From Cognatundibacterium griseum (GTDB taxonomy: Bacteria > Pseudomonadota > Gammaproteobacteria > Burkholderiales > Burkholderiaceae_D), in contig NZ_JACOGC010000007.1 of assembly GCF_014284195.1 (NCBI RefSeq), positions 62,001-126,000 on the forward strand: a stretch of DNA of 64,000 bases, written 5' to 3'. Shown in pieces: positions 1 to 64,000 of this stretch. The notes beneath the pieces were generated by a model. That model saw only the letters and a list, made by a program, of their open reading frames with translations. It ran no database searches and was not told the DNA's origin. The position numbers were made by a program, and so were the translations under genes. Positions within the stretch are counted from its first letter, which is position 1. Each line of letters opens with the position of its first letter.

Positions 1-21
1 CTGCAGAGCGGTATTTTCCAT
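1..21 (-). CDS. pstA: PstA phosphate ABC permease (5' end only)
   Basis: Only the first seven codons are inside the window (Met-Glu-Asn-Thr-Ala-Leu-Gln, reading leftwards). The ATG overlaps the pstC stop codon in a TAATG junction, the usual sign of translational coupling in a pst operon. The identity is inferred from position directly after pstC; seven residues alone do not prove it. PstA would be the second membrane subunit of the high-affinity phosphate importer. The rest, and probably pstB and phoU, lie beyond the left edge. Confidence 0.7.
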
Positions 22-1067
22 TATTTCGTTCCTTCTTTACGGCTCAATCCCAGCAGTAAAAGCTTCGCCGCCGCCAGCACAACAAAGGTGATCACAAACA
101 ATATCAGGCCTAATAAAAACAGGGAGGAAGTGTGAAGCACTGATTCGGCTTCGGCAAACTCATTCGCCAGCGTCGAAGCAATACTGTTACCGGCTGAGAA
201 CAAAGACCAGGAAAGTTTGTGTGCGTTACCGATGACGAATGTAACTGCCATCGTTTCGCCAAGTGCGCGTCCCAGACCGAGCATCACGCCACCGACCACA
301 CCAATTTTGGTATAAGGCAGCACAATTTTCCGGACCACTTCCCATTTGGTGCAGCCAAGTCCGTATGCGGACTCTTTCAACACCGGCGGCACCACTTCAA
401 ATACATCCCGCATGACGGAAGAAATAAAAGGGATAATCATAATCGCCAGAATGATGCCTGCCGATAAAATACCCAGACCGATCATCGGACCGGAAAACAG
501 CACGCCAATAACCGGCAGTTTCCCAAGCGTCATCACCAGGAAAGGCTGAATGTAGGTCGAGAATAAAGGTGCAAAAATAAACAGTCCCCACATGCCATAA
601 ATAATACTCGGCACACCTGCCAGCAATTCAATGGCTGTACCTAAAGGACGTTTGAGCCAGGCGGGGCAAATTTCAGTCAGAAATAAAGCAATGCCGAAAC
701 TGACCGGGAACGCAATCAGAAGCGCAATGATGGATGTGCTCAAGGTGCCGGCAATGGCGATCAGACCGCCAAACTTGTCATTCACCGGATCCCACTCTAT
801 CGTGGTGATAAACGGCAAACCGAATTCCTGCATGGCCGGTATGGCGCGCAGAAACAGAGAAACGATAATCCCCAGCAGCACAACCAGTACCAGTGCGGCA
901 AAGCCGAGGGTTAACTTATGAAATAAAAAATCTTGCCATCGTTGACGACGCATAACAGCAACCAGCCGCTCATGACTTAACTGCGACGATTCATTATTTT
1001 TAGACTCAGAAACTGTTGGACTTACAGATGATGCGGTCATAGTGACGGGGGACATTGATGTAGGCAT
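21..1067 (-). CDS. pstC: Phosphate ABC transporter permease PstC
   Basis: Inner-membrane permease of the Pst phosphate importer. After a Ser/Thr-rich cytoplasmic N-terminus of about 60 residues there are about six hydrophobic helices. The central loop carries the binding-protein-dependent permease signature around [21 protein letters not shown], followed by [12 protein letters not shown]. The length fits PstC. The start is uncertain. The frame is open to a TTG at 1100 and has ATGs at 1076, 1067 and 1040; 1067 is chosen because a GGTGGA sits about 10 nt before it. It lies about 120 nt after pstS and overlaps pstA, so one operon is likely, driven by the PHO box before pstS. Confidence 0.93.
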
Positions 1068-1132
1068 GGGTGTCATTTCCACCGAAAGGCAGTCCGGCAA
1101 AAACTGACCGGACCGCCCTCTGTTTGTTGCAG

Positions 1133-1162
1133 ACCCGCCTTAACTTACCGACCAAGGCGGGT
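1133..1162 (-). promoter_or_regulatory. pstS-pstC intercistronic hairpin
   Basis: A perfect 9-bp inverted repeat (ACCCGCCTT at 1133-1141, AAGGCGGGT at 1154-1162) with a 12-nt loop lies between the pstS stop and pstC. No T run follows on the minus strand. It therefore looks like an mRNA-stabilising or partial-termination hairpin that would keep pstS transcript above pstCAB, and not a full terminator. The structure is seen; the function is inferred. Confidence 0.6.
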
Positions 1163-1186
1163 ACATCTTACTGATGTTAAAACCAA

Positions 1187-2230
1187 TTACCAGATTGCTT
1201 TACCGGAAGCATCCTTGATTTTTGCTTTCCAGCCATCTTCAATCAGTTTCACAACCGGAGCTGGCAGAGAAACATATTCCAGTTCAGTTGCCATTGCGCC
1301 ACCGTTCTTGAATGCCCAGTCAAAGAATTTCAATACTTCTTTGCCTTTTTCAGCTTCAGCCTGAGATTTGTGCATCAGGATGAAGGATGCACCAGTGATT
1401 GGCCATGTCAGCTTACCTGGCTGGTTAGTCAGCACCAGATACATGCCAGGAGCCTTATTCCAGTCAGCGCCAGCTGCAGCGGCTTTGAAGTTTTCGTCAT
1501 CAGGCTCAGCAAACTGACCATCTGCATTTTTCAGCAGTGTGTAAGTCATTTTGTTTTTCTTCACATAAGCATATTCCACATAACCGATGGAATTCTTGAT
1601 GCGCTGAACGTTGGCAGCAACGCCTTCATTACCTTTGCCACCCAGACCGACTGGCCATTTCACCGCAGTGGAAGAACCAACTGCTGTCTTGAATTCAGCA
1701 CTGACTTTGCTCAGATAATCAGTCCACAAGAATGTAGTACCTGAACCATCAGAACGGTGCACAACTGTGATTTCTTCTGCTGGCAATTTAACGCCAGGGT
1801 TGATCGCTGCGATTTCTGCTGCATTCCACTTGGTGATTTTGCCCATGTAGATGCCTGCCAGGACTTCACCTGTCATTTTCATCTTGCCTGGAGCAACGCC
1901 ATCCAGATTCACAACAGGAATCACACCGCCAATAATCGCTGGGAACTGTGTCAGGCCTTCTGCATCCAGTTCTTCCAATTTCAAAGGCATATCGGAAGCA
2001 CCGAAGTCAACTGTCTTCGCCTTGATTTGCTTGATACCGCCACCAGAACCGATAGACTGGTAATTCAGACCATTGCCTGTTGCCTTTTTATAAGCCTCTG
2101 CCCATTTTGCATAAATCGGGTAAGGAAAGGTCGCACCTGCGCCAGTGATATCCGCTGCCTGAGCAACAGAGAATGCAGCCACTGCACCAATTGCAGCAAC
2201 CAGGGATTTAACGACACGATTGATTTGCAT
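1187..2230 (-). CDS. pstS: Periplasmic phosphate-binding protein PstS
   Basis: High-affinity phosphate-binding protein feeding PstCAB. It begins with a Sec signal peptide (cleavage after AFSVAQA) and continues ADITGAGATFPYPIY, with the Thr-Phe pair typical of the phosphate pocket. Further pocket motifs are GSGGG, FGASD and RSDGSGTT, and a late GGKGNEGV. The product is about 347 residues, a normal length. The frame extends to a GTG at 2236, but the ATG at 2230 has a GAGG ribosome site 5 nt upstream and is preferred. A PHO box at 2292-2309 precedes it, so PhoB activation under phosphate limitation is expected. Confidence 0.97.
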   Translation of the reverse strand: MQINRVVKSLVAAIGAVAAFSVAQAADITGAGATFPYPIYAKWAEAYKKATGNGLNYQSIGSGGGIKQIKAKTVDFGASDMPLKLEELDAEGLTQFPAIIGGVIPVVNLDGVAPGKMKMTGEVLAGIYMGKITKWNAAEIAAINPGVKLPAEEITVVHRSDGSGTTFLWTDYLSKVSAEFKTAVGSSTAVKWPVGLGGKGNEGVAANVQRIKNSIGYVEYAYVKKNKMTYTLLKNADGQFAEPDDENFKAAAAGADWNKAPGMYLVLTNQPGKLTWPITGASFILMHKSQAEAEKGKEVLKFFDWAFKNGGAMATELEYVSLPAPVVKLIEDGWKAKIKDASGKAIW

Positions 2231-2275
2231 GTTCACCTCAAGGTTAAATTACATTTATTCGTTACTACGCTGCGC

Positions 2276-2309
2276 ACTCTACAAGCCAATTATGACAAGA
2301 TAATGACAC
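2276..2309 (-). promoter_or_regulatory. PHO box and -10 for pstS
   Basis: On the minus strand, heptamer GTGTCAT (2309-2303), TATC, heptamer TTGTCAT (2298-2292) matches the PhoB consensus of two CTGTCAT-like repeats 11 bp apart. A TAGAGT lies exactly 10 nt beyond the box (2281-2276), where a -10 sits in PhoB-activated promoters that use the box in place of a -35. Confidence 0.85.
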
Positions 2310-2338
2310 TTTTACCGCTCCATGAAATATTTTATTTA

Positions 2339-2384
2339 TTGTCATTTTTTTTGTCATAAACTTGTCATTCAGTCTCATTAAAAT
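2339..2384 (+). promoter_or_regulatory. PHO box and -10 for ppk-sixA
   Basis: Three TTGTCAT copies occur at 2339-2345, 2351-2357 and 2362-2368. The last two, separated by AAAC, form a near-perfect PHO box; the first is 12 bp upstream. TAAAAT (2379-2384) matches the -10 consensus at five of six positions and begins 10 nt after the box. PhoB-dependent expression of polyphosphate kinase is the natural reading. Confidence 0.87.
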
Positions 2385-2428
2385 GAGTCTCACATATATA
2401 TGACAGTTTTTGTGACATCCGGACCCTT

Positions 2429-4648
2429 ATGCCAATCCAAGAAATTAAAACTATTCCGCCGGAAACCGAGAATAACACCCCGGCCGAGGAGGATGCACGC
2501 ACGCCCCTCAAAGCGGCCGACCAGCCTCATCAAACAAAACCGCCAGCCTCTGCCACCTCAAAAAATCACACCGACCTGTCTAAAACAGCCATCTTCCTGG
2601 ATCGGGAAATATCCCAGATTGCTTTTAACTGGCGCGTGCTGGCTCAGGCCGAAGACCGCAGCATTCCTTTACTGGAACGGCTGAAATACCTGTGCATTGT
2701 CGGCAGCAACCTCGATGAATTCTTTGAGGTACGGGTTGCCAGTTTGCTGGCACAAAATACCGTCGATGGCGAACTGGTCGAACATCCGGCCTTTCAGGCC
2801 ATGCTGAAACGAATCAGCAACGAGTGCCATCAGTTAACGAAACGTCAATACGAACTGCTGAATCAGGAAATTCTGCCGCAATTGTCCAAAAAGGGCGTGC
2901 ACCTGTTACGCCATTCTGAACGGAATGAAGCCCAGCGTGCCTGGGTGAAGTCTTACTTCGAACGGGAAGTAAGACCTTTGCTGACGCCGATTGGCCTTGA
3001 CCCTGCTCACCCGTTCCCGCAGGTGGTGAACAAAAGTCTGAATTTCATCGTATCCCTTGCGGGCAAGGACGCATTCGGTCGCGGCACGGGCATTGCGATT
3101 GTCAAGGCACCAAGAGTACTTCCACGCATCATCAAACTCCCGGATGAAATTTCTTCAAATGGGCTGTCTTTCTGCCTGCTATCATCAGTCATTCACGCAC
3201 ACATTGAAGACCTGTTCAATGGCCGGGAAGTCATTAACTACTCACAATTCCGGGTAACGCGCGACAGCGATTTATGGGTGGATGAAGAAGAGGTTAAAAA
3301 TTTACGCCAGGCTCTGCAGGGCGAACTGCAGACCCGCCAGTTTGGTGCGGCTGTTCGTCTTGAAGTGGCAAAAAACTGCCCTGAAGATTTGGCCCGCTTC
3401 CTGCTCGAACAATTTACTCTCGACCCTGACCGTTTATATCCGGTCGATGGTCCGGTGAATATGGTCAGACTGGGAGAAATCGTCGATTACGTCAAACAAC
3501 CGAATCTGCGCTTCCCGCCATTTTCTGCCAAAACTGTCGCCAAATATTCCCATAACGACATCTTCACTTTGCTGCGCAAGCAGGATATCTTGCTGCATCA
3601 TCCATTCCAGCCGTTCCAGACAGTCATCGACTTTATCCGCTCTGCCTCGCTCGATCCTAATGTGGTCGCAATTAAACAGACCATTTACAGAACCGGCATG
3701 AACTCCGATCTGATGGAGTCGCTGATCACGGCATCCCGCCTTGGAAAAGAAGTCACTGTCATCGTGGAACTGATGGCCCGTTTTGACGAAGAGGCCAATA
3801 TCAACTGGGCAGACAAACTGCAGCGTGCCGGTGCCCAGGTTGTGTATGGCGTGGTCGGACTGAAAACCCATGCCAAACTGGCACTCGTGATCCGTCGGGA
3901 AGAAGGCGGTATCCTGCGCCATTATGCACATATGGGAACGGGCAACTACCACCCTTCGACAACCCGGTTTTACACCGACTTTGGCCTGCTGACCGCGCAT
4001 CCGGCCATGGCTGCTGAAATTAACGAGGTCTTCATCCACCTGACCGGTCTGACCAAACCCAAGAAATTTGACTACCTGTGGCTGGCGCCATTTGCGCTGC
4101 AGCCCCAAATCATCAAAGCGATCCGCAACGAAGCACGCATTGCCCGCGAAGGCAGACCAGGCCGCATCATCGCCAAGATGAACGCTTTACTGGATGAATC
4201 AGTGATACGCGCCCTGTATGCAGCTTCGGCAGATGGTGTCAAAATTGATCTGATCATACGCGGCGCCTGTGCGCTGCGTCCCGGTGTGCCTGGCTTGTCT
4301 GAAAATATCCGGGTGCGTTCCATCATTGGCCGCTTCCTGGAGCACAGTCGCATCTATTATTTCCGTAATGATCTGGAACACAATGTTTATCTGGCCAGCG
4401 CAGACTGGATGAACCGGAATTTATTCCGCCGCATCGAAGTTGCCTTCCCGGTTTTGGAAAAATCGCTGAAAAAACGCGTCATCACCGAAGGGCTCGACCC
4501 CTACCTCAAAGACAATGTAAATGCCTGGGTACTGGATTCAGAGGGGCATTATGAACGGAAAAAAGCACGCGGCAACCAGTCACGTTTCTGCGCCCAGCAA
4601 TATCTGATGCAACAGCTCGGCTCTCTTTCCGATTCGGATGAAGAATAA
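2429..4648 (+). CDS. ppk: Polyphosphate kinase PPK1
   Basis: Reversibly transfers the ATP gamma-phosphate onto polyphosphate, building the phosphate store. Residues 1-50 are a polar, low-complexity extension. The family then begins at FLDREISQIAFNWRVL and continues with the N, head and C1/C2 domains. KTHAKLALVIRREEGG holds the likely phosphorylated histidine at about residue 481, followed by HYAHMGTGNYH and, later, IRGACALRPGVPG. At 739 residues it is slightly longer than typical PPK1 because of the N-terminus. No strong ribosome site precedes the ATG, so the start is less certain than the family. The stop overlaps the sixA start (TAATG). Confidence 0.96.
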   Translation: MPIQEIKTIPPETENNTPAEEDARTPLKAADQPHQTKPPASATSKNHTDLSKTAIFLDREISQIAFNWRVLAQAEDRSIPLLERLKYLCIVGSNLDEFFEVRVASLLAQNTVDGELVEHPAFQAMLKRISNECHQLTKRQYELLNQEILPQLSKKGVHLLRHSERNEAQRAWVKSYFEREVRPLLTPIGLDPAHPFPQVVNKSLNFIVSLAGKDAFGRGTGIAIVKAPRVLPRIIKLPDEISSNGLSFCLLSSVIHAHIEDLFNGREVINYSQFRVTRDSDLWVDEEEVKNLRQALQGELQTRQFGAAVRLEVAKNCPEDLARFLLEQFTLDPDRLYPVDGPVNMVRLGEIVDYVKQPNLRFPPFSAKTVAKYSHNDIFTLLRKQDILLHHPFQPFQTVIDFIRSASLDPNVVAIKQTIYRTGMNSDLMESLITASRLGKEVTVIVELMARFDEEANINWADKLQRAGAQVVYGVVGLKTHAKLALVIRREEGGILRHYAHMGTGNYHPSTTRFYTDFGLLTAHPAMAAEINEVFIHLTGLTKPKKFDYLWLAPFALQPQIIKAIRNEARIAREGRPGRIIAKMNALLDESVIRALYAASADGVKIDLIIRGACALRPGVPGLSENIRVRSIIGRFLEHSRIYYFRNDLEHNVYLASADWMNRNLFRRIEVAFPVLEKSLKKRVITEGLDPYLKDNVNAWVLDSEGHYERKKARGNQSRFCAQQYLMQQLGSLSDSDEE

Positions 4649-5127
4649 TGGATCTGATACTCTGGCGACATGCAGAAGCTGAACCGGTCAGTGAAACAAT
4701 GACGGATGAATTCCGGAAGCTGACCGGCAAGGGTTTAAGGCAGGCGAATAAAATGGCTTACTGGCTTGACAGCACGCTGCCGGATACCTGCCGCATCCTG
4801 GTCAGCCCGGCTATCCGCACCAGGGATACCGCCGAAGCGCTGGCAGTGCGCGGCCGGAAAATTAAAATCATGCCTGAACTGTCACCGGAAGCGACCGCGA
4901 TCGATATCCTGCGTGCCGCCAACTGGCCCAACAGCCGGGAACCCGTTCTGATCGTGGGACACCAGCCTTACCTTGGACAAGTTGTCGGAGAATTGCTGGA
5001 TCAACCGCTGCAGGAGCACAGTGTCAGAAAAGCCAATGTGTGGTGGATTTCTCAGAAGCAGCGGGATTCGGAAAATCTGATGACCTACCTGAAAGCAATC
5101 ATGTCGCCTGATCTGGTGGTGAAATAA
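4648..5127 (+). CDS. sixA: Phosphohistidine phosphatase SixA
   Basis: A small single-domain histidine phosphatase (159 residues). The catalytic RH sits at residues 7-8 in LILWRHAEAEP; the second half has SPAIRTRDTAEAL, and the second catalytic histidine is in IVGHQPYLG. SixA removes phosphate from phosphohistidine on histidine-phosphotransfer proteins. The start overlaps the ppk stop, so the two are translationally coupled and share the PHO-controlled transcript. A partner role with PPK is suggested only by this arrangement; PPK1 itself works through a phosphohistidine. Confidence 0.9.
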   Translation: MDLILWRHAEAEPVSETMTDEFRKLTGKGLRQANKMAYWLDSTLPDTCRILVSPAIRTRDTAEALAVRGRKIKIMPELSPEATAIDILRAANWPNSREPVLIVGHQPYLGQVVGELLDQPLQEHSVRKANVWWISQKQRDSENLMTYLKAIMSPDLVVK

Positions 5128-5194
5128 GACGTTGACTGATTATAAAAAAAGTGAACTGAGTAACAAAGGCGGTATACAACTCCACCACCCCTGA

Positions 5195-6064
5195 TTACAT
5201 CACCACTTCCGCATCAAGCTCATGCTCGATCTCCTGATCGGCATCCGGTACTTCCATGCGGTTTGCATGCGGTACCACGTCATGCCAGGTAATCAGTCGC
5301 AGCTGACCTTGCGCATCCTCAACCAATGCCGACAGACTTTCAACCCAGTCGCCATCATTGCAATATAAAACGCCGTCAATCTCACGAATTTCAGGTTTAT
5401 GGATGTGACCGCAAATAATGCCATCCACCCCTTTGCGACGCGCCTCTTCTGCCAGGGCATCTTCAAATTGGGTGATATAACTCACCGCATTTTTGACTTT
5501 CAGTTTGAGGTACTGAGACAAAGACCAGTAAGGCAAGCCAGCACGTGCCCGCCACTGATTGAAGATCTGATTAAATTTCAGGATTACCGTATACAGACTG
5601 TCGCCGACATATGCCAGCCATTTGGCACAGGCAATCACACCATCAAACCGGTCACCATGCAGCACCAGCATACGCTTACCATCTGCAGTGGTGTGCACCA
5701 GTTCATCGCGGACTTTGATACCACCAAAATCGAGGTCGATGAACTGTCGGATCGACTCATCGTGATTACCGGGAACAAAAATAACATTCGTTCCCTTTTT
5801 GGCTTTTTTCAGAACGGTCTGCACCACATTGTTATGCGTCTGATCCCAGTACCAGCGCCGCTTTAATTGCCAGCCGTCGATAATATCCCCGACCAGATAC
5901 AGGGTTTCAGATTCTGTCGCTTTTAAAAATTCAAGCAACTTGGTCGCCTGGCAGCCGCTGGTTCCCAGATGCAGATCAGAAATCCAGATCGTCCGGAAGC
6001 GGGTTACTTCCTTTTTTCCGGTTTTATATAATTTCTTGCTCAGGAACTGATCAGCGGCTTTCAC
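5195..6064 (-). CDS. plcP: PlcP-like metallophosphoesterase (putative phospholipase C)
   Basis: A calcineurin-type phosphoesterase of the family often labelled UDP-2,3-diacylglucosamine diphosphatase (LpxH-like). Metal ligands are in ISDLHLG (Asp30, His32), GDIIDGW (Asp60), GNHDE (100-103), LHGDRFD and CGHIHKPE. The YWSLSQYLKLKVKNAV stretch and DGDWVES near the end recall PlcP, the phospholipase C that strips head groups from membrane phospholipids in phosphate-starved Sinorhizobium meliloti. It starts with GTG, 3 nt after the olsB-like stop, with GGGGAA as ribosome site. Co-transcription with an ornithine-lipid acyltransferase behind a PHO box favours PlcP over LpxH. The acidic C-terminal tail is unexplained. 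No signal peptide is seen. Confidence 0.78.
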   Translation of the reverse strand: MKAADQFLSKKLYKTGKKEVTRFRTIWISDLHLGTSGCQATKLLEFLKATESETLYLVGDIIDGWQLKRRWYWDQTHNNVVQTVLKKAKKGTNVIFVPGNHDESIRQFIDLDFGGIKVRDELVHTTADGKRMLVLHGDRFDGVIACAKWLAYVGDSLYTVILKFNQIFNQWRARAGLPYWSLSQYLKLKVKNAVSYITQFEDALAEEARRKGVDGIICGHIHKPEIREIDGVLYCNDGDWVESLSALVEDAQGQLRLITWHDVVPHANRMEVPDADQEIEHELDAEVVM

Positions 6065-6067
6065 GGT

Positions 6068-6829
6068 TTATTCCCCTGTGCCGTAGTGGCGAGCGTAGCG
6101 TCCATCCAGATTGGCGAGAGGTAGCATGACAAACAAGTCAGCACTGTGGAAATCAGGATCCCATGCAGGATCACCGCAAACCCAGGCACCGGCACGCAGA
6201 TAGCCTTTCAGCAGCGGAGGGATTCTGACTTCTACATTACTGGTATCGATTTCATCCAGAGGGAATGGTACGTGCGGCGTCACACGATATTCCAGCGGGC
6301 AAAAATCACGCTCTGTCATACTGCGATAAATCGCCGCCGCGTTTTGCCCGCCATCAGTCAGGCTGATACTGGCGCAGCCGATCAGGTGCGAGCAGCGCTC
6401 ACGGCGCATATAAGCCGCCAGACCAGCCCATAACATCATGATCACAGCACCGCTGCGATAATCCGGGTGAATGCAGGCACGCCCGGCTTCCGCAATGCTG
6501 CCGCGGATATGTTGCAGGCGGGATAAATCAAATTCTGTTTCAGAGTAATAGCGCCCCATCTCACGTGCCGCATTCGGGCCGAGAATACGGTAGGTGCCGA
6601 CTACCTTCAAAGTCTTACTGTCACGCACAATCAGGTGATCGCAGTATGCGTCGAAATCATCCTTATCCAGACCTTCCGGATTCGACAGCGCAGAAAGTCC
6701 CATGCTCTCAATGAACACTTTGTAGCGCAGGCGCTGGACTTCAGTCACTTCTTCCGGGGTGGTTGCCAGACTCAGGTTCAGCTTGGAAAAACTGGGATTC
6801 GCATCTGCTGGTATCGTGAGTAATCGCAT
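6068..6829 (-). CDS. olsB: OlsB-like L-ornithine N-alpha-acyltransferase
   Basis: A GNAT-fold acyltransferase of the OlsB/hemolysin-like group, 253 residues. Landmarks are the early RLRYKVFIESMG, the central LKVVGTYRIL, then RGSIAEAGRACIHPDYRSG and the LIGCASISL segment, which is typical of this group. OlsB acylates ornithine with a 3-hydroxy fatty acid from ACP, the first step to phosphorus-free ornithine lipids; an OlsA acyltransferase, not in this window, would finish. The start is firm (GAGGA 6 nt before the ATG). A triple PHO-type repeat lies 74 nt upstream and plcP follows after 3 nt. Substrate is inferred from family and context. Confidence 0.8.
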   Translation of the reverse strand: MRLLTIPADANPSFSKLNLSLATTPEEVTEVQRLRYKVFIESMGLSALSNPEGLDKDDFDAYCDHLIVRDSKTLKVVGTYRILGPNAAREMGRYYSETEFDLSRLQHIRGSIAEAGRACIHPDYRSGAVIMMLWAGLAAYMRRERCSHLIGCASISLTDGGQNAAAIYRSMTERDFCPLEYRVTPHVPFPLDEIDTSNVEVRIPPLLKGYLRAGAWVCGDPAWDPDFHSADLFVMLPLANLDGRYARHYGTGE

Positions 6830-6902
6830 TCATCGTCCTCTTGTAATCGCTGGATGTCGTTGATTCGACAGGCGAAGAATAGAGGACGATTACTTCAGCA
6901 AG

Positions 6903-6931
6903 ATGACAGTTATATGTCGGTTTTATGACAG
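6903..6931 (-). promoter_or_regulatory. Triple PHO-type repeat before olsB-plcP
   Basis: On the minus strand, CTGTCAT (6931-6925), CCGACAT (6920-6914) and CTGTCAT (6909-6903) are spaced by exactly 11 bp with A/T-rich 4-nt spacers. The outer two are perfect PhoB heptamers. Tandem units at 11-bp spacing are the hallmark of PhoB sites. The -10 is unclear: the expected position holds TAATCG, a poor match, and TATTCT (6881-6876) is about 21 nt away. Confidence 0.8.
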
Positions 6932-7006
6932 GCAAAAATACAACAAAACCGTATCTCTGCAACAAACAGAGAGTGAAGCGGGTTTTCCTGCCCTTCCGTT
7001 ACCGGA

Positions 7007-7435
7007 TTACTTTTCTTTCTTAGGGCGGCCAGCCTTCAGAGGAGCCAGCTCGGCAATGAGTTTCTTTAAGGCAGGAACGTCCGTTTTATTTAGCAAAACC
7101 AGACCCAATCTCAATAACTGGCTTTTTTTCACTTCAATACCGGCTTTCAGGCAGGCTTTCTTCACCTGCCCGAGAACGGCATACTCTGCTTCCGGCATCG
7201 TAAAGCTGTCACGCACCAGTTTGGGTTTACGGATCTTAATGTCGGCAACCACCTCCGGTTTTGCCGGAGTCGCTTTTGTACGTGCGACCGTCTCCGTTTT
7301 ACCAACTCTTGCAGCAGTGCGCACCGGTGCCGCTTTTTTTGCCGCAGTAACGGGGGCCGCTTTTTTAGCGACCGGCTTTTTCGCAGCAGGACTTCTGGTC
7401 GTTACCGGCTCTTTTTTAACTACAGTGGTCGCCAT
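7007..7435 (-). CDS. Lys/Ala/Pro-rich histone-like protein
   Basis: 142 residues. The first half (about residues 1-70) is a low-complexity, very basic Lys-Ala-Pro-Val tract with KKPVAKKAAP-type repeats, like bacterial H1-type or PhaF/AlgP tails. The second half is ordered: RDSFTMPEAEYAVLGQVKK, then KKSQLLRLGLVLLNK, and ends in GRPKKEK, an AT-hook-like basic end. DNA or polyanion binding is likely from composition; the exact role is unknown. The ATG at 7435 has GGAGA 5 nt upstream, better than the TTG at 7447. It sits between two phosphate-related units but has no PHO box of its own. Confidence 0.75.
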   Translation of the reverse strand: MATTVVKKEPVTTRSPAAKKPVAKKAAPVTAAKKAAPVRTAARVGKTETVARTKATPAKPEVVADIKIRKPKLVRDSFTMPEAEYAVLGQVKKACLKAGIEVKKSQLLRLGLVLLNKTDVPALKKLIAELAPLKAGRPKKEK

Positions 7436-7617
7436 GTCAATCTCCAATATAAATTAAAACAATATAAACCATATACGCTTCAGCAATTGACGTAAACAGT
7501 AACGTGATCAGATGACAACGGCATTACGAATACTTCCCGCCAAGCAATCCCTTCCGACATCGTGAGATAATCACGCCTATTTTTCCGCCAACTGCATCGA
7601 ATATTGCCTAAATCATC

Positions 7618-8661
7618 ATGAAATACCTTAATTACATTGCATCATCGCTTCTTATATTTTCCCTCACTGCGCAGGCAGCTGACATCAAAGGTGCCGGATC
7701 CTCTGCCGCCGCACCCTTATATCAAAAATGGGCGGAAGCTTACGCCAAATCCACCGGCGATAAAATCGATTATCAAGCTGTCGGCTCATCTGCCGGTATT
7801 AAAAAGATTAAAGAAGCCAGTATTGACTTTGGTGCCAGCGACGTTGCACTGCCACAGGCAGAATTAAAAAAATCAAAACTGATCCAGTTTCCTTCCGCTA
7901 TTTCAGGTGTGGTGGTGGTCACAAATCTGCCAGGCATCAAGTCTGGCGAGTTGCATATGAACGGTGAACTGCTGGCAGGTATTTTTTCCTCGCGGATCAC
8001 GCAATGGAATGCGGCAGAAATTCAGGCACTGAACCCGAATCTCCGCTTACCGTCCAAGCCCATCGAAGTCATCGTCCGCCAGGATGGTTCTGGGACGACG
8101 TATAACTTTACCGATTATCTCAGCAAGGTGGATAAAACATGGCAAACCGCTTTCGGAAAAAATTTCACCATCAACTGGAATCAGAAACTGAATCAGGTCA
8201 AAGGCAGCAGCACAATTTCTGCCACAGTCAAAAAAACACCTTACTCCATCAGCTATATTGACTACAACTATGTGGTACAGGACAAGCTGGATGCCATCCA
8301 GCTGCAAAACCGTGACGGAAAATTCCTGATGCCGTCAGCGGAAGGATTTTCGACAGCGCTGGCAAACAGCAGCTGGAAAACTCAGGGTAATTTTGAGGAA
8401 ATGCTGACCGACAAGGCCGGCGCAAAATCCTGGCCGATTACCATGGGCACATTCATTATCCTGCCGCAAATCACATCACAGCCTGAAAAAACCAGCGCCA
8501 CCCTGAAGTTCTTCACCTGGGCATTCATGAATGGTGATCGCTTCGTGAACAGCGTCGATTTTGTCCGTTTACCTGATGCGCTGCAAGCGCGTGTTTTCAA
8601 AGAAATGACCACAGTGACCGACACTACAAATAAACCGCTGAACTGGCGCATACAGCCGTAA
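7618..8661 (+). CDS. Diverged orphan PstS-like binding protein
   Basis: 347 residues, the same length as the PstS encoded at 1187-2230 and clearly homologous along its length (ADIKGAGSS, KWAEAY, FGASD, LLAGIF, QWNAAEI, DGSGTT, FTDYLSKV). It has a signal peptide ending at AQA. Several pocket segments differ: ATFP is replaced by SSAAAP, GSGGG by GSSAG, RSDGSGTT by RQDGSGTT, and the late KGNEGV by KGSSTI. No pstCAB lies beside it and no PHO box or good ribosome site was found upstream. It could be a low-affinity or phosphonate/other-oxyanion binder, or a partner sharing the main Pst channel. Confidence 0.85.
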   Translation: MKYLNYIASSLLIFSLTAQAADIKGAGSSAAAPLYQKWAEAYAKSTGDKIDYQAVGSSAGIKKIKEASIDFGASDVALPQAELKKSKLIQFPSAISGVVVVTNLPGIKSGELHMNGELLAGIFSSRITQWNAAEIQALNPNLRLPSKPIEVIVRQDGSGTTYNFTDYLSKVDKTWQTAFGKNFTINWNQKLNQVKGSSTISATVKKTPYSISYIDYNYVVQDKLDAIQLQNRDGKFLMPSAEGFSTALANSSWKTQGNFEEMLTDKAGAKSWPITMGTFIILPQITSQPEKTSATLKFFTWAFMNGDRFVNSVDFVRLPDALQARVFKEMTTVTDTTNKPLNWRIQP

Positions 8662-8687
8662 TACCGGCGGCTTTTCTGATGACAGGA

Positions 8688-9593
8688 TTATGGCGCTTTG
8701 TGTGGCAGCACATCGAATGTCTGGGCTGGCACGGCATTGCGCCAGCCCTGTAAAGTGCATTGATCCCATTTTGTCCCAGGCAGGTAGAACAATGCAGCCT
8801 GACTGCGCGACAGCTGATGAAACGATGGCTGCTGCACCACCTTCACAATACCGTTACTGACGAAATACTCCAGTGAAAAACGGGGATAAGCCATGATCAG
8901 TCCGCCATTCACAAAAGAAACATCCTCAGGCTTGATGATTTCCGCAATTTTTTCCTCCGTCGTGCCGGTGGTAACGCCAGTCAGCTGCTGCAAAGTTTTT
9001 TGATAATTATCGTGCTCGACCAGCGTATCCCGGGCAGAACTGAGCTTCCTGAAAATGCCGAGCGGATTGCTGCCCAGATCAATCAGCGAACCAACCTGGG
9101 ATAAAGATGGGTCATTGACCACTTCGATAATGCTGCGCAAACTGGATTTACCTGTCAGGTGCAGGGTGATGCTATGCGTTTCCTGCGCGACTGCCAACAA
9201 GGTGTCCGCCCACCGTGCCGCCTCTTTGGCCCAGTGCTGCTGAATAGCCGTGACATAACCACGACAGCTGTAAAAAGCCAGCGCATCCTGTCTGGACACC
9301 GTTGCCCACAAATGATTATCAATAAATATCAGTCCGCCTGTGTCGCCATCAGTCAGGGCGACATAAATGATGGTGCGTCCTTGTGTATCCCGTGTTTCAA
9401 AACGCTCCATCACAAATTGCGGCGACAGGCCAGTCACAAACTGACGGCCATCCTGCGTGCGCTCAACGCTGATTTCCTGAATAGCTGTCCCTGTATAAAG
9501 ACCGTCTGACTGGCGTTTCCCATCCGAAAAAACCGAACAGGAACACAGTGTCCAGACTGTCAGAAAAATCATCGGTATCTTATTTATTTTCAT
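8688..9593 (-). CDS. Putative lipoprotein of unknown function
   Basis: About 301 residues. The N-terminus MKINKIPMIFLTVWTLCSCS is a lipoprotein signal with the lipidated cysteine in LCSC. The start at 9593 is chosen because AGGAAG lies 6 nt upstream; an upstream extension in frame has no signal. The mature part is mixed alpha/beta and not recognised (TDGDTGGLIFIDNHLWATVS, FYSCRGYVTAIQQHWAKEAARWADTLL). It is convergent with the pstS paralogue with 26 nt between. No functional assignment is offered. Confidence 0.7.
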   Translation of the reverse strand: MKINKIPMIFLTVWTLCSCSVFSDGKRQSDGLYTGTAIQEISVERTQDGRQFVTGLSPQFVMERFETRDTQGRTIIYVALTDGDTGGLIFIDNHLWATVSRQDALAFYSCRGYVTAIQQHWAKEAARWADTLLAVAQETHSITLHLTGKSSLRSIIEVVNDPSLSQVGSLIDLGSNPLGIFRKLSSARDTLVEHDNYQKTLQQLTGVTTGTTEEKIAEIIKPEDVSFVNGGLIMAYPRFSLEYFVSNGIVKVVQQPSFHQLSRSQAALFYLPGTKWDQCTLQGWRNAVPAQTFDVLPHKAP

Positions 9594-9843
9594 GACCGTC
9601 TTCCTGGTTATGTCCAGGCGCCCCGACTCAATGAAGATATCGGCATACACCTGCATGATAGGCTTTATCTGCAACCATGCCTATGTTCATCATTTAGCCG
9701 GATGCATCATTCGGCTGTCGCTGTCCGGCAGGTACACACCTTGACCTGAATCACTCTGCGCGATAGCACGTATGTCAATACATCCAGTCTCATCACAAAA
9801 AATTGAAATAAAAATATAAATAATTTAAAAATAACATTCTGTT

Positions 9844-9871
9844 TTGACTGAAATTTTTGATTACATAGATA
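9844..9871 (+). promoter_or_regulatory. Candidate sigma-70 promoter upstream of rpoD
   Basis: TTGACT (9844-9849), a 16-nt spacer and TAGATA (9866-9871) in a very A/T-rich stretch. It could start a long rpoD leader. Weaker than the second promoter. Confidence 0.35.
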
Positions 9872-9984
9872 AAAAATAACGATCATCTATCTGCAGATAG
9901 TAACGGAATACCGCAGCCCCACGCCGCACACGATAAATCGCCAGAATAACGCCCCATTAAATTTTCAGGAAACGCAGACAAAAC

Positions 9985-10013
9985 TTGTCAAGAAGTGCCA
10001 ACCCGAGGATAAT
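9985..10013 (+). promoter_or_regulatory. Strong sigma-70 promoter before rpoD leader RNA
   Basis: TTGTCA (9985-9990) and GATAAT (10008-10013) are separated by an optimal 17 nt, with one mismatch in each hexamer. The start would be near 10020. The following bases are GC-rich (GCCCTCGCG), like the discriminators of stringently controlled rRNA/tRNA promoters. Confidence 0.65.
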
Positions 10014-10019
10014 TCTGCC

Positions 10020-10102
10020 CTCGCGTCTCTTCAGATAAGTCGTAGTGCGAGATAACCGAATCGCTTTTACCAGCGCAGCCCGCTTTAATCAGCGGGCTTT
10101 TT
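10020..10102 (+). ncRNA. Candidate small RNA or attenuated rpoD leader
   Basis: A promoter ending at 10013 and an intrinsic terminator at 10077-10102 would give an RNA of about 80 nt. It contains no convincing open frame and no tRNA or known RNA motif I can name. As it ends 108 nt before the rpoD ATG, it is either an independent small RNA or a premature-termination product controlling rpoD. The evidence is structural only. Confidence 0.5.
10077..10102 (+). terminator. Intrinsic terminator in rpoD leader
   Basis: Perfect 8-bp stem AGCCCGCT (10077-10084) and AGCGGGCT (10091-10098), loop TTAATC, followed by a run of five T. This is a canonical rho-independent terminator pointing towards rpoD. 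Confidence 0.85.
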
Positions 10103-10209
10103 CGTCCGTACCGGCCGTTGATCTGAAACATTTGATTGTCAACAGCCTGTTGCTATTGCCATCACCATACACTTTGACAAGCTTTTGTTGTCGTACTCGA
10201 TTTTGCTAC

Positions 10210-13026
10210 ATGAAAAACAGCTTAACTGATTCAACTATTTCTATTCCCAAGACCGGCTCCACACTGACCTTAGGCAAAAAAACTTTGCCAGCCAGCCGCC
10301 CGGTGCTGCCTGCATCCGCACAGGTTCAGGACAATGAACATGCCACGCAGGCAGATACCAGCGCGGCATCCCCAGTTACGGTCGTGACCCGACGCCGCTC
10401 CCGCCTACAGCCTGTGATGGCGGAAGCGATTGTTACCCCAGTCAAAGCGTTCACTGCGGAAGAAATAGAAGCCATCAGCAACATGCCTGCAGATGAAACG
10501 ATTTCACTTCCAGCCGAATTAGCGGCACCACCGGAAAACCGCGACGATGTAGACACACCGGACAGCAGTTCGGACAATGTCGTCACTGCTGCCGAAGAAA
10601 CCATTAAGGCAGAAAAAACAGAAATTCGTGCCGATTTAAAAGCGGAGTTACTCACCCTGACCGGTGCCGATATTGCCAAACCACGCGCCGCCGTCATCAG
10701 GAAGACCACTCCGAAAGTTGCCAAGAAATTGCTGTTGTCTGATCAGGAAAACAATTCTACTCCTGTCGTAAAACGCGAAATCCGCCCTGCGGCAGTAAGA
10801 ACCGTTGTTCCGGTACCGGTCGTAACCGCAAAAGCGGTTGCGCCCCAGGCAATCTCGTCTGTACCATCGCCGGCTCAGGCATCTCCCCAGGTTCCGCCTC
10901 AGGTTGCCAGATCAGCACCAATCACGGCAGGTACGCCTGACCGCGCCCCCGAGCCAACCGTGTTGAAATCTTCGCCCGCAAACAGCGTCCCAAGCAACGC
11001 AATTGATACGTCCGGCTATGTTTTGCCGGAGATGAAAGAACCGGCAAAACGCGGACGCAAGGCAAGCGAGTATGCATTTGAGAATGACGAAATTCAGGCG
11101 CTCAATGCGGCAGAGTCTGCCGAACTCAAACGGGCTGCCCGCGCGAAAGCAAAAAAACCCGGCACCGTGAATAACGAAGCGCAGCTGGAACAATATCGCA
11201 AGCAGCTTACCAAGCTGATCCGGCTTGGCAAAGACCGTTCCTATCTCACACATGCGGAAATCAATGACCATCTGCCGGAAGAAGTGGCCGATCCTGAGAT
11301 GATTCAGGACGTGATCAGTACGCTTAATGATATGGGGATTGCTGTCTACGATCAGGCTCCGGATGCGGCCATGATGCTGTTGACCGATACCACCAATACC
11401 GCCGTCAGTGATGATGAGGCAGAATCGGTTGCCGCAGCCGCACTGGCGACGGTTGATTCCGACTTCGGCCGCACCACAGATCCTGTGCGCATGTATATGC
11501 GCGAAATGGGCGGTGTTGAACTGCTGACGCGCAGCGGTGAAATTGAAATTGCAAAGCGTATCGAAGAAGGCCTGAAAGACATGGTTCAGGCGATTTCTGC
11601 CTGCCCTGTTACGATCAAAGAAATCCTGCTGATTGCTGACAAGGTAGAAAAGGACGAAACACGTATTGATGACATTATTGATGGTTTGCTGAATCCCGAA
11701 GAAAGTGATGAGTCGGCACTGATGCTGAATGATGCCGACGATCATGAAGAGGTTGAAGATGACGACGATGCCGTCTCGGAACAGGTCACCGGAATCAGTG
11801 ATGAGCAGTTGCAGCAGCTGAAAACTGCTTCGCTCCAGAAATTTACAGCAGTCCGCCGCTATTTCGCGCAGATGCAATCTGCGCGAGAACAACATGGTTA
11901 TGCATCTGCTCAATATACGCGAGCACAACAGGCTGTGTCGCGTGAATTGCAAGGCATGCGTTTTACCGTCAAGGCGGCTGAAAAATTATGCGACACGCTG
12001 CGCAAGCAAATGAAAGAATTGCGTCATACAGAAAAACAGATGCTGGAATTGCTCGTGAACAAGTGCGGCATGCCCCGTGCTTATTTCATCGAAATGTTGC
12101 GCATTCATGCATCCAATCCGGTATGGCTTGAACAGGAAATGCAGTCTTCACAGCCTTATGCTGCTGTTCTGTCACGTCAGATTCATGCCGCCCGGGAATT
12201 ACAGCAAAAACTGATCCGGCTGGAAGAACACGTTGAACTGCCACTGAATGCACTGCGTGAAATTAACAAGCAAATGATTGCCGGCGAAAAGCGCTCCAGC
12301 GAAGCCAAACGCGCAATGACCGAGGCCAATCTGCGGCTGGTGATTTCGATTGCCAAGAAATATGTCAATCGCGGTCTGCAATTCCTTGATCTGATCCAGG
12401 AAGGCAATATTGGCCTGCTCAAAGCCGTGGATAAGTTTGAATACCGGCGCGGCTATAAATTCTCCACTTATGCAACATGGTGGATACGCCAGGCCATAGC
12501 CCGTGCGATTGCCGATCAGGCGCGCACGATCCGCGTGCCGGTACATATGATTGAAACCATCAACAAAATGAACCGCATCAAGCGTCAGCTGTTGCAGGCA
12601 AGCGGACTGGAACCAGAACCGGCAGCCATTGCAGAAAAAATGGGCTTACCTGAAGTCAAAGTCAGAGAAATCCTCAAGATTGCGAAAGAGCCGGTTTCTC
12701 TTGATGTCCCGATCGGGGATGATGGTGATTCCCAGCTGGGTGATTTCATTGAAGACAATGCCACCATGTCGCCTATGGCTGCCGCCATGCAGGCCTCCGT
12801 ACAGGCAAAACTGAAGGAAGCACTGGATTCGCTGAGTCCACGCGAAGCCAAGGTGCTGCGTATGCGTTTTGGACTGGATACCGCCAGCGAATTCACACTG
12901 GAAGAAGTTGGCAAGCAATTTGAAGTCACTCGCGAACGGATTCGTCAGATCGAAGCCAAAGCCATGAAAAAATTGCGGCACCCGGGCAAGGCAGAACATC
13001 TGAGAAGCCTGATGGAAAGTCAGTAA
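10210..13026 (+). CDS. rpoD: Primary sigma factor RpoD (sigma-70) with long N-terminal extension
   Basis: Housekeeping sigma factor. Region 1.1 starts near residue 327 ([15 protein letters not shown]), region 1.2 near 422 ([13 protein letters not shown]), then an acidic non-conserved region and regions 2-3 from about 698 ([34 protein letters not shown]). Region 4.2 closes the protein ([18 protein letters not shown]). The ATG at 10210 gives 938 residues, far longer than the 613 of E. coli, because of about 325 low-complexity residues rich in Pro, Ala, Val and Lys. The ribosome site is weak, so the true start could be different. The core motifs are all intact. Confidence 0.95.
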
Positions 13027-13090
13027 CCGAAGGAGATCGCCGGGAAATAACGGCATCCGGAAACCGGCGAGATACAGCTAAACGAAGAAA

Positions 13091-13128
13091 ATAAAAAAGC
13101 CTTTGATTTGATATCAATGGCTTTTTTT
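13091..13128. terminator. Bidirectional terminator between rpoD and NadR-like gene
   Basis: A-run, GCC-T-TTGAT (13099-13107), a 5-nt loop, ATCAA-T-GGC (13113-13121) and a run of seven T. The A and T runs pair in either direction, so it can end rpoD and the convergent pnuC unit. The stem is short with one T-T mismatch. Confidence 0.75.
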
Positions 13129-13648
13129 ACATACTCAGAAATGATAAGGCAAATTCAACCTGTTCCACGCGTTGTGGCAGGCTGCCCTCAATCAGCAAAT
13201 GAGGAATTCCACGCTCCTCCAGAATATCCATCAGGCGTTCATGGATCTTTGCCCTGACGGCAGGAGATTCGCGCTGCAAACCATCTGGCACCCACGGCAG
13301 ATCGGGAGCAGTGACCAGCGTAAAGTCATAATGGTGTGCCGCTGCCAGTGCGGCCAGTTCGGGGTCCGGTTCAGAAAAATAATGTTCGCTGTAAATCGCC
13401 GTCATGAGCGGCGTGGTGTCGCAAAAAAGCCAGTGATTCGCCTGTTGCAGCGCAGCCGCTTCGCGCTCCAACTGTATCCGGGCGATGCCAGCCTGTTCGC
13501 TGGCAAGCGGAACTCTCTGCTGCTGCTCAACGAACTCACGCAGATACTCCGGAACCCATACAGTCTGGTAGCGTAGCGCCAGTGCCTCTGCCAACGCAGA
13601 TTTACCGGATGATTCCGCGCCCAGTATCGCGATTTTTTGCACATTCAT
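13127..13648 (-). CDS. NadR-like nicotinamide riboside kinase
   Basis: A P-loop kinase of 173 residues. The Walker A motif is ILGAESSGKSALAEAL, followed by WVPEYLREFVEQQQ and LFCDTTPLMTAIYS, the signature of the ribosylnicotinamide kinase domain of NadR. It phosphorylates nicotinamide riboside to NMN. The adenylyltransferase and HTH domains of full NadR are absent. The ATG at 13648 overlaps the pnuC stop by 4 nt with AAGGAA just upstream; upstream in-frame starts are disfavoured. Coupling to pnuC, the riboside transporter, supports the role. Confidence 0.83.
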   Translation of the reverse strand: MNVQKIAILGAESSGKSALAEALALRYQTVWVPEYLREFVEQQQRVPLASEQAGIARIQLEREAAALQQANHWLFCDTTPLMTAIYSEHYFSEPDPELAALAAAHHYDFTLVTAPDLPWVPDGLQRESPAVRAKIHERLMDILEERGIPHLLIEGSLPQRVEQVEFALSFLSM

Positions 13649-14244
13649 TCCTTGCCTAGCCTGCTCCATGCGCGCCACCCCGCCATCGCCATTATCACAA
13701 ATACGGCATATAAAACCGCAGTTAACACCAGATTTTTGTACACATACAAACCCACGTACAGCAGATCAACCATTATCCAGATCAGCCAGTTTTCTATTTT
13801 TTTTCTTGATAATAAAACCTGTCCTAATAAGCTGCCGGCCGTCAGGAAACCATCCATCTGAGGCACATCGGTATCGGTCTGCACTTTCAGAAACCAGGCC
13901 AGCAGTATAAATCCAGCAGCCCATGTCGCAACCGAAGCCCCCCATTGCTGCATCGTCAAACGAGACACAGGCAGAGAAACGTCCCCGGTGCCGCGTAACC
14001 AGCATATCCAGCCCCACACTGACACCAGAATAAATGCCAGCTGCAAACCCATGTCGCCGTATAATCTGGAGTGAAAAAAAACGATGCCATATAAGGCTGA
14101 GGACAAGATAGAGAACAACCAGGCCCAATGTATCTGACGGATATTTAATGCAACCGTGCATACCGACAAAGCAAAAGAGAAAATTTCTAACGGCGTCGAG
14201 CTGACGCTCCAGAAAAATATCGGTTCATTCATCAGTTCAGTCAT
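13645..14244 (-). CDS. pnuC: Nicotinamide riboside transporter PnuC
   Basis: Integral membrane protein of 199 residues with about seven hydrophobic segments. PnuC landmarks include ALNIRQIHWAWLFSILSSALYGIVFF, VWGWICWLRG and the C-terminal KKIENWLIWIMVDLLYVGLYVYK. It imports nicotinamide riboside by facilitated diffusion, and the overlapping kinase gene traps it as NMN. No riboswitch was recognised in the upstream 170 nt. Two starts (14244 and 14232) are possible. Confidence 0.9.
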   Translation of the reverse strand: MTELMNEPIFFWSVSSTPLEIFSFALSVCTVALNIRQIHWAWLFSILSSALYGIVFFHSRLYGDMGLQLAFILVSVWGWICWLRGTGDVSLPVSRLTMQQWGASVATWAAGFILLAWFLKVQTDTDVPQMDGFLTAGSLLGQVLLSRKKIENWLIWIMVDLLYVGLYVYKNLVLTAVLYAVFVIMAMAGWRAWSRLGKE

Positions 14245-14414
14245 CGGCTTATTGGTTGATCAGTTTTATCTGTTACGGATTGAGCGGCATGCGCATAACG
14301 AGACGGCATTATCAGTGATCGCGGTGATGATGTCATGTTCTTGTTAGAGATGTTGCAATCGTGCCGGGTCAGGATAACAGTCCGCGTTCACCCCTTCTGC
14401 ATTTTTGAATTCAT

Positions 14415-14903
14415 ATGAAAACAAAAAACGGTTTTTCTTTACTTGAAGTTCTCGCAGTGATTGCCATCATCGCCATACTGGGCGCAATGGCAGCGCCATC
14501 CCTGCTCTATAAGATGGTAAAAGACCAGATTGAGTCATCAATACCATTGACTGCTTTCGTCAAAAAACCGGTTGAAGCTGCCTGGGCCAGCAATCAGGAT
14601 TTACCACAGAATAACCTGTCTGCCGGTTTGCCCGTGCCTGAAAAAATTGTCGGCACCTATGTCAGCGCCGTCACTGTAGATAACGGCGCAATACACATCA
14701 CCTTTGGAAACAGCGCCAGCAACGCTATCCAGAAAAAGATACTGACTCTGCGTCCAGCGGTAATTGAAGATGCACATATTGTCCCGGTTACCTGGGTGTG
14801 CGCCGGCGGTGCAGTGCCGGATAAAATGACAGTCAAAGGGGAAGACAAAACCACCCTGCCACCGGAATATCTGCCATTAGCCTGCCGCAAACGAACTAAA
14901 TAA
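14415..14903 (+). CDS. Type IV pilin-like prepilin
   Basis: 162 residues. A short leader (MKTKNG) is followed by a classic class III signal FSLLEVLAVIAIIAILGAM with Phe+1 and Glu+5, so it would be processed by the prepilin peptidase. The C-terminal part has two cysteines (VTWVCAGG and LPLACRK) that could form the usual pilin disulfide loop. Its family is a PilA-like or minor pilin. No other pilus or secretion gene is nearby, so it is an orphan locus. A bidirectional terminator follows. Confidence 0.85.
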   Translation: MKTKNGFSLLEVLAVIAIIAILGAMAAPSLLYKMVKDQIESSIPLTAFVKKPVEAAWASNQDLPQNNLSAGLPVPEKIVGTYVSAVTVDNGAIHITFGNSASNAIQKKILTLRPAVIEDAHIVPVTWVCAGGAVPDKMTVKGEDKTTLPPEYLPLACRKRTK

Positions 14904-14940
14904 TCACCGTACGTTTCCTGCGTCAGAGTCAATGACTATA

Positions 14941-14968
14941 AAAAAGCCAGCATCTGCTGGCTTTTTTT
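14941..14968. terminator. Bidirectional terminator (pilin / TonB receptor)
   Basis: A-run, GCCAGC (14946-14951), loop ATCT, GCTGGC (14956-14961), T-run of seven. It separates the convergent pilin and receptor genes and works in both directions. Confidence 0.9.
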
Positions 14969-14984
14969 CGGTGCAACACTTTGA

Positions 14985-17234
14985 TTAAAACTTATGCTCA
15001 AACATGGCACGGACAGCGACGGTTGTCGGCGTTATATTTGTCTGCGTGACAGAGCCGCTGTTGTCAGCATACGTACTGGAAGAAATATTATCCTGATGAA
15101 GCATGTTCGCCAGTGAAATCCTGAGCGTGGTTTTAGGATCAAATTTCCACAAGGCATACAGATCCAGCACTCGCTTCGGCACAGAATATTTGCTTTGTGC
15201 GGCCGAGATTCTGACCGGACCTGCATCCTGGAAACTGGCATTTCCACCGATAGTCAACGGCAGGCTATCGAGCTTGTAATCAAGACCGATATTCGCGCTG
15301 ACAGGTGTTTGAGAATCCAGGCGGTTATTCGGTCCCGGAACCGTTTTCAGATCCGACCAGTTCAAGGACAGGTTGGCACGAAAATCAATCGCTGGCGCAT
15401 CCTTCATGACGGACCGCAGCGGAAACTTCGCTTCCAGCTCAATGCCCTTGGTATTCGCCACACCATCGTTGACAGGCATCGTCACCCATAAGCCATTGAA
15501 ATAATTCAATTGCGTACGAATGATGTCATTAATATGGCGCATATAAACGCTGGCGCTGAGCATGCCACCATCAGGGAGATAATGCTCAAATGCGGCATCA
15601 ATGCCCCAAGCCAGTTCTGGTTTCAGCTCAGGATTTCCCATGCTGTCAGGACTGGTCGCACTGTTATTATTTGAGATATAACGACGGGGAATCAGTTGGC
15701 CCGTATCCGACGCTTTATAGGTGCGGGTAATACCGAATCGCACCTGGTCATTTTTACTGTCCGGCAGCTTCCACAATGTTTGTAAAATCGGGCTCCAGAC
15801 ACTGGATTTATTCCTTACCTCGCTATAAGCACTACCCTGACTGCGGGTATCCAGCGCCTCCCAGCGCAAACCGGTATAGACAGACCACTGTTTGGTGACA
15901 TTCCATTCGTCCTGGGCAAATAAAGCCATGCGCGTCACATCTGCATAAAACACCTCATTCAGATTGATCGGCGTCAACATGCTGCCGGCACTGACCACGT
16001 CATTCTGCAGTCGCTCTTCATTCCGCTTGCTGTATGCACCATCCCAGCCGAAAACAAAAGCATGATCTTCAATCAATGACGCGGAATATTTACCGCTGGT
16101 TGTCAGACCTTTGTCGCTGGCGCCCGAAGTCGTTTTACGACCCAGTATCTGTGCGGCATTCAGGCCATAACCAAGCAGATCGACGTCGGAATTACGATGG
16201 TTATAATTCAACCCCAGTTTGATATCCAGCTTGGCGCTGTCTGCCAGCTTATGGATCCAGTTCAGATTAGTCCGGATCATGGCGAAATCTGATTGAACCC
16301 GTTGCAAGTCACTGACATACGTAGGTAATGGCCCCATCGCCGTCTGGGAATTTTCTGAAAAATTCCCGGAAAACCGGCTGGCGTTAATAAAACTCTGGGT
16401 GGTGATGGTATCTCCATTCTGCAGATTAATATTCACACGCGGTGCCAGCCCGACGCCATTAAAAGTTCCCCATCCCAGCTGATCAGTATGACGCAGTAAA
16501 TTTGTTTGTCCGGCCGCATTGGTGACGAGCTCGTCAAAGTAAGAAGGACGCTCATAGCGGCCATGATTCAGGTTGCCCGAGATCGAGTAAGAGTAACGTC
16601 CAGCCTTATCAGAAATCTGGAAATTGGCATTTTCACCCCATTGACCGCCATCCTGCTGGCCGCCGATCTTGATTTCTTTCTGTGCGGTCTGCACTGCTTT
16701 TTTTAAGACGATATTGATCGCTCCGGCGATCGCCTGGGTACTGTATTCTGCTGTCGCTGCGCGGATGATCTCAATCCGTTCAATCAGATCGGGCGACAGC
16801 GAGTCGAGCGAAAACCCGGGGGGACTAGGCTCGCCATTGAGCATAATCTGGGTATAACCGGAACCGAGACCACGCATACGGATCTCACCACCGCGTCCCT
16901 GCACACCACCGATCGTGATACCGGGCAAACGCTTGAGCACGTCGCCGACCGTGGTATCTCCGTAACGGACAATGTCTTCCTGCGTCACAACGATTTTGGT
17001 TGCCGTATCCTGACGGCGCTCATCGTACGTGCGATTACCCTGAACTTCGACCTTCTGAATCGGGGTGCTGTCAGGTTTCTGCTTTTTTTTCTGTTCATTG
17101 ACAGAAGCATCTGTGTCACCCGCGGTAACAGGCGGTGTAGCGCTGCTCTGTTGTGCGTATGAGAAGGAATGACAGGCCAGTAAAACCGACATCGCCATCA
17201 GGTTCAGGGAAAAACTTGGGAATCGCGTGGGCAT
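14985..17234 (-). CDS. TonB-dependent outer-membrane receptor
   Basis: 749 residues. A signal peptide ends near SFSYAQQ; a plug domain follows (TKIVVTQEDIVRYGDTTVGD, GGEIRMRGLGSGYTQIMLNG, IERIEIIRAATAEYSTQAIAGAINIVLK), then a 22-strand-type barrel ending in FEHKF with terminal Phe. It imports a ligand across the outer membrane using TonB energy. The ligand cannot be read from sequence; the plug resembles siderophore or vitamin receptors. It is encoded alone, without an ABC transporter, sigma/anti-sigma pair or obvious Fur box. A link to the NAD-salvage genes nearby is only positional. Confidence 0.9.
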   Translation of the reverse strand: MPTRFPSFSLNLMAMSVLLACHSFSYAQQSSATPPVTAGDTDASVNEQKKKQKPDSTPIQKVEVQGNRTYDERRQDTATKIVVTQEDIVRYGDTTVGDVLKRLPGITIGGVQGRGGEIRMRGLGSGYTQIMLNGEPSPPGFSLDSLSPDLIERIEIIRAATAEYSTQAIAGAINIVLKKAVQTAQKEIKIGGQQDGGQWGENANFQISDKAGRYSYSISGNLNHGRYERPSYFDELVTNAAGQTNLLRHTDQLGWGTFNGVGLAPRVNINLQNGDTITTQSFINASRFSGNFSENSQTAMGPLPTYVSDLQRVQSDFAMIRTNLNWIHKLADSAKLDIKLGLNYNHRNSDVDLLGYGLNAAQILGRKTTSGASDKGLTTSGKYSASLIEDHAFVFGWDGAYSKRNEERLQNDVVSAGSMLTPINLNEVFYADVTRMALFAQDEWNVTKQWSVYTGLRWEALDTRSQGSAYSEVRNKSSVWSPILQTLWKLPDSKNDQVRFGITRTYKASDTGQLIPRRYISNNNSATSPDSMGNPELKPELAWGIDAAFEHYLPDGGMLSASVYMRHINDIIRTQLNYFNGLWVTMPVNDGVANTKGIELEAKFPLRSVMKDAPAIDFRANLSLNWSDLKTVPGPNNRLDSQTPVSANIGLDYKLDSLPLTIGGNASFQDAGPVRISAAQSKYSVPKRVLDLYALWKFDPKTTLRISLANMLHQDNISSSTYADNSGSVTQTNITPTTVAVRAMFEHKF

Positions 17235-17413
17235 GGAGAAATGATATGAGTGATACTTGCGGAAACAGAAGATAATTTTCCCAGTTCAGACATATCATAA
17301 AAATAAAAGTTCCCAATGACAGTAGATTCATCACGACATCGTAAGACCATCGGAAAGCTGATCTGTACTGCCACAGCGAAGATCAGTACACAGCGTTGCA
17401 GATGCTATCCAGA

Positions 17414-20155
17414 TCACTGAATGGCTGGCAGCTCGCCTGAGATATGCGGTGCGACACAAGGCAACAACAATATGAAACTGGTTCCTTCACCAGTCTTGCT
17501 CTGCAGACGAATTTCACCACCTAATACGCCGGTCACCAGGTTGTAGACAATATTCATGCCGAGCCCTGAGCCACCCTGCCCCAGTTTGGTAGTGAAAAAT
17601 GGGTCGAACACTTTTTTCTGATCGCTCTCACCGATACCGATACCGTCATCAGAAAAAATAATTTCCACCTGACTGTCACCCACCAGCCGGCTATACACAC
17701 GTATTTCACCATGATCACGGCCATCAAACGCGTGCACAATTGCGTTCGTCACGAAATTCGTCATGATCTGCCCCAGCGGGCCGGGATAACTGTCCATCTT
17801 AATCCCTGCCTGCAAATCCAGCTTCAATATATAGGGTGTTTTTTTATACATCGGCGCCAAGGTAGCAATGATTTCATCCAGCACCAGTTTTAAATCGAAG
17901 GTTCTTCGCTGATTACTCGACTGGTCAACGGCCACCTGTTTAAAGCTGCCAATCAGGTCCCGCGCGGCCTCCAGATTGCGCATCAGCAGGTCGGCGCCAT
18001 GCGTCGCCACCTCCAGATACTGCTCGAGTACAGAGCGCTTCAGCTGGCCTGCTGAAATCATCGCGGCAAACTCGCGCGTCTGATCCTGCAGCGTACTGGC
18101 AACAGTCACACTGTTTCCCAGTGGCGTATTCAATTCGTGAGCGATTCCGGCAACCAGCGAACCCAGAGCCGCCATTTTTTCGGAACGGATCAGTTCCTCC
18201 TGAGTGTGCCGCAGAGATTCCATTGCACAAGCCAGCTCGGCATTGGCCTCCTGCAAATTCTGGGTGCGCTGCTCAACACGCAATTCCAGTTCATTGGAAA
18301 TTTCCCGGATTTCTTTCTCAATCTGGTACTGCCGGGTAACATCCATCAGCGAGAAAATACATACTCTTCCTGCATTCGCACTCATCAGCCTGGCTGACAT
18401 CAGACATGTCATCACCGTACCGGAAGCATGTCTGACGCTGACCTCAACCTGTTCAACATTTTTACCATTCAACAGCTGTTGAATCGCTATTTCCGGCTGC
18501 TGGTTACTGACCCAGAAATGATGCGCATGTTCGGCATTGCAAACCAGATCGCGCACGTAACCAAACTGCCTGCTCCAGATATCATTGATCTCAATAATCT
18601 CTCGTTTATCAATATCCATCAAGCCCAGCGGAATCGGGGACAACTGGAATAAAGTTGCATATTTTTTTTCGTTCTCTCTGGTGAGATTTTCTGCCAGGAC
18701 CCGTGCATTCTCAGCCTGAATATCTGCCTCGATACTCCTGGATGTCAGCAATAAATATTCTTTATTCTCCAGCCCAAAACGGGTTCCGGAAATGCAGCAC
18801 TGAACGATATGGCCATCTTTATGCCGGAAAGCGACCTGAACATCCCTGACTTCACCATCGTTGTTAATGCGGGCAATCAGGTCTGTGCGCTGCTGAGGGT
18901 CTGCCCACAGATTCAGTTCTGCCGAGGTATGTCCGATCGCTTCATTTCTGGTATAGCCACTCAGAGGCTCCCAGTTCCGGTTCACATCGAGATATTGTCC
19001 GGACTCTAATTTCGTAATGGTCAGCGTCTCTGGTACCAGTTGAAAAACCGTTGATAAAATTTTCTCTCGTTCTTGCAACTCCCGTTCCGCGATTTCACGT
19101 TTGATCTCAGCTTCATGCAGCGCTGTGATGTCCTGCATGACATACATAACATAAGCCTCTTCGCCTGCGTTAAAGCGGGTAGCAGAAATAGATACATGGA
19201 ATGAATGCCCTTGTTTATGACGGAACTCGGCATCAAAGTGATGCACCTCACCGTCATCCCTCAGCAAAGACACCATTTTGTCGCGGACTGAAGCATCCCG
19301 CCAAAGGCTCAGTTCTCCGGAAAAACATCCCAGCGATTCTTCCCGTGAATAACCAGTAACACGCTCCCAGTGCCGGTTCACTTCCAGATAACGGCCATCA
19401 CTATCTCTGGTAATCAGCAACGCATCAGGAACCAGTTGAAAAATTTTTTCAAATAAAGCCATGCGCGCTTGTTGCAATTCAGCGTCATCCGTTTTGGCTG
19501 ATAATTTCTCTTCATTTACGGGGGAAGATAATTTTTCATTCAAGCGGGAAATTTCGGACAAAATCGTCAGAAAAATGACCGCAATTTCGATCAGGTTACG
19601 GCCTCCCCGCAATATCTGCCCCTGATTGGAAAATTCGTCAAACAGATTCAACAGCACCAATATCACCGCATCTGCGATCAATAACACTGCCAATGGAATG
19701 ACTAAGGCCGGTGCATTGTTGACATTACCGCGATGGCGCCAGGCAGAAATCCCAATGGCTAAAAAAATAAAAACAGGATAAGCTACCTTCGATGCCACAC
19801 GTCCGCCATCCGTCAACTCTGACAGGTGCGTCACGAGCACCCACATAACCGCCAGAGCCAGTCCGGACATCATCTCGATCACATGAAGTGGCTGTCGCAG
19901 ACAAAAGCGCACACCAAGCCATAGGGCACTGGCATACGCAAAAAAGAAAAACGCTTCTGCAATATCAAGATAAGGGAATACGCCGTAAAAAAAATCCAGC
20001 GCATGACGACAGGCCTGCAGCCCGCAGGCAAATGCCCAGTAGCGGGAAGCGCTAAAATCAGCGCTGATTTTAGGCAAGGCCAGCAAAGCCAGTGCAGCCA
20101 ATGCATATACCAGTACCGATACATCATTAGCAAAGAAAACATTTATCTGGTGCAT
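17414..20155 (-). CDS. Membrane sensor histidine kinase with three PAS domains
   Basis: 913 residues. The first about 210 residues form roughly seven transmembrane helices. Three PAS/PAC modules follow (about 235-345, 365-475 and 495-610; the first two share the pattern LVP..L.I....G.YL.VNR.WE..TGY.R.E..G). Then come a coiled-coil, the histidine box AGIAHELNTPLGN with His673, and an ATPase domain with DDGIGI and GGSGLGMNIVYNLV. No receiver domain is fused. The response-regulator gene starting at 20492 is divergent and is the likely partner. The input signal is unknown; sugars, light or redox are not indicated. Confidence 0.92.
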   Translation of the reverse strand: MHQINVFFANDVSVLVYALAALALLALPKISADFSASRYWAFACGLQACRHALDFFYGVFPYLDIAEAFFFFAYASALWLGVRFCLRQPLHVIEMMSGLALAVMWVLVTHLSELTDGGRVASKVAYPVFIFLAIGISAWRHRGNVNNAPALVIPLAVLLIADAVILVLLNLFDEFSNQGQILRGGRNLIEIAVIFLTILSEISRLNEKLSSPVNEEKLSAKTDDAELQQARMALFEKIFQLVPDALLITRDSDGRYLEVNRHWERVTGYSREESLGCFSGELSLWRDASVRDKMVSLLRDDGEVHHFDAEFRHKQGHSFHVSISATRFNAGEEAYVMYVMQDITALHEAEIKREIAERELQEREKILSTVFQLVPETLTITKLESGQYLDVNRNWEPLSGYTRNEAIGHTSAELNLWADPQQRTDLIARINNDGEVRDVQVAFRHKDGHIVQCCISGTRFGLENKEYLLLTSRSIEADIQAENARVLAENLTRENEKKYATLFQLSPIPLGLMDIDKREIIEINDIWSRQFGYVRDLVCNAEHAHHFWVSNQQPEIAIQQLLNGKNVEQVEVSVRHASGTVMTCLMSARLMSANAGRVCIFSLMDVTRQYQIEKEIREISNELELRVEQRTQNLQEANAELACAMESLRHTQEELIRSEKMAALGSLVAGIAHELNTPLGNSVTVASTLQDQTREFAAMISAGQLKRSVLEQYLEVATHGADLLMRNLEAARDLIGSFKQVAVDQSSNQRRTFDLKLVLDEIIATLAPMYKKTPYILKLDLQAGIKMDSYPGPLGQIMTNFVTNAIVHAFDGRDHGEIRVYSRLVGDSQVEIIFSDDGIGIGESDQKKVFDPFFTTKLGQGGSGLGMNIVYNLVTGVLGGEIRLQSKTGEGTSFILLLPCVAPHISGELPAIQ

Positions 20156-20491
20156 AAAATTTCCGGTATTGCTAATGTCAGAGTAAGAAAGTTATCCCGT
20201 CGATGCCATTCGGCGCGTAGAGGAATTTTTTCCGGAGCATACAGACAGCAGCATCACAATGAAAGGCAGGCATCAGAATTTTGCTCTCGGTGCGTTCCGG
20301 TCAGACTCGGCAGATTTCCTGTAGATAGCTCAAAATAGTACCATTCCCTCCGGGTAAAATGAAAAAATCATCGTCAGTTACAACATTATTTGGAGGAATG
20401 TCACTTTGTTTTTCATACCCTTGATTAAGGAGGCGGCATCACATACTATTCAGGAAGAAAAACAATCTATTCAAGCACCAGGGGAACACTG
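20156..20491. other. Divergent intergenic region (kinase / receiver)
   Basis: 336 bp between two divergently transcribed signalling genes. It contains G/A-rich stretches, including TAAGGAGG near 20426, not followed by a usable start. I found no clear paired -35/-10 or long inverted repeat. Promoters for both genes must lie here. Confidence 0.5.
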
Positions 20492-21130
20492 ATGAAATCA
20501 GAACACAGTAAAACGCCCGGCTTGCAAAAGAACAGCATCCTGGTCAGCGTTGGCTCAGGTCAGCTCTCAGGATGCACTGGGTTTGTTAACATTCAGCGTC
20601 TGATCGCCTGCAGCAATCACGAGATTGCTGCCACCGGCAGTCTGGACGACGACCTTATTGATTTCCTGGATGAGGAACCGCTGGATTCTCATCTGAAAAG
20701 AGCGCTGCATCCGTGGAAAATACTGATCACGGATGATGATGCCAATGTTCATGACACGACCCTGCTGGCGCTGAGCGGTGTGCGCATTCATGGCAGACCT
20801 CTTGAATTCCTACATGCGTATTCAGCCAAAGAAGCGCAAGAATTGATTCTCGCGCATCCTGATTTATCGCTGGTTTTACTCGACGTGGTAATGGAAACCG
20901 TGGATGCCGGTCTGAAGCTGGTTAAAGTCATCCGGGACGAACTGGCAAAAAAAGATCTGAAAATCGTGCTGCGCACCGGGCAACCCGGTTACGCGCCAGA
21001 AGACAAGGTCAGCCATCAGTTCGCGATTGACGGTTACACCACTAAATCGAAACTGACCCGGTCTTTGCTGATCTCCGTTTTAAATGATGCGCTGATCGGC
21101 AAAGAGTCTTCCGGCCACCTTCCGAACTAA
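20492..21130 (+). CDS. Single-receiver response regulator (DUF3369-associated type)
   Basis: 212 residues. A 70-residue N-terminal part of unknown function (containing NIQRLIACSNHE) precedes a receiver domain: ILITDDDANVHDTTLLAL, the phosphorylatable Asp131 in VLLDVVMETVDAG, then IVLRTGQPGYAPED and the conserved Lys. This receiver subtype is normally followed by a DUF3369 domain and often HD-GYP or GGDEF output. Here the protein stops right after the receiver, so output must be by protein contact. It is divergent from the sensor kinase gene. The start has GGGGA upstream. Confidence 0.85.
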   Translation: MKSEHSKTPGLQKNSILVSVGSGQLSGCTGFVNIQRLIACSNHEIAATGSLDDDLIDFLDEEPLDSHLKRALHPWKILITDDDANVHDTTLLALSGVRIHGRPLEFLHAYSAKEAQELILAHPDLSLVLLDVVMETVDAGLKLVKVIRDELAKKDLKIVLRTGQPGYAPEDKVSHQFAIDGYTTKSKLTRSLLISVLNDALIGKESSGHLPN

Positions 21131-21187
21131 AAGCCGTCGCCGGAAAATTGGCAAAAAACATCCGGCTGACGGCACCGGATCAATCAG

Positions 21188-21844
21188 TTATTCTGCATCG
21201 GGCTGATTTGAGGGCATCGCCTTGATGAATGCAGGATGTGTCTGGCAGGCTTCATTGATTTTCATCAGTACCGGCATGCCTGACAAATCACATTTGAAGC
21301 GCTGGGCATTCGCAATCTGAGGTATCAGGAAGCAATCCGCAAAACCTGGGGTATCACCGAAACAATACTTCCCCCGCGTCTTTTGTGCTGCCAGTTTTTT
21401 TTCTATGACAGCCAGCCCTGATTCGCACCAATGCCGGTACCAGTTATTTTTGTCGGTATCGGACAATCCCAGCGCTCCCGTCAAATATTTCAGCACACGC
21501 AGATTATTCAACGGATGAATTTCACATGCAATCGACAAGGAGAGCGCACGCACTTCTGCTCTCGCCACCGGATCTGCCGGCAGTAAAGGATGATCCGGAT
21601 ATACCTCATCCAGATACTCCAGAATGGCAAATGACTGTGTGAGCACCACTTGCTCCCCTGCGACCGTATCCGTCAATGCGGGAACCAAGGCTTCGGGATT
21701 GAGCTGGCGATAGGCCTCAGACAATTGTTCGCCACCATGATTCACCAGATGAATCGCTGCCTGTTCGTACTCCAGCCCCTTGAGATTGAGTCCGATTCTG
21801 ACGCGGTAAGAAGCAGAGCTTCTGAAATAACCATATAGTTTCAT
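21188..21844 (-). CDS. maiA: Maleylacetoacetate / maleylpyruvate isomerase (zeta-class GST)
   Basis: 218 residues. The zeta GST active-site motif SSASYRVRIGLNLKGLEYE lies at residues 9-27, with QSFAILEYLDE later and the C-terminal GDTPGFADCFLIPQI. It uses glutathione to isomerise a cis double bond in tyrosine or gentisate degradation. It follows the fumarylacetoacetate-hydrolase-family gene by 11 nt, so the two form an operon. Which pathway is served (maleylacetoacetate or maleylpyruvate) is not settled; no ring-cleaving dioxygenase is in the window. Confidence 0.88.
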   Translation of the reverse strand: MKLYGYFRSSASYRVRIGLNLKGLEYEQAAIHLVNHGGEQLSEAYRQLNPEALVPALTDTVAGEQVVLTQSFAILEYLDEVYPDHPLLPADPVARAEVRALSLSIACEIHPLNNLRVLKYLTGALGLSDTDKNNWYRHWCESGLAVIEKKLAAQKTRGKYCFGDTPGFADCFLIPQIANAQRFKCDLSGMPVLMKINEACQTHPAFIKAMPSNQPDAE

Positions 21845-21855
21845 ACGTATTCCAG

Positions 21856-22554
21856 TTAAATAATTTCGACAGTCAAAGATCCCAGCAGATCAATCGCACC
21901 TTCCAGCACATCACCCCGCTTAACCGCGGCAACCCCTTCCGGCGTGCCGGTAAAAATCAGATCACCGGCCTGCAGCGTGTATAACTCCGACAAGGCAGAA
22001 ATAATTTCCGGCACGTTCCAGATCATTTTACTGATCTTGCTGTGCTGCCGCTCCGCGCCATTCACGGACAAACGGATTCCGGCATGGCTGATATCGCCCG
22101 TGGCGGCACGTGGCATGAGTTCACCGACAGGGGCAGAATAATCGAAGCCCTTGGCGGTACACCAGGGACGCCCCTGTTTTTTGGCTTCGGCCTGTAAATC
22201 ACGGCGCGTCATGTCCAGACCCACAGCGTATCCCCAGATATAACTTTCTGCCTCATCCACCGGAATTTTGCTGCCCGGCCGGCCAATTGCCACTACGAGT
22301 TCAATCTCATGGTGCAGATCTTCCGTTTTGGGCGGATAAGGCATTTTGCCTGTCTCACCCTGTCCGACCGGTAACACCGCATTACCCGGCTTCATGAAGA
22401 AAAACGGCGGTTCTTTTCCCGTCCCACCCATCTCTATCGCATGATCCGCGTAATTACGTCCCACACAATAAATCCGGTTAACCGGAAACAACAGATCAGA
22501 GCCAGCAATCGGTAATGCCGGTATTGCGGGGGCGGGAAAAACAAAATGTGTCAT
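21856..22554 (-). CDS. Fumarylacetoacetate hydrolase family protein (fumarylpyruvate hydrolase-like)
   Basis: 232 residues, a short FAH-fold enzyme. It has RIYCVGRNYADHAIEMG near the start, the substrate loop PPFFFMKPGNAVL, the metal-ligand motif HHEIELVVAIG and WGYAVGLDMTRRDLQ. The C-terminus reads LQAGDLIFTGTPEGV. This compact form matches NagK-type fumarylpyruvate hydrolases of the gentisate route better than the 420-residue FAH of tyrosine breakdown. It heads a two-gene unit with the isomerase. The start has AGGA about 10 nt upstream. Confidence 0.85.
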   Translation of the reverse strand: MTHFVFPAPAIPALPIAGSDLLFPVNRIYCVGRNYADHAIEMGGTGKEPPFFFMKPGNAVLPVGQGETGKMPYPPKTEDLHHEIELVVAIGRPGSKIPVDEAESYIWGYAVGLDMTRRDLQAEAKKQGRPWCTAKGFDYSAPVGELMPRAATGDISHAGIRLSVNGAERQHSKISKMIWNVPEIISALSELYTLQAGDLIFTGTPEGVAAVKRGDVLEGAIDLLGSLTVEII

Positions 22555-22680
22555 CGTCTGAATCCTGAAAATGAAATCACGCTAAAATTTTTGTTCTGAA
22601 CAAACCCGGCAAACAATCAGAACGCCAATTCAAGCTTGTTCAAAGAGTGCATGAGCAAATGTGATCTGATGCATTGTGGA

Positions 22681-22686
22681 TATAAT
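22681..22686 (+). promoter_or_regulatory. -10 box for the amidohydrolase gene
   Basis: A perfect TATAAT lies 24 nt before the ATG. No good -35 was found at 16-18 nt spacing. Confidence 0.4.
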
Positions 22687-22709
22687 GACAGCTTATCCGG
22701 AAGATTGCC

Positions 22710-24029
22710 ATGACACAAACTACCTGCCTCTATCCTCAATACTTAATTCCTGTCGAACCTGCTGCCACCGTCCTGTCCGATCATGCACTGGTCATGCAGG
22801 ACAACAGCATTCTTGATATTCTGCCTGCCGCAGATGCGCGCCGCCAGTATGCCGAAGCATCGCATATTCCGCTGACAACACATGCCCTGATGCCCGGACT
22901 CATCAATCTGCATGCCCATTCGGCCATGAGTCTGCTGCGTGGCCTGGCGGATGACCTGGCACTCATGGATTGGCTGAATCATCATATCTGGCCAGCCGAA
23001 AAACAGCATGTTTCGGACGAATTCGTCTTTGACGGCAGCTGTTATGCGATGGCGGAAATGATCCGTGGCGGAACAACCACCGTGAATGATATGTATTTCT
23101 ACCATGATGCCGTTGCTCGTGCCGGCGTCCAGTCAGGCATGCGAACAATTGTGGGTTGCAGCATTCTCGAATTCCCGACCAATTACGCGCAAAATGCTGA
23201 TGAATATCTGCAGAAGGCAATGAATGCCCGGGCCAGTTTTGAAAATCAGCAATGCATCGACTTCCGACTGGCGCCGCACGCTCCGTACACCGTGGCTGAT
23301 ACAACATTTCAGAAAATTATCCGGACGGCAGATCAGTACGGTATCGGCATTCATTGCCATATTCACGAAACGGAAGATGAAATCAACAGCAGCCTCCAGC
23401 AATACGGCATGCGGCCCCTGCAACGCCTGCATCAGCTGGGCTTATTAAGTCAGAAACTGATTGCGGCCCATGTCGTGCATGCCAGCGATGAGGAAATTAC
23501 CTTGCTCGCTAACACTGGCGTCAGCGTCGCGCATAATCCGGCCAGCAACCTGAAGCTCGCATCCGGCTTTGCCCGTATTCATGCCATGCAGAACGCCGGC
23601 GTCAATGTCGGTATCGGCACCGATGGTGCAGCCAGTAATAACAAACTCGATTTATTGGGCGATGTCCGTCTTGCCGCCCTCCTCGCCAAAGCAGAATCCG
23701 GTAACCCATCGGCACTGACAGCACATCAGGCACTGGAGATGGCAACCCTGGCAGGCGCCAAAGCACTGGGCATGGAACAACAAACCGGCAGCCTGGTTCC
23801 GGGTAAATTCGCCGACCTCATTGCGATTGATCTGTCCTGCATTGAAACCCAGCCTTTATTTGATCCGGTGTCCCAGATTGTTTATGCCAGCGGCAGGGAA
23901 CAAGTCAGTCATGTCTGGATTAATGGACAATGCGTCATGCAGGAACGGCAGCTGACCACGCTGGATCAGGGAGCATTACTCAGCAAAGCAGCATGGTGGC
24001 AACGACGGATCAAATCTCCATCCTGCTGA
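22710..24029 (+). CDS. TRZ/ATZ-family amidohydrolase (MTA/SAH deaminase-like)
   Basis: 439 residues of the metal-dependent amidohydrolase fold. Metal ligands lie in LINLHAHSAM, HCHIHETEDE, AAHVVHASDEE and GIGTDGAASNN. NPASNLKLASG is typical of the adenosine-type deaminase branch (5-methylthioadenosine / S-adenosylhomocysteine deaminase, MtaD). It probably deaminates a purine nucleoside by-product of methyl transfer or polyamine synthesis, in the cytosol. Exact substrate is uncertain. It is 63 nt before the M14 peptidase gene. Confidence 0.87.
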   Translation: MTQTTCLYPQYLIPVEPAATVLSDHALVMQDNSILDILPAADARRQYAEASHIPLTTHALMPGLINLHAHSAMSLLRGLADDLALMDWLNHHIWPAEKQHVSDEFVFDGSCYAMAEMIRGGTTTVNDMYFYHDAVARAGVQSGMRTIVGCSILEFPTNYAQNADEYLQKAMNARASFENQQCIDFRLAPHAPYTVADTTFQKIIRTADQYGIGIHCHIHETEDEINSSLQQYGMRPLQRLHQLGLLSQKLIAAHVVHASDEEITLLANTGVSVAHNPASNLKLASGFARIHAMQNAGVNVGIGTDGAASNNKLDLLGDVRLAALLAKAESGNPSALTAHQALEMATLAGAKALGMEQQTGSLVPGKFADLIAIDLSCIETQPLFDPVSQIVYASGREQVSHVWINGQCVMQERQLTTLDQGALLSKAAWWQRRIKSPSC

Positions 24030-24092
24030 ACTCCGCCACTTCCACTCACCTTACTTCAGCAAACGCGCTGATATTTTGATGATTTCTGACTG

Positions 24093-25856
24093 ATGAAACG
24101 ACTGTCTTTTTATTTGGCTGTGCTGCTCGCAAGCAGCGCATGCTTTGCTGCGGATACGCTGACCACGCTGGCAGAACAAAGCGCTTATCAGAAAACCGGC
24201 CGCTATGATGAAGTGGAATTACTGTGCCGGAATTTCCAGAAAAATTACCCCAAAGCGATCCGTTGCCAGGAATTTGGCCGAACACCGGAGGGGCGCCCGA
24301 TGCTGGCACTGATCGCGACCAGAACCGGTGCCTTCACACCTTATCTCGCAAAAGAAAAACTGCTGCCAGTCACATTGATACAAGGCGGGATTCACGCAGG
24401 GGAAATCGATGGCAAAGACGCTGGTTTTCTGGCGCTCAAAGAGCTGCTGGACAATACTGCTGCCAAAGAAGCCTTAGATAAACAGGTATTGATTTTTGTC
24501 CCCGTCTTTAATGTAGACGGCCATGAAAGATTCGGTGCGTGGAACCGACCAAATCAGCGCGGCCCGGAACAAATGGGCTGGCGCACGACAGCGCAGAATT
24601 ACAACCTGAACCGGGACTATCTGAAAGCAGATACTGTTGAAATGCAGTCCATGCTGCGGCTGATTAACCAATGGGATCCGTTGCTGACGGTAGATCTGCA
24701 CGTCACCGATGGCGCCAAGTTTGAACATGATATTTCGATTCAGGTCGAACCGGTTCATGCAGGGGATAACGCACTCAGGGAGGCCGGCAAAACATTACAG
24801 AATAATGTGATTACCGATCTGAGCAAATCGGGTTCGCTACCATTACCTTTTTACATGTCGTTCAATAAGGACGATGACCCCATGTCGGGATTTACCGACG
24901 GCGTGCCTGCACCACGTTTTTCACACGGATATTTCCAGTTGAGAAACCGATTTGGCATGCTGGTGGAAACGCATTCCTGGAAAACGTATCCGACACGGGT
25001 CAGAATCACTCGTAACACGATTATTTCGGTCCTTGAGCAAGTATCCAGATACGGTGCAGAGTGGCGGAAAATCGCACTGGAAGCCGATATGCGCGCGGTC
25101 AGCAATGGCGGTAAAAATATACCGGTAACCTATAAGGCCAGCGAGCAGTTCAAAATGATCGCCTTCCGCGGCTATGCTTACACCAGAAAGCCATCCGAGA
25201 TTTCCGGTGCACTGATGACCAGTTATGACGAGACAAAGCCGCAGATCTGGAACGTTAAGCTCCGTGATGAGATCCTGCCTGATGCACTTGTTCAGGCGCC
25301 ATTGGGAGGTTATCTGGTACCGGCATCGCATGCCCGCTCAGTCATTGAAAAATTGCGTGTTCACGGACTGCAGTTTCAGACACTCAATACGGCACTGAAT
25401 CAGATTGATGCCGAGCGATTTGCGACTGCCAAAGCCACGTTGTCGCCAGAGTCTGTCGAAGGTCATCAAATATTACAACTGAAAGGAAACTGGGTGGCGA
25501 CCCGGCAAAGTGTCGGCAAGGGCGCTTTATTCATCCCGATTGCCCAGCCCAAGTCGGCTTTGGTGGTGGCAATGTTTGAGCCACAGGCACCAGATGCCCT
25601 GGTTAACTGGGGATTGTTCAACAATATGTTCGAGCAAAAAGAATACATGGAAGCGTATGTGGCTGAAGAAGTGGCGCGGGAACAGCTGGCAGCCTCACCC
25701 GAACTGAAAGCGGCTTTTGAAAAGCAATTAAAGGAAGATCAGGCATTCGCCAAAAATCCGGCGGCTCGGCTCGAGTATTTTGCGCGCCGGCACGCTTCAT
25801 GGGATCAGCAGTATCAGCAATATCCGGTATTGCGGCTGAATACCGTACCAAAGTAA
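24093..25856 (+). CDS. Secreted M14-family zinc carboxypeptidase
   Basis: 587 residues with a signal peptide (MKRLSFYLAVLLASSACFAA). The catalytic domain has the zinc pair in GGIHAGEIDGKD (HxxE), the downstream His ligand in TVDLHVTDGAKFEHD, and YNLNRDYLKAD around the Asn-Arg substrate site. A long C-terminal part is atypical of classical carboxypeptidases; this resembles the large M14 proteins with GLQF/LNT-type C-terminal regions. It is expected in the periplasm, trimming peptides. Substrate is unknown. Confidence 0.85.
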   Translation: MKRLSFYLAVLLASSACFAADTLTTLAEQSAYQKTGRYDEVELLCRNFQKNYPKAIRCQEFGRTPEGRPMLALIATRTGAFTPYLAKEKLLPVTLIQGGIHAGEIDGKDAGFLALKELLDNTAAKEALDKQVLIFVPVFNVDGHERFGAWNRPNQRGPEQMGWRTTAQNYNLNRDYLKADTVEMQSMLRLINQWDPLLTVDLHVTDGAKFEHDISIQVEPVHAGDNALREAGKTLQNNVITDLSKSGSLPLPFYMSFNKDDDPMSGFTDGVPAPRFSHGYFQLRNRFGMLVETHSWKTYPTRVRITRNTIISVLEQVSRYGAEWRKIALEADMRAVSNGGKNIPVTYKASEQFKMIAFRGYAYTRKPSEISGALMTSYDETKPQIWNVKLRDEILPDALVQAPLGGYLVPASHARSVIEKLRVHGLQFQTLNTALNQIDAERFATAKATLSPESVEGHQILQLKGNWVATRQSVGKGALFIPIAQPKSALVVAMFEPQAPDALVNWGLFNNMFEQKEYMEAYVAEEVAREQLAASPELKAAFEKQLKEDQAFAKNPAARLEYFARRHASWDQQYQQYPVLRLNTVPK

Positions 25857-25918
25857 ACAGTTATTCAGAAATGTTGTCTGGCAGCGGGCTGGGCTGATCT
25901 GAACAGCCCGCACATTCA

Positions 25919-27157
25919 TCAATGGAAAAACAGGTAGGCCACAAAAATTGCAGCAATCACACCGGCCAGATCAGCAATCAGCCCAACGGTAATGGCGTAG
26001 CGTGTCTTACGGATTCCGACAGAGCCGAAATATAAAGCGACAATATAAAACGTCGTATCTGCAGATCCCTGAAAGATACATGCCAGGCGTCCGACAAAAG
26101 AATCCACGCCATACGTTTTGATAACGTCAATCATGATCGCTCGCGACCCGCTGCCGCTCAGAGGCCGCATCAGTGCCGCAGGCAAAGCTGAGGTGAAATC
26201 AGTGTTCAGACCCGCTTGCGTAAATACCCAATTGAAACCGGCAACGATATAACTCAGCACTCCCGAATTTCTCAACACACCAATGGCGACCAGCATGCCG
26301 ACCAGATACGGAATCACCGTCAACGAGGTCTGAATACCGCCTTTGGCGCCTTCGATAAAAGCGTCATAGACATTAATTTTCTTTCTCATCGCTGCAGCCA
26401 TAAACCCCACCACGATCGTCAGCAACAACAAATTACTGCTGACCCGTGAAAACAGCTCTATTTCTGCACGGCTCATGTACTGGCTCATATACCAGACCAG
26501 TCCGATCATCAGGGCACTGATGCCTCCCAGCCAGGAAATCACCACCGGCTGCAACAGATTGATGCGCTGGCAAACTGCCACCGCAAGCAATCCGACCAGC
26601 GTCGCCACATAGGTCGCAATCAGACAGGGAATGAAAATATCCGACGGGTCTTTCGCGCCCAGCACGGCCCGTTGCGCCATGATCGCCAGCGGAATCAAGG
26701 TCAGGCCGGAGGTGTGGAGTACCAGAAACATAATCTGCGCATCACTCGCCTCTTCTTTTTTCGGATTTAATGTCTGCAGGCTTTCCATGGCTTTCAGACC
26801 AAAGGGGGTGGCTGCATTATCCAGACCAAGCAAGTTGGCGGAGAAATTCATGACCATGTGCCCGTTTGCCGGATGATCACTGGGTACTCCCGGGAAAATA
26901 CGTGCAAAAAAAGGGCCGATCACTTTTGCAAAAAAACCGATAACACCGGCTTTTTCACCAATATTCATCATTCCCAGCCACAGCGTCATCACACCCGCCA
27001 AAGGCAGCGCGACATCCATGACGCCGAGGCGGGCGGATTCAAATGTGCCATCCATGATGCGCTTGAAAACATCGGCATCGCCCAGCAACAGCCATTGAGC
27101 CAGTGCCGCAATAAAGCTGACCAGAAAAAATCCGGTCCAAATATAGTTAAGTGCCAT
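25919..27157 (-). CDS. Fused SpmA/SpmB-like nucleoside recognition (Gate) membrane protein
   Basis: 412 residues with about ten hydrophobic helices. Two Gate/nucleoside-recognition domains are present: one around LPLAGVMTLWLGMMNIGEKAGVI and NLLGLDNAATPFGLKAMESL, the other around YLVGMLVAIGVLRNSG and LPAALMRPLSGSGSRA. In spore formers the halves are separate spore maturation proteins; in proteobacteria the fused form is of unknown transport function. It stands alone, convergent with the peptidase gene. Confidence 0.82.
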   Translation of the reverse strand: MALNYIWTGFFLVSFIAALAQWLLLGDADVFKRIMDGTFESARLGVMDVALPLAGVMTLWLGMMNIGEKAGVIGFFAKVIGPFFARIFPGVPSDHPANGHMVMNFSANLLGLDNAATPFGLKAMESLQTLNPKKEEASDAQIMFLVLHTSGLTLIPLAIMAQRAVLGAKDPSDIFIPCLIATYVATLVGLLAVAVCQRINLLQPVVISWLGGISALMIGLVWYMSQYMSRAEIELFSRVSSNLLLLTIVVGFMAAAMRKKINVYDAFIEGAKGGIQTSLTVIPYLVGMLVAIGVLRNSGVLSYIVAGFNWVFTQAGLNTDFTSALPAALMRPLSGSGSRAIMIDVIKTYGVDSFVGRLACIFQGSADTTFYIVALYFGSVGIRKTRYAITVGLIADLAGVIAAIFVAYLFFH

Positions 27158-27366
27158 CGTTGAATGTTTTAAATGAATATCCGTGCAGGCGTTTTAACAT
27201 GAAAAGAAACGAATCACGAATGATTTTTTTCATTCTGTCCATAGACGCACGACATGGAAGAAACATCCTGTTGCAGTTCTTACTGCCCGCACAGAATTTC
27301 ATGTCATCGCGGCGGTAATGAAAGACGTTGCAGAACTATCCACGCCAGAACAACAGGAGAATTACC

Positions 27367-27816
27367 ATGTCCACCACTTTATTATCACGTCTGACTGCCT
27401 GCGCCATGCTGATGCTGGCCACGACGACAATCATCTCAAACAACGTACAGGCTCATGAACATGGCGAGCGGGAAGGACATGAGCGATATGAAACAGAGCA
27501 GGTACGTCGTTACTCTCCCGGTTACCAATACATTTACTACCCCGCCCGGCAAATCTATTTTTCACCTCAGTTCCGCACCTGGTATTGGCCTGATGGCCGT
27601 GGCTGGGTCAGCGGCAGCCAGCTTCCCCCTTACTTCAGAATAGATTTCCGTGCCGGCGGCATTCCGGTCTCACTGAGCTCCCCTTACCCGTATACAGAGC
27701 ATGTGTACGTCGAGCAGAATTACGGCAGGCCATGGCGCAGATACCGGGACTGGCATGATGAGGATCAGGATGACGACGATGACCACGACCGATACTGGCA
27801 TCACCATCATCATTGA
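27367..27816 (+). CDS. Secreted acidic protein with natural penta-His C-terminus
   Basis: 149 residues. A signal peptide (ending NNVQAHE) leads to a Tyr/Arg/Trp-rich part (YYPARQIYFSPQ, WYWPDGRGWVSGSQLPPYF) like small exported proteins of unknown function common in proteobacteria. The last 20 residues are Asp-rich and end in Trp and five His. That tail could bind Ni, Zn or Cu in the periplasm; this is inference. The ATG at 27367 has AGGAG 8 nt upstream, better than an upstream in-frame start. Confidence 0.75.
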   Translation: MSTTLLSRLTACAMLMLATTTIISNNVQAHEHGEREGHERYETEQVRRYSPGYQYIYYPARQIYFSPQFRTWYWPDGRGWVSGSQLPPYFRIDFRAGGIPVSLSSPYPYTEHVYVEQNYGRPWRRYRDWHDEDQDDDDDHDRYWHHHHH

Positions 27817-27847
27817 TTCTGATTGATCTGCCCCAAATCAGGCAGCC

Positions 27848-28507
27848 TCAGTTCCCTACCAATCCTGCCGCAATATTGATAGAAAAACCCAATACCGCCA
27901 GATTGAACAGGAAACTCAGCACAGAATGCGCCAGCACGGTCTTGCGTGCGCTGCGCGATGCCACCGCGACGTCGGATGTTTGCGCAGCCACCGCAATCGT
28001 GAAAGAAAAGTAGAGGAAATCCCAGTAATCCGGCATCTGTTCGTCATCATTAAACCTCAAAGCGCGATGTTTCTCCGGAGAGTTATAGAACAACAGTGCG
28101 TAATGAAAACAAAAAATCACTCCCAGCAGCAGCCATGAACCAAGAACCGTGATACTGGCAAAAAAATATTTCGCCATTCGGATATCTGCCGGCAAAGTCT
28201 TACTGCCGGACAGCTCCAGGATAATCGCTCCCAGACTGATGGTGGCAGATAATGACAGCAAAGCCAGAACGACAATTGCGCTGCTGTCCTGCTGAAGAGC
28301 GATTTCGCGCACATGAATTCCTTTGGCTCTGCTCATCAGCCATGCCATCAGACCCAGGTAAGACCAGACTGCCATATTCCAGCAAAACAGGGCTTTTGTC
28401 GTCCAGGCCCAGTGCACGGGTAAAAATAAAATACTGATCAGAGCCAGTCCGAAAGTAATCGCCAGCCGGGGACGTTGTATCAGGATATTCGTCATAAAAT
28501 TTTTCAT
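27848..28507 (-). CDS. DUF1345 family inner-membrane protein
   Basis: 219 residues with about six transmembrane helices. Landmarks are the N-terminal RPRLAITFGLAL, the FFASITVLGSWLLLGVIFCFHYA segment and the highly conserved PDYWDFLYFSFTIAVAAQTSDV. The DUF1345 family is widespread and uncharacterised; a two-pore-channel-like fold around the last motif has been suggested by its TSDV filter-like sequence, which I note as inference. The start could also be the ATG at 28495. Confidence 0.83.
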   Translation of the reverse strand: MKNFMTNILIQRPRLAITFGLALISILFLPVHWAWTTKALFCWNMAVWSYLGLMAWLMSRAKGIHVREIALQQDSSAIVVLALLSLSATISLGAIILELSGSKTLPADIRMAKYFFASITVLGSWLLLGVIFCFHYALLFYNSPEKHRALRFNDDEQMPDYWDFLYFSFTIAVAAQTSDVAVASRSARKTVLAHSVLSFLFNLAVLGFSINIAAGLVGN

Positions 28508-28716
28508 CAGCAAGTATGAGATAAATCGTCCCGGATCAGATTATTTTCAACGAAATCACTTATTTCTGAGATGAATCTGTAGAAAAAATGGATGGGCAGT
28601 GTAGTATATCTGTATCAAAAATTGCCACACAACAAGAACAGACATCCATCATTCAGCGCCTTGAACCACTGCACAAGGATTTCTGTACCGGATGGTTTTG
28701 ATCAGGAGATGCCCGA

Positions 28717-29040
28717 ATGAGTACACACAGTCATTACCTGCCGTTAAGCAAAATTACTGCCGGTATGATCCTGGCTGAAAACCTTTTAGATAAAGTCGGC
28801 CATATCCTGCTTCCAGCCGGCACCGTCTTGACAGATGGCATGCTGCGCTCCATTGAGAACCACCACATCACCCAACTCTGTCTGGAAAAAGAAGCGCCTT
28901 CCGCGGAGGACGCGGAGCAATTACTGCAGAACCAGAGGCTTCGGCTGACCAAACTGTTCCGGAAACAGCCTGATGATATCGAACCAGCAAACACCTTGCG
29001 ACATTATGTACAGGTTTATCGCGAAAGAGGTACATCATGA
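28717..29040 (+). CDS. Small HD-GYP/HDOD-associated N-terminal domain protein
   Basis: 107 residues. The pattern LSKITAGMILAENLLDKVGHILLPAGTVLTDGMLRSI is the module usually found at the N-terminus of HD-GYP and HDOD signalling proteins; here it is a free-standing polypeptide. AGGAG lies 8 nt before the start and the stop overlaps the next ATG (ATGA). It probably works with the HDOD protein encoded next. Its biochemical function is unknown. Confidence 0.7.
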   Translation: MSTHSHYLPLSKITAGMILAENLLDKVGHILLPAGTVLTDGMLRSIENHHITQLCLEKEAPSAEDAEQLLQNQRLRLTKLFRKQPDDIEPANTLRHYVQVYRERGTS

Positions 29041-29891
29041 CGACTGACACCAGATTTTCCATTCATCTGGATGATGTCATCCGGCATATCAGGGACTTGC
29101 CTACGCTGCCGGAAGTCGCTCAGGAATTACTGGCAGAGCTCGATAATGATGAAAATAATCTGGATCTGATTAATGAAAAAATTTCGATGGACCATTCGCT
29201 GACAGCGAAAGTCCTTCGGCTTGCCAACTCATCGCATTACGGCATGAATTCCCGTGTAGTCACGGTACAGCAGGCAACCTCACTGCTCGGCGTTAAAAGT
29301 ATTAAAAATCTGATCCGCACAACTATTCTGGCAAACCGTTTTCCACCGACACCCTGCGAGGGATTTGATTTCCGCGTGTTCTGGCGTCACAGTATTGCGA
29401 CTGCTATCTGTGCCGAGCTGATCTCGCGCGCACTGCATATGAAACACGATTTTGCATTTACTGCCGGTCTGCTGCACGACATAGGCCGGCTGGTTCTGGT
29501 CATCTCCTACCCCGACCGCTATGCCGCCGCGATTCAGTACAGAAACATGCATGACTGCTACATGCTGGATGCAGAGAGAACGATATTACAGGTGGATCAT
29601 ATTGAAGCCGGAGTGGCCCTGGCCCAGCAATGGCATTTTGCCGACGCCGTGCAGGATGCCATCCGTGGTCATCATCAGCCGGAAATTCCCGGCATCCACT
29701 CGCTGGCGTCAGTGATTCATGTTGCGGATGCCATCACACATGCACTTGATTTATCCGAAGACCAGAACGATCTCGTGCCGACGCTGTCAAAACGTGCCTG
29801 GGATACCCTGGCACTGAGTGAAACGGAATATCTCGCTATTTTCAAAGAAACCGAAATGCGGGTGGAAGCTGTGAATCAAATTTTAACCTGA
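29037..29891 (+). CDS. HDOD domain signalling protein
   Basis: 284 residues covering one HDOD domain. It starts HIRDLPTLPEVAQELLAEL, with SLTAKVLRLANSSHYG and VVTVQQATSLLGVKSIKNL. It keeps an HD-like pair in FTAGLLHDIGRLVLV and GHHQPE, so hydrolase residues are not fully lost as in many HDOD proteins. HDOD proteins act in signalling without known fixed enzymatic activity. It overlaps the small upstream gene by 4 nt and is followed by a diguanylate cyclase 15 nt later. Confidence 0.88.
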   Translation: MTTDTRFSIHLDDVIRHIRDLPTLPEVAQELLAELDNDENNLDLINEKISMDHSLTAKVLRLANSSHYGMNSRVVTVQQATSLLGVKSIKNLIRTTILANRFPPTPCEGFDFRVFWRHSIATAICAELISRALHMKHDFAFTAGLLHDIGRLVLVISYPDRYAAAIQYRNMHDCYMLDAERTILQVDHIEAGVALAQQWHFADAVQDAIRGHHQPEIPGIHSLASVIHVADAITHALDLSEDQNDLVPTLSKRAWDTLALSETEYLAIFKETEMRVEAVNQILT

Positions 29892-29906
29892 TAAATTAAT
29901 GTGCTC

Positions 29907-30911
29907 ATGTATCTGGATAAAACGATCTTGGAACAATTGATGTATTTTAAGAATGCCGCATACCGAATTGAGGATATTCATTTATTCCGTGACATCAGTG
30001 ACAGCGACCTGCTTTTAATTCGCCAGATCATCCAGGATTGTCCGGTGGTGAAAGCCAGAGCAGGTCAGATTGTGCTGGACGCAAACAGCTCGGGTTCCCG
30101 GCTGTACATTGTTCTCGATGGCGCACTCGGCATCACCAAACTCAATGAAGATAATAATCATGTTGAGAATTCGATTACGCAATACTTGCCCGGCGAATGT
30201 GTCGGGGAAATTTCCGTCCTGGATGAAGAAATTCATTCCGCCACCATCTCGGCTTTGTGCGACAGCGATCTGCTGCTCATAGAAGCAGATACGATGTGGC
30301 GGCTGATCGATGAATCGAATGGTGTCGCGCGCAACCTGCTGCAATTACTGTCTTTCCGGATTCGTGCCGCCAATGCACAAATCCGCAGCCGACAGAAAGT
30401 CGGGGAATTTTACCGCCAGCTGTCAATGGTTGATGGCCTGACTGGCTTGCATAACAGAGCCTGGCTCAATGCACAAATGCCCGGTCTGATAGAACATGCA
30501 CTGATCAGCAGTAACCCGTTGAGCATCATTCTGGTGGATCTGGATCATTTTAAAAAATTCAATGACGAACATGGCCATCTGCTGGGAGATGATGCCTTAC
30601 AAAGCGCGGCCAAAGTGCTGAATGCCGGTCTGAGACCAACTGATTTTGCCGCCCGTTACGGTGGGGAAGAAATGATGGTGATTCTGCCTGGCACCAACCA
30701 GAAAGCCGCACTGGGTGTGGCCCAGCGCTTATGTACAAAACTCAGTAAAACCAGGATCTTTGCGGATCAGCATAAGGTTTTACCGCACATCACCGGCTCC
30801 TTTGGCGTCGCAACCCTGCAGCCACATCAAAATGCAGCAGACCTTATTGATGCGGCAGACCGGGCGCTGTACCGGGCAAAAAATGGCGGACGGAATCAGG
30901 TTGCAATTTAA
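29907..30911 (+). CDS. Cyclic-nucleotide-binding domain diguanylate cyclase
   Basis: 334 residues. The first about 160 form a cNMP-binding (Crp-like) domain (GSRLYIVLDGALGITK, GECVGEISVLDEEIHSATISAL). A GGDEF domain follows: MVDGLTGLHNRAWLN, LVDLDHFKKFNDEHGHLLGDD, and the active-site loop YGGEEMM. RPTD five residues before it is an allosteric c-di-GMP I-site. It should make c-di-GMP, gated by a nucleotide or other ligand. No membrane segment. The ATG at 29907 is preferred to a GTG at 29901. It is the third gene of the HDOD cluster. Confidence 0.9.
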   Translation: MYLDKTILEQLMYFKNAAYRIEDIHLFRDISDSDLLLIRQIIQDCPVVKARAGQIVLDANSSGSRLYIVLDGALGITKLNEDNNHVENSITQYLPGECVGEISVLDEEIHSATISALCDSDLLLIEADTMWRLIDESNGVARNLLQLLSFRIRAANAQIRSRQKVGEFYRQLSMVDGLTGLHNRAWLNAQMPGLIEHALISSNPLSIILVDLDHFKKFNDEHGHLLGDDALQSAAKVLNAGLRPTDFAARYGGEEMMVILPGTNQKAALGVAQRLCTKLSKTRIFADQHKVLPHITGSFGVATLQPHQNAADLIDAADRALYRAKNGGRNQVAI

Positions 30912-30951
30912 TCGTGTAAGACACTCACCGCCTCAACCATCATCAAATAAA

Positions 30952-30983
30952 TGAAAAAAAGGGGTTCCGAAGAACCCCTTTTT
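30952..30983. terminator. Bidirectional terminator (diguanylate cyclase / ompW)
   Basis: A-run, GGGGTTC (30961-30967), loop CGAA, GAACCCC (30972-30978), T-run. It serves the convergent genes on both sides. Confidence 0.92.
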
Positions 30984-31018
30984 CACATCTACTCAGAAAC
31001 AAGTTTGTATAGATGTAC

Positions 31019-31696
31019 TCAAAAACTATAGCCGACACCTAATGTCACTACGATAGGTTTGAAGTCGATTTTAGTTTTACGCTCAATACTGCCGGTTGTC
31101 GCCGTCAGATCCGTTTTCACTTTTGCTGTGGCAACGGAACCAATCAGTGACCAGCGCTCATTCAGCTTGTACCTCGCACCAATCTGGGCTGCCAGACCAA
31201 AAGACTCTTTCAGTTCAATCTTTGTCGGACCGCCAGTCGCGATATTATTGGAGGCCGTCGCGGTCGCATCAAAGAACTGGGTGTAGTTCAGACCCAGACC
31301 GACGTAGGGACGGAATGTGTCAGAAGCAGCGCCAAAATTATAGTTAATGAATACAGTCGGAGCGCGCTGCTTCACTTTGGCAATCACACCGTAAGGACCA
31401 AGAACGCCACGTCCATAGACATTATGCTCTGGCGGCAAACCTGCAGTCAGATCCAGATCCAGATGATCTGTCAACCGGTGCGTAATACCAAACAAAACCG
31501 TATTTGCATTACCAACAGTCAGCCCTGCGGGCTGAGGCGTCAGGAATGCGGGTCCATTACTGGTGAAGTCTGGTGACTCAGGGTGCAGGAACACGCCAAT
31601 CACACCAGCCCTGACGGTGTTGTTATATTCGTCGGCAAAAGAAGCTGTCGACAGCAATCCCAACAATACTGCAGCGGCGATTTGAGTTTTTTTCAT
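31019..31696 (-). CDS. ompW: OmpW family outer-membrane protein
   Basis: 225 residues. The signal peptide ends at SFADEYN; AGVIGVFLHPESPDF, HRLTDHLDLDLTAGLPPEHNVYG and YVGLGLNYTQFFD follow, and the C-terminus is LGVGYSF with terminal Phe. OmpW is an eight-stranded barrel with a hydrophobic channel, linked to uptake of small hydrophobic molecules. GGAGA lies 9 nt before the start. It lies 15 nt after a secreted lipase-like lipoprotein gene, suggesting they act together on lipidic substrates. Confidence 0.92.
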   Translation of the reverse strand: MKKTQIAAAVLLGLLSTASFADEYNNTVRAGVIGVFLHPESPDFTSNGPAFLTPQPAGLTVGNANTVLFGITHRLTDHLDLDLTAGLPPEHNVYGRGVLGPYGVIAKVKQRAPTVFINYNFGAASDTFRPYVGLGLNYTQFFDATATASNNIATGGPTKIELKESFGLAAQIGARYKLNERWSLIGSVATAKVKTDLTATTGSIERKTKIDFKPIVVTLGVGYSF

Positions 31697-31711
31697 GATC
31701 CGTTTCTCCGC

Positions 31712-33238
31712 TTATTTAGCCAGCACTTGTTGGAAAAAACCACGCGCAGCTGCATTGCAGAACGGTGGAACCAAGGCGCCATGATAGACACTGGCAACCG
31801 CTGCAGCCGGATCCTGCTTGGCAGCAATGGCGGCATTAATCGTTGCAGTTTTCACCTGAGCAAAACCGATTTTTGCCGCAGCAAACGGATCGGCAGCGCT
31901 GGTTGGGCTGGTATCCACGTCGAGTGTCGTCAATGCTGCTGCAGGCAAGCCCTTCGCCAGGAAGAATCCTGCTGTTGCCTGAGTGCTGACAAAAAAGACT
32001 GTCGGATCGCTGCCACCACCGCACAACATCACTGGCACGTTAGGAACATAATTCCGCAGATCGTTCTTCACGCCGGCTTTACGCAGACCATTGGCTGGCG
32101 TGCAGTTCAGCGGATCAGCAGGATTTACATTGCACGGATTTTGCTGTGCGTCAGCCAGATAAGCGTTGCGATAACTGGTTTTAATCAGATTACCATCGCC
32201 AAAAAATACGCTGAAAGCCGGTGTGGATGGGCCAGGCATAGAGTTTTTAGCAAACAGTGCAGTCGCCGGCAATTTTCCGGTTGTGAACAAATCACTGAAA
32301 GACAAAGCACCCGGGATCAGGCTTTCGATACCCGCAGCGTATTTATCTTCATAAATGTCGCCCGGAGTGGAATACAGGCCACCATAAGATTTCTGCCAGC
32401 TGGTGGTAATCATCGGGAAAAATACGGTGCCACCGGCATTCGGGCTGCCAGCAAACACAGCATCACCTAATAAAGCCATGGCGTAAGGACCAGACATACC
32501 TGCCAGAGCACTGACTTTAAATTCAGATGAGTAAGTGGTCTGCATAGCGCGTTGTGTCGCCATTGCAACGTGACCGCCTTGCGAATAACCCGCGATCACC
32601 AGCTTACCGGAATCCTGAGCGCCAATATTCGGGAACGCTTTACGCGCTGCGCGCAGCGAGTCAACCATATCATTCGCTTGCTGCTCTGCGTTCAGGTACG
32701 GGTGATAACTCAGGGAAGAAACATCGTAACCGGCATAGTTGGATGCAACGACAATGAAGCCCTGTGCAGCATACATCGCAGCCACCATCGTAGCTTCTGC
32801 GTTGTCGCGCAGGTTTGCCATATTGAAGGTTTTATCGACGGTTGTACCATGCGCATACAACAATACAGGACGTGGACCAGCACATGCGGGATCGCTGCCG
32901 GACGGCACCATGATTGCACCGGTCGCATCTGTTGGTTCATTCGCGCCGCCAACCGTTGTATATTTCATGTAATACGTCGAGATGGCACACTTGGGCACAC
33001 CTGTCACCTGAGTGAAACCTGGCTTTGCGGCCTCCAGCATCGCGCCGAAGACAACAGGATCCAATTTAGTCAGGGCCGGACCGGATGCCTGAGGAATTGG
33101 TACAAGATTAGGTGGATTAGCCACCAGTGTGCCGCGTGCTACCGAAGTGTCGATCGTTGGGCCTGGGCTACCGCTACCGCCGCATGCCGACAAAACCATC
33201 GCCGACAGCAGACCCAGCGTTAACTGATAATGACGCAT
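31712..33238 (-). CDS. Alpha/beta hydrolase lipoprotein (lipase/esterase-like)
   Basis: 508 residues. A lipobox is present in VLSACGGSG, so it is probably anchored by lipid. The hydrolase core has the nucleophile elbow VIAGYSQGGHVAMA, with an oxyanion-hole segment VLLYAHGTTV. The C-terminal part gives VMLCGGGSDPTVFF (Asp candidate) and SVYHGALVPPF (His candidate). AAGGAGA lies 5 nt before the ATG. The polar, Ala-rich surface is typical of secreted polyester or triacylglycerol lipases in Burkholderiales; the substrate is not known. A 12-bp palindrome at 33299-33310 lies upstream. Confidence 0.82.
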   Translation of the reverse strand: MRHYQLTLGLLSAMVLSACGGSGSPGPTIDTSVARGTLVANPPNLVPIPQASGPALTKLDPVVFGAMLEAAKPGFTQVTGVPKCAISTYYMKYTTVGGANEPTDATGAIMVPSGSDPACAGPRPVLLYAHGTTVDKTFNMANLRDNAEATMVAAMYAAQGFIVVASNYAGYDVSSLSYHPYLNAEQQANDMVDSLRAARKAFPNIGAQDSGKLVIAGYSQGGHVAMATQRAMQTTYSSEFKVSALAGMSGPYAMALLGDAVFAGSPNAGGTVFFPMITTSWQKSYGGLYSTPGDIYEDKYAAGIESLIPGALSFSDLFTTGKLPATALFAKNSMPGPSTPAFSVFFGDGNLIKTSYRNAYLADAQQNPCNVNPADPLNCTPANGLRKAGVKNDLRNYVPNVPVMLCGGGSDPTVFFVSTQATAGFFLAKGLPAAALTTLDVDTSPTSAADPFAAAKIGFAQVKTATINAAIAAKQDPAAAVASVYHGALVPPFCNAAARGFFQQVLAK

Positions 33239-33751
33239 TATTGTCTCCTTAAAAATTTTGTATGTAAGTTACAAGAACAGTCCGATGGAAAATTAAAGGA
33301 ACGATCGTTCTAAAAACTCAACAGGTAGTATGTCACCAGCTTAAATGCTTTAATAGCCGCTTGTACAGTTCTAGAGTAAACATTCTTAAAATGCATTCAT
33401 CCAAAACAACAAATGCGCAGCGAACACTGATCAAGGATGCGCATTATAGGTAAAACACAGATCAAAACAAGATTGGACTCGTTTTTTAAAAATCCTCAGT
33501 CACTGTCTTGACAGCATCATTTGACAAATCACTTGCCAACATCTCTGCATGTGAATATCCAAAAAGCGGTTAGCAATATTTTCCTTATCCATGAATTCAA
33601 CTCTTATTTAACAATATTTTTACGGCAGTCATCCAAGTTTACCTGTTGCTCCAATTAAAATCGCTGCTGCATATCTTCCGCCACGAAATCTTTACTTTGC
33701 GGAAGTCATCATTGTCAGAGAGGGCGCGTCCTTCCCATAAAGGAAGCTGTT
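33239..33751. other. Long intergenic region, lipase gene to binding-protein gene
   Basis: 513 bp, divergent, A/T-rich. It holds a perfect palindrome at 33299-33310 and a smaller one (CTGTC-TT-GACAG, 33503-33514). Two TTGACA hexamers (33508 and 33521) have no good -10 at proper spacing. No gene was found. Confidence 0.5.
33299..33310. promoter_or_regulatory. Candidate TetR-type operator upstream of lipase-ompW
   Basis: A perfect 12-bp palindrome, GAACGATCGTTC, 60 nt before the lipase ATG. This length and placement fit a TetR-family repressor operator. No TetR gene lies in the window. Confidence 0.35.
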
Positions 33752-34576
33752 ATGAAAATGTATCGCCTACTCACATCATTCCTGACGTTGATATCATTTT
33801 CAATCTGCCTTTCAGGATTCTGCATTGCAAACGCACAAGCACAAGCGGTCAGCGGCAGATTACAAAAAATTCTCCGGGAAAAAGAAATCCGTGTCTGTAT
33901 CTGGCCGGATTATTACGGCATTACCTTCCGCAATCCGAAAACCAAGCTGTTAAGCGGCATTGATATTGATTTAGCGTCGGAACTGGCCAAAGACCTGGGT
34001 GTTTATCCCAGATATGTCGACAGTTCTTTCCCCACGCTGATTGACAAACTGCTCAACGATGAATGCGACATCGCGATGCACGCTGTCGGCGTCACTGCCG
34101 CCAGAGCAGCGCGCCTGCAATTCAGTCAACCTTACTTGCGCAGCGATATATATGCAATCACTACAAAATCCGGAACATCGGTCAAAACCTGGGACGATAT
34201 TGACCGTCCCGGTCACATTATTGCCGTCCAGACCGGAACAATCATGGTGCCGGTCATGCAGCAAGCACTGAAGCAGGCAAAGATATTACTGGTCACGCCC
34301 CCAATGACAAGGGAGCAGGAAGTGGAATCCGGACGTGCCGACGTATTTATGACAGATTACCCATACAGCCGCCGCATGCTGGAAACGACAGACTGGGCCC
34401 GCCTTGTCGCACCGGTCAAGCCATTTCATCTGACCGACTATGCCTATGCGATTGCACCGGGCGACAAGATTTTTCTGGAGCGCATTAATCTTTTCGTCAG
34501 CACGATCAAAAAAGATGGCAGGCTTCAGGCTGCAGCAAGCAAACACAAGCTTGAACCAATTGTCGTTAAAGACTAA
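33752..34576 (+). CDS. Periplasmic binding protein, amino-acid type (SBP_bac_3)
   Basis: 274 residues. A signal peptide (ending NAQAQA) precedes a type 2 periplasmic binding fold: [61 protein letters not shown], and VQTGTIM. No ABC permease or ATPase is near. The next gene, 17 nt later, encodes a hybrid kinase with a periplasmic loop. The binding protein may therefore present its ligand to that kinase. AGGAAG stands before the start. The ligand class is inferred, not shown. Confidence 0.86.
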
Positions 34577-34593
34577 ACGAGAACCTGCTATTT

Positions 34594-37572
34594 ATGCTGC
34601 CAATAGAACGACTGTATCAGCTGAACAGAAAATTACCGGTCTGGATGATCCTGGGGGTAATTTTCAGTGCAGGCGTTTTACTGGCAACCAGTTTTATTCT
34701 GAACCGCGATAAGGCCCAGATACTCGACGAAGCGAATACCAAAGGAGAATTACTGGCCAGGATGCTCGAGAATCATCTGACCCGGACGCTCTCCTCTATC
34801 GACAATTCACTCAACATCATTTCAGGGATACTCAACGACCAGGAAGCACAAACCCCGGGGAAACAAACCTACCGGAATATCAGCAGATTTCTGGAGGTGA
34901 CGGCGAGTAATTCAACGCATCTTCGCTCCATTTCCATCCTGGATACCCACGGTAAAATTCTGGCAAGCTCGGCCGTGCATGAAATCGGCAGGCATATCAA
35001 TTTGCACTGGATGGGATTTAACGACGGACTCACCTCAACGCTGGAAGCGGGGCGTCCTGTCTTTATCCGTGATATCCAGGAATTGGATGATCAGGGCTTC
35101 GCCGAAGAAAATCCGCATAACCGCACACATGCCCTGCCTTTTGCAAAGCAGATCCGGGTCGGCAGCATGGACGTCGTTATGCTGACGATGATCAATCCGC
35201 AATACCTGCTGGCAAATTTCAACGACATCATCGGTCCCAAAGTGAATTTCGTCACGCTGTTTGATTATCGCGGCAAAGTACTGGGAACGACCGACAATGA
35301 GCACTTCATGCTGGGGAAAAACTATCCGGAACTACCGGTATTTTCTGCGATACAAAAAGATGCTGAATTTGGCAGCCTGCACTATGTCACGAAAACGGCA
35401 GACAACGAAGACAGTTACATATTCAATTTCCGGACACCGCGTCAGTATCCGATTGTGCTCGTTACCGCCATTTCTGAAACCTATGCCATCAGCCAGTGGT
35501 ACAACAATTCCAGAAACCTGAAGTGGAGTGGCTTGATCGTTGCTGGTTTTGTGCTGCTCTGTGCCACATTACTGACCTGGTTCATGCGTTCCCGCGACAG
35601 ATTTGAAGCGGAGCTTGAATTATCGAAAATCCGGGCAGAACAGGCAAACAACGCAAAAAGCGCATTTATTTCAACAATGAGCCATGAAATCCGCACGCCC
35701 ATGAATGGCGTGATCGGCATGACCAATCTGCTCATGGAAACGCCGCTCGATCAGCGGCAAAAGGAATTTCTGAAAGTGATTGATGAATCTGCAAATGCCC
35801 TGATGTCGATCATCAATGACATTCTGGATTTTTCCAAGATAGAAGCCGGGAAAATGCAGATTGATCATTCAGAATGCGATCTGGTCAGCATTGTGGAGGC
35901 GTGTGCAGAAATCCTGACGGAGAGAGCTGAACTGAAGGATATCCGGCTCATCAGTTTTATTGATCCGAAATTACCCGGAATCATCAGCACAGATCCCGGA
36001 AGATTGCGGCAAATCTTATTGAATCTGATCGGCAATGCTATTAAATTTACCGATGCGGGGGAAGTCAGCATCGATGTCCGGGCCAGGAAACATGCACGCC
36101 ACCAAACTATCCGGTTTGAAATCCGCGATACAGGAATCGGCATTGCACCGGAAGTCATGGCACATTTATTTACTCCGTTTACGCAGGCAGACGGCTCCAT
36201 TACCCGTCGTTTTGGCGGAACCGGACTTGGACTGTCGATCTGTAAGCGTCTGGTCGAATTAATGGAAGGTGAAATCGGGGTAAATAGCGAACAGGGAAAG
36301 GGCTCCGTTTTCTGGTTTGAAATCCCGCTTCATTCCGTCAGGAACAAACCAGCTGCAATTGATGTCAACCTTCCGGAAACTGAGTTGCGGGTACTGCTCT
36401 GCCTTCCCAACCGGACTTTGTCATCCGCCATCGTGTCTTATCTGAAATCCTTTGGCATGTTGCCGGTTCTCGTCACAACCGAAGAGGACATGCGCTACAG
36501 CCTGATCGCCTATCCCGATATCGCCGCCGCGATTATCGATGAAGTGGACGATGCGAGTTTCGCAACGAAAACTGCACAGAAAATTCATCGTGACGCCCCG
36601 CAGGTTCCGATTATCCGGATCGTCAGGACAACGGCAAATGCGGAACAATCCAGAGATTCGCTGACTTCTTCCTTCCTCAGACAACCAGTAAAACAAGCAA
36701 TGCTGCGAACTGCCGTCATACAGGCTAAAGAAAATTTACGCAGTCCCAAACCGGATCCGCTATCCGGAAAAGATTCCGTTCTGACCAATCCTGCACCTCC
36801 AGTTTTAGCGCAGAAAAAACGCCTGCTGTTAGTCGAGGATAATCTGATCAATCAGAAAGTTGCCCTGCATCTGTTACAACAAATGGGATATCTCGCCGAT
36901 CTGGCACAAAACGGAAAAGAATGTCTGGAGATACTGGAGACTGGTGATTATGCACTGATACTGATGGATTGCCAGATGCCGGTCATGGATGGCTTCGAGG
37001 CTACACGCCAAATCCGTCATCTCGAAAAAAACCAGAACACGCACATTCCGGTCATTGCGCTGACAGCGAACGTCATGCAGGAAGAAAAATCTCTGTGCCT
37101 CGCAGCCGGCATGGATGACTATCTTGCCAAACCGATTAACCGGAACGATCTGGGCAGGATGTTGCAGCAATACTGGCCACAAGCACAAAGTGCCTTAATG
37201 CCCTCTGAAAATCTTCGTCCTGAAAACCTGAAAGATGTGATAAACATCCAGCGACTTCAGGAAATTACTGACAATGATCCGGAAATGCAGACCGTATTAT
37301 TAAACATGTATGCTGATTCCACCCAATCTGTGCTAGATGCGTTATCTGTCGCAATCAGCCAGGCTGATCTGCAAAAAATCAGCCAGATTGGTCATCAATT
37401 AAAGGGCGCCAGCGGTAATCTCGGTCTGCTGGAACTGGACGCTCTTGCGAACGAGCTGGAAGCGATCACGCAGCATCATGACATGACCCGGATTCATGCA
37501 CTTCAGACCTCATTGCTGCAGGCTTTCCAGCGTTTCACAGCGTATCTGGCCACGTTCAGAGTAACGACTTAA
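34594..37572 (+). CDS. Hybrid sensor histidine kinase (dCache-HisKA-HATPase-REC-HPt)
   Basis: 992 residues. Two transmembrane helices (about 20-36 and 306-328) enclose a large periplasmic dCache-like sensor. Then come HisKA with [13 protein letters not shown] (His364), an ATPase domain ([21 protein letters not shown]), a degenerate receiver lacking the acidic pocket (about 590-700), an intact receiver (Asp792 in [13 protein letters not shown]) and an HPt domain (His934 in [10 protein letters not shown]). This is an unorthodox phosphorelay kinase. The HPt output partner is not in the window. The preceding binding protein may be its sensing partner. Confidence 0.92.
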
Positions 37573-37618
37573 AGGGTATTTTGTTTTAAATCAGGTATCT
37601 GCCGGTCTGGCAGAACGT

Positions 37619-38392
37619 TCAGGCAAAATCACTGAAACAGCGTAATGACAGCCAGTACAGCAATTGTTCCTGAATATCCAGCTTATGATTCTGGCTTAGC
37701 GCATAGTCAAGCACATCGCCGATACATTGACCGTCAAACAGATAGTGCAATGCTCGGTACTGGAACTGATCCAGCTCAGTCACAGAGGCTTGCCAGTCTT
37801 GCCTCGTGACAATGCCGGCACAGGGCATATTAATCTCGATATGACTCAGATCAGCTACCGGTTTCTGATGGGCACGCCATATCGGGATACTCGCAAAATC
37901 AGCCTGATACAGCGCGGCAGCAGGATGTGGAATCAGTCGCACAGCCAAAAAATCTTTTCCTTGTCTGACAGTAGCAAGCAATATGTCTAGCTCCAGCAGC
38001 GAAGCGTCAGCCGCATAATAAGCGCGGTGGATCGCCCATTCCAAACCGGCGACATCCGGGAAATATGGATAATCTTTAACGAAATCGCTTTGACGCAAAA
38101 AATCCGGCAAGCGGTCGCCAAACCGATTCAGATCACTGGTTTCCGAAGGCGTATTCAGTCCATAGTGATAAGCCATCTGTTCAAAAAAATCGTCTCCCAC
38201 CAGTTGCAGCAACACGGGATAAGCATTACGCAAGGCTGCGCTCCAGTTTGCCAGCTGATTACCACGGTAATAGGAAAAACGTTGCACAGATTCAGGATTG
38301 CGCAACATCGCAGAAAAATCCGCCGATAACGTTTTCTGCAATAACTGCGCAGCAAAGCAGCGTTGCAGATCAGCCAGATCAGGGTAAGGCAT
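37619..38392 (-). CDS. bufC: BufC-like protein (DUF2063), bufferin operon
   Basis: 257 residues. The N-terminus [14 protein letters not shown] and [40 protein letters not shown] are typical of the DUF2063 family, the RiPP recognition partner of MNIO enzymes. It probably delivers the BufA precursor to BufB. It overlaps the end of bufB by 14 nt, so expression is coupled. No DNA-binding role is evident despite older labels for the family. Confidence 0.87.
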
Positions 38393-39299
38393 TCATTATT
38401 TCTCTGTTTTGAGATTGCGCGGCGCTCCGGTATTGCTCTGCTTTTTGTGCCTCCGCCACCAGGACCGGCAAAGAAGGAATATGCGTATCCCATTCAAGCA
38501 GTACCGGAATTTCCGTTCCCAATAAACTGCATGACTTGCGGAATAAATCCCAGACCGGCTCGGCAACATGACTGCCATGATCATCAATCAGGCATCCGTC
38601 CATCTGCCGATGTCCGGCGAGGTGAATTTCACCGACCGATCCGGCAGGTAGCCGTGCCAAGGTCAGCAAGGCCTCTGTCGCAGACTCCTGATGATTAAGC
38701 TGATTGACATATAAATTGTTTATATCCAGCACAATCCCGCAGCCGGTACGCAGCGCCAGCTGTGCCAGAAATTCGGCCTCTGACATCTGATCATCCCGGA
38801 AACGGATATAAGTCGACACATTTTCGATCAGCACACGACGCTTCAATTGCGTCTGTAAATCGTCAATCCGGTCTGACAGTAAATTCAGGGATGATGGATT
38901 TAATGGCATCGGCAGCAGGTCATGCAAAGCTCTTCCGGCAACAGCGCCCCAGCACAGATGTTCCGAAACCAGCGCCGGTTCAATACGCTCAGCCAGACGC
39001 TGTAACCGGTCGATATGGTCTTGCCTGTATCCTTCGGCCGAGCCCAGTCCCAGCCCAACGCCGTGCAGGCTGACAGGATAATCCCTCCGCAGCGACGTCA
39101 ATACATGCAGATCGTAACCACCATCTCCGAAATAATTTTCAGAGTGCACCTCCAGCCAGGCGACATCCACCGGTTCACGCAAAAAATCCTGGTAATGCGG
39201 CACCCGCAGTCCGACTCCGGTTCCACGCAGATCCAGAGCCGCATCGCTTGAATGCTGAATTGAAAACGGATTAGCCAGCCGCGTTGTAGGTGGAGTCAT
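38379..39299 (-). CDS. bufB: BufB-like MNIO enzyme (DUF692)
   Basis: 306 residues, a TIM-barrel multinuclear non-heme iron oxidase. Landmarks are VHSENYF near the start, [58 protein letters not shown] and [13 protein letters not shown]; the acidic and His residues supply the iron ligands. MNIOs modify cysteines in precursor peptides, to thiooxazole in bufferins and to oxazolone in methanobactin. It lies between the precursor gene and its partner gene, both on the same strand. Confidence 0.88.
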
Positions 39300-39338
39300 A
39301 CGACAACATTGAAGATAGCGCGATACAGGTGTTCAGGC

Positions 39339-39596
39339 TCAGGAAGCCTTGGGTGCATCGGTTTTACCACCCATTTTCTCGCACGTGCCGGCCGGGACTT
39401 TTTTCCAGTCCTGGGGATTGCTATCTGTCTTTGCCTGACCTGCACAGGAATGCGAACCATCCTTGGCAGCGCAATCATTTTTCCCTGCTTTTGACACGCC
39501 ATAACATTTTTCAGTTTTAGCCGGCTCGGCTGCAGTAGCAACCGTCGTACCGAGCAAACCAGTCAAAGCTGCAGCAATCAAGGCTTTGTTATTCAT
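39339..39596 (-). CDS. bufA: Bufferin-type RiPP precursor BufA (DUF2282-like)
   Basis: 85 residues. A Sec signal peptide (1-23, ending VATAA) precedes a small Lys/Asp-rich domain with four cysteines at 31, 42, 51 and 72: [36 protein letters not shown]. This pattern, the signal peptide and the bufB and bufC neighbours fit a BufA1-type precursor whose cysteines become thiooxazoles that bind copper in the periplasm. AGGAGA lies 5 nt before the ATG. Identity as a bufferin rests on family and context; the modification is not shown. Confidence 0.87.
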
Positions 39597-39784
39597 GTTT
39601 ATCTCCTGAAAAGTTAAAATAAGAAATCCGGTCTGATCTGCATGAGGTGAAACAGTTCCGGATGACTGACATTTTTCCAGCTACTGAATACCTGTATGGG
39701 CAACACCAGGCCTCAACAGTTACTCATATGAATCACCAGTGCGTCTTATCCTACCATTTTTATTCTCTGAAAAACGGCCTACCG

Positions 39785-40057
39785 ATGAGTAACTCTATCC
39801 CTGAACTCAGGCAAAGTCTGGATGATTTTCTGCGGCAACAGATTACTGTCAGCCAGCTTTGCCAGTGCTGGCGAAGCAGCGATGTTTTGCTGACGCAACT
39901 GCCGCCGCAATACCGGGCCGTAATGGAAAATATCTTGCTCAGACTGGAATCCGGCAGTATGTTTACCGAAGAAAGCTGTTCCTTCAGTCAACGCGACCTG
40001 ATTACCGAACTGCACACCTGGCTGGATAAAGCCCATGCCCGTCTGCAAGCGATTTAG
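39785..40057 (+). CDS. Small conserved-looking protein of unknown function
   Basis: About 90 residues, predicted helical, with PELRQSLDDFLRQQITVSQLCQCWRSS and LITELHTWLDKAHARL. Two cysteines are close together (QLCQCW). The start is uncertain: ATG at 39785 or 39728; neither has a good ribosome site. Not recognised. It lies between the bufferin operon (divergent) and the S4-domain gene, 37 nt upstream of the latter. Confidence 0.5.
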   Translation: MSNSIPELRQSLDDFLRQQITVSQLCQCWRSSDVLLTQLPPQYRAVMENILLRLESGSMFTEESCSFSQRDLITELHTWLDKAHARLQAI

Positions 40058-40094
40058 TGTATCCTGCGCCCTTTTTTCCAATTCCTGACATCAC

Positions 40095-40313
40095 ATGCAA
40101 ATATTAGACTTCAGCCTGAGCGGCGAATACATTGAATTAAACCAATTATTAAAACTATCCGGTTTATGCGAGAGCGGCGGTGCGGGAAAAATGATTGTTG
40201 CCAGCGGTGACGTGTATGTGGATGGCCAGCAGGAACTGCGGAAAACAGCAAAAATCCGTGCCGGCCAGATGGTGGAACTGGGCGGCATCCAGATCCGGGT
40301 CCACGCTGAATAA
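40095..40313 (+). CDS. S4-like RNA-binding protein (YbcJ family)
   Basis: 72 residues forming a lone S4 domain: IELNQLLKLSGLCESGGAGKMIVASGDVYVDG and then ELRKTAKIRAGQMVELGG. YbcJ-type proteins bind RNA, possibly ribosomal. The match is full length. No strong ribosome site is seen. Confidence 0.85.
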   Translation: MQILDFSLSGEYIELNQLLKLSGLCESGGAGKMIVASGDVYVDGQQELRKTAKIRAGQMVELGGIQIRVHAE

Positions 40314-40316
40314 GAA

Positions 40317-40748
40317 TCAGGCTGATAGCTGCTGCGCGTCCTGAAGCCCTGCATCCTGACGGGATTGTGCCAGCATGAAGCGCGCCAGCATATTGTCCAT
40401 AGTATCAACGTGATGTTCAAACCAATGTGGCAACTCTTCTGCCAGACGTGCGGCAAGATCTGCCTCACCGGACGTAACCCGGCGCCGCACTTCCTGCATC
40501 ACCTCCAGTACAGCATCGTGCTCCTGCTTGTGGCAGGCTGCCGGCGGAAAAGCAGTTTCCGTCATCCAGACATTTTCCTGATCGAAATGACGGATAGAGT
40601 GTTCAATCAAGGCATCCAGACGCTGAACAAATGTGGAGGGATTATCTTCTGCCAACGCAGCGCATAATTGTACGAACTCCTGATGCGTTTCATCCATCGG
40701 TTCATAACTGAGGCTCAACCTGTCCGACCATCCCCATGCTGTTGTCAT
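40317..40748 (-). CDS. Bacteriohemerythrin-like protein
   Basis: 143 residues, a four-helix bundle. Iron ligand motifs are DETHQEF (H), HFDQENVWM (HxxxE), CHKQEHDAV (HxxxH), and EHHVDTMD. Bacteriohemerythrins bind oxygen, sense it or store iron. It is a stand-alone domain with a good ribosome site (TGGAG). It is convergent with the S4 gene with 3 nt between. Confidence 0.87.
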   Translation of the reverse strand: MTTAWGWSDRLSLSYEPMDETHQEFVQLCAALAEDNPSTFVQRLDALIEHSIRHFDQENVWMTETAFPPAACHKQEHDAVLEVMQEVRRRVTSGEADLAARLAEELPHWFEHHVDTMDNMLARFMLAQSRQDAGLQDAQQLSA

Positions 40749-40934
40749 CTCTGCTCCAGAAAAAGTGAATGCCGCAGATTATGGCTGATACAGCAGAATA
40801 TTGCTTGCGTCAGATCAGCCACAAAGCAAAACAGCGCAATCAATGCGCTGTTTTATGGGTGTATACGAATGCAGCTTGTTCACGGTCACCAGACACCGGC
40901 TAAAAACCGGTTTGCTCTGCGACAGTGATGCGGC

Positions 40935-41135
40935 TTACGCCGTTGTATTGATATTGCGACCCAGGTGAGAAGGCAGGTTGGCAATCGATTGACTGTCAGG
41001 AATCGCCTGAATCAGCGCGGTGGCATTTTCAGTCTGAATGTCATTTGCCTTTTTGAGCATGGCAATACTGACTGCCTGACTGATTCCAACATCCGCCAGT
41101 GTCGTTGCTACATTTGCTATTCCTGCAACATCCAT
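40935..41135 (-). CDS. YjfB-like putative motility protein
   Basis: 66 residues matching the short YjfB family: MDVAGIANVATTLADVGISQAVSIAMLKKANDIQ and the Ala-rich C-terminal half. AAGGAGA lies 5 nt before the ATG at 41135; longer in-frame extensions upstream are basic and not conserved. The family is often near flagellar genes and of unknown role. Confidence 0.75.
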   Translation of the reverse strand: MDVAGIANVATTLADVGISQAVSIAMLKKANDIQTENATALIQAIPDSQSIANLPSHLGRNINTTA

Positions 41136-41187
41136 GACAATTCTCCTTATCCGTCTACCCCTGTAACGGCAGAAAAAAGGGTTTTCT

Positions 41188-41727
41188 TTAGCCCGGATAT
41201 TCCTTTTTTTGAATTTTTCCATCTCGCATTACGATAAGCAACCATTCCAGAATTTCATCAGGCCGGTTCAGGTCCAGCCATGCAATACCGTCCCGCAGTC
41301 CGGGAGGCGCTGGCATGTCCGAAGCAACGGCAATCACACAAGGATCGTCGGGATACAGCGGCGGCTTTCCCAGTGCCGGGCGATGCACCTCCAGCTTGGA
41401 AATGGGTTCCCATTTGTATCCTTCAATTAATAGAATATCCGCCGCGGAAAAACGGGCAAGCAAAGTCTGCAATGCAGGCTCCGGCTCGGCATGCAGCTCC
41501 CTGGTAATCACATACCGGTATGGCGACACCAGCATCACCTCTGCGGCCCCGGCAGTGCGAAAACGGGCGCTGTCTTTTTGCGGCGGCTCAATGATGATGT
41601 CGTGATGGCTGTGTTTGACAACATTCACGCGCTGGCCTGCCGCAGTCAGCTGCCCGATCAGAAATTCCAGCAATGTCGTTTTGCCGCTTCCTGACCATCC
41701 GATAATTCCCAACAAGTTTTTGATCAT
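41188..41727 (-). CDS. mobB: Molybdopterin-guanine dinucleotide biosynthesis adaptor MobB
   Basis: 179 residues. Walker A in [20 protein letters not shown], then [29 protein letters not shown] and [11 protein letters not shown]. MobB is a GTP-binding accessory to MobA in making molybdenum cofactor. The ATG at 41727 starts at the P-loop region; the TTG at 41760 is less likely. No other molybdenum genes are near. Confidence 0.88.
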
Positions 41728-41916
41728 TTTTGTATTTTCATCATTCAGTCTGAGCAACAATTCACGAATCCGGTCTGGCCACCCAGCCTCGCTGTATTAC
41801 AGACCATAAAGTATTTATTTTTCATGCCCAAGCGGAAAAACTGTTATCACTCAGTCACTTGGCAGTCACAATCCGGTGTCAGAATCTTTCGCACTGCAAC
41901 AACCGACCCTACTCTC

Positions 41917-43041
41917 ATGCGCTTGCTTTCCAGACAACTCATCGCTTTCGTTATTGTACTGAGTAATCTCCTGGCTGCCTTTGCCATGGCTCAGGATAAT
42001 CCCATCATTATCGGTCAGGCAATTGATCTGTCCGGCCCGAATGGCAGCATTGGCCGGGATTATGTTGCCGGAATCACCACTTACTTTGACAGCCTGAATG
42101 TCAGCGGCGGCATCAACGGACGCCGTATCAAATATCTGGTGCGTGATGATCAGGGTAATCCGGCGCACTCCGCCAAAGTGGTCAGTGATTTGCTGGAAAA
42201 AGATAAAGCCGAATATTTGCTGGGTGGTATCGGCGCTGCCGTCACCGATGCTGTCATCAATGCACCTAAATTTATCCAGAGTGGCCAGACACTGTTTGCA
42301 CCCCTGATCGGATCGGTAAAAAATTATGGCAACCGCGTCCTGTTCTGGCGCCCCAGCCCTGAGCAGGAAATGCAGTACATCTTCTCTTACTTTGACAAAC
42401 TGGGCATTAAAAGCGTTGGCATTGCCGTGCAGGAAAACAGCCTGAATCAGGATATGTTTCAGTACGTGACCAATGAGGTGAAGAAACGCAAAATGCAGAT
42501 GAGCGGTATTGTTCACATCACCGCCACCCCGGCTGACGTCGACCGTGAATCCGCAGTGCTGGCAAATGCCAATCCGAATATCGTGATCGTGGTGGCTGAC
42601 ACGCTGGGCACCGGGTTGTTTCTGAAGGAATTCCGCAAACATGCACCACGCACCTTTGTCGCCGGTATGTCGCTGACGAATCTGGATACGCTGGCCGAAG
42701 TAGCCGGGCCGAAAAATCTGGAGTGGACAGTATTTTCGCAAGTGGTGCCGAACCCGCAGGGGAAAAAATCCATCATCCAGCTCGATCACAACAATATGAT
42801 GAAAAAATTCCGTGACGAGGATTTGTCCGCCCTGACCTTCGAAGGATTCGTGGTTGCAAAAACACTGGTCAAAGGAATTCATTTATCCAAAGCCGGACGG
42901 GATGGCCTGCAGACGCTGGCTGCGCAGAAAGGCACGATGGATCTGGGCGGGATTCTGCTGACGCCGGGTGAAGGAACTTACCGGATGTCTTCGTATGTGG
43001 ATATCGCGCTGTTCCGCAAAGGCGGCGGCCTGATGTTCTGA
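41917..43041 (+). CDS. Branched-chain-type ABC substrate-binding protein (Peripla_BP_6)
   Basis: 374 residues. A signal peptide (FAMAQD) is followed by the type 1 periplasmic fold: IIIGQAIDLSGPNG, DYVAGITTYFDSLNVSGGINGRRI, VVSDLLEKDKAEYLLGGIGAAV, then GTGLFLKEFRKH. No transporter genes lie next to it. It may share a LIV-type system elsewhere or act as a sensor. The start at 41917 is preferred because the in-frame region upstream is not signal-like. Confidence 0.83.
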   Translation: MRLLSRQLIAFVIVLSNLLAAFAMAQDNPIIIGQAIDLSGPNGSIGRDYVAGITTYFDSLNVSGGINGRRIKYLVRDDQGNPAHSAKVVSDLLEKDKAEYLLGGIGAAVTDAVINAPKFIQSGQTLFAPLIGSVKNYGNRVLFWRPSPEQEMQYIFSYFDKLGIKSVGIAVQENSLNQDMFQYVTNEVKKRKMQMSGIVHITATPADVDRESAVLANANPNIVIVVADTLGTGLFLKEFRKHAPRTFVAGMSLTNLDTLAEVAGPKNLEWTVFSQVVPNPQGKKSIIQLDHNNMMKKFRDEDLSALTFEGFVVAKTLVKGIHLSKAGRDGLQTLAAQKGTMDLGGILLTPGEGTYRMSSYVDIALFRKGGGLMF

Positions 43042-43060
43042 TGCCGATTGATCCCACCAG

Positions 43061-43093
43061 AAAAAATGCCCTCTGAACAGAGGGCATTTTTTT
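43061..43093. terminator. Bidirectional terminator (binding protein / ppc)
   Basis: Stem ATGCCCTCT (43066-43074) and AGAGGGCAT (43079-43087), loop GAAC, flanked by A and T runs. It works for both convergent genes. Confidence 0.93.
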
Positions 43094-43120
43094 ATACTTA
43101 GCGCACCGGCGAAACCCGGC

Positions 43121-45907
43121 TTAACCGCTGTTTCTGAGGCCTGCCGCAATACCGTTAATCGACAGGTGAATACCGCGTCTGACCCGTTCATCCGGATCGC
43201 CCTGACGATAACGCTGCAGCAATTCGACCTGCACGTGGTTCAGCGGCGACAGATAAGGGAAACGGTTACGGATAGAGCGTGCCAGCAGCGGATTGGCCGC
43301 CAGCAGTTCATCCTGCCCGGAAATCGATTTCAGCACATCGATGGTTGCTTCATGCTCTGCCTGAATCCGCGGGAAAATCCGGTCACGCAATGCCTGGTCT
43401 TTGACCAGCTGGGCATAGCGGCTGGCGATACCGATATCACTCTTGGCAAGCACCATTTCCATATTGGACAACAAGGTGCTGAAAAAAGACCATTGACGGA
43501 ACATCGCCTGCAGAGTCGGCAAACCATCTGCCGGATGCGCAGCCAGGTAACGCCGTACGGCGGTGCCAAAGCCAAACCAGCCCGGCAGCATCAGGCGGCA
43601 CTGCGACCAGCTGAATACCCACGGAATAGCGCGCAGGTCTTCAATGGCGGTGGATTTTTTACGGGAAGCAGGACGGCTGCCGATATTCAGGCCGGCAATT
43701 TCAGAGATCACTGTCGATTCCCAGAAATACTGCTCGAATCCTTCCGTGCCATACACCAGATCACGGTAGGCATGGAATGCGTAATCCGACAGCTCTTCCA
43801 TCACCGACAAAAATACAGCAGGCGGGGCTGGCTCGGTATGCGCCAGCATACTGGCTTCCATCGTGGCAGCAGCCAGCACTTCCAGATTGCGGCGTCCGAC
43901 TTCGGGATTGCCGTATTTTGCCGTAATCACTTCGCCCTGTTCGGTCAGGCGAATCTGTCCCTGAACCGCACCGGCTGGCTGCGCCAGAATGGCCTGGTAG
44001 CTGGGACCGCCGCCGCGACCAACCGAACCGCCGCGGCCATGGAACAAACGCAGGCGCACCTGATGTTTTTTAAAGACTTCCACCAGATCGAGTTCGGCTT
44101 TATACAACTCCCAGCCGGAAGTCAGGAAACCGCCGTCCTTGTTGCTGTCGGAATAGCCGAGCATCACCTCCTGCGCCTGGTCGCGGCTGGCCAGCAGGCG
44201 GGCGTAGGCCGGAATCGCAAACAAACGATCCATCGCTGGCGCACTGTTCTGCAGGTCGCCGATGGTTTCAAACAGCGGGATGATGTTTACATCCAGCCGC
44301 CCTTCTGCCGGATGCAGCAAACCGGATTCTTTCAGCAGCAGCGCCAATTCCAGCATGTCCGACACACCATCGGTCTTGGAGATAATGCAGTTCGGTACCG
44401 CACCGGCGCCATAACGTTGTTTGGCCGTGGCTGCAGCCCGGTAAATCGCGAGTTCGGACTGGGTTTCTTCTGAATACGTCAGGTAAGGCGAAGCCAGCGG
44501 ACGGGCGGAGCTGATTTCCTGAATCAACACGCCGATACGCTGCTCTTCGTTCAATGCCAGATAATCTGTCGCCGGATCGGCGGCCTGCAGTAACTCAGCG
44601 ACCACGCGCTCATGCACATCGGAATTCTGACGCAGATCCAGCGGCGCCAGATAAAAGCCGAATACCCGGACTGCGCGCCGCAGATGACGCAGACGTCCGC
44701 GCGTAATCGCAGCCGAGCCGTTCGCCATCAGAGAGTTGTGAATCACATCCAGGTCTGCTGCGAGCTCTTCCGCCGCACGGTAAGGTGCGGCTTCCCCGCT
44801 CGGCGGGATCGATGGCAACAACCCCAGCAACTGGGTATAAGTCGCTGCCAGGCGGGCGTAAATGCCGCTGATGGCAAGACGGTATGGCTCGTCAGAGCGG
44901 TGCGGCGAATGGTCCGGCGAACGCTCAGCCAGCGCCAGCAACTCATCTGACACTTTCACCAGCAGATTTGCCATCGATAACTGGGAGCCCAGGGTATGCA
45001 GTTCATCCAGATAAAAGCGGAATGCCCGCGTGGACTGCATCGCCAGTGTTTTTTCCAGCACAGTGGCGGTGACGAAAGGATTGCCGTCGCGGTCGCCGCC
45101 AATCCAGCTGCCCATTTTCATAAAGCTGGGCAATTCACGCTGTTTCAGTGTCGGGTCTTTGCTGGCCAGCAGGTCTTCCAGACCGGCATATAGCTGCGGC
45201 AATTCGCGCAGGAAGGTGTAGTCATAAAAACTCAGGCCGTTCTCGACCTCGTCCAGCACCGATAATTTTGAAGTGCGCAGCATGCGGGTCTGCCACAACG
45301 TCAGCACGGCGCGTCCCAGTGCCTCTTCGTTGGCAGCAGATTCTTCCGGTGTGAGCTGCATACGGTCGCGCTCATCGAGCAGGCGTGTAATCACCATCTG
45401 GCAATTCAGGATACTCTTGCGCTGCACTTCGGTCGGATGCGCGGTGAGCACCGGTGCGACCTGCGCCGTCTGGAAAAAATCGAGCAATTGCTGCGTGCTG
45501 TGACCGGTGTTGTACAGGGCTTCAATGGTATGCGCCAGACTGCCGGACCGGGGCGCCGAACCGGCAATCTGATGCGCCCTGGTGCGGCGGATATGATGCT
45601 GGTCTTCCGCCAGATTGACCAGATGCGAAAAATAGCTGAATGCGCGGATCACCTGCGTGGTCTGGTCATTGGTCAGGCTATCGAGCGTATTTTCCAGTTC
45701 GGCACGCGCTGCCTCATCGGCATCGCGGCGGAAACGGATGGAATTTTGCCGGACCTGCTCGATCAGGTCGAACACATCATCGCCATGCTGATTTCTTACC
45801 GTATCGCCTAACAGGCGTCCCAGACGGCGGATATCCTCGCGCAGACTCTGGTCTTTGTCGTCATCTTTGTCGTTCATTTTGAGTGGTGGTTGGAGGTGGG
45901 CATTCAT
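43121..45907 (-). CDS. ppc: Phosphoenolpyruvate carboxylase
   Basis: 928 residues. The catalytic His is in [14 protein letters not shown]; further motifs are [45 protein letters not shown] and, at the C-terminus, [14 protein letters not shown] with the allosteric end Gly. It makes oxaloacetate from PEP and bicarbonate to replenish the citric acid cycle. Start candidates are ATG 45907 and 45877; neither has a strong ribosome site. It is monocistronic on the minus strand. Confidence 0.97.
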
Positions 45908-46020
45908 GCTGACAAAATTCTACGGTAAGTAAGGAAATCGAATGATGAAAATTCTTGCAAGGCAAGCAGTATTTGATCCGATGATGCATCAGGAGAAATA
46001 CCGCCTGCCGGCTCAGATGT

Positions 46021-46040
46021 TCAGCCTGTACGCAGGCTGA
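46021..46040. other. 8-bp hairpin between ppc and pgi
   Basis: TCAGCCTG (46021-46028), loop TACG, CAGGCTGA (46033-46040). It lies about 90 nt after the pgi stop on the minus strand and has no T run. It may mark the pgi mRNA end by a rho-dependent or processing route. Confidence 0.4.
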
Positions 46041-46130
46041 CGGACAGGATGGCGCCCCCGGTAGTGACTCTGGCGCGGTTCCGGCACAAGAGCCGGGTCG
46101 CCGTCAGACATTAGCCCGGGTTAGCCCGGA

Positions 46131-47765
46131 TCAGGCGGCTTTTCTGACTTTCTGGCTGCGTCTGACAGCCTGCAGCAAGCCTTTGGTGGAGCTGTCGTAT
46201 TCTTCTTTCACTGCCGCCGGATCGAGGCTGATCAGCTGCTGCGCCAGTTTTTTGCCGAGTTCCACGCCCCACTGATCGAAAGCGTTGATATCCCAGATCA
46301 CCGACTGCACAAACACCTTGTGTTCGTACAAAGCAATCAGCGCGCCCAGCGAACGCGGGGTCAGCGCATCGAGCAGCAGCGTGGAAGTCGGGCGGTTACC
46401 CTCAAAGACACGCGGAGCCAGGATTTTGTCCGGCAGGTCGCCCAGTTCGGCACGCACTTCTTCCATGCTCTTGCCGAGCGCCATGGCTTTCGATTGCGCA
46501 AAGCAATTTGCCAGCAAGGCCTGATTATGTCCCGGCAAACCGGCATCATCGTCGGCAACCACGATAAAGTCTGTCGGGATGATCGTCGCGCCCTGATGCA
46601 GCAACTGGAAATACGCATGCTGACCATTCGTACCGGCCTCACCAAACAGAATCGCTGACGTTGAATAATCAACGCGCTGCCCTTCGCGGGTCACGGATTT
46701 GCCGTTGCTTTCCATTTCCAGCTGTTGCAGATAGGCCGGCACGCGCGTCATACGCTGGTGATAAGGTGCAATCGACAAGGCTTGCAAACCGAGGAAGTTG
46801 ATATTCCAGACGCCGATCAGCGCCATCAGCACCGGCAGATTCTGTTCCAGCGGCGCCTGGGCAAAATGCAGATCCATCTCGTGCGCGCCGGCCAGCATTT
46901 CTTCAAACCGGTCCATGCCGACATACAGCGCAATCGAAAGGCCGATCGCGCTCCACATCGAATACCGGCCACCCGCCCAGTTCCAGAACGGGAAGACGTT
47001 TTCTTCTGCAATGCCAAATTCCGCCGCTGCAGTCACATTGGTGCTGAGCGCCACGAAATGCTGGCGGATCTGATCTGCCGGACAACCATGCGACAGCATC
47101 CATTCACGCGCCGTGCGGGCATTGGTCAGGGTTTCCATGGTGGTGAAGGTCTTGGATGCGACCACGAACAAGGTCGTCTCCGGATCGGCATTCGCCAGCG
47201 CGTCCGCCACGTGGCGGCCATCGACATTCGAGACAAAATGCAGCGAGAGATTTTTCTGCGACCACGGCGCCAGCGCAATGCATGCCATCTGCGGGCCAAG
47301 ATCAGAGCCGCCGATGCCGATATTCACAATCGTGCGAATCGCCTTGCCGGTATAACCCAGCCAGCGCCCTTCGCGCACGGCATCGCTGAATGCACGCATC
47401 TGCGCCAGCACCTGATGCACGTCGGCGGCGATGTTTTCACCGTTCAGCATGAATTTCTCGCCTTTCGGCAAACGCAGCACGGTATGCAACACGGCACGGT
47501 TTTCAGTGTGGTTGATCGCCTCACCGCGCAGCATGGCGTCACGCCGCGTTTCCACTTCCTGCTGCCGCGCCATTGCCAGCAGATTCAGCTTGGCTGTGGT
47601 GTCGATGCGCTGTTTGGAATAATCGAGCAGGATGCCGCAGGCAGAAGCCGAAAAATGGGTGAAACGCTGCGGATCAGCACGGAACAGCTCTTTCAGGCTG
47701 GGCATGTTGGTAGCGCGCTGCTGCAACAGGCACCAGAGCGGAGTACGGGAAACAGAATTTGCCAT
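46131..47765 (-). CDS. pgi: Glucose-6-phosphate isomerase
   Basis: 544 residues. Signature motifs: TIVNIGIGGSDLGPQM, SNVDGRHVADALANADPETTLFVVASKTFTT, WNWAGGRYSMWSAIG, the catalytic QQLEMESNGKSVTREG and LIALYEHKVFVQSVIWDINAFDQWGVELGK. It interconverts glucose-6-P and fructose-6-P. The start at 47765 is preferred over an in-frame upstream extension. It is 130 nt after eda; the gap has an attenuator-like structure. It links gluconeogenesis to the Entner-Doudoroff genes upstream. Confidence 0.97.
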   Translation of the reverse strand: MANSVSRTPLWCLLQQRATNMPSLKELFRADPQRFTHFSASACGILLDYSKQRIDTTAKLNLLAMARQQEVETRRDAMLRGEAINHTENRAVLHTVLRLPKGEKFMLNGENIAADVHQVLAQMRAFSDAVREGRWLGYTGKAIRTIVNIGIGGSDLGPQMACIALAPWSQKNLSLHFVSNVDGRHVADALANADPETTLFVVASKTFTTMETLTNARTAREWMLSHGCPADQIRQHFVALSTNVTAAAEFGIAEENVFPFWNWAGGRYSMWSAIGLSIALYVGMDRFEEMLAGAHEMDLHFAQAPLEQNLPVLMALIGVWNINFLGLQALSIAPYHQRMTRVPAYLQQLEMESNGKSVTREGQRVDYSTSAILFGEAGTNGQHAYFQLLHQGATIIPTDFIVVADDDAGLPGHNQALLANCFAQSKAMALGKSMEEVRAELGDLPDKILAPRVFEGNRPTSTLLLDALTPRSLGALIALYEHKVFVQSVIWDINAFDQWGVELGKKLAQQLISLDPAAVKEEYDSSTKGLLQAVRRSQKVRKAA

Positions 47766-47821
47766 GATCTTGCTCAGAAGTCGGGATAAGTCGGAACGAC
47801 GGGTCAAATCGGGATTTATCC

Positions 47822-47893
47822 GGGGAGTATCTTTATTTTCCGGCTTGATATCCAGATAAACAAAGGACTATATAAAATACTCCCCCGGAGTAT
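47822..47893 (-). promoter_or_regulatory. Alternative hairpins between eda and pgi
   Basis: On the minus strand, directly after the eda stop, ATACTCC (47893-47887) pairs with GGAGTAT (47883-47877) over a 3-nt loop and is followed by a T-rich stretch, like a weak terminator. Downstream, ATACTCCCC (47830-47822) can pair instead with the GGGGAGTAT of that hairpin (9 bp). The two foldings exclude each other. Confidence 0.45.
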
Positions 47894-47895
47894 AT

Positions 47896-48537
47896 TTATG
47901 CCTTGCCAGCGGCGACGGCCGCTTTTACCAACGTGGCGATAGCATTCCAGTCCCCGCTGTTGATCAGTCCTGCCGGGCACATCCAGGAGCCGCCGACGCA
48001 CAGCACGTTGGACTGCTGCAACAGTGCCGGCGTGGCTTCCACCGTCACGCCGCCGGTCAGGCAAAAACGCACCTCCGGGAAGGGGCCGCCGAGCGCCTTG
48101 GCCATCTTGGTGCCGCCGACCACATCGGAAGGGAACAGTTTGACGACATGAAAGCCATGTTCCAGCGCCAGCATCAGATCACTGGCACCACCGACACCGG
48201 GGAAATACGGTAGACCGGATTCCTGCGCCGCTTTTGCCAGTACTGGCGTGATGCCGGGGCTGATGCCGAATGCCGCACCGCTGGCCTTGACCGCATCGAG
48301 CTGCGCAGCGGTCAGGATCGTACCGACGCCGACAGTCACATCCGGGCAGGCGCGCACCACTTCACGCACCACCGTCATCGCATTCGGTGTGCGCAGCGTG
48401 ATTTCCACCGCAGGCAAACCGTTTTCCGCCAGCGTAGCGACGCACCGGATGGCCTGATCGACGTCATCAGTGACCAAAATCGGCAAAACACGGATCTGTT
48501 CCAGCTGGGTGATGATGCTCTGTTGCGTGTGGCTCAT
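47896..48537 (-). CDS. eda: 2-keto-3-deoxy-6-phosphogluconate aldolase
   Basis: 213 residues. EITLRTPNAM, the catalytic Glu/Lys region (GVGTILTA, FGISPGITP), and LKLFPSDVVGG with the Schiff-base Lys in HVVKLFP, then RFCLTGGV. It splits KDPG into pyruvate and glyceraldehyde-3-P. The ATG at 48537 is preceded by AGAGA. It follows edd by 164 nt. Confidence 0.96.
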   Translation of the reverse strand: MSHTQQSIITQLEQIRVLPILVTDDVDQAIRCVATLAENGLPAVEITLRTPNAMTVVREVVRACPDVTVGVGTILTAAQLDAVKASGAAFGISPGITPVLAKAAQESGLPYFPGVGGASDLMLALEHGFHVVKLFPSDVVGGTKMAKALGGPFPEVRFCLTGGVTVEATPALLQQSNVLCVGGSWMCPAGLINSGDWNAIATLVKAAVAAGKA

Positions 48538-48563
48538 AATGTCTCTCACATAAAAAATAAAAT

Positions 48564-48611
48564 TGCCTGCATCGGGTCAGGCCGGAAATTTCCGAAACCG
48601 CATCGCAGGCA
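48564..48611. other. Inverted repeats between edd and eda
   Basis: TGCCTGC (48564-48570) and GCAGGCA (48605-48611) enclose a perfect 12-bp palindrome, CGGAAATTTCCG (48583-48594). No T run follows, so a processing or stabilising structure is more likely than a terminator. Confidence 0.4.
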
Positions 48612-48701
48612 GCGCCCTGCCGCCTGTCATGCGGGTTTTGCCGATATGCTTACCGATATGTTCTGAATCTTGTGTTCAGTTTTCCCTGCGTGATGCCGCC
48701 G

Positions 48702-50552
48702 TCAGTCGATAAACAGCGTCGATGCGCCATGCTCCGGCGCGGTCACGACCCGGCGCTGCGCCGCAAACAGGTCGCGGCCAAAGCCAAAGGTGTCCTCTTT
48801 GCTGCGTTCGCGCACCGGACGCTGATTCCATTCCTGCTCATCGACCAGCGCACGCAGTTCACCGGTATGCACATTCAGCTCGATCAGATCACCGTCGCGC
48901 ACCTTGCCCAGCGGCCCGCCCTGCGCCACTTCGGGACTGACGTGCAGCGCTGCCGGCACCTTACCGGAAGCGCCGGACATGCGGCCATCCGTCACCAGCG
49001 CCACCTTGTATCCGGCCGACATCAGACTGCCCAGAACCGGCGTGAACTGGTGCAGCTCCGGCATGCCGTTCGCCTGCGGCCCCTGGAAAATCACCACAGC
49101 GACAAAATCCTGATTCAGTTCACCCGCCTTGTAAGCCCTGACCAGCGCATCCTGCGACTCAAACACTTTGGCTGGCGCCCGGATGATCCATGCCTCTTCC
49201 GGCACGGCAGAGGCTTTGACAATCGCACGCCCCAGATTGCCTTGCAGCAGACGCAGGCCACCGGTTGCGGCAAACGGCTCGCTTACATTGCGCACCACGC
49301 TGGTGTCGGTCGATGCGGCAGGCAGCGCTTCCCACTGCACCTGCGCTGAGGCATTCAGCACCGGACGTCCGGTATGGCTGTGCAATCCCTGATCGCCGTA
49401 CACGGTCATCACGTCGCCATGCATCAGTCCGGCTGACAACAATTCACGCATCACAAAAGTCGGGCCGCCTGCATCCTGAAACGCATTCACGTCGGCAGTG
49501 CCGTTCGGATACACGCGGGTCAGCAAAGGCACGACGGAAGACAATTCATCGAAATCCTGCCAGTCAATCAGGATGCCGGCGGCACGCGCCACGGCAATCC
49601 AGTGAATCGTATGATTGGTCGAACCGCCGGTTGCCAGCAGGGCGATCACGGCATTCACGATGGTTTTTTCATTGACCAGACGGCCAATTGGTTTGTAATT
49701 ACCGCTCTGCTCGGTGATTTGCAGCACGCGCTCCACCGCCGCTTCCGTCAATGCGCTGCGCAACGGGTCGGACGGATGCACAAAAGCCGCGCCGGGCAAA
49801 TGCAGTCCCATGGCTTCGAGCAGCATCTGGTTACTGTTGGCAGTGCCGTAAAACGTGCAGGTGCCGGCGCTGTGGTAAGCCGCACTTTCAGCCGCCAGTA
49901 ATTCTTCCTTGGTTGCTTTGCCCTGCGCATAACGTTCGCGCACAGCGGCTTTTTCTTTATTCGATAGACCGGAACCCATCGGTCCGGCCGGAATGAAGAT
50001 CGTCGGCAAATGCCCGAACGCCAGCGCGCCGATCAGCAAACCCGGCACAATCTTGTCGCAGATGCCCAGACATAAGGTCGCATCGAATGCGTCATGCGAT
50101 AAGGCGACAGCAGTGGCCTGCGCAATCACGTCGCGCGAAAACAGCGACAGCTCCATCCCGGGGCGTCCCTGCGTCACACCGTCGCACATCGCAGGCACGG
50201 CACCCGCCACCTGCGCCGTAGCGCCAAAGCGCAAGGCTGTGTCTCGGATCTGCTGCGGATAGGATTCGTAAGGCTGATGTGCTGACAGCATGTCGTTGTA
50301 AGCCGTCACAATGCCGATGTTCGGCTTCTGCGCCTGGTTCAGCCAGATCTTGGCCTTGCTGTCCATCGCCGCATTGGCATGCGCCTGATTAGCGCAGGAC
50401 AGCGATGCACGGCGCGGACCACGTTGCTGCATCTGATCGATACGGGCCAGATAGGCCTGACGCAGAGTCTGGCTGCGTTCGGTAATGCGCCGGGTCACCT
50501 TGTCGATGACAGGATGCAGCGCGGCGGCTGAAAATGAAGAGGATGTCGTCAT
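48702..50552 (-). CDS. edd: 6-phosphogluconate dehydratase
   Basis: 616 residues of the IlvD/Edd family. Iron-sulfur ligands are in [35 protein letters not shown] and the upstream [20 protein letters not shown]. It dehydrates 6-phosphogluconate to KDPG. It differs from the ilvD product encoded at 56218-58095 by this Edd-type MCDGVTQG pattern. AGGTGAG precedes the start. It heads the edd-eda-pgi unit and is divergent from zwf. Confidence 0.96.
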
Positions 50553-50996
50553 AAACTCACCTGTTGCTCCGCAGAGCGAAAGAATAGAAAAACTGCATAG
50601 TGATGCAAACTGCCTTCCTGATCTGTCCGACGCGATACGGCGTCCGGCGACAGCGCTCCCCGAAAGAACATCAAAGAGCTTGCATACGATGACGATAAAG
50701 ATAGCATAAATCCGAAATTTTTCGTAACAAACTTTCAGAATTTTATTTTAATGCTGATTTTTTGTACAAAAACGTCAAATTTACCGTAATGAAACTACAT
50801 TTCTGAAGTTTTTCTGGCATAATGAAATTGCTCGGATTCTTTCAGCGACGGCGTTGAATACCTCCGCCGCACAGGATTCAGGCACAATCAGTCAGGCAGC
50901 AAAAAAACACCATGGCAGCGGCAGAACAGCAGCAAATGCAGTCCGGCGGACGCTTTTGACTGCATCCCCAGAAGCAGAACATATCTCGGAGTCAGC
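50553..50996. other. Divergent edd / zwf control region
   Basis: 444 bp with the regulatory signals for both Entner-Doudoroff units. It contains an A/T-rich core (about 50700-50830), the HexR-like palindrome at 50785-50799, a CATAAT at 50818-50823, and TTGTACAA near 50763. A TATGCT on the minus strand near 50705 could be the edd -10. Confidence 0.6.
50785..50823 (+). promoter_or_regulatory. HexR-like operator overlapping zwf promoter
   Basis: CGTAATGAAACTACA (50785-50799) fits the HexR palindrome pattern TGTARTWWWAYTACA at 13 of 15 positions. CATAAT (50818-50823) is a plausible -10, and the corresponding -35 position overlaps the palindrome. HexR, encoded third in the zwf unit, would thus repress from here until KDPG is present. 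Confidence 0.6.
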
Positions 50997-52457
50997 ATGA
51001 CCACTTTTGTCTTATTCGGCGGCACAGGCGATCTCGCCAAACGCAAACTCATCCCCGCGCTGTACAGCGCGTTTGTGAATGGCAGGCTGGACCAGCATTT
51101 CCAGTTTATCGGCGCCGCCCGTGAAGCTCTGTCGAATGACGAATATCGCCAGCGCGTCAGTGACAGCGTGGCGCACTATGCCTCCAAAGTCACCGGCGGC
51201 AGCCCGGAAAAACTGGCGGCGTTCCTGGAGCTGACCCAATATGCCAAGATCGATGCCCGCGTCCCCGAAGACTTCGAAAAACTCAAAGGCAGCCTGCGCA
51301 CTTCCGATACCAATGCCACACTGTTTTATCTGGCGACCGGCCCGGATATTTTCATCCCGGTGGTGGAGCAATTATCGAAGCACGGTCTGGTTGAAGGCAA
51401 TGCCCGCGTAGTGGTTGAAAAACCCCTCGGCCGCGATGCGCAGTCCGCCAAGGAAATCAATCAGTCGTTGCGCAATTATCTGAATGAAAACCAGATTTAC
51501 CGTATCGACCATTACCTCGGTAAAGAAATGGTGCAGAATCTGCTGGCGCTACGCTTTGCCAATTCTTTCCTCGAACCGCTGTGGAACCGCAAGTGGATTC
51601 AGGATGTGCAGATTTCGATCTCCGAGCAGGTCGGCGTCGAATCGCGCGGCGATTTCTACGACCACACCGGCGCCCTGCGCGACATGGTGCAAAATCACTT
51701 GCTGCAACTGGTATCGATCGTGGCGATGGAGCCGCCAGTGAACGCTAATCCGGATGCGATCCGCGATGAGAAGGTCAAGGTCTTGCGCGCCCTGCACAAA
51801 TTCACACCGGATGAAGTCAGCAAAAAAACAGTGCGCGGCCAGTATCGCGCCGGTGCCGTCGATGGTCAGCCTGTGATTGCCTATCAGGCCGAACCGGGCG
51901 TGCCGCCAGCGTCGCGTACCGAAACTTTTGTCGCGATCCGCGCCGAAATCGATAACTGGCGCTGGGCAGGCGTGCCGTTTTACCTGCGCACAGGCAAACG
52001 CATGGCGAGCCGCTGCGCCGAGATCACGATCAATTTCAAACCGATCCCGTATTCCATTTTCGGGAAAAACCAGGGACCGCTGCGCTCTAACCGGCTGGTG
52101 ATTTCGCTGCAGCCTGAAGAAAGCGTACAACTGTACATGAAAGCCAAAGAGCCGGGCGAAGGCATCCGCCTGTCCGATGTGGCGCTGAATCTGGATTTCG
52201 CAGAAGCATCCAATTCCCGCCGTGTGGAATCTTACGAGCGTCTGCTGCTCGATGCGATGCACGGCGACCTGACGTTGTTCGTCCGCGATGACGAACTCAG
52301 CGCCGCCTGGGCGTGGATAGACCCGATCATGCTGGCCTGGCAGAACGACAGCGAAGGCCTGAAATCGTATATCGCCGGCAGCTGGGGGCCGGCCGCCGCC
52401 AGCTATCTGCTGGCACAGCATGGCGCCGCATGGGGTGAAGAATACGTAGAAGGCTGA
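50997..52457 (+). CDS. zwf: Glucose-6-phosphate 1-dehydrogenase
   Basis: 486 residues. Rossmann motif FVLFGGTGDLAKRKLIPALY, active-site RIDHYLGKEMVQNLLALRFAN, and FYDHTGALRDMVQNH, WRWAGVPFYLRTGKRM. It oxidises glucose-6-P to 6-phosphogluconolactone. GGAG 5 nt before the ATG supports the start. It leads the zwf-pgl-hexR unit. Confidence 0.97.
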   Translation: MTTFVLFGGTGDLAKRKLIPALYSAFVNGRLDQHFQFIGAAREALSNDEYRQRVSDSVAHYASKVTGGSPEKLAAFLELTQYAKIDARVPEDFEKLKGSLRTSDTNATLFYLATGPDIFIPVVEQLSKHGLVEGNARVVVEKPLGRDAQSAKEINQSLRNYLNENQIYRIDHYLGKEMVQNLLALRFANSFLEPLWNRKWIQDVQISISEQVGVESRGDFYDHTGALRDMVQNHLLQLVSIVAMEPPVNANPDAIRDEKVKVLRALHKFTPDEVSKKTVRGQYRAGAVDGQPVIAYQAEPGVPPASRTETFVAIRAEIDNWRWAGVPFYLRTGKRMASRCAEITINFKPIPYSIFGKNQGPLRSNRLVISLQPEESVQLYMKAKEPGEGIRLSDVALNLDFAEASNSRRVESYERLLLDAMHGDLTLFVRDDELSAAWAWIDPIMLAWQNDSEGLKSYIAGSWGPAAASYLLAQHGAAWGEEYVEG

Positions 52458-52495
52458 ACGCGGCGTTTCAGCCCCGTCATACAGAAAAGAAAAAC

Positions 52496-53173
52496 ATGAG
52501 ACCTATCCAATATCATACCTTCGACAATTTTGCGGCACTGAGCGAAGCGCTCAGCCAGCAGTGGGCGGAAATCATCCGCAGCACGCCGGGCGGCAGCAGC
52601 TTTGCTCTCGCCGGCGGCACGACCCCGGCACCGGTGTATCAGCGGCTCGATGAATTGCTGACGCATATGGATCAGCGCAATCCGATCAAACTGGTCGCCA
52701 CCGATGAGCGCTGGGTCGCCGACGAAGATCAGCAGAGCAATGAAGGCCTGTTCCGCCGCTGCCTGCAGAAATCCGCCCGCGACAAACGCTGGCAGCTGGT
52801 CTCGTTAAAAAATGCATCCTCCACGCCGGAAGTCGCCACCGAAGCGATTGATGCGCGCCTCAATGCGCAGCTGCCGCAGGCATTCAGCGCCATCCTGCTC
52901 GGCATGGGCGCTGACGGTCATATCGCTTCGCTGTTTCCCGGCGCGCCGGTGCAGCATGATGACCTGACCTGTCTGGCGGCGGTGCATCCGCAGACCCGGC
53001 AAAGCCGCATGTCGCTGTCGCTGCCGCGCCTGCTCAATACGCAGCGCATCTGGCTGGTGATTACCGGTCAGGAAAAGCGCGATGTGCTGGAACATGCCGT
53101 CGAAGCCAATCTGCCGGTTGCTGCCCTGCTGCGCGAAGCCGGATGCGATATCGATGTTTTCTGGTGCCCGTAA
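52496..53173 (+). CDS. pgl: 6-phosphogluconolactonase
   Basis: 225 residues. FALAGGTTPAPVYQRL, TDERWVADEDQQSNEG, ILLGMGADGHIASLFPGAP and VITGQEKRDVLEHAV are the lactonase landmarks. It hydrolyses 6-phosphogluconolactone to 6-phosphogluconate. It lies 38 nt after zwf. Confidence 0.95.
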   Translation: MRPIQYHTFDNFAALSEALSQQWAEIIRSTPGGSSFALAGGTTPAPVYQRLDELLTHMDQRNPIKLVATDERWVADEDQQSNEGLFRRCLQKSARDKRWQLVSLKNASSTPEVATEAIDARLNAQLPQAFSAILLGMGADGHIASLFPGAPVQHDDLTCLAAVHPQTRQSRMSLSLPRLLNTQRIWLVITGQEKRDVLEHAVEANLPVAALLREAGCDIDVFWCP

Positions 53174-53274
53174 CAGTGTCTTTCAGCTGGCTTATGACGC
53201 ACAATACGGTTTTGCCCGGCGCATCACCTGATCCGTGTTGAGCGTCATTCACTCTGCCCACATCTGCACACATT

Positions 53275-54168
53275 ATGGCAAATCCATTTTCCGAACCCCG
53301 CCCTGTCCCGCCTTCTGAAAAAGGCTTGCTGGCCCGTATCCGCACTGCCAGCACCGCGCTGAGCCGCGCTGAACGGCAGGTCGCGGAATTTCTGCTGCAA
53401 AAACCGCACGATGCGCTGGAAATGTCGATCCGCGTGCTGGCACAGGCCTGCGATGTGAGCGAGCCGACCGTGGCGCGTTTCGCCCAGAGCCTGGGATTCG
53501 ACGGATTTAAATCCTTCAAGCTGGCATTTGCCAAAAGTCTGGCGACCGGCATTCCTTATCTGCACCTCGATGTGAATCAGGCGGATCAGGTCAAGGATGT
53601 CTTGCCGAAAGTATTTGACCGCACCATCGCAGCGCTGATGGAAGCCCGCAACAATGCCAATCCCGCCAACTTTGAAGCCGCCGTCAATCTGCTGGCGCGC
53701 GCACGCCGCATCGAATGTTATGGACTGGGTTATTCCGGCGCGCTGGCAATTGATGCGCAGCTGAAGTTTTTCCGTTTCGGCATTCCGACCACCGTATTCT
53801 GCGATGCCCATTTGCAGGCGCAATCGGCGACGCTCCTTAACAGCGACTGCGTGGTGGTGGCATTTTCCCGTACCGGACGCACACGTGACCTGATCAACAG
53901 CGTACAGCTGGCAAAAAACGCCGGCGCCAAAGTGCTGGTGCTGTGCGCCAGCGGCGGGCCGCTGGCTGAGCTGGCCGATGTGCATATCAGCGTCGATGTG
54001 GAGGAAGACCCTGACATCTACACGCCGATGACTTCGCGCCTGGCGCATCTGACCTACATTGATGCGCTGGCCGTCGCTGTCACGCTAATGCGCGGCCCGG
54101 CTGCGATTGACATGCTGGAACGCGCAAAAATCAGCATCAGCGAAAAACGGCTGGGTTCAAAAATCTGA
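53275..54168 (+). CDS. hexR: HexR, RpiR-family regulator of sugar metabolism
   Basis: 297 residues. The N-terminal HTH_6 domain has LSRAERQVAEFLLQ and ACDVSEPTVARFAQSLGFDGFKSFK. A SIS sugar-phosphate-binding domain follows (ECYGLGYSGALAIDAQLKFFR, VVAFSRTGRTRDLINSVQLAKNAGAKVLVL). HexR represses edd/zwf-type genes and is released by KDPG. Its gene lies last in the zwf-pgl unit, giving autoregulation. No terminator was recognised after it. Confidence 0.94.
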   Translation: MANPFSEPRPVPPSEKGLLARIRTASTALSRAERQVAEFLLQKPHDALEMSIRVLAQACDVSEPTVARFAQSLGFDGFKSFKLAFAKSLATGIPYLHLDVNQADQVKDVLPKVFDRTIAALMEARNNANPANFEAAVNLLARARRIECYGLGYSGALAIDAQLKFFRFGIPTTVFCDAHLQAQSATLLNSDCVVVAFSRTGRTRDLINSVQLAKNAGAKVLVLCASGGPLAELADVHISVDVEEDPDIYTPMTSRLAHLTYIDALAVAVTLMRGPAAIDMLERAKISISEKRLGSKI

Positions 54169-54325
54169 AGCCGGATACGGCACGCTGCCATCAATAAATT
54201 TCCGGTAAGAAATAATCTACTCAATTGATGTAGTAATTATTTCACATCTTTGTGATTCCTCTGGGTATCGCGGTGGCATTCGGGTAATACTGAACACATG
54301 TTAACTTCAGGAATGAGTTCAGCGA

Positions 54326-55162
54326 ATGATCAGCATGCGACAGATCACGGACGATGTGAATGACCTGCCGAGTCTGCCGGCCGTCGTGATGGAATTACTC
54401 AATAGTGTGGACCGCGACGATGTCGATATCCACGCGCTGGCACAACAGGTCACCCATGACCTGGCACTCACCGCAAAAACCCTGCGCATCGCCAATTCCG
54501 CGTATTACACCACGCTGGTCAAGGTCACCACGATTCAGCAGGCAATCTCGCTGCTGGGTATGACAACGGTGCGCCAGATCATCCTGACTGCGGCCGTCAC
54601 CGGCTGTTTTCCCGACAATAACTGTCCCGGTTTCAGCCACAAAGATTTCTGGCAGCATGCCAATGCGGTCGCCATCATTGCCCGCATCCTGGCGCGCAGA
54701 CTGAACTTTTCGCAGGATATTGCCTTCACCGCCGGGCTGCTGCATGACATTGGAACCCTGGTGCTGGTGGCTTATCATCCGGAGCGCTACGCCGCGGTCA
54801 TCGCCTGGCAAAATGAACACCAGAGCACACAACCGGAAGCAGAAAAGGAAGTGCTCGGCCTCGATCATGCGGCGGTTGGCCATGCGCTGGCGGAATGCTG
54901 GAATTTTTCCGACGCCATCAAAAATGCCATCGGCGGACATCACCAGCCAGACCGGCCCGGACTCGGTTTTCTGGCGACCATCATTCATGTCGCCAACGGT
55001 ATCGCGCATGTCCTGAACGTGACGGCGACGCCGGATCACAGCACCCCGGAAATCTCCGCTTTGTCATGGGAAAGCCTGGGGCTGGACCAGAATGGGCTGG
55101 ATCAGGTGCTGGAAGAAGCCGCCCGGGAATTCAGCAAACTGCGCCAGCAGGTCGATCTGTAA
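54326..55162 (+). CDS. HDOD domain signalling protein (second)
   Basis: 278 residues. One HDOD domain: DLPSLPAVVMELLNSVDRD, LALTAKTLRIANSAYY, VTTIQQAISLLGMTTVRQII, with HD-like residues in FTAGLLHDIGTLVLVAYHPERYA and GGHHQPDRPG. It is a clear paralogue of the HDOD protein encoded at 29037-29891, matching along its length, but without the small upstream partner or a cyclase beside it. The ATGs at 54326 and 54335 are both possible. Confidence 0.87.
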   Translation: MISMRQITDDVNDLPSLPAVVMELLNSVDRDDVDIHALAQQVTHDLALTAKTLRIANSAYYTTLVKVTTIQQAISLLGMTTVRQIILTAAVTGCFPDNNCPGFSHKDFWQHANAVAIIARILARRLNFSQDIAFTAGLLHDIGTLVLVAYHPERYAAVIAWQNEHQSTQPEAEKEVLGLDHAAVGHALAECWNFSDAIKNAIGGHHQPDRPGLGFLATIIHVANGIAHVLNVTATPDHSTPEISALSWESLGLDQNGLDQVLEEAAREFSKLRQQVDL

Positions 55163-55248
55163 TCAGGACGCCGGCAATATCCACGGGGCAAACATCATCA
55201 CCTGCTGACTGATGCTTCCAGTCAAACCAGGGATTGCTCAGAAACACC

Positions 55249-55890
55249 TTACAGTTCCGGCGACAGCATGTGACCGAGCTTGCTGATTTTGGTGTTCAGG
55301 TAACGGTTATTGTAGGGATTGCGCTGGATGATCAGCGGCACGTGCTCACTGATCGTGACTTTCAGGCCTTCCATCGCGGCCAGCTTGCGCGGATTGTTCG
55401 TCATCAGCCGCAATGACTGTATGCCCAGATGCCGCAGCATCGGGTCGCACAGGCTGTAATCGCGCAGGTCTGCCGCAAAGCCGAGCCGCTGATTGGCCTC
55501 CACCGTATCGGCGCCGTCGTCCTGCAGGTGATAGGCGCGGACTTTATTCAGTAAGCCGATGCCCCGTCCTTCCTGTCGCAGATACAGCAAGGCGCCGCGC
55601 CCTTCTTCCGCAATTTTCCGCAACGCCATTTCCAGCTGTGGCCCGCAGTCGCAACGCTGGCTGAACAGTGCATCGCCGGTCAGACATTCGGAATGAATCC
55701 GTGCCAGCACTGGCTGGCCGTTCGCCACATCGCCCAGTGTCAGCGCAATATGCTCTTTGCCGGTTGCCGGTTCAAAAAAAGCATGCATACGGAAATTGGC
55801 CCAGGTGGTAGGCAGATTGCAGGAATCGACGTATTCAAGTGCCGCGGTTGCAGGAGTTGCAGGCTCGACAGGCGGGGTGTTGCTGGACAT
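55249..55890 (-). CDS. ribA: GTP cyclohydrolase II
   Basis: 213 residues. The zinc cysteines are in [42 protein letters not shown] holds the active-site Arg, and [15 protein letters not shown] closes the domain. It opens GTP in the first committed step to riboflavin. It stands alone without ribB; an FMN riboswitch was not seen upstream. Confidence 0.96.
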
Positions 55891-56217
55891 ACCGTTCTCA
55901 CGAATTTTGATTTACAGGACCCGGACGAACTGAGCTTTGCCAGACGGCGTCCCGACAGGGTGTCAATGGATTCCAGCGGGCCGTGGCGCCGCCAAAACAG
56001 AGAGTATAAACGACCAGCGCCTTTCTGACCGGGGATGCTGAACGCTTCTTCTATTTTCTGCAGGTGAGGGCAAAATTCAGGAAAACAAGCAGCGCCGGTT
56101 GACCGACGCTGCAAGATACAGACAGTGCACAATAAAAATGCGGCATTGGCAGCCATTTTGTGTGGCCGCTTTTACCTCTTCATGATTATTGCTGTTGCCT
56201 TGTTGTTATTGCACTGC
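55891..56217. other. Intergenic region ilvD-ribA
   Basis: 327 bp. Near the ilvD end is a GC stem (GCGGC 56140-56144 with GCCGC 56165-56169) with A/T runs outside, a possible weak terminator for ilvD. The rest should carry the ribA promoter, but no consensus pair is evident. Confidence 0.45.
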
Positions 56218-58095
56218 TTATTTGCGGCGCAACTGGGAAATATCACGCACCGCGCCACGGTCTGCCGAAGTTGCCAGCGCTGCATACGCCTGCAACGCCT
56301 GCGACACCACGCGCTCACGGTTCACCGGTTGCCAGGCGCCGGCGCCGCGCGCCTCCATCGCGGTACGGCGCCGCGTGAGTTCATCCTGGCTGACTTTCAG
56401 ATGGATGGTGCGTGCCGGAATATCGATCTCGATGATATCGCCCTCTTCCACCAGACCGATGGTGCCGCCTTCGGCTGCTTCCGGCGAGGCATGACCAATC
56501 ACCAGCCCGGATGAGCCGCCGGAAAAACGACCGTCGGTGAACAGGGCGCAGGCTTTGCCCAGACCTTTGGATTTGATGTAGGACGTCGGATACAGCATTT
56601 CCTGCATGCCTGGCCCGCCTTTCGGTCCTTCGTAGCGGATGATCACCACATCACCTTCGTGCACGGTGTCGCCCAGAATGCCTTCGACTGCGGCATCCTG
56701 ACTCTCGAATACGCGTGCTTTACCGGTGAATTTCAAAATACTTTCATCGACACCGGCAGTTTTCACGATACAGCCTTTTTCAGCCAGATTGCCATACAGT
56801 ACGGCCAGACCGCCGTCCTGCGAATAAGCATGGGCGCGTTCACGGATGCAGCCGCCGGACCGGTCGGTATCGAGCGAATCAAAACGCTTCGCCTGCGAGA
56901 ACGCCTGCTGCGTCGGCACACCGCCCGGTGCTGCCAGGAATAGGGTGCGCACTACGGCGTCCTGACTGACCATGATGTCGTTACGGGCAATCGCTTCGGC
57001 CAGTGAAGCGCTGTGCACGGTCGGGCGGCTGGTGTCGAGCAGGCCGGCGCGCGCCAGTTCCCCCAGAATCGCGATGATGCCGCCAGCGCGGTGCACGTCT
57101 TCGATGTGGTATTTGTCCGTCATCGGCGCCACTTTGCACAGGCAGGGTACCTTGCGGGAAATGCGGTCAATATCTGCCATGCTGAAATCAACGCCGGCTT
57201 CATGCGCGGCAGCCAGCAGGTGCAGCACAGTGTTGGTGGAGCCGCCCATCGACACATCCAGCGCCATGGCGTTTTCAAAAGTCGCCTTGCTGGCGATGCT
57301 GCGCGGCAGGATGGAATCATCATCCTGTTCGTAATACCGTTTGGCGAGTTCCACGACCAGACGGCCAGCGCGCAGGAACAGTTCCTTGCGGTCGGCATGG
57401 GTCGCCAGAATCGTGCCGTTGCCCGGCAGGGACAAGCCCAGCGCTTCGGTCAGGCAATTCATCGAGTTCGCGGTGAACATGCCGGAACAAGAACCGCAGG
57501 TCGGGCAGGCAGAGCGTTCAATCCGGCCGATTTCTTCATCGCTGACCTTGTCGTCGGCAGCTTTGATCATGGCATCGACCAGATCAATTTTCATGATTTT
57601 CTGTTCGCCGCTTTGTTTCGGGTGCAGGGTTTCCAGCACTTTTCCGGCTTCCATCGGCCCGCCGGACACAAACACGACCGGGATATTCAGCCGCATCGCC
57701 GCCATCAGCATACCGGGTGTGATTTTGTCGCAGTTCGAGATACAGACCATCGCATCGGCACAATGCGCATTGACCATGTATTCCACGGAATCAGCAATCA
57801 GTTCACGCGAAGGCAGGGAGTACAGCATCCCGCCATGTCCCATCGCAATGCCGTCGTCCACGGCAATGGTATTGAATTCCTTGGCCACCCCGCCCGCCGC
57901 TTCGATCTCACGGGCCACCATCTGCCCCAGATCCTTCAGGTGCACATGGCCCGGCACGAACTGGGTAAACGAATTCACCACGGCAATGATCGGCTTATCA
58001 AAGTCACCATCTGTCATGCCAGTGGCACGCCATAAGGCACGCGCACCAGCCATATTGCGGCCGTGGGTGGTAGTCCGGGAACGATATTGCGGCAT
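56218..58095 (-). CDS. ilvD: Dihydroxy-acid dehydratase
   Basis: 625 residues. Fe-S cluster cysteines are in [17 protein letters not shown] and [44 protein letters not shown] and [23 protein letters not shown] follow. It dehydrates dihydroxy acids in valine, isoleucine and pantothenate synthesis. AGGAG precedes the start. The C-terminus has the usual [11 protein letters not shown]-type end. It is a distant paralogue of edd in this window. Confidence 0.97.
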
Positions 58096-58230
58096 GATTC
58101 ACTCCTGATAATGGTCAGCGCAGGCTGGCCAGGAAAAATGAGAAAGCATCAGCTTGCATTGCTTGTTTTGATATGTCAAATATCATTTAAGAAGAAAATT
58201 AAGTTGCATTGCATATTAATCGCCGCAAAT

Positions 58231-58271
58231 AAAAACCCAGCCTCACTGGCGCGACGGCGGTGCATCTGGGT
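58231..58271 (-). terminator. Possible tamB terminator
   Basis: On the minus strand ACCCAG (58271-58266), a 25-nt loop, CTGGGT (58240-58235), then TTTTATTT. The stem is only 6 bp and the loop is long. Confidence 0.4.
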
Positions 58272-58370
58272 AAAGTGTGGTGGCGCCGGCGATCGGCGCT
58301 GTACCCCGCCCGTCATCCGCCGCCAATGCTGCCTGCCTCAGTGTAGGCCGATTGCGGACTCAGCTCTGGT

Positions 58371-61300
58371 TTAATTGAAAGAGAAGGTGTACGTGACATC
58401 GACTGCCGATTCACTACCGGTGCGCCCGACCACGGTAATACGGCGCGTCAGCTGCCAGCTCAGGCGAATCGCACCACTGGCATCACCCAGACCGCGCTCA
58501 ACCGACAGCACCAGCCCCGGCATCAGGCGTTTTCCCACGCTGATGACCTGATCGCTGCCGGAAGTGCTGCTGGACACACCAGTGGTTCCGGCAACAGTTT
58601 GTCCCGGCACGTGTGAAGTGCTGCTGCGTCCGGCAGAGCCGATCGAAAATTCGTCAAAACCCAGTCCCTGCACGATATCGCGCGGCACGTTGCGGCTGCC
58701 GTCGCCACCAAAAATCGCGGTGGCGGCTGACATCAGCAGCGAGGCATCGCCGCCCGCCAACTGATCCGACCCGCGCCCCAGTACCAGCCAGGAGAGCTTT
58801 TCGGCATCCGGCACTGCCGGCTCCGACACCAGCCGCACCTGCGGCGCGACAACGGTGCCGACCACCTCCACCCCGGCCTCGACGGCCAGTCCTTGCCGCA
58901 GGGCGCGGATGTTCAAGCCGGGATTAGCAGGTGGCCCCTGGAAATTCAGGATGCCGCGTTCAATCGCCAGCTGCTGGCCGTAACCCTCATATACACCACG
59001 CACCGTGTTGATGGAGCCGGTCGCCTGCAAGGGACTGCCATCCACCGAGCGCAGGCGCAGGCTGCCCTCCAGACCGGTATCAAGTCCGCGTCCGACAAAC
59101 ACAAAGCGCGGCCCCATCTCAAAGCTCACATCGACCCGCGTTTTCAATCCCTTGCGTGCGCTGCTGTCGCTGGCTGTGCGGTTATCCGTCCGCTCATTTT
59201 TACGTGTCACATTCACATCGCCGGACAGGCTGGGCGGCGGTAATTTCGGCAATCTGAAATAAGCGCCGTCGGCTTTCACGCCGCCAGTCAGGCTCCAGAT
59301 ATGATTGGCTTCTACAATGCTGGCCTGCCCTGACACAATCAGCCAGCGGTCCTTGCGCTGCAATAACGGAAATTGCTGCCATTGCGCCTGAATGGCGCCG
59401 GTTTCCTTGCCGATATCCACCTCGCCGCTGGCGGTGAACAGGCCGCGCTTGCCGAGCATCTCCGCGCCTTTGAACTGGGCGTGTTGCGGCAGCATCGTCA
59501 CCACATTGGAAAACTGCAGCTGATTCAGCGTCAGGTGGTTGTCTTCGATCTGCGCATCGAGCGTGCCATTCGGCAGCAGCAGACCTTCGGAAGCAAACGC
59601 CAATTCCAGTTCGCGTCCGCTGACCGCTGCCCGGTAACGCGGTTTTTCCAGATTACCGCTTAACTGCGCATCCAGATTCAGTTTTCCTTTCAGCACCAGC
59701 CCCGGATTCAGCAATGGTCCCAGCCACTCCAGATCAGGAATCACGGCGCTGACCTGGCCATTCAGCGCTGCCTCAGGCGGTAATTGCCATTGCCCCTGCG
59801 CCTGATGCAGCCAGGAATCAGCCGTGATCTGCCATTGTCCCAGACGGCTGCCATCGGCGCTCATCTGCAGGCTGATGCGCTCACCATCGGTCCCTGCCAC
59901 CAGACCGCCAAGATGGATTTTCAGCCGGGCATCACGTATCCCCAGCGGTATCGCGGTGGCCGTGCCATCCGGGTCGTTAAAGCGCAGGTCGCCACCCTGA
60001 CGCTGAATCGAGATGTCGCCACGCGCCGTGTCTTTCAGCTGCAGATTCCACGCCGCATTCAGGGTCAGATTGCCGGTCACGGCATACTGTGGCCGCAGCA
60101 GATTGACCAGCTCCAGCACGCGCGCATTACTGACAGTACCCTGCGTCATCAGCTGCCCGTTGGCCCACTCCAGCTGATCCACCGAGAGTGCACCCAAAGC
60201 GCTCTGCAGCTGCAGTTTCCCGATACGGAAAGTCTGCGCATTGATCTGCGCGGCAGCAGGCGCCATCAGCCGGGCATCGGCCTTGCCGCTAAGCGTCAGC
60301 GTCTGCAATTCCCCGTGCCAGTCCCACCCGGCACCCGGTGCGGAACTGCGCTGATTTGCCCGGCTTAAGGTGGTGCCGCTGCCGGTATTGAGTGCACCCT
60401 GCAATGCGGCGCTGAATTGCTGTTTGCCAGGGAAAGTCATCTTGGCGCTCAGGCGGTGGTCGTCTTTTTTGCCGCTCAGCTGCAATTGCAGCTGGCTGAT
60501 TTTCACTGCCTTGCCAGACGACAGCGGATCAGCATCGGCGGAGCCGGGAAAGTCGCCTCCCAGTTGCTGCACATTCAGTTCACCGGCAACCAGACCGGCG
60601 TCGCCACCGGCAAGCTGTAATTTGCCATTCAGGCTGGCCACCGTATAATTTTTTTGTTGCCGTGCGATACCGATCTGGCTGCCGTCCAGCGTCACCTGCC
60701 CTGCCAGATCACGGAAACGTCCCTGCAGTTCCAGCGCGGCATCCAGCCTGCCGCGCAGCGCCAGCTGCTGACTGCGCAATAACGGATTGAAGGCGCTGAG
60801 ATCATGTGCCTCGAGCGCTAACTGCAGACTGTCGCCGGGCGTGCCGGCCACCCCGTGACCACTCAGATGATTATCGCCCCAGCGCAGATCAAGCCGGGAT
60901 ACCCGCAACTGCTCGTGCAGCCACATGAATTCAGCCTCGGCCTGTACCGGCTGCCCGGCGTACTGTCCCTGTAATTGCGGTAATTTAACCTGCAACTGGA
61001 CATCGGGTGTCAGACGGCCGTCAACACGGATTCCGGCGTGCAGTTCACCCGCTTCGGTATCCGCCCAGTATGCGGGATTGAAATGTCCCAGATTGCCGGC
61101 AAAGTGAAACGCCTGCTCACCGCGCAATGCCAGCGTTCCTTTCCCTTCCAGCTGCGCCTGTCCGGCCTGTAAATGCAAACTGGACAGCGTCAGTAACTGC
61201 TGGCGGATATCATAGCCGGCGTCAGCTTTCAGCACGGCCTGCGCATCCTTCAGCTGGGTGGACAGCTGCATGACCTGCTGTGCATCGGTACGGAGACTAA

Positions 61301-62645
61301 GCTCTCCCTGAATGTGCGTACTGCGCAATGCCGGGTGCAGGGCTTTCAGATCGACATTCGCGAGTTTCAACCGGGCATCGGCTCTGAAACTGCTGTTGCT
61401 GAACTGGATTTTTCCACCACCCTGCACTTCGCCCTGATGGGTCAGCCGCAGCTTCAGGTCACGGATATCGAGCAGATCATCCCGCCACAGCAGGCTGGAT
61501 TGCAGGCCTTCCAGTGGCAAGGCATGCCGGTTCAGTGTGCCGGGATTGCCATTGGTAACGCGGATCTGCCCGGTGACTGCTGCGGCTGTTTTCTGCGCCG
61601 GATTTTTATTTGGCGCGGCAGCAGGTGTCATGATCGTCTCCGGCTGCAGGTCTGCCAGAATCCGTAAATCGGCCTGCGGTGCCTGGGCGGACCAGTCAGC
61701 CGGATTCAGATGCCGGATATCGATCTGCGCCTGCCGGATAATTTGCGTTTCAAAGGGCGCCAGCAGCGCACTGGCGGTGCCGCTTAATCGCTGTGCCGCG
61801 GTTGTGGTCGTTGTCGCGGTTGTGCCGGCTGGAGACTGCTGCAACTCGGCCTGCAATGCCAGTTGCAACGCAGTGAGATCTCCGCTGATCTGCAGTTGTG
61901 CCGACACCGGTGGAATATCCTGCAGCACCCGCCCTTGCAGACGGGCATTACCGCGAAGACTGAATGGTCGCGCGCCCGACAGGCTGACGGCACCGGTTTC
62001 CAGTTTTCCCCACGGTGAATTCAGGCGCAACCGGGCCTGATACTGATTCTGGTGATACGTCAGCTGTCCTTGCAAAGCAGTCAGGGCAAGCACTTCTTTT
62101 TGCTTTCCGTCTGCCAGCATGTCTGCGATCTGCAGGCGCCCCACAGCCAGATCGGCGGCGTTCAGCGAAAGCGGCAGCGTCAGTTGTTGCGGCAGACTGA
62201 CCGGCGTGTTACTGGGCAAGGTAGCAATCTGCAGATAGCTGATGTGCAAACGTTCAAACACCAGTTCGCGCCGCCATAGCGCCTGCGGCTGCCATGCTAA
62301 CTGCACGCCACTGGCCTGCACGCCGGTACTGGCGTCACGGTAGCGGAACTGATCTATTTCCAGTGCGTGACTGAGCGTCCCCCGCACACCGCTGGTCTGT
62401 ATGCTGCCAGCAGTAAGCTGATCCACAACAGCGAAAAAAACCCGGGTGCCACTTTCTGATTTAACGGCCCAGCCAATCAGCAGCACAACCGCCAGCAGCA
62501 CTGTCACCACGCCAGCAAGCAGCCAGCGCAGCCATTTCAGCGACCGGCATTTCACCGCCACCGGTGCAGGTACAGGTACATCATCCTGCCCGCTGTTGTG
62601 TTCAGGCGGCAATGGTGCTGTTCCGTTGTGATCAGCTTGCGTCAT
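58371..62645 (-). CDS. tamB: Translocation and assembly module subunit TamB
   Basis: 1424 residues. An N-terminal proline-rich cytoplasmic stretch is followed by one signal anchor (WLRWLLAGVVTVLLAVVLLIGW), a very long periplasmic beta-helical region, and the conserved DUF490 C-terminus (LSWLVLGRGSDQ, GLGFDEFSIGSAGRSS, VGKRLMPGLVLSVERGLG, ending TYTFSFN). With TamA it helps outer-membrane protein and lipid transport. The ATG at 62645 lies 1 nt after the tamA stop. An in-frame extension upstream is inside tamA and is ignored. Repeats of a short motif (LQL, LTL) fit beta-taco structure. Confidence 0.95.
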   Translation of the reverse strand: MTQADHNGTAPLPPEHNSGQDDVPVPAPVAVKCRSLKWLRWLLAGVVTVLLAVVLLIGWAVKSESGTRVFFAVVDQLTAGSIQTSGVRGTLSHALEIDQFRYRDASTGVQASGVQLAWQPQALWRRELVFERLHISYLQIATLPSNTPVSLPQQLTLPLSLNAADLAVGRLQIADMLADGKQKEVLALTALQGQLTYHQNQYQARLRLNSPWGKLETGAVSLSGARPFSLRGNARLQGRVLQDIPPVSAQLQISGDLTALQLALQAELQQSPAGTTATTTTTAAQRLSGTASALLAPFETQIIRQAQIDIRHLNPADWSAQAPQADLRILADLQPETIMTPAAAPNKNPAQKTAAAVTGQIRVTNGNPGTLNRHALPLEGLQSSLLWRDDLLDIRDLKLRLTHQGEVQGGGKIQFSNSSFRADARLKLANVDLKALHPALRSTHIQGELSLRTDAQQVMQLSTQLKDAQAVLKADAGYDIRQQLLTLSSLHLQAGQAQLEGKGTLALRGEQAFHFAGNLGHFNPAYWADTEAGELHAGIRVDGRLTPDVQLQVKLPQLQGQYAGQPVQAEAEFMWLHEQLRVSRLDLRWGDNHLSGHGVAGTPGDSLQLALEAHDLSAFNPLLRSQQLALRGRLDAALELQGRFRDLAGQVTLDGSQIGIARQQKNYTVASLNGKLQLAGGDAGLVAGELNVQQLGGDFPGSADADPLSSGKAVKISQLQLQLSGKKDDHRLSAKMTFPGKQQFSAALQGALNTGSGTTLSRANQRSSAPGAGWDWHGELQTLTLSGKADARLMAPAAAQINAQTFRIGKLQLQSALGALSVDQLEWANGQLMTQGTVSNARVLELVNLLRPQYAVTGNLTLNAAWNLQLKDTARGDISIQRQGGDLRFNDPDGTATAIPLGIRDARLKIHLGGLVAGTDGERISLQMSADGSRLGQWQITADSWLHQAQGQWQLPPEAALNGQVSAVIPDLEWLGPLLNPGLVLKGKLNLDAQLSGNLEKPRYRAAVSGRELELAFASEGLLLPNGTLDAQIEDNHLTLNQLQFSNVVTMLPQHAQFKGAEMLGKRGLFTASGEVDIGKETGAIQAQWQQFPLLQRKDRWLIVSGQASIVEANHIWSLTGGVKADGAYFRLPKLPPPSLSGDVNVTRKNERTDNRTASDSSARKGLKTRVDVSFEMGPRFVFVGRGLDTGLEGSLRLRSVDGSPLQATGSINTVRGVYEGYGQQLAIERGILNFQGPPANPGLNIRALRQGLAVEAGVEVVGTVVAPQVRLVSEPAVPDAEKLSWLVLGRGSDQLAGGDASLLMSAATAIFGGDGSRNVPRDIVQGLGFDEFSIGSAGRSSTSHVPGQTVAGTTGVSSSTSGSDQVISVGKRLMPGLVLSVERGLGDASGAIRLSWQLTRRITVVGRTGSESAVDVTYTFSFN

Positions 62646-62646
62646 A

Positions 62647-64000
62647 TCAGAATGCGATGGCAATAGAAAAATCCAGCCGGACCCGCTTCGACTGCCGCCC
62701 ATACGCCATATCCAGTGCAATCGGACCAGCCGGTGTGCGGTAACGGCCTCCGATGCCGATTGCCTGCCGCAGGCTGAAATCGCGCCAGGTCTCCGCCGCA
62801 TCGCCCACATCGACAAAAGTCGCCGCGCCCCAGGTACTGTTGAGCCAGTGCACATATTCCGCACTGGCCACACCCATCACGCGTCCGCCAGTCACCGCAT
62901 TCAGATGCTGGATACCCAGACTCTGATAAGCATAGCCGCGTACCGTCGTGCTGCCGCCGGTACGAAACAGGTAGTCTTCCGGAATACCGGCATCGCCCTG
63001 CGCAAAAACCTGACCGGCCTCAGCCCGCAAAATCACGCTGTCGGTCTTGCCAACCGGAACCCAGCGCTGGTATTTGCCATAGCCCCGAATAAAGCGCTGG
63101 TCAGAAAATAACGCCTTATCGGAGACATCCAGATCAAGCTGATAAATCTCTCCCCGTCGCGGCGAAAACGCATCATCCACATCACGCCAGGTCCAGCCTA
63201 TGCTGGCGACCAGCGCCTTGCTGATTTCCTGCGGTTCTCCTTCGACGGTTTTACGTTCGCGGATCAGTTTCAGCGCCAGCCTTTGCTCCAGTAAACCGCG
63301 ATGACTGGTGCGCTTGATACCGACGGCATTGCGCAGGGACAGCACGCCCGACAGATCCTGACGATCGGCAATCACACCGAAGGAATCAAGCTGCTTATCA
63401 TGCGGCGGCAGATAAATATCGGCATACCCCAGCTGCCGCTTTTGCTCGATCCGGATCGCGCTGCGCAAATCCCAGGCTTTTCCCAGAATATCGCGGTCAC
63501 GGTAGGCAACTTCTCCGCGAAATCCGGTATTGCTGCTATAACCGACGCCAAAACTCAGGTCACGCGCCCTGCGCTCGACCACGCTGACATCAACCGGTAT
63601 CGCCAAAGCCTGCTCCGGATCAGCATCGATCGACACAGCAACGGTCGCAAAATAAGGAGAGTTCTGCAAATTACGCTGAAATTCCAGCAAACGCGCGCGT
63701 GAATACAGTTCCCCCGGCACCGGCGGCTGATACCGGGACAGCAGCCAGGACGGATAACGCCTGAGACCATTGACACGCAGTTCCCCCAGCCGGAATACCG
63801 GGCCGCTGTCAACTTCCAGCGCCAGCACGGCACGCTGCTGATCGGCATCCACATTCGCCGCGCTGTCTGCTATACGTGCTGCTGCATAGGTATCGGCGCG
63901 CAGGCTTTCGAGCAACTGGGTTTTTGCTTCGCTCCAGTCGTCCTCTCTGAATGGCTGCCCCTTGGCCAGCCCCCATTCATGGATCAACCGCTGCTGGCGT
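62647..64000 (-). CDS. tamA: Outer-membrane autotransporter assembly protein TamA (5' end outside window)
   Basis: At least 450 residues of the C-terminal part. The frame is open through the right edge, so the start and first POTRA domains lie outside. Visible are a POTRA domain (FRLGELRVNGLRRYPSWLLSRYQ, LEFQRNLQNSPYF) and the Omp85 barrel with LSFGVGYSSNTGFRGEVAYRDRD, IRGYGKYQRWV and the RTGGSTTVRGYAYQSLG motif of strand loop 6, ending in FSIAIAF with terminal Phe. Coupled to tamB. Confidence 0.94.
   Translation of the reverse strand, partial: RQQRLIHEWGLAKGQPFREDDWSEAKTQLLESLRADTYAAARIADSAANVDADQQRAVLALEVDSGPVFRLGELRVNGLRRYPSWLLSRYQPPVPGELYSRARLLEFQRNLQNSPYFATVAVSIDADPEQALAIPVDVSVVERRARDLSFGVGYSSNTGFRGEVAYRDRDILGKAWDLRSAIRIEQKRQLGYADIYLPPHDKQLDSFGVIADRQDLSGVLSLRNAVGIKRTSHRGLLEQRLALKLIRERKTVEGEPQEISKALVASIGWTWRDVDDAFSPRRGEIYQLDLDVSDKALFSDQRFIRGYGKYQRWVPVGKTDSVILRAEAGQVFAQGDAGIPEDYLFRTGGSTTVRGYAYQSLGIQHLNAVTGGRVMGVASAEYVHWLNSTWGAATFVDVGDAAETWRDFSLRQAIGIGGRYRTPAGPIALDMAYGRQSKRVRLDFSIAIAF

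Follow-up and report, generated by a model that had tools for sequence, protein, structure and literature searches.

The locus analyzed here raises the question whether an olsB-like acyltransferase gene and an adjacent metallophosphoesterase gene, the latter carrying the automatic label LpxH, form a PhoB-controlled unit for membrane lipid replacement at phosphate starvation, and, if so, what becomes of the diacylglycerol that the phosphoesterase would release. The locus was considered within a 64-kb stretch of DNA (below, the window), which belongs to a genome of 3.61 Mb in 19 contigs; in all counts, "the genus" is Undibacterium.

Arrangement and conservation of the gene pair

On the minus strand, a Pho box is followed by the olsB-like gene and then by the plcP-like gene (Table 1); the interval 5195–6931 contains exactly the pair and the box. 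The ORFs and start codons agree with the first-pass annotation, which had described an OlsB-like ORF and, 3 nt on, a phosphoesterase starting with GTG; an AGGGGA stretch is located 7 nt upstream of this start codon. Also as claimed there, pstS and ppk are found in the neighbourhood. The PhoU, PhoB, and PhoR genes lie immediately left of the window, each above its curated cut-off, together with pstA and pstB, named by eye, and a second pstS is situated beside the unit, away from the pst operon.

Table 1. Features of the olsB–plcP region and of the btaA locus of the same genome (window coordinates unless a locus is named).
Feature	Position	Strand	Basis and remarks
pstC	21–1100	−	named by eye; follows pstS
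pstS, phosphate-binding protein	1187–2236	−	453 bits, cut-off 339
Pho-box-like two-repeat site upstream of pstS	2292–2309	−	2 mismatches
Pho-box-like two-repeat site upstream of ppk	2351–2368	+	2 mismatches
ppk, polyphosphate kinase	2429–4648	+	54% to gene annotated ppk1
sixA-like histidine phosphatase	4648–5127	+	convergent with plcP; 72.3 bits, just below cut-off 74.5
PlcP-type metallophosphoesterase, 289 aa	5195–6064	−	GTG start; identity, motifs, tree
OlsB-like amino acid N-acyltransferase, 253 aa	6068–6829	−	ATG start; PF13444, best NCBIfam matches are OlsB models
Pho box, three CTGTCAT-type 7-mers	6903–6931	−	11-bp period; ends 73 nt before olsB ATG
146-aa Lys/Ala/Pro-rich protein upstream of olsB	7007–7447	−	many relatives have a homologue upstream of olsB
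second pstS	7618–8661	+	TIGR00975, 320 bits, cut-off 205
Pho-boxed btaA, then 375-aa protein	L197:6476–8939		own genome (C10), outside the window

The 146-aa neighbour of olsB matches nothing in Pfam or NCBIfam at 0.01, and its single-sequence model is poor (pLDDT 58.7); it may not be part of the olsB–plcP unit. Its C-terminal region might, on visual inspection, be a ribbon–helix–helix. The G+C content is 0.58–0.60 across positions 44001–64000 of the window and 0.49–0.52 elsewhere in it.

Among 195 genomes of the family, 144 contain olsB and 98 contain plcP, and 66 of the latter have both in tandem, that is, olsB followed by plcP on the same strand with a gap under 300; for the genomes of the genus in this draw, the count is 11/11. 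The remaining plcP-positive genomes have the two genes within 8 kb in a different order or orientation (15), on different contigs (13), or far apart (1), or have no olsB match (3). Besides the one in the window, the 40 tandem loci that we examined comprise 37 others from the 66 of the family and two from another family of the order. In Microvirga sp. VF16 (NZ_CP069355.1:1140180–1141533), a piece of plcP and olsB lie within ~260 bp, facing each other.

The literature searched describes no olsB–plcP tandem, which is weak evidence of absence, as most subscription journals are outside its coverage; olsB beside plcP is not described in the available parts of PMC5082522, PMC9239053, PMC3972451, PMC9804370, PMC7779409, and PMC8528852. 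The word olsB is absent from the main text of PMC4796936, where the six plcP contexts, as given in the available part, name btaAB and glycosyltransferases. The accessible text of PMC7814305 calls the olsB context usually conserved (data not shown).

Identity of the two enzymes

LpxH and the window phosphoesterase belong to the same metallophosphoesterase superfamily, and the automatic labels and the best NCBIfam matches agree in pointing to LpxH; were the protein indeed an LpxH paralogue of lipid A synthesis, it would stand behind olsB by chance. The match scores, however, are far under the cut-offs: 54 bits (cut-off 134) and 51.7 bits (TIGR01854, cut-off 190.35). A separate LpxH gene, whose absence would in the first-pass annotation have counted against PlcP, is encoded elsewhere in the genome (C1:48972–49622, 258 bits, cut-off 190). 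When the LpxH model was applied to 60 genomes of the phylum, 15 had a match above the cut-off (198–368 bits), and all other matches scored at most 51 bits.

The window protein is 49.8% identical to PlcP of S. meliloti, 51–53% to PlcP of P. aeruginosa, and 22–24% to LpxH. The two PlcP proteins served as anchors; for S. meliloti, this is the record with a single match, and for P. aeruginosa, the record with a glycosyltransferase gene behind it, equivalent to the PA3219–PA3218 arrangement (available part of PMC8528852). They are 46.6% identical to each other, the value given for PA3219 and S. meliloti PlcP in the same source, as far as accessible, being 46%; from identity and arrangement, the anchors are probably the experimentally tested PlcP proteins. 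On the LpxH models, they score similarly low to the window protein (55 and 45 bits for P. aeruginosa, 38 and 39 bits for S. meliloti). Both homologues are annotated 'UDP-2,3-diacylglucosamine diphosphatase', and the automatic label hides PlcP here in the way that the first-pass annotation had suggested.

The motifs of the window protein, SDLHLG (29), GDIID (59), GNHD (99), HGDRFD (136), and GHIH (219), are as in the anchors. In a set of 107 sequences, where some genes are counted twice because they are present in two loci, GNHD is seen in 88 of 91 PlcP-type sequences (the exceptions are one incomplete sequence, one without both motifs, and one with GNRD), and GNRD in 15 of 16 LpxH-type sequences, the remaining one being incomplete. 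The phylogenetic check proposed in the first-pass annotation groups the phosphoesterase with PlcP: in a tree of 66 rows chosen from the 107, built by a quick search and having long branches on the LpxH side, 13 LpxH rows are set apart from the 53 others with SH-aLRT 100, and the window row and both anchors are among the 53. The scores below the cut-offs, the genome's own LpxH elsewhere, the separate branch, GNHD in place of GNRD, and the low identity lead us to reject LpxH; the paralogue explanation is extremely improbable, and the phosphoesterase is, by its sequence, of the PlcP type. As is known for the family, it would cleave phospholipid to diacylglycerol.

The assignment of the acyltransferase is less specific. 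The protein matches PF13444 (Acetyltransf_5) with 125 bits, the only other match to this family in the genome scoring 23.6 bits, and among the NCBIfam models it matches two for OlsB best, at 158 and 155 bits, where the cut-offs are 320 and 350; these models, with names ending in BRUA and RHOCB, may be narrow lineage models. Since both scores are under the cut-offs, we call the protein OlsB-like only, and do not fix its amino acid. The same low scores would fit an enzyme that acylates lysine, glutamine, or glycine, in which case the phosphorus-free lipid would not be ornithine lipid. Several aminolipid substrates are reported in A. baumannii, where OlsB gives two aminolipids labelled OL and LL (available part of PMC11828411), LL being taken here as lysine lipid. 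Such a substrate is nevertheless quite unlikely, as the OlsB models are by far the best, compared to 59 bits for OlsF and 15 bits for the glycine enzyme GlsB, and as Paraburkholderia xenovorans, in which a Pho box is predicted before olsB, swaps phospholipid for ornithine lipids (accessible part of PMC7814305, data not shown there).

The candidate for OlsA (L067, contig C13) is not linked to the pair. It scores 123 and 102 bits, versus OlsA cut-offs of 300. In two other families of the order, olsB is directly followed by an acyltransferase gene; of the genome's five PF01553 proteins, the candidate is the best match to its product (39% and 44%). OlsB alone yields lyso-ornithine lipid, and OlsA is required to complete the lipid. 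The candidate has no Pho box, its best site having 5 mismatches; likewise, for Acinetobacter, olsA is reported to have no Pho box before it (PMC11828411, available part).

The Pho box and the predicted transcription unit

A triple CTGTCAT-type repeat with an 11-bp period had been claimed upstream of olsB, and the motif scan returns here a three-repeat Pho box, CTGTCAT-AAAA-CCGACAT-ATAA-CTGTCAT, with 2 mismatches to the consensus; it is the only three-repeat match with up to 3 mismatches within the window. A chance repeat is ruled out, as none of 100 dinucleotide shuffles yields a three-repeat match, and a box before olsB (up to 3 mismatches, within 250 nt) is present in 28 of the 40 tandem loci, compared to 1.3% of shuffles. 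At eight of these 28 loci the box occupies the identical place, 73 nt before the olsB start. Within the genus, 10 of 11 tandem loci have the box; the 12 tandem loci with no box at this threshold include the Undibacterium locus L110.

Directly before plcP, a box is seen in one tandem locus of 40, compared to 0.7% of shuffles. In a set of 47 plcP loci, a separate box near the plcP start was found in 11 of 28 non-tandem and in none of 19 tandem loci. Taken with the boxes before olsB in the tandem loci, this shows that the Pho box goes with the transcription unit. The promoter scan found no sigma-70 promoter-like site between the box and olsB; weak terminator-like patterns occur inside plcP on its own strand (5950–5932 and 5997–5983).

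Shorter, two-repeat sites are present upstream of pstS and ppk (Table 1). The genome-wide two-repeat scan with 3 mismatches gave 405 matches, versus 216 for the reversed pattern, and is too loose to list the regulon; hence, we relied only on individual sites close to genes of interest. One Pho-box-like site (L201:3961–3978, contig C15) lies upstream of a gene for a CpdB-like 2',3'-cyclic-nucleotide phosphodiesterase (4126–6204). Another, with 1 mismatch (L198:6010–6027, contig C10), is located between a KAS III (FabH-like) gene (6127–7272) and the next gene (3296–5881), the site and both flanking genes all being on the minus strand.

Both parts of the pair have Pho-boxed relatives. Pho boxes before olsB are known in Acinetobacter and in Burkholderia sensu lato, where they were predicted in 21 of 43 genomes (PMC7814305), and Pho boxes in plcP clusters have been described as well (PMC4796936), both as far as these sources are available. 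In contrast to the arrangement found here, plcP beside olsB is not mentioned for these bacteria in the accessible parts of PMC7814305 and PMC11828411.

The unit has the features of a Pho regulon member, namely a box upstream and both PhoB and PhoR in the genome; PhoB binding and co-transcription of the pair would be expected from the established biology of these families. Given the directly established sequences, arrangement, Pho box, conservation, and phylogeny, the olsB-like gene and plcP very likely form a PhoB-controlled two-gene unit for membrane lipid replacement at phosphate starvation in Undibacterium. At low phosphate, PhoR–PhoB would become active, PhoB would bind the three-repeat box, and the two genes would be transcribed together. 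PlcP would cut phospholipids, releasing the phosphate-bearing head group and leaving diacylglycerol; a 3-hydroxy fatty acid would be attached by the OlsB-like enzyme to ornithine or a related amino acid; and the unlinked OlsA candidate would complete the phosphorus-free aminolipid. The enzyme activities and lipid products of this scheme, including aminolipid synthesis by OlsB and OlsA and the use of diacylglycerol by BtaA, are those expected from what is established for the families. The first-pass annotation had placed both remodelling steps in one unit under PhoB. The pair does stand behind a Pho box; the consecutive order of the steps does not hold, since the diacylglycerol from PlcP does not become ornithine lipid, and OlsB needs OlsA. 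The two genes would thus serve the same response as parallel arms and would not be successive steps of a pathway.

Possible outlets for diacylglycerol and the btaA–GNAT pair

Diacylglycerol would not be used by OlsB, and in most tandem relatives examined the outlet role may be taken by a diacylglycerol glycosyltransferase-like gene behind plcP. Outside the genus, a co-oriented glycosyltransferase-like gene comes after plcP in 27 of 29 tandem loci, one of which, L119, is also the source of the GT28 query; within the genus, the count is 0/11. The genes are Agt-like GT4, GT28/MGDG-synthase-like, or both, and the two loci without them are L122 and L249. Judged by homology, these glycosyltransferases would act on diacylglycerol. 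In the 28 non-tandem plcP loci, GT4 is seen within 200 nt behind plcP in 13, and a GT28-like gene in five. In the window's own genome, the P. aeruginosa Agt1 query has no match (a search lacking a positive control), and the GT4 matches number three, all of them weak, at most 27.4 bits at a cut-off of 26.4.

The lack of a glycosyltransferase behind plcP in all 11 Undibacterium loci and the results for the own genome would suit a PlcP that serves phosphate salvage only, with the diacylglycerol re-phosphorylated by a kinase and having no dedicated outlet, and with the btaA genes unrelated. Also in line with salvage are the lack of a BtaB-like gene within the btaA loci and the one Undibacterium-type locus lacking the GNAT partner, both detailed below. 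Against it, btaA has a Pho box in nearly all Undibacterium-type loci, and one Thiomicrorhabdus genome has the btaA–GNAT pair directly followed by plcP. We consider salvage alone unlikely. In the preferred scheme, the diacylglycerol in Undibacterium would most likely go to BtaA, encoded separately behind its own Pho box, for the addition of a homoserine head group; a GNAT-like partner, its chemistry left unspecified, would then act on the product.

The BtaA homologue (PF11899) is encoded in the same genome outside the window and scores 333 bits (cut-off 28.2); its gene has a Pho box (2 mismatches) whose end lies 45 nt upstream of it. The protein is 41.5% identical to the product of a DUF3419 gene of R. 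leguminosarum that precedes a methyltransferase gene. With the equivalently placed S. meliloti region, which carries no annotation and was recovered as two pieces, the protein shares 42% identity; its nearest relative is that of U. oligocarboniphilum (97%). A close-relative scan with this BtaA yielded 20 loci, 17 of them in Undibacterium records, two in Burkholderiales MAGs, and one in Thiomicrorhabdus; the placement of the genome in Undibacterium is based on these relatives. A box (up to 3 mismatches, within 300 nt) precedes btaA in 17 of 18 complete Undibacterium-type loci (L205–L222), a count made without a shuffle control. No BtaB-like methyltransferase was matched in the 20 loci with flanks up to 5 kb (E 1e-5, two rhizobial BtaB-like queries).

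Instead, a GNAT-like protein of 375 aa is encoded downstream of btaA in 18 of 19 Undibacterium-type loci and in Thiomicrorhabdus; the locus L221 (6221–6512) has btaA with no adjoining partner, and the partner copies at L216:6229–7284 and L217:6227–7291 lack segments common to the others, which disfavours a strict need for the partner. In Thiomicrorhabdus sp. zzn3 (L224:4941–8255), btaA, the 375-aa homologue, and plcP stand in tandem, an order that is, at the sequence level, a separate link between the btaA–GNAT pair and PlcP. More distant homologues of the 375-aa protein occur in other gene sets; hence, btaA is not the only gene with which the family is associated. On a plasmid of Rhizobium rhododendri (NZ_CP117268.1:649113–651255), a distant 375-aa homologue (27%) lies beside a distant DUF3419 homologue (25%) on the same strand.

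For this protein, the homologue from U. oligocarboniphilum was modelled (pLDDT 88.8); the model is nearest to the catalytic domains of MprF and aminoacyl-phosphatidylglycerol synthases (TM-score by query length 0.43–0.51) and to FemX (0.48–0.52). According to the model, the partner is a duplicated GNAT fold, MprF/FemX-like at modest similarity, and its substrate is not fixed by the fold. A bolder reading is that the diacylglycerol glycosyltransferase was dropped from the Undibacterium olsB–plcP cassette, and that diacylglycerol from PlcP is instead passed to Pho-controlled BtaA and then to the duplicated-GNAT, MprF/FemX-like protein, acting as a finisher in place of BtaB, to give an undescribed phosphorus-free lipid, such as aminoacylated or acylated diacylglyceryl-homoserine. 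The two partner copies lacking otherwise conserved segments lower the odds of this reading, and we regard it as possible, albeit on balance doubtful.

Of the known systems, the plcP–agt operons of P. aeruginosa (PA3219–PA3218), Methylosinus trichosporium OB3b, and Pelagibacter likewise combine plcP and a lipid gene in one apparent operon used at low phosphate; here, in contrast, the partner is an olsB-like gene before plcP, and no agt is found behind plcP in Undibacterium. The parts of the S. meliloti response, with PlcP, DGTS, and ornithine lipid, have homologues in the genome studied, namely PlcP, OlsB (31% identical), BtaA (42%), and the OlsA candidate. However, olsB of S. meliloti is 1.6 Mb away from plcP, and behind its btaA-like stretch stands a methyltransferase gene, not a GNAT-like one. 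In the literature searched, btaA, 'betaine lipid', and GNAT were not found together. The enzyme families themselves are known; it is in the btaA–GNAT pair that new chemistry could lie.

In the arrangement described here, one apparent operon brings together phospholipid breakdown and the synthesis of a phosphorus-free substitute. The comparison suggests that the diacylglycerol outlet, whether GT4 Agt-like, GT28-like, or BtaA, is exchanged between genera. The combination of a Pho box, an olsB-like gene, and plcP provides a sequence marker of a phosphate-starvation response that is often automatically labelled as lipid A synthesis, and in Undibacterium it points to possibly new lipid chemistry, within reach of mass spectrometry.
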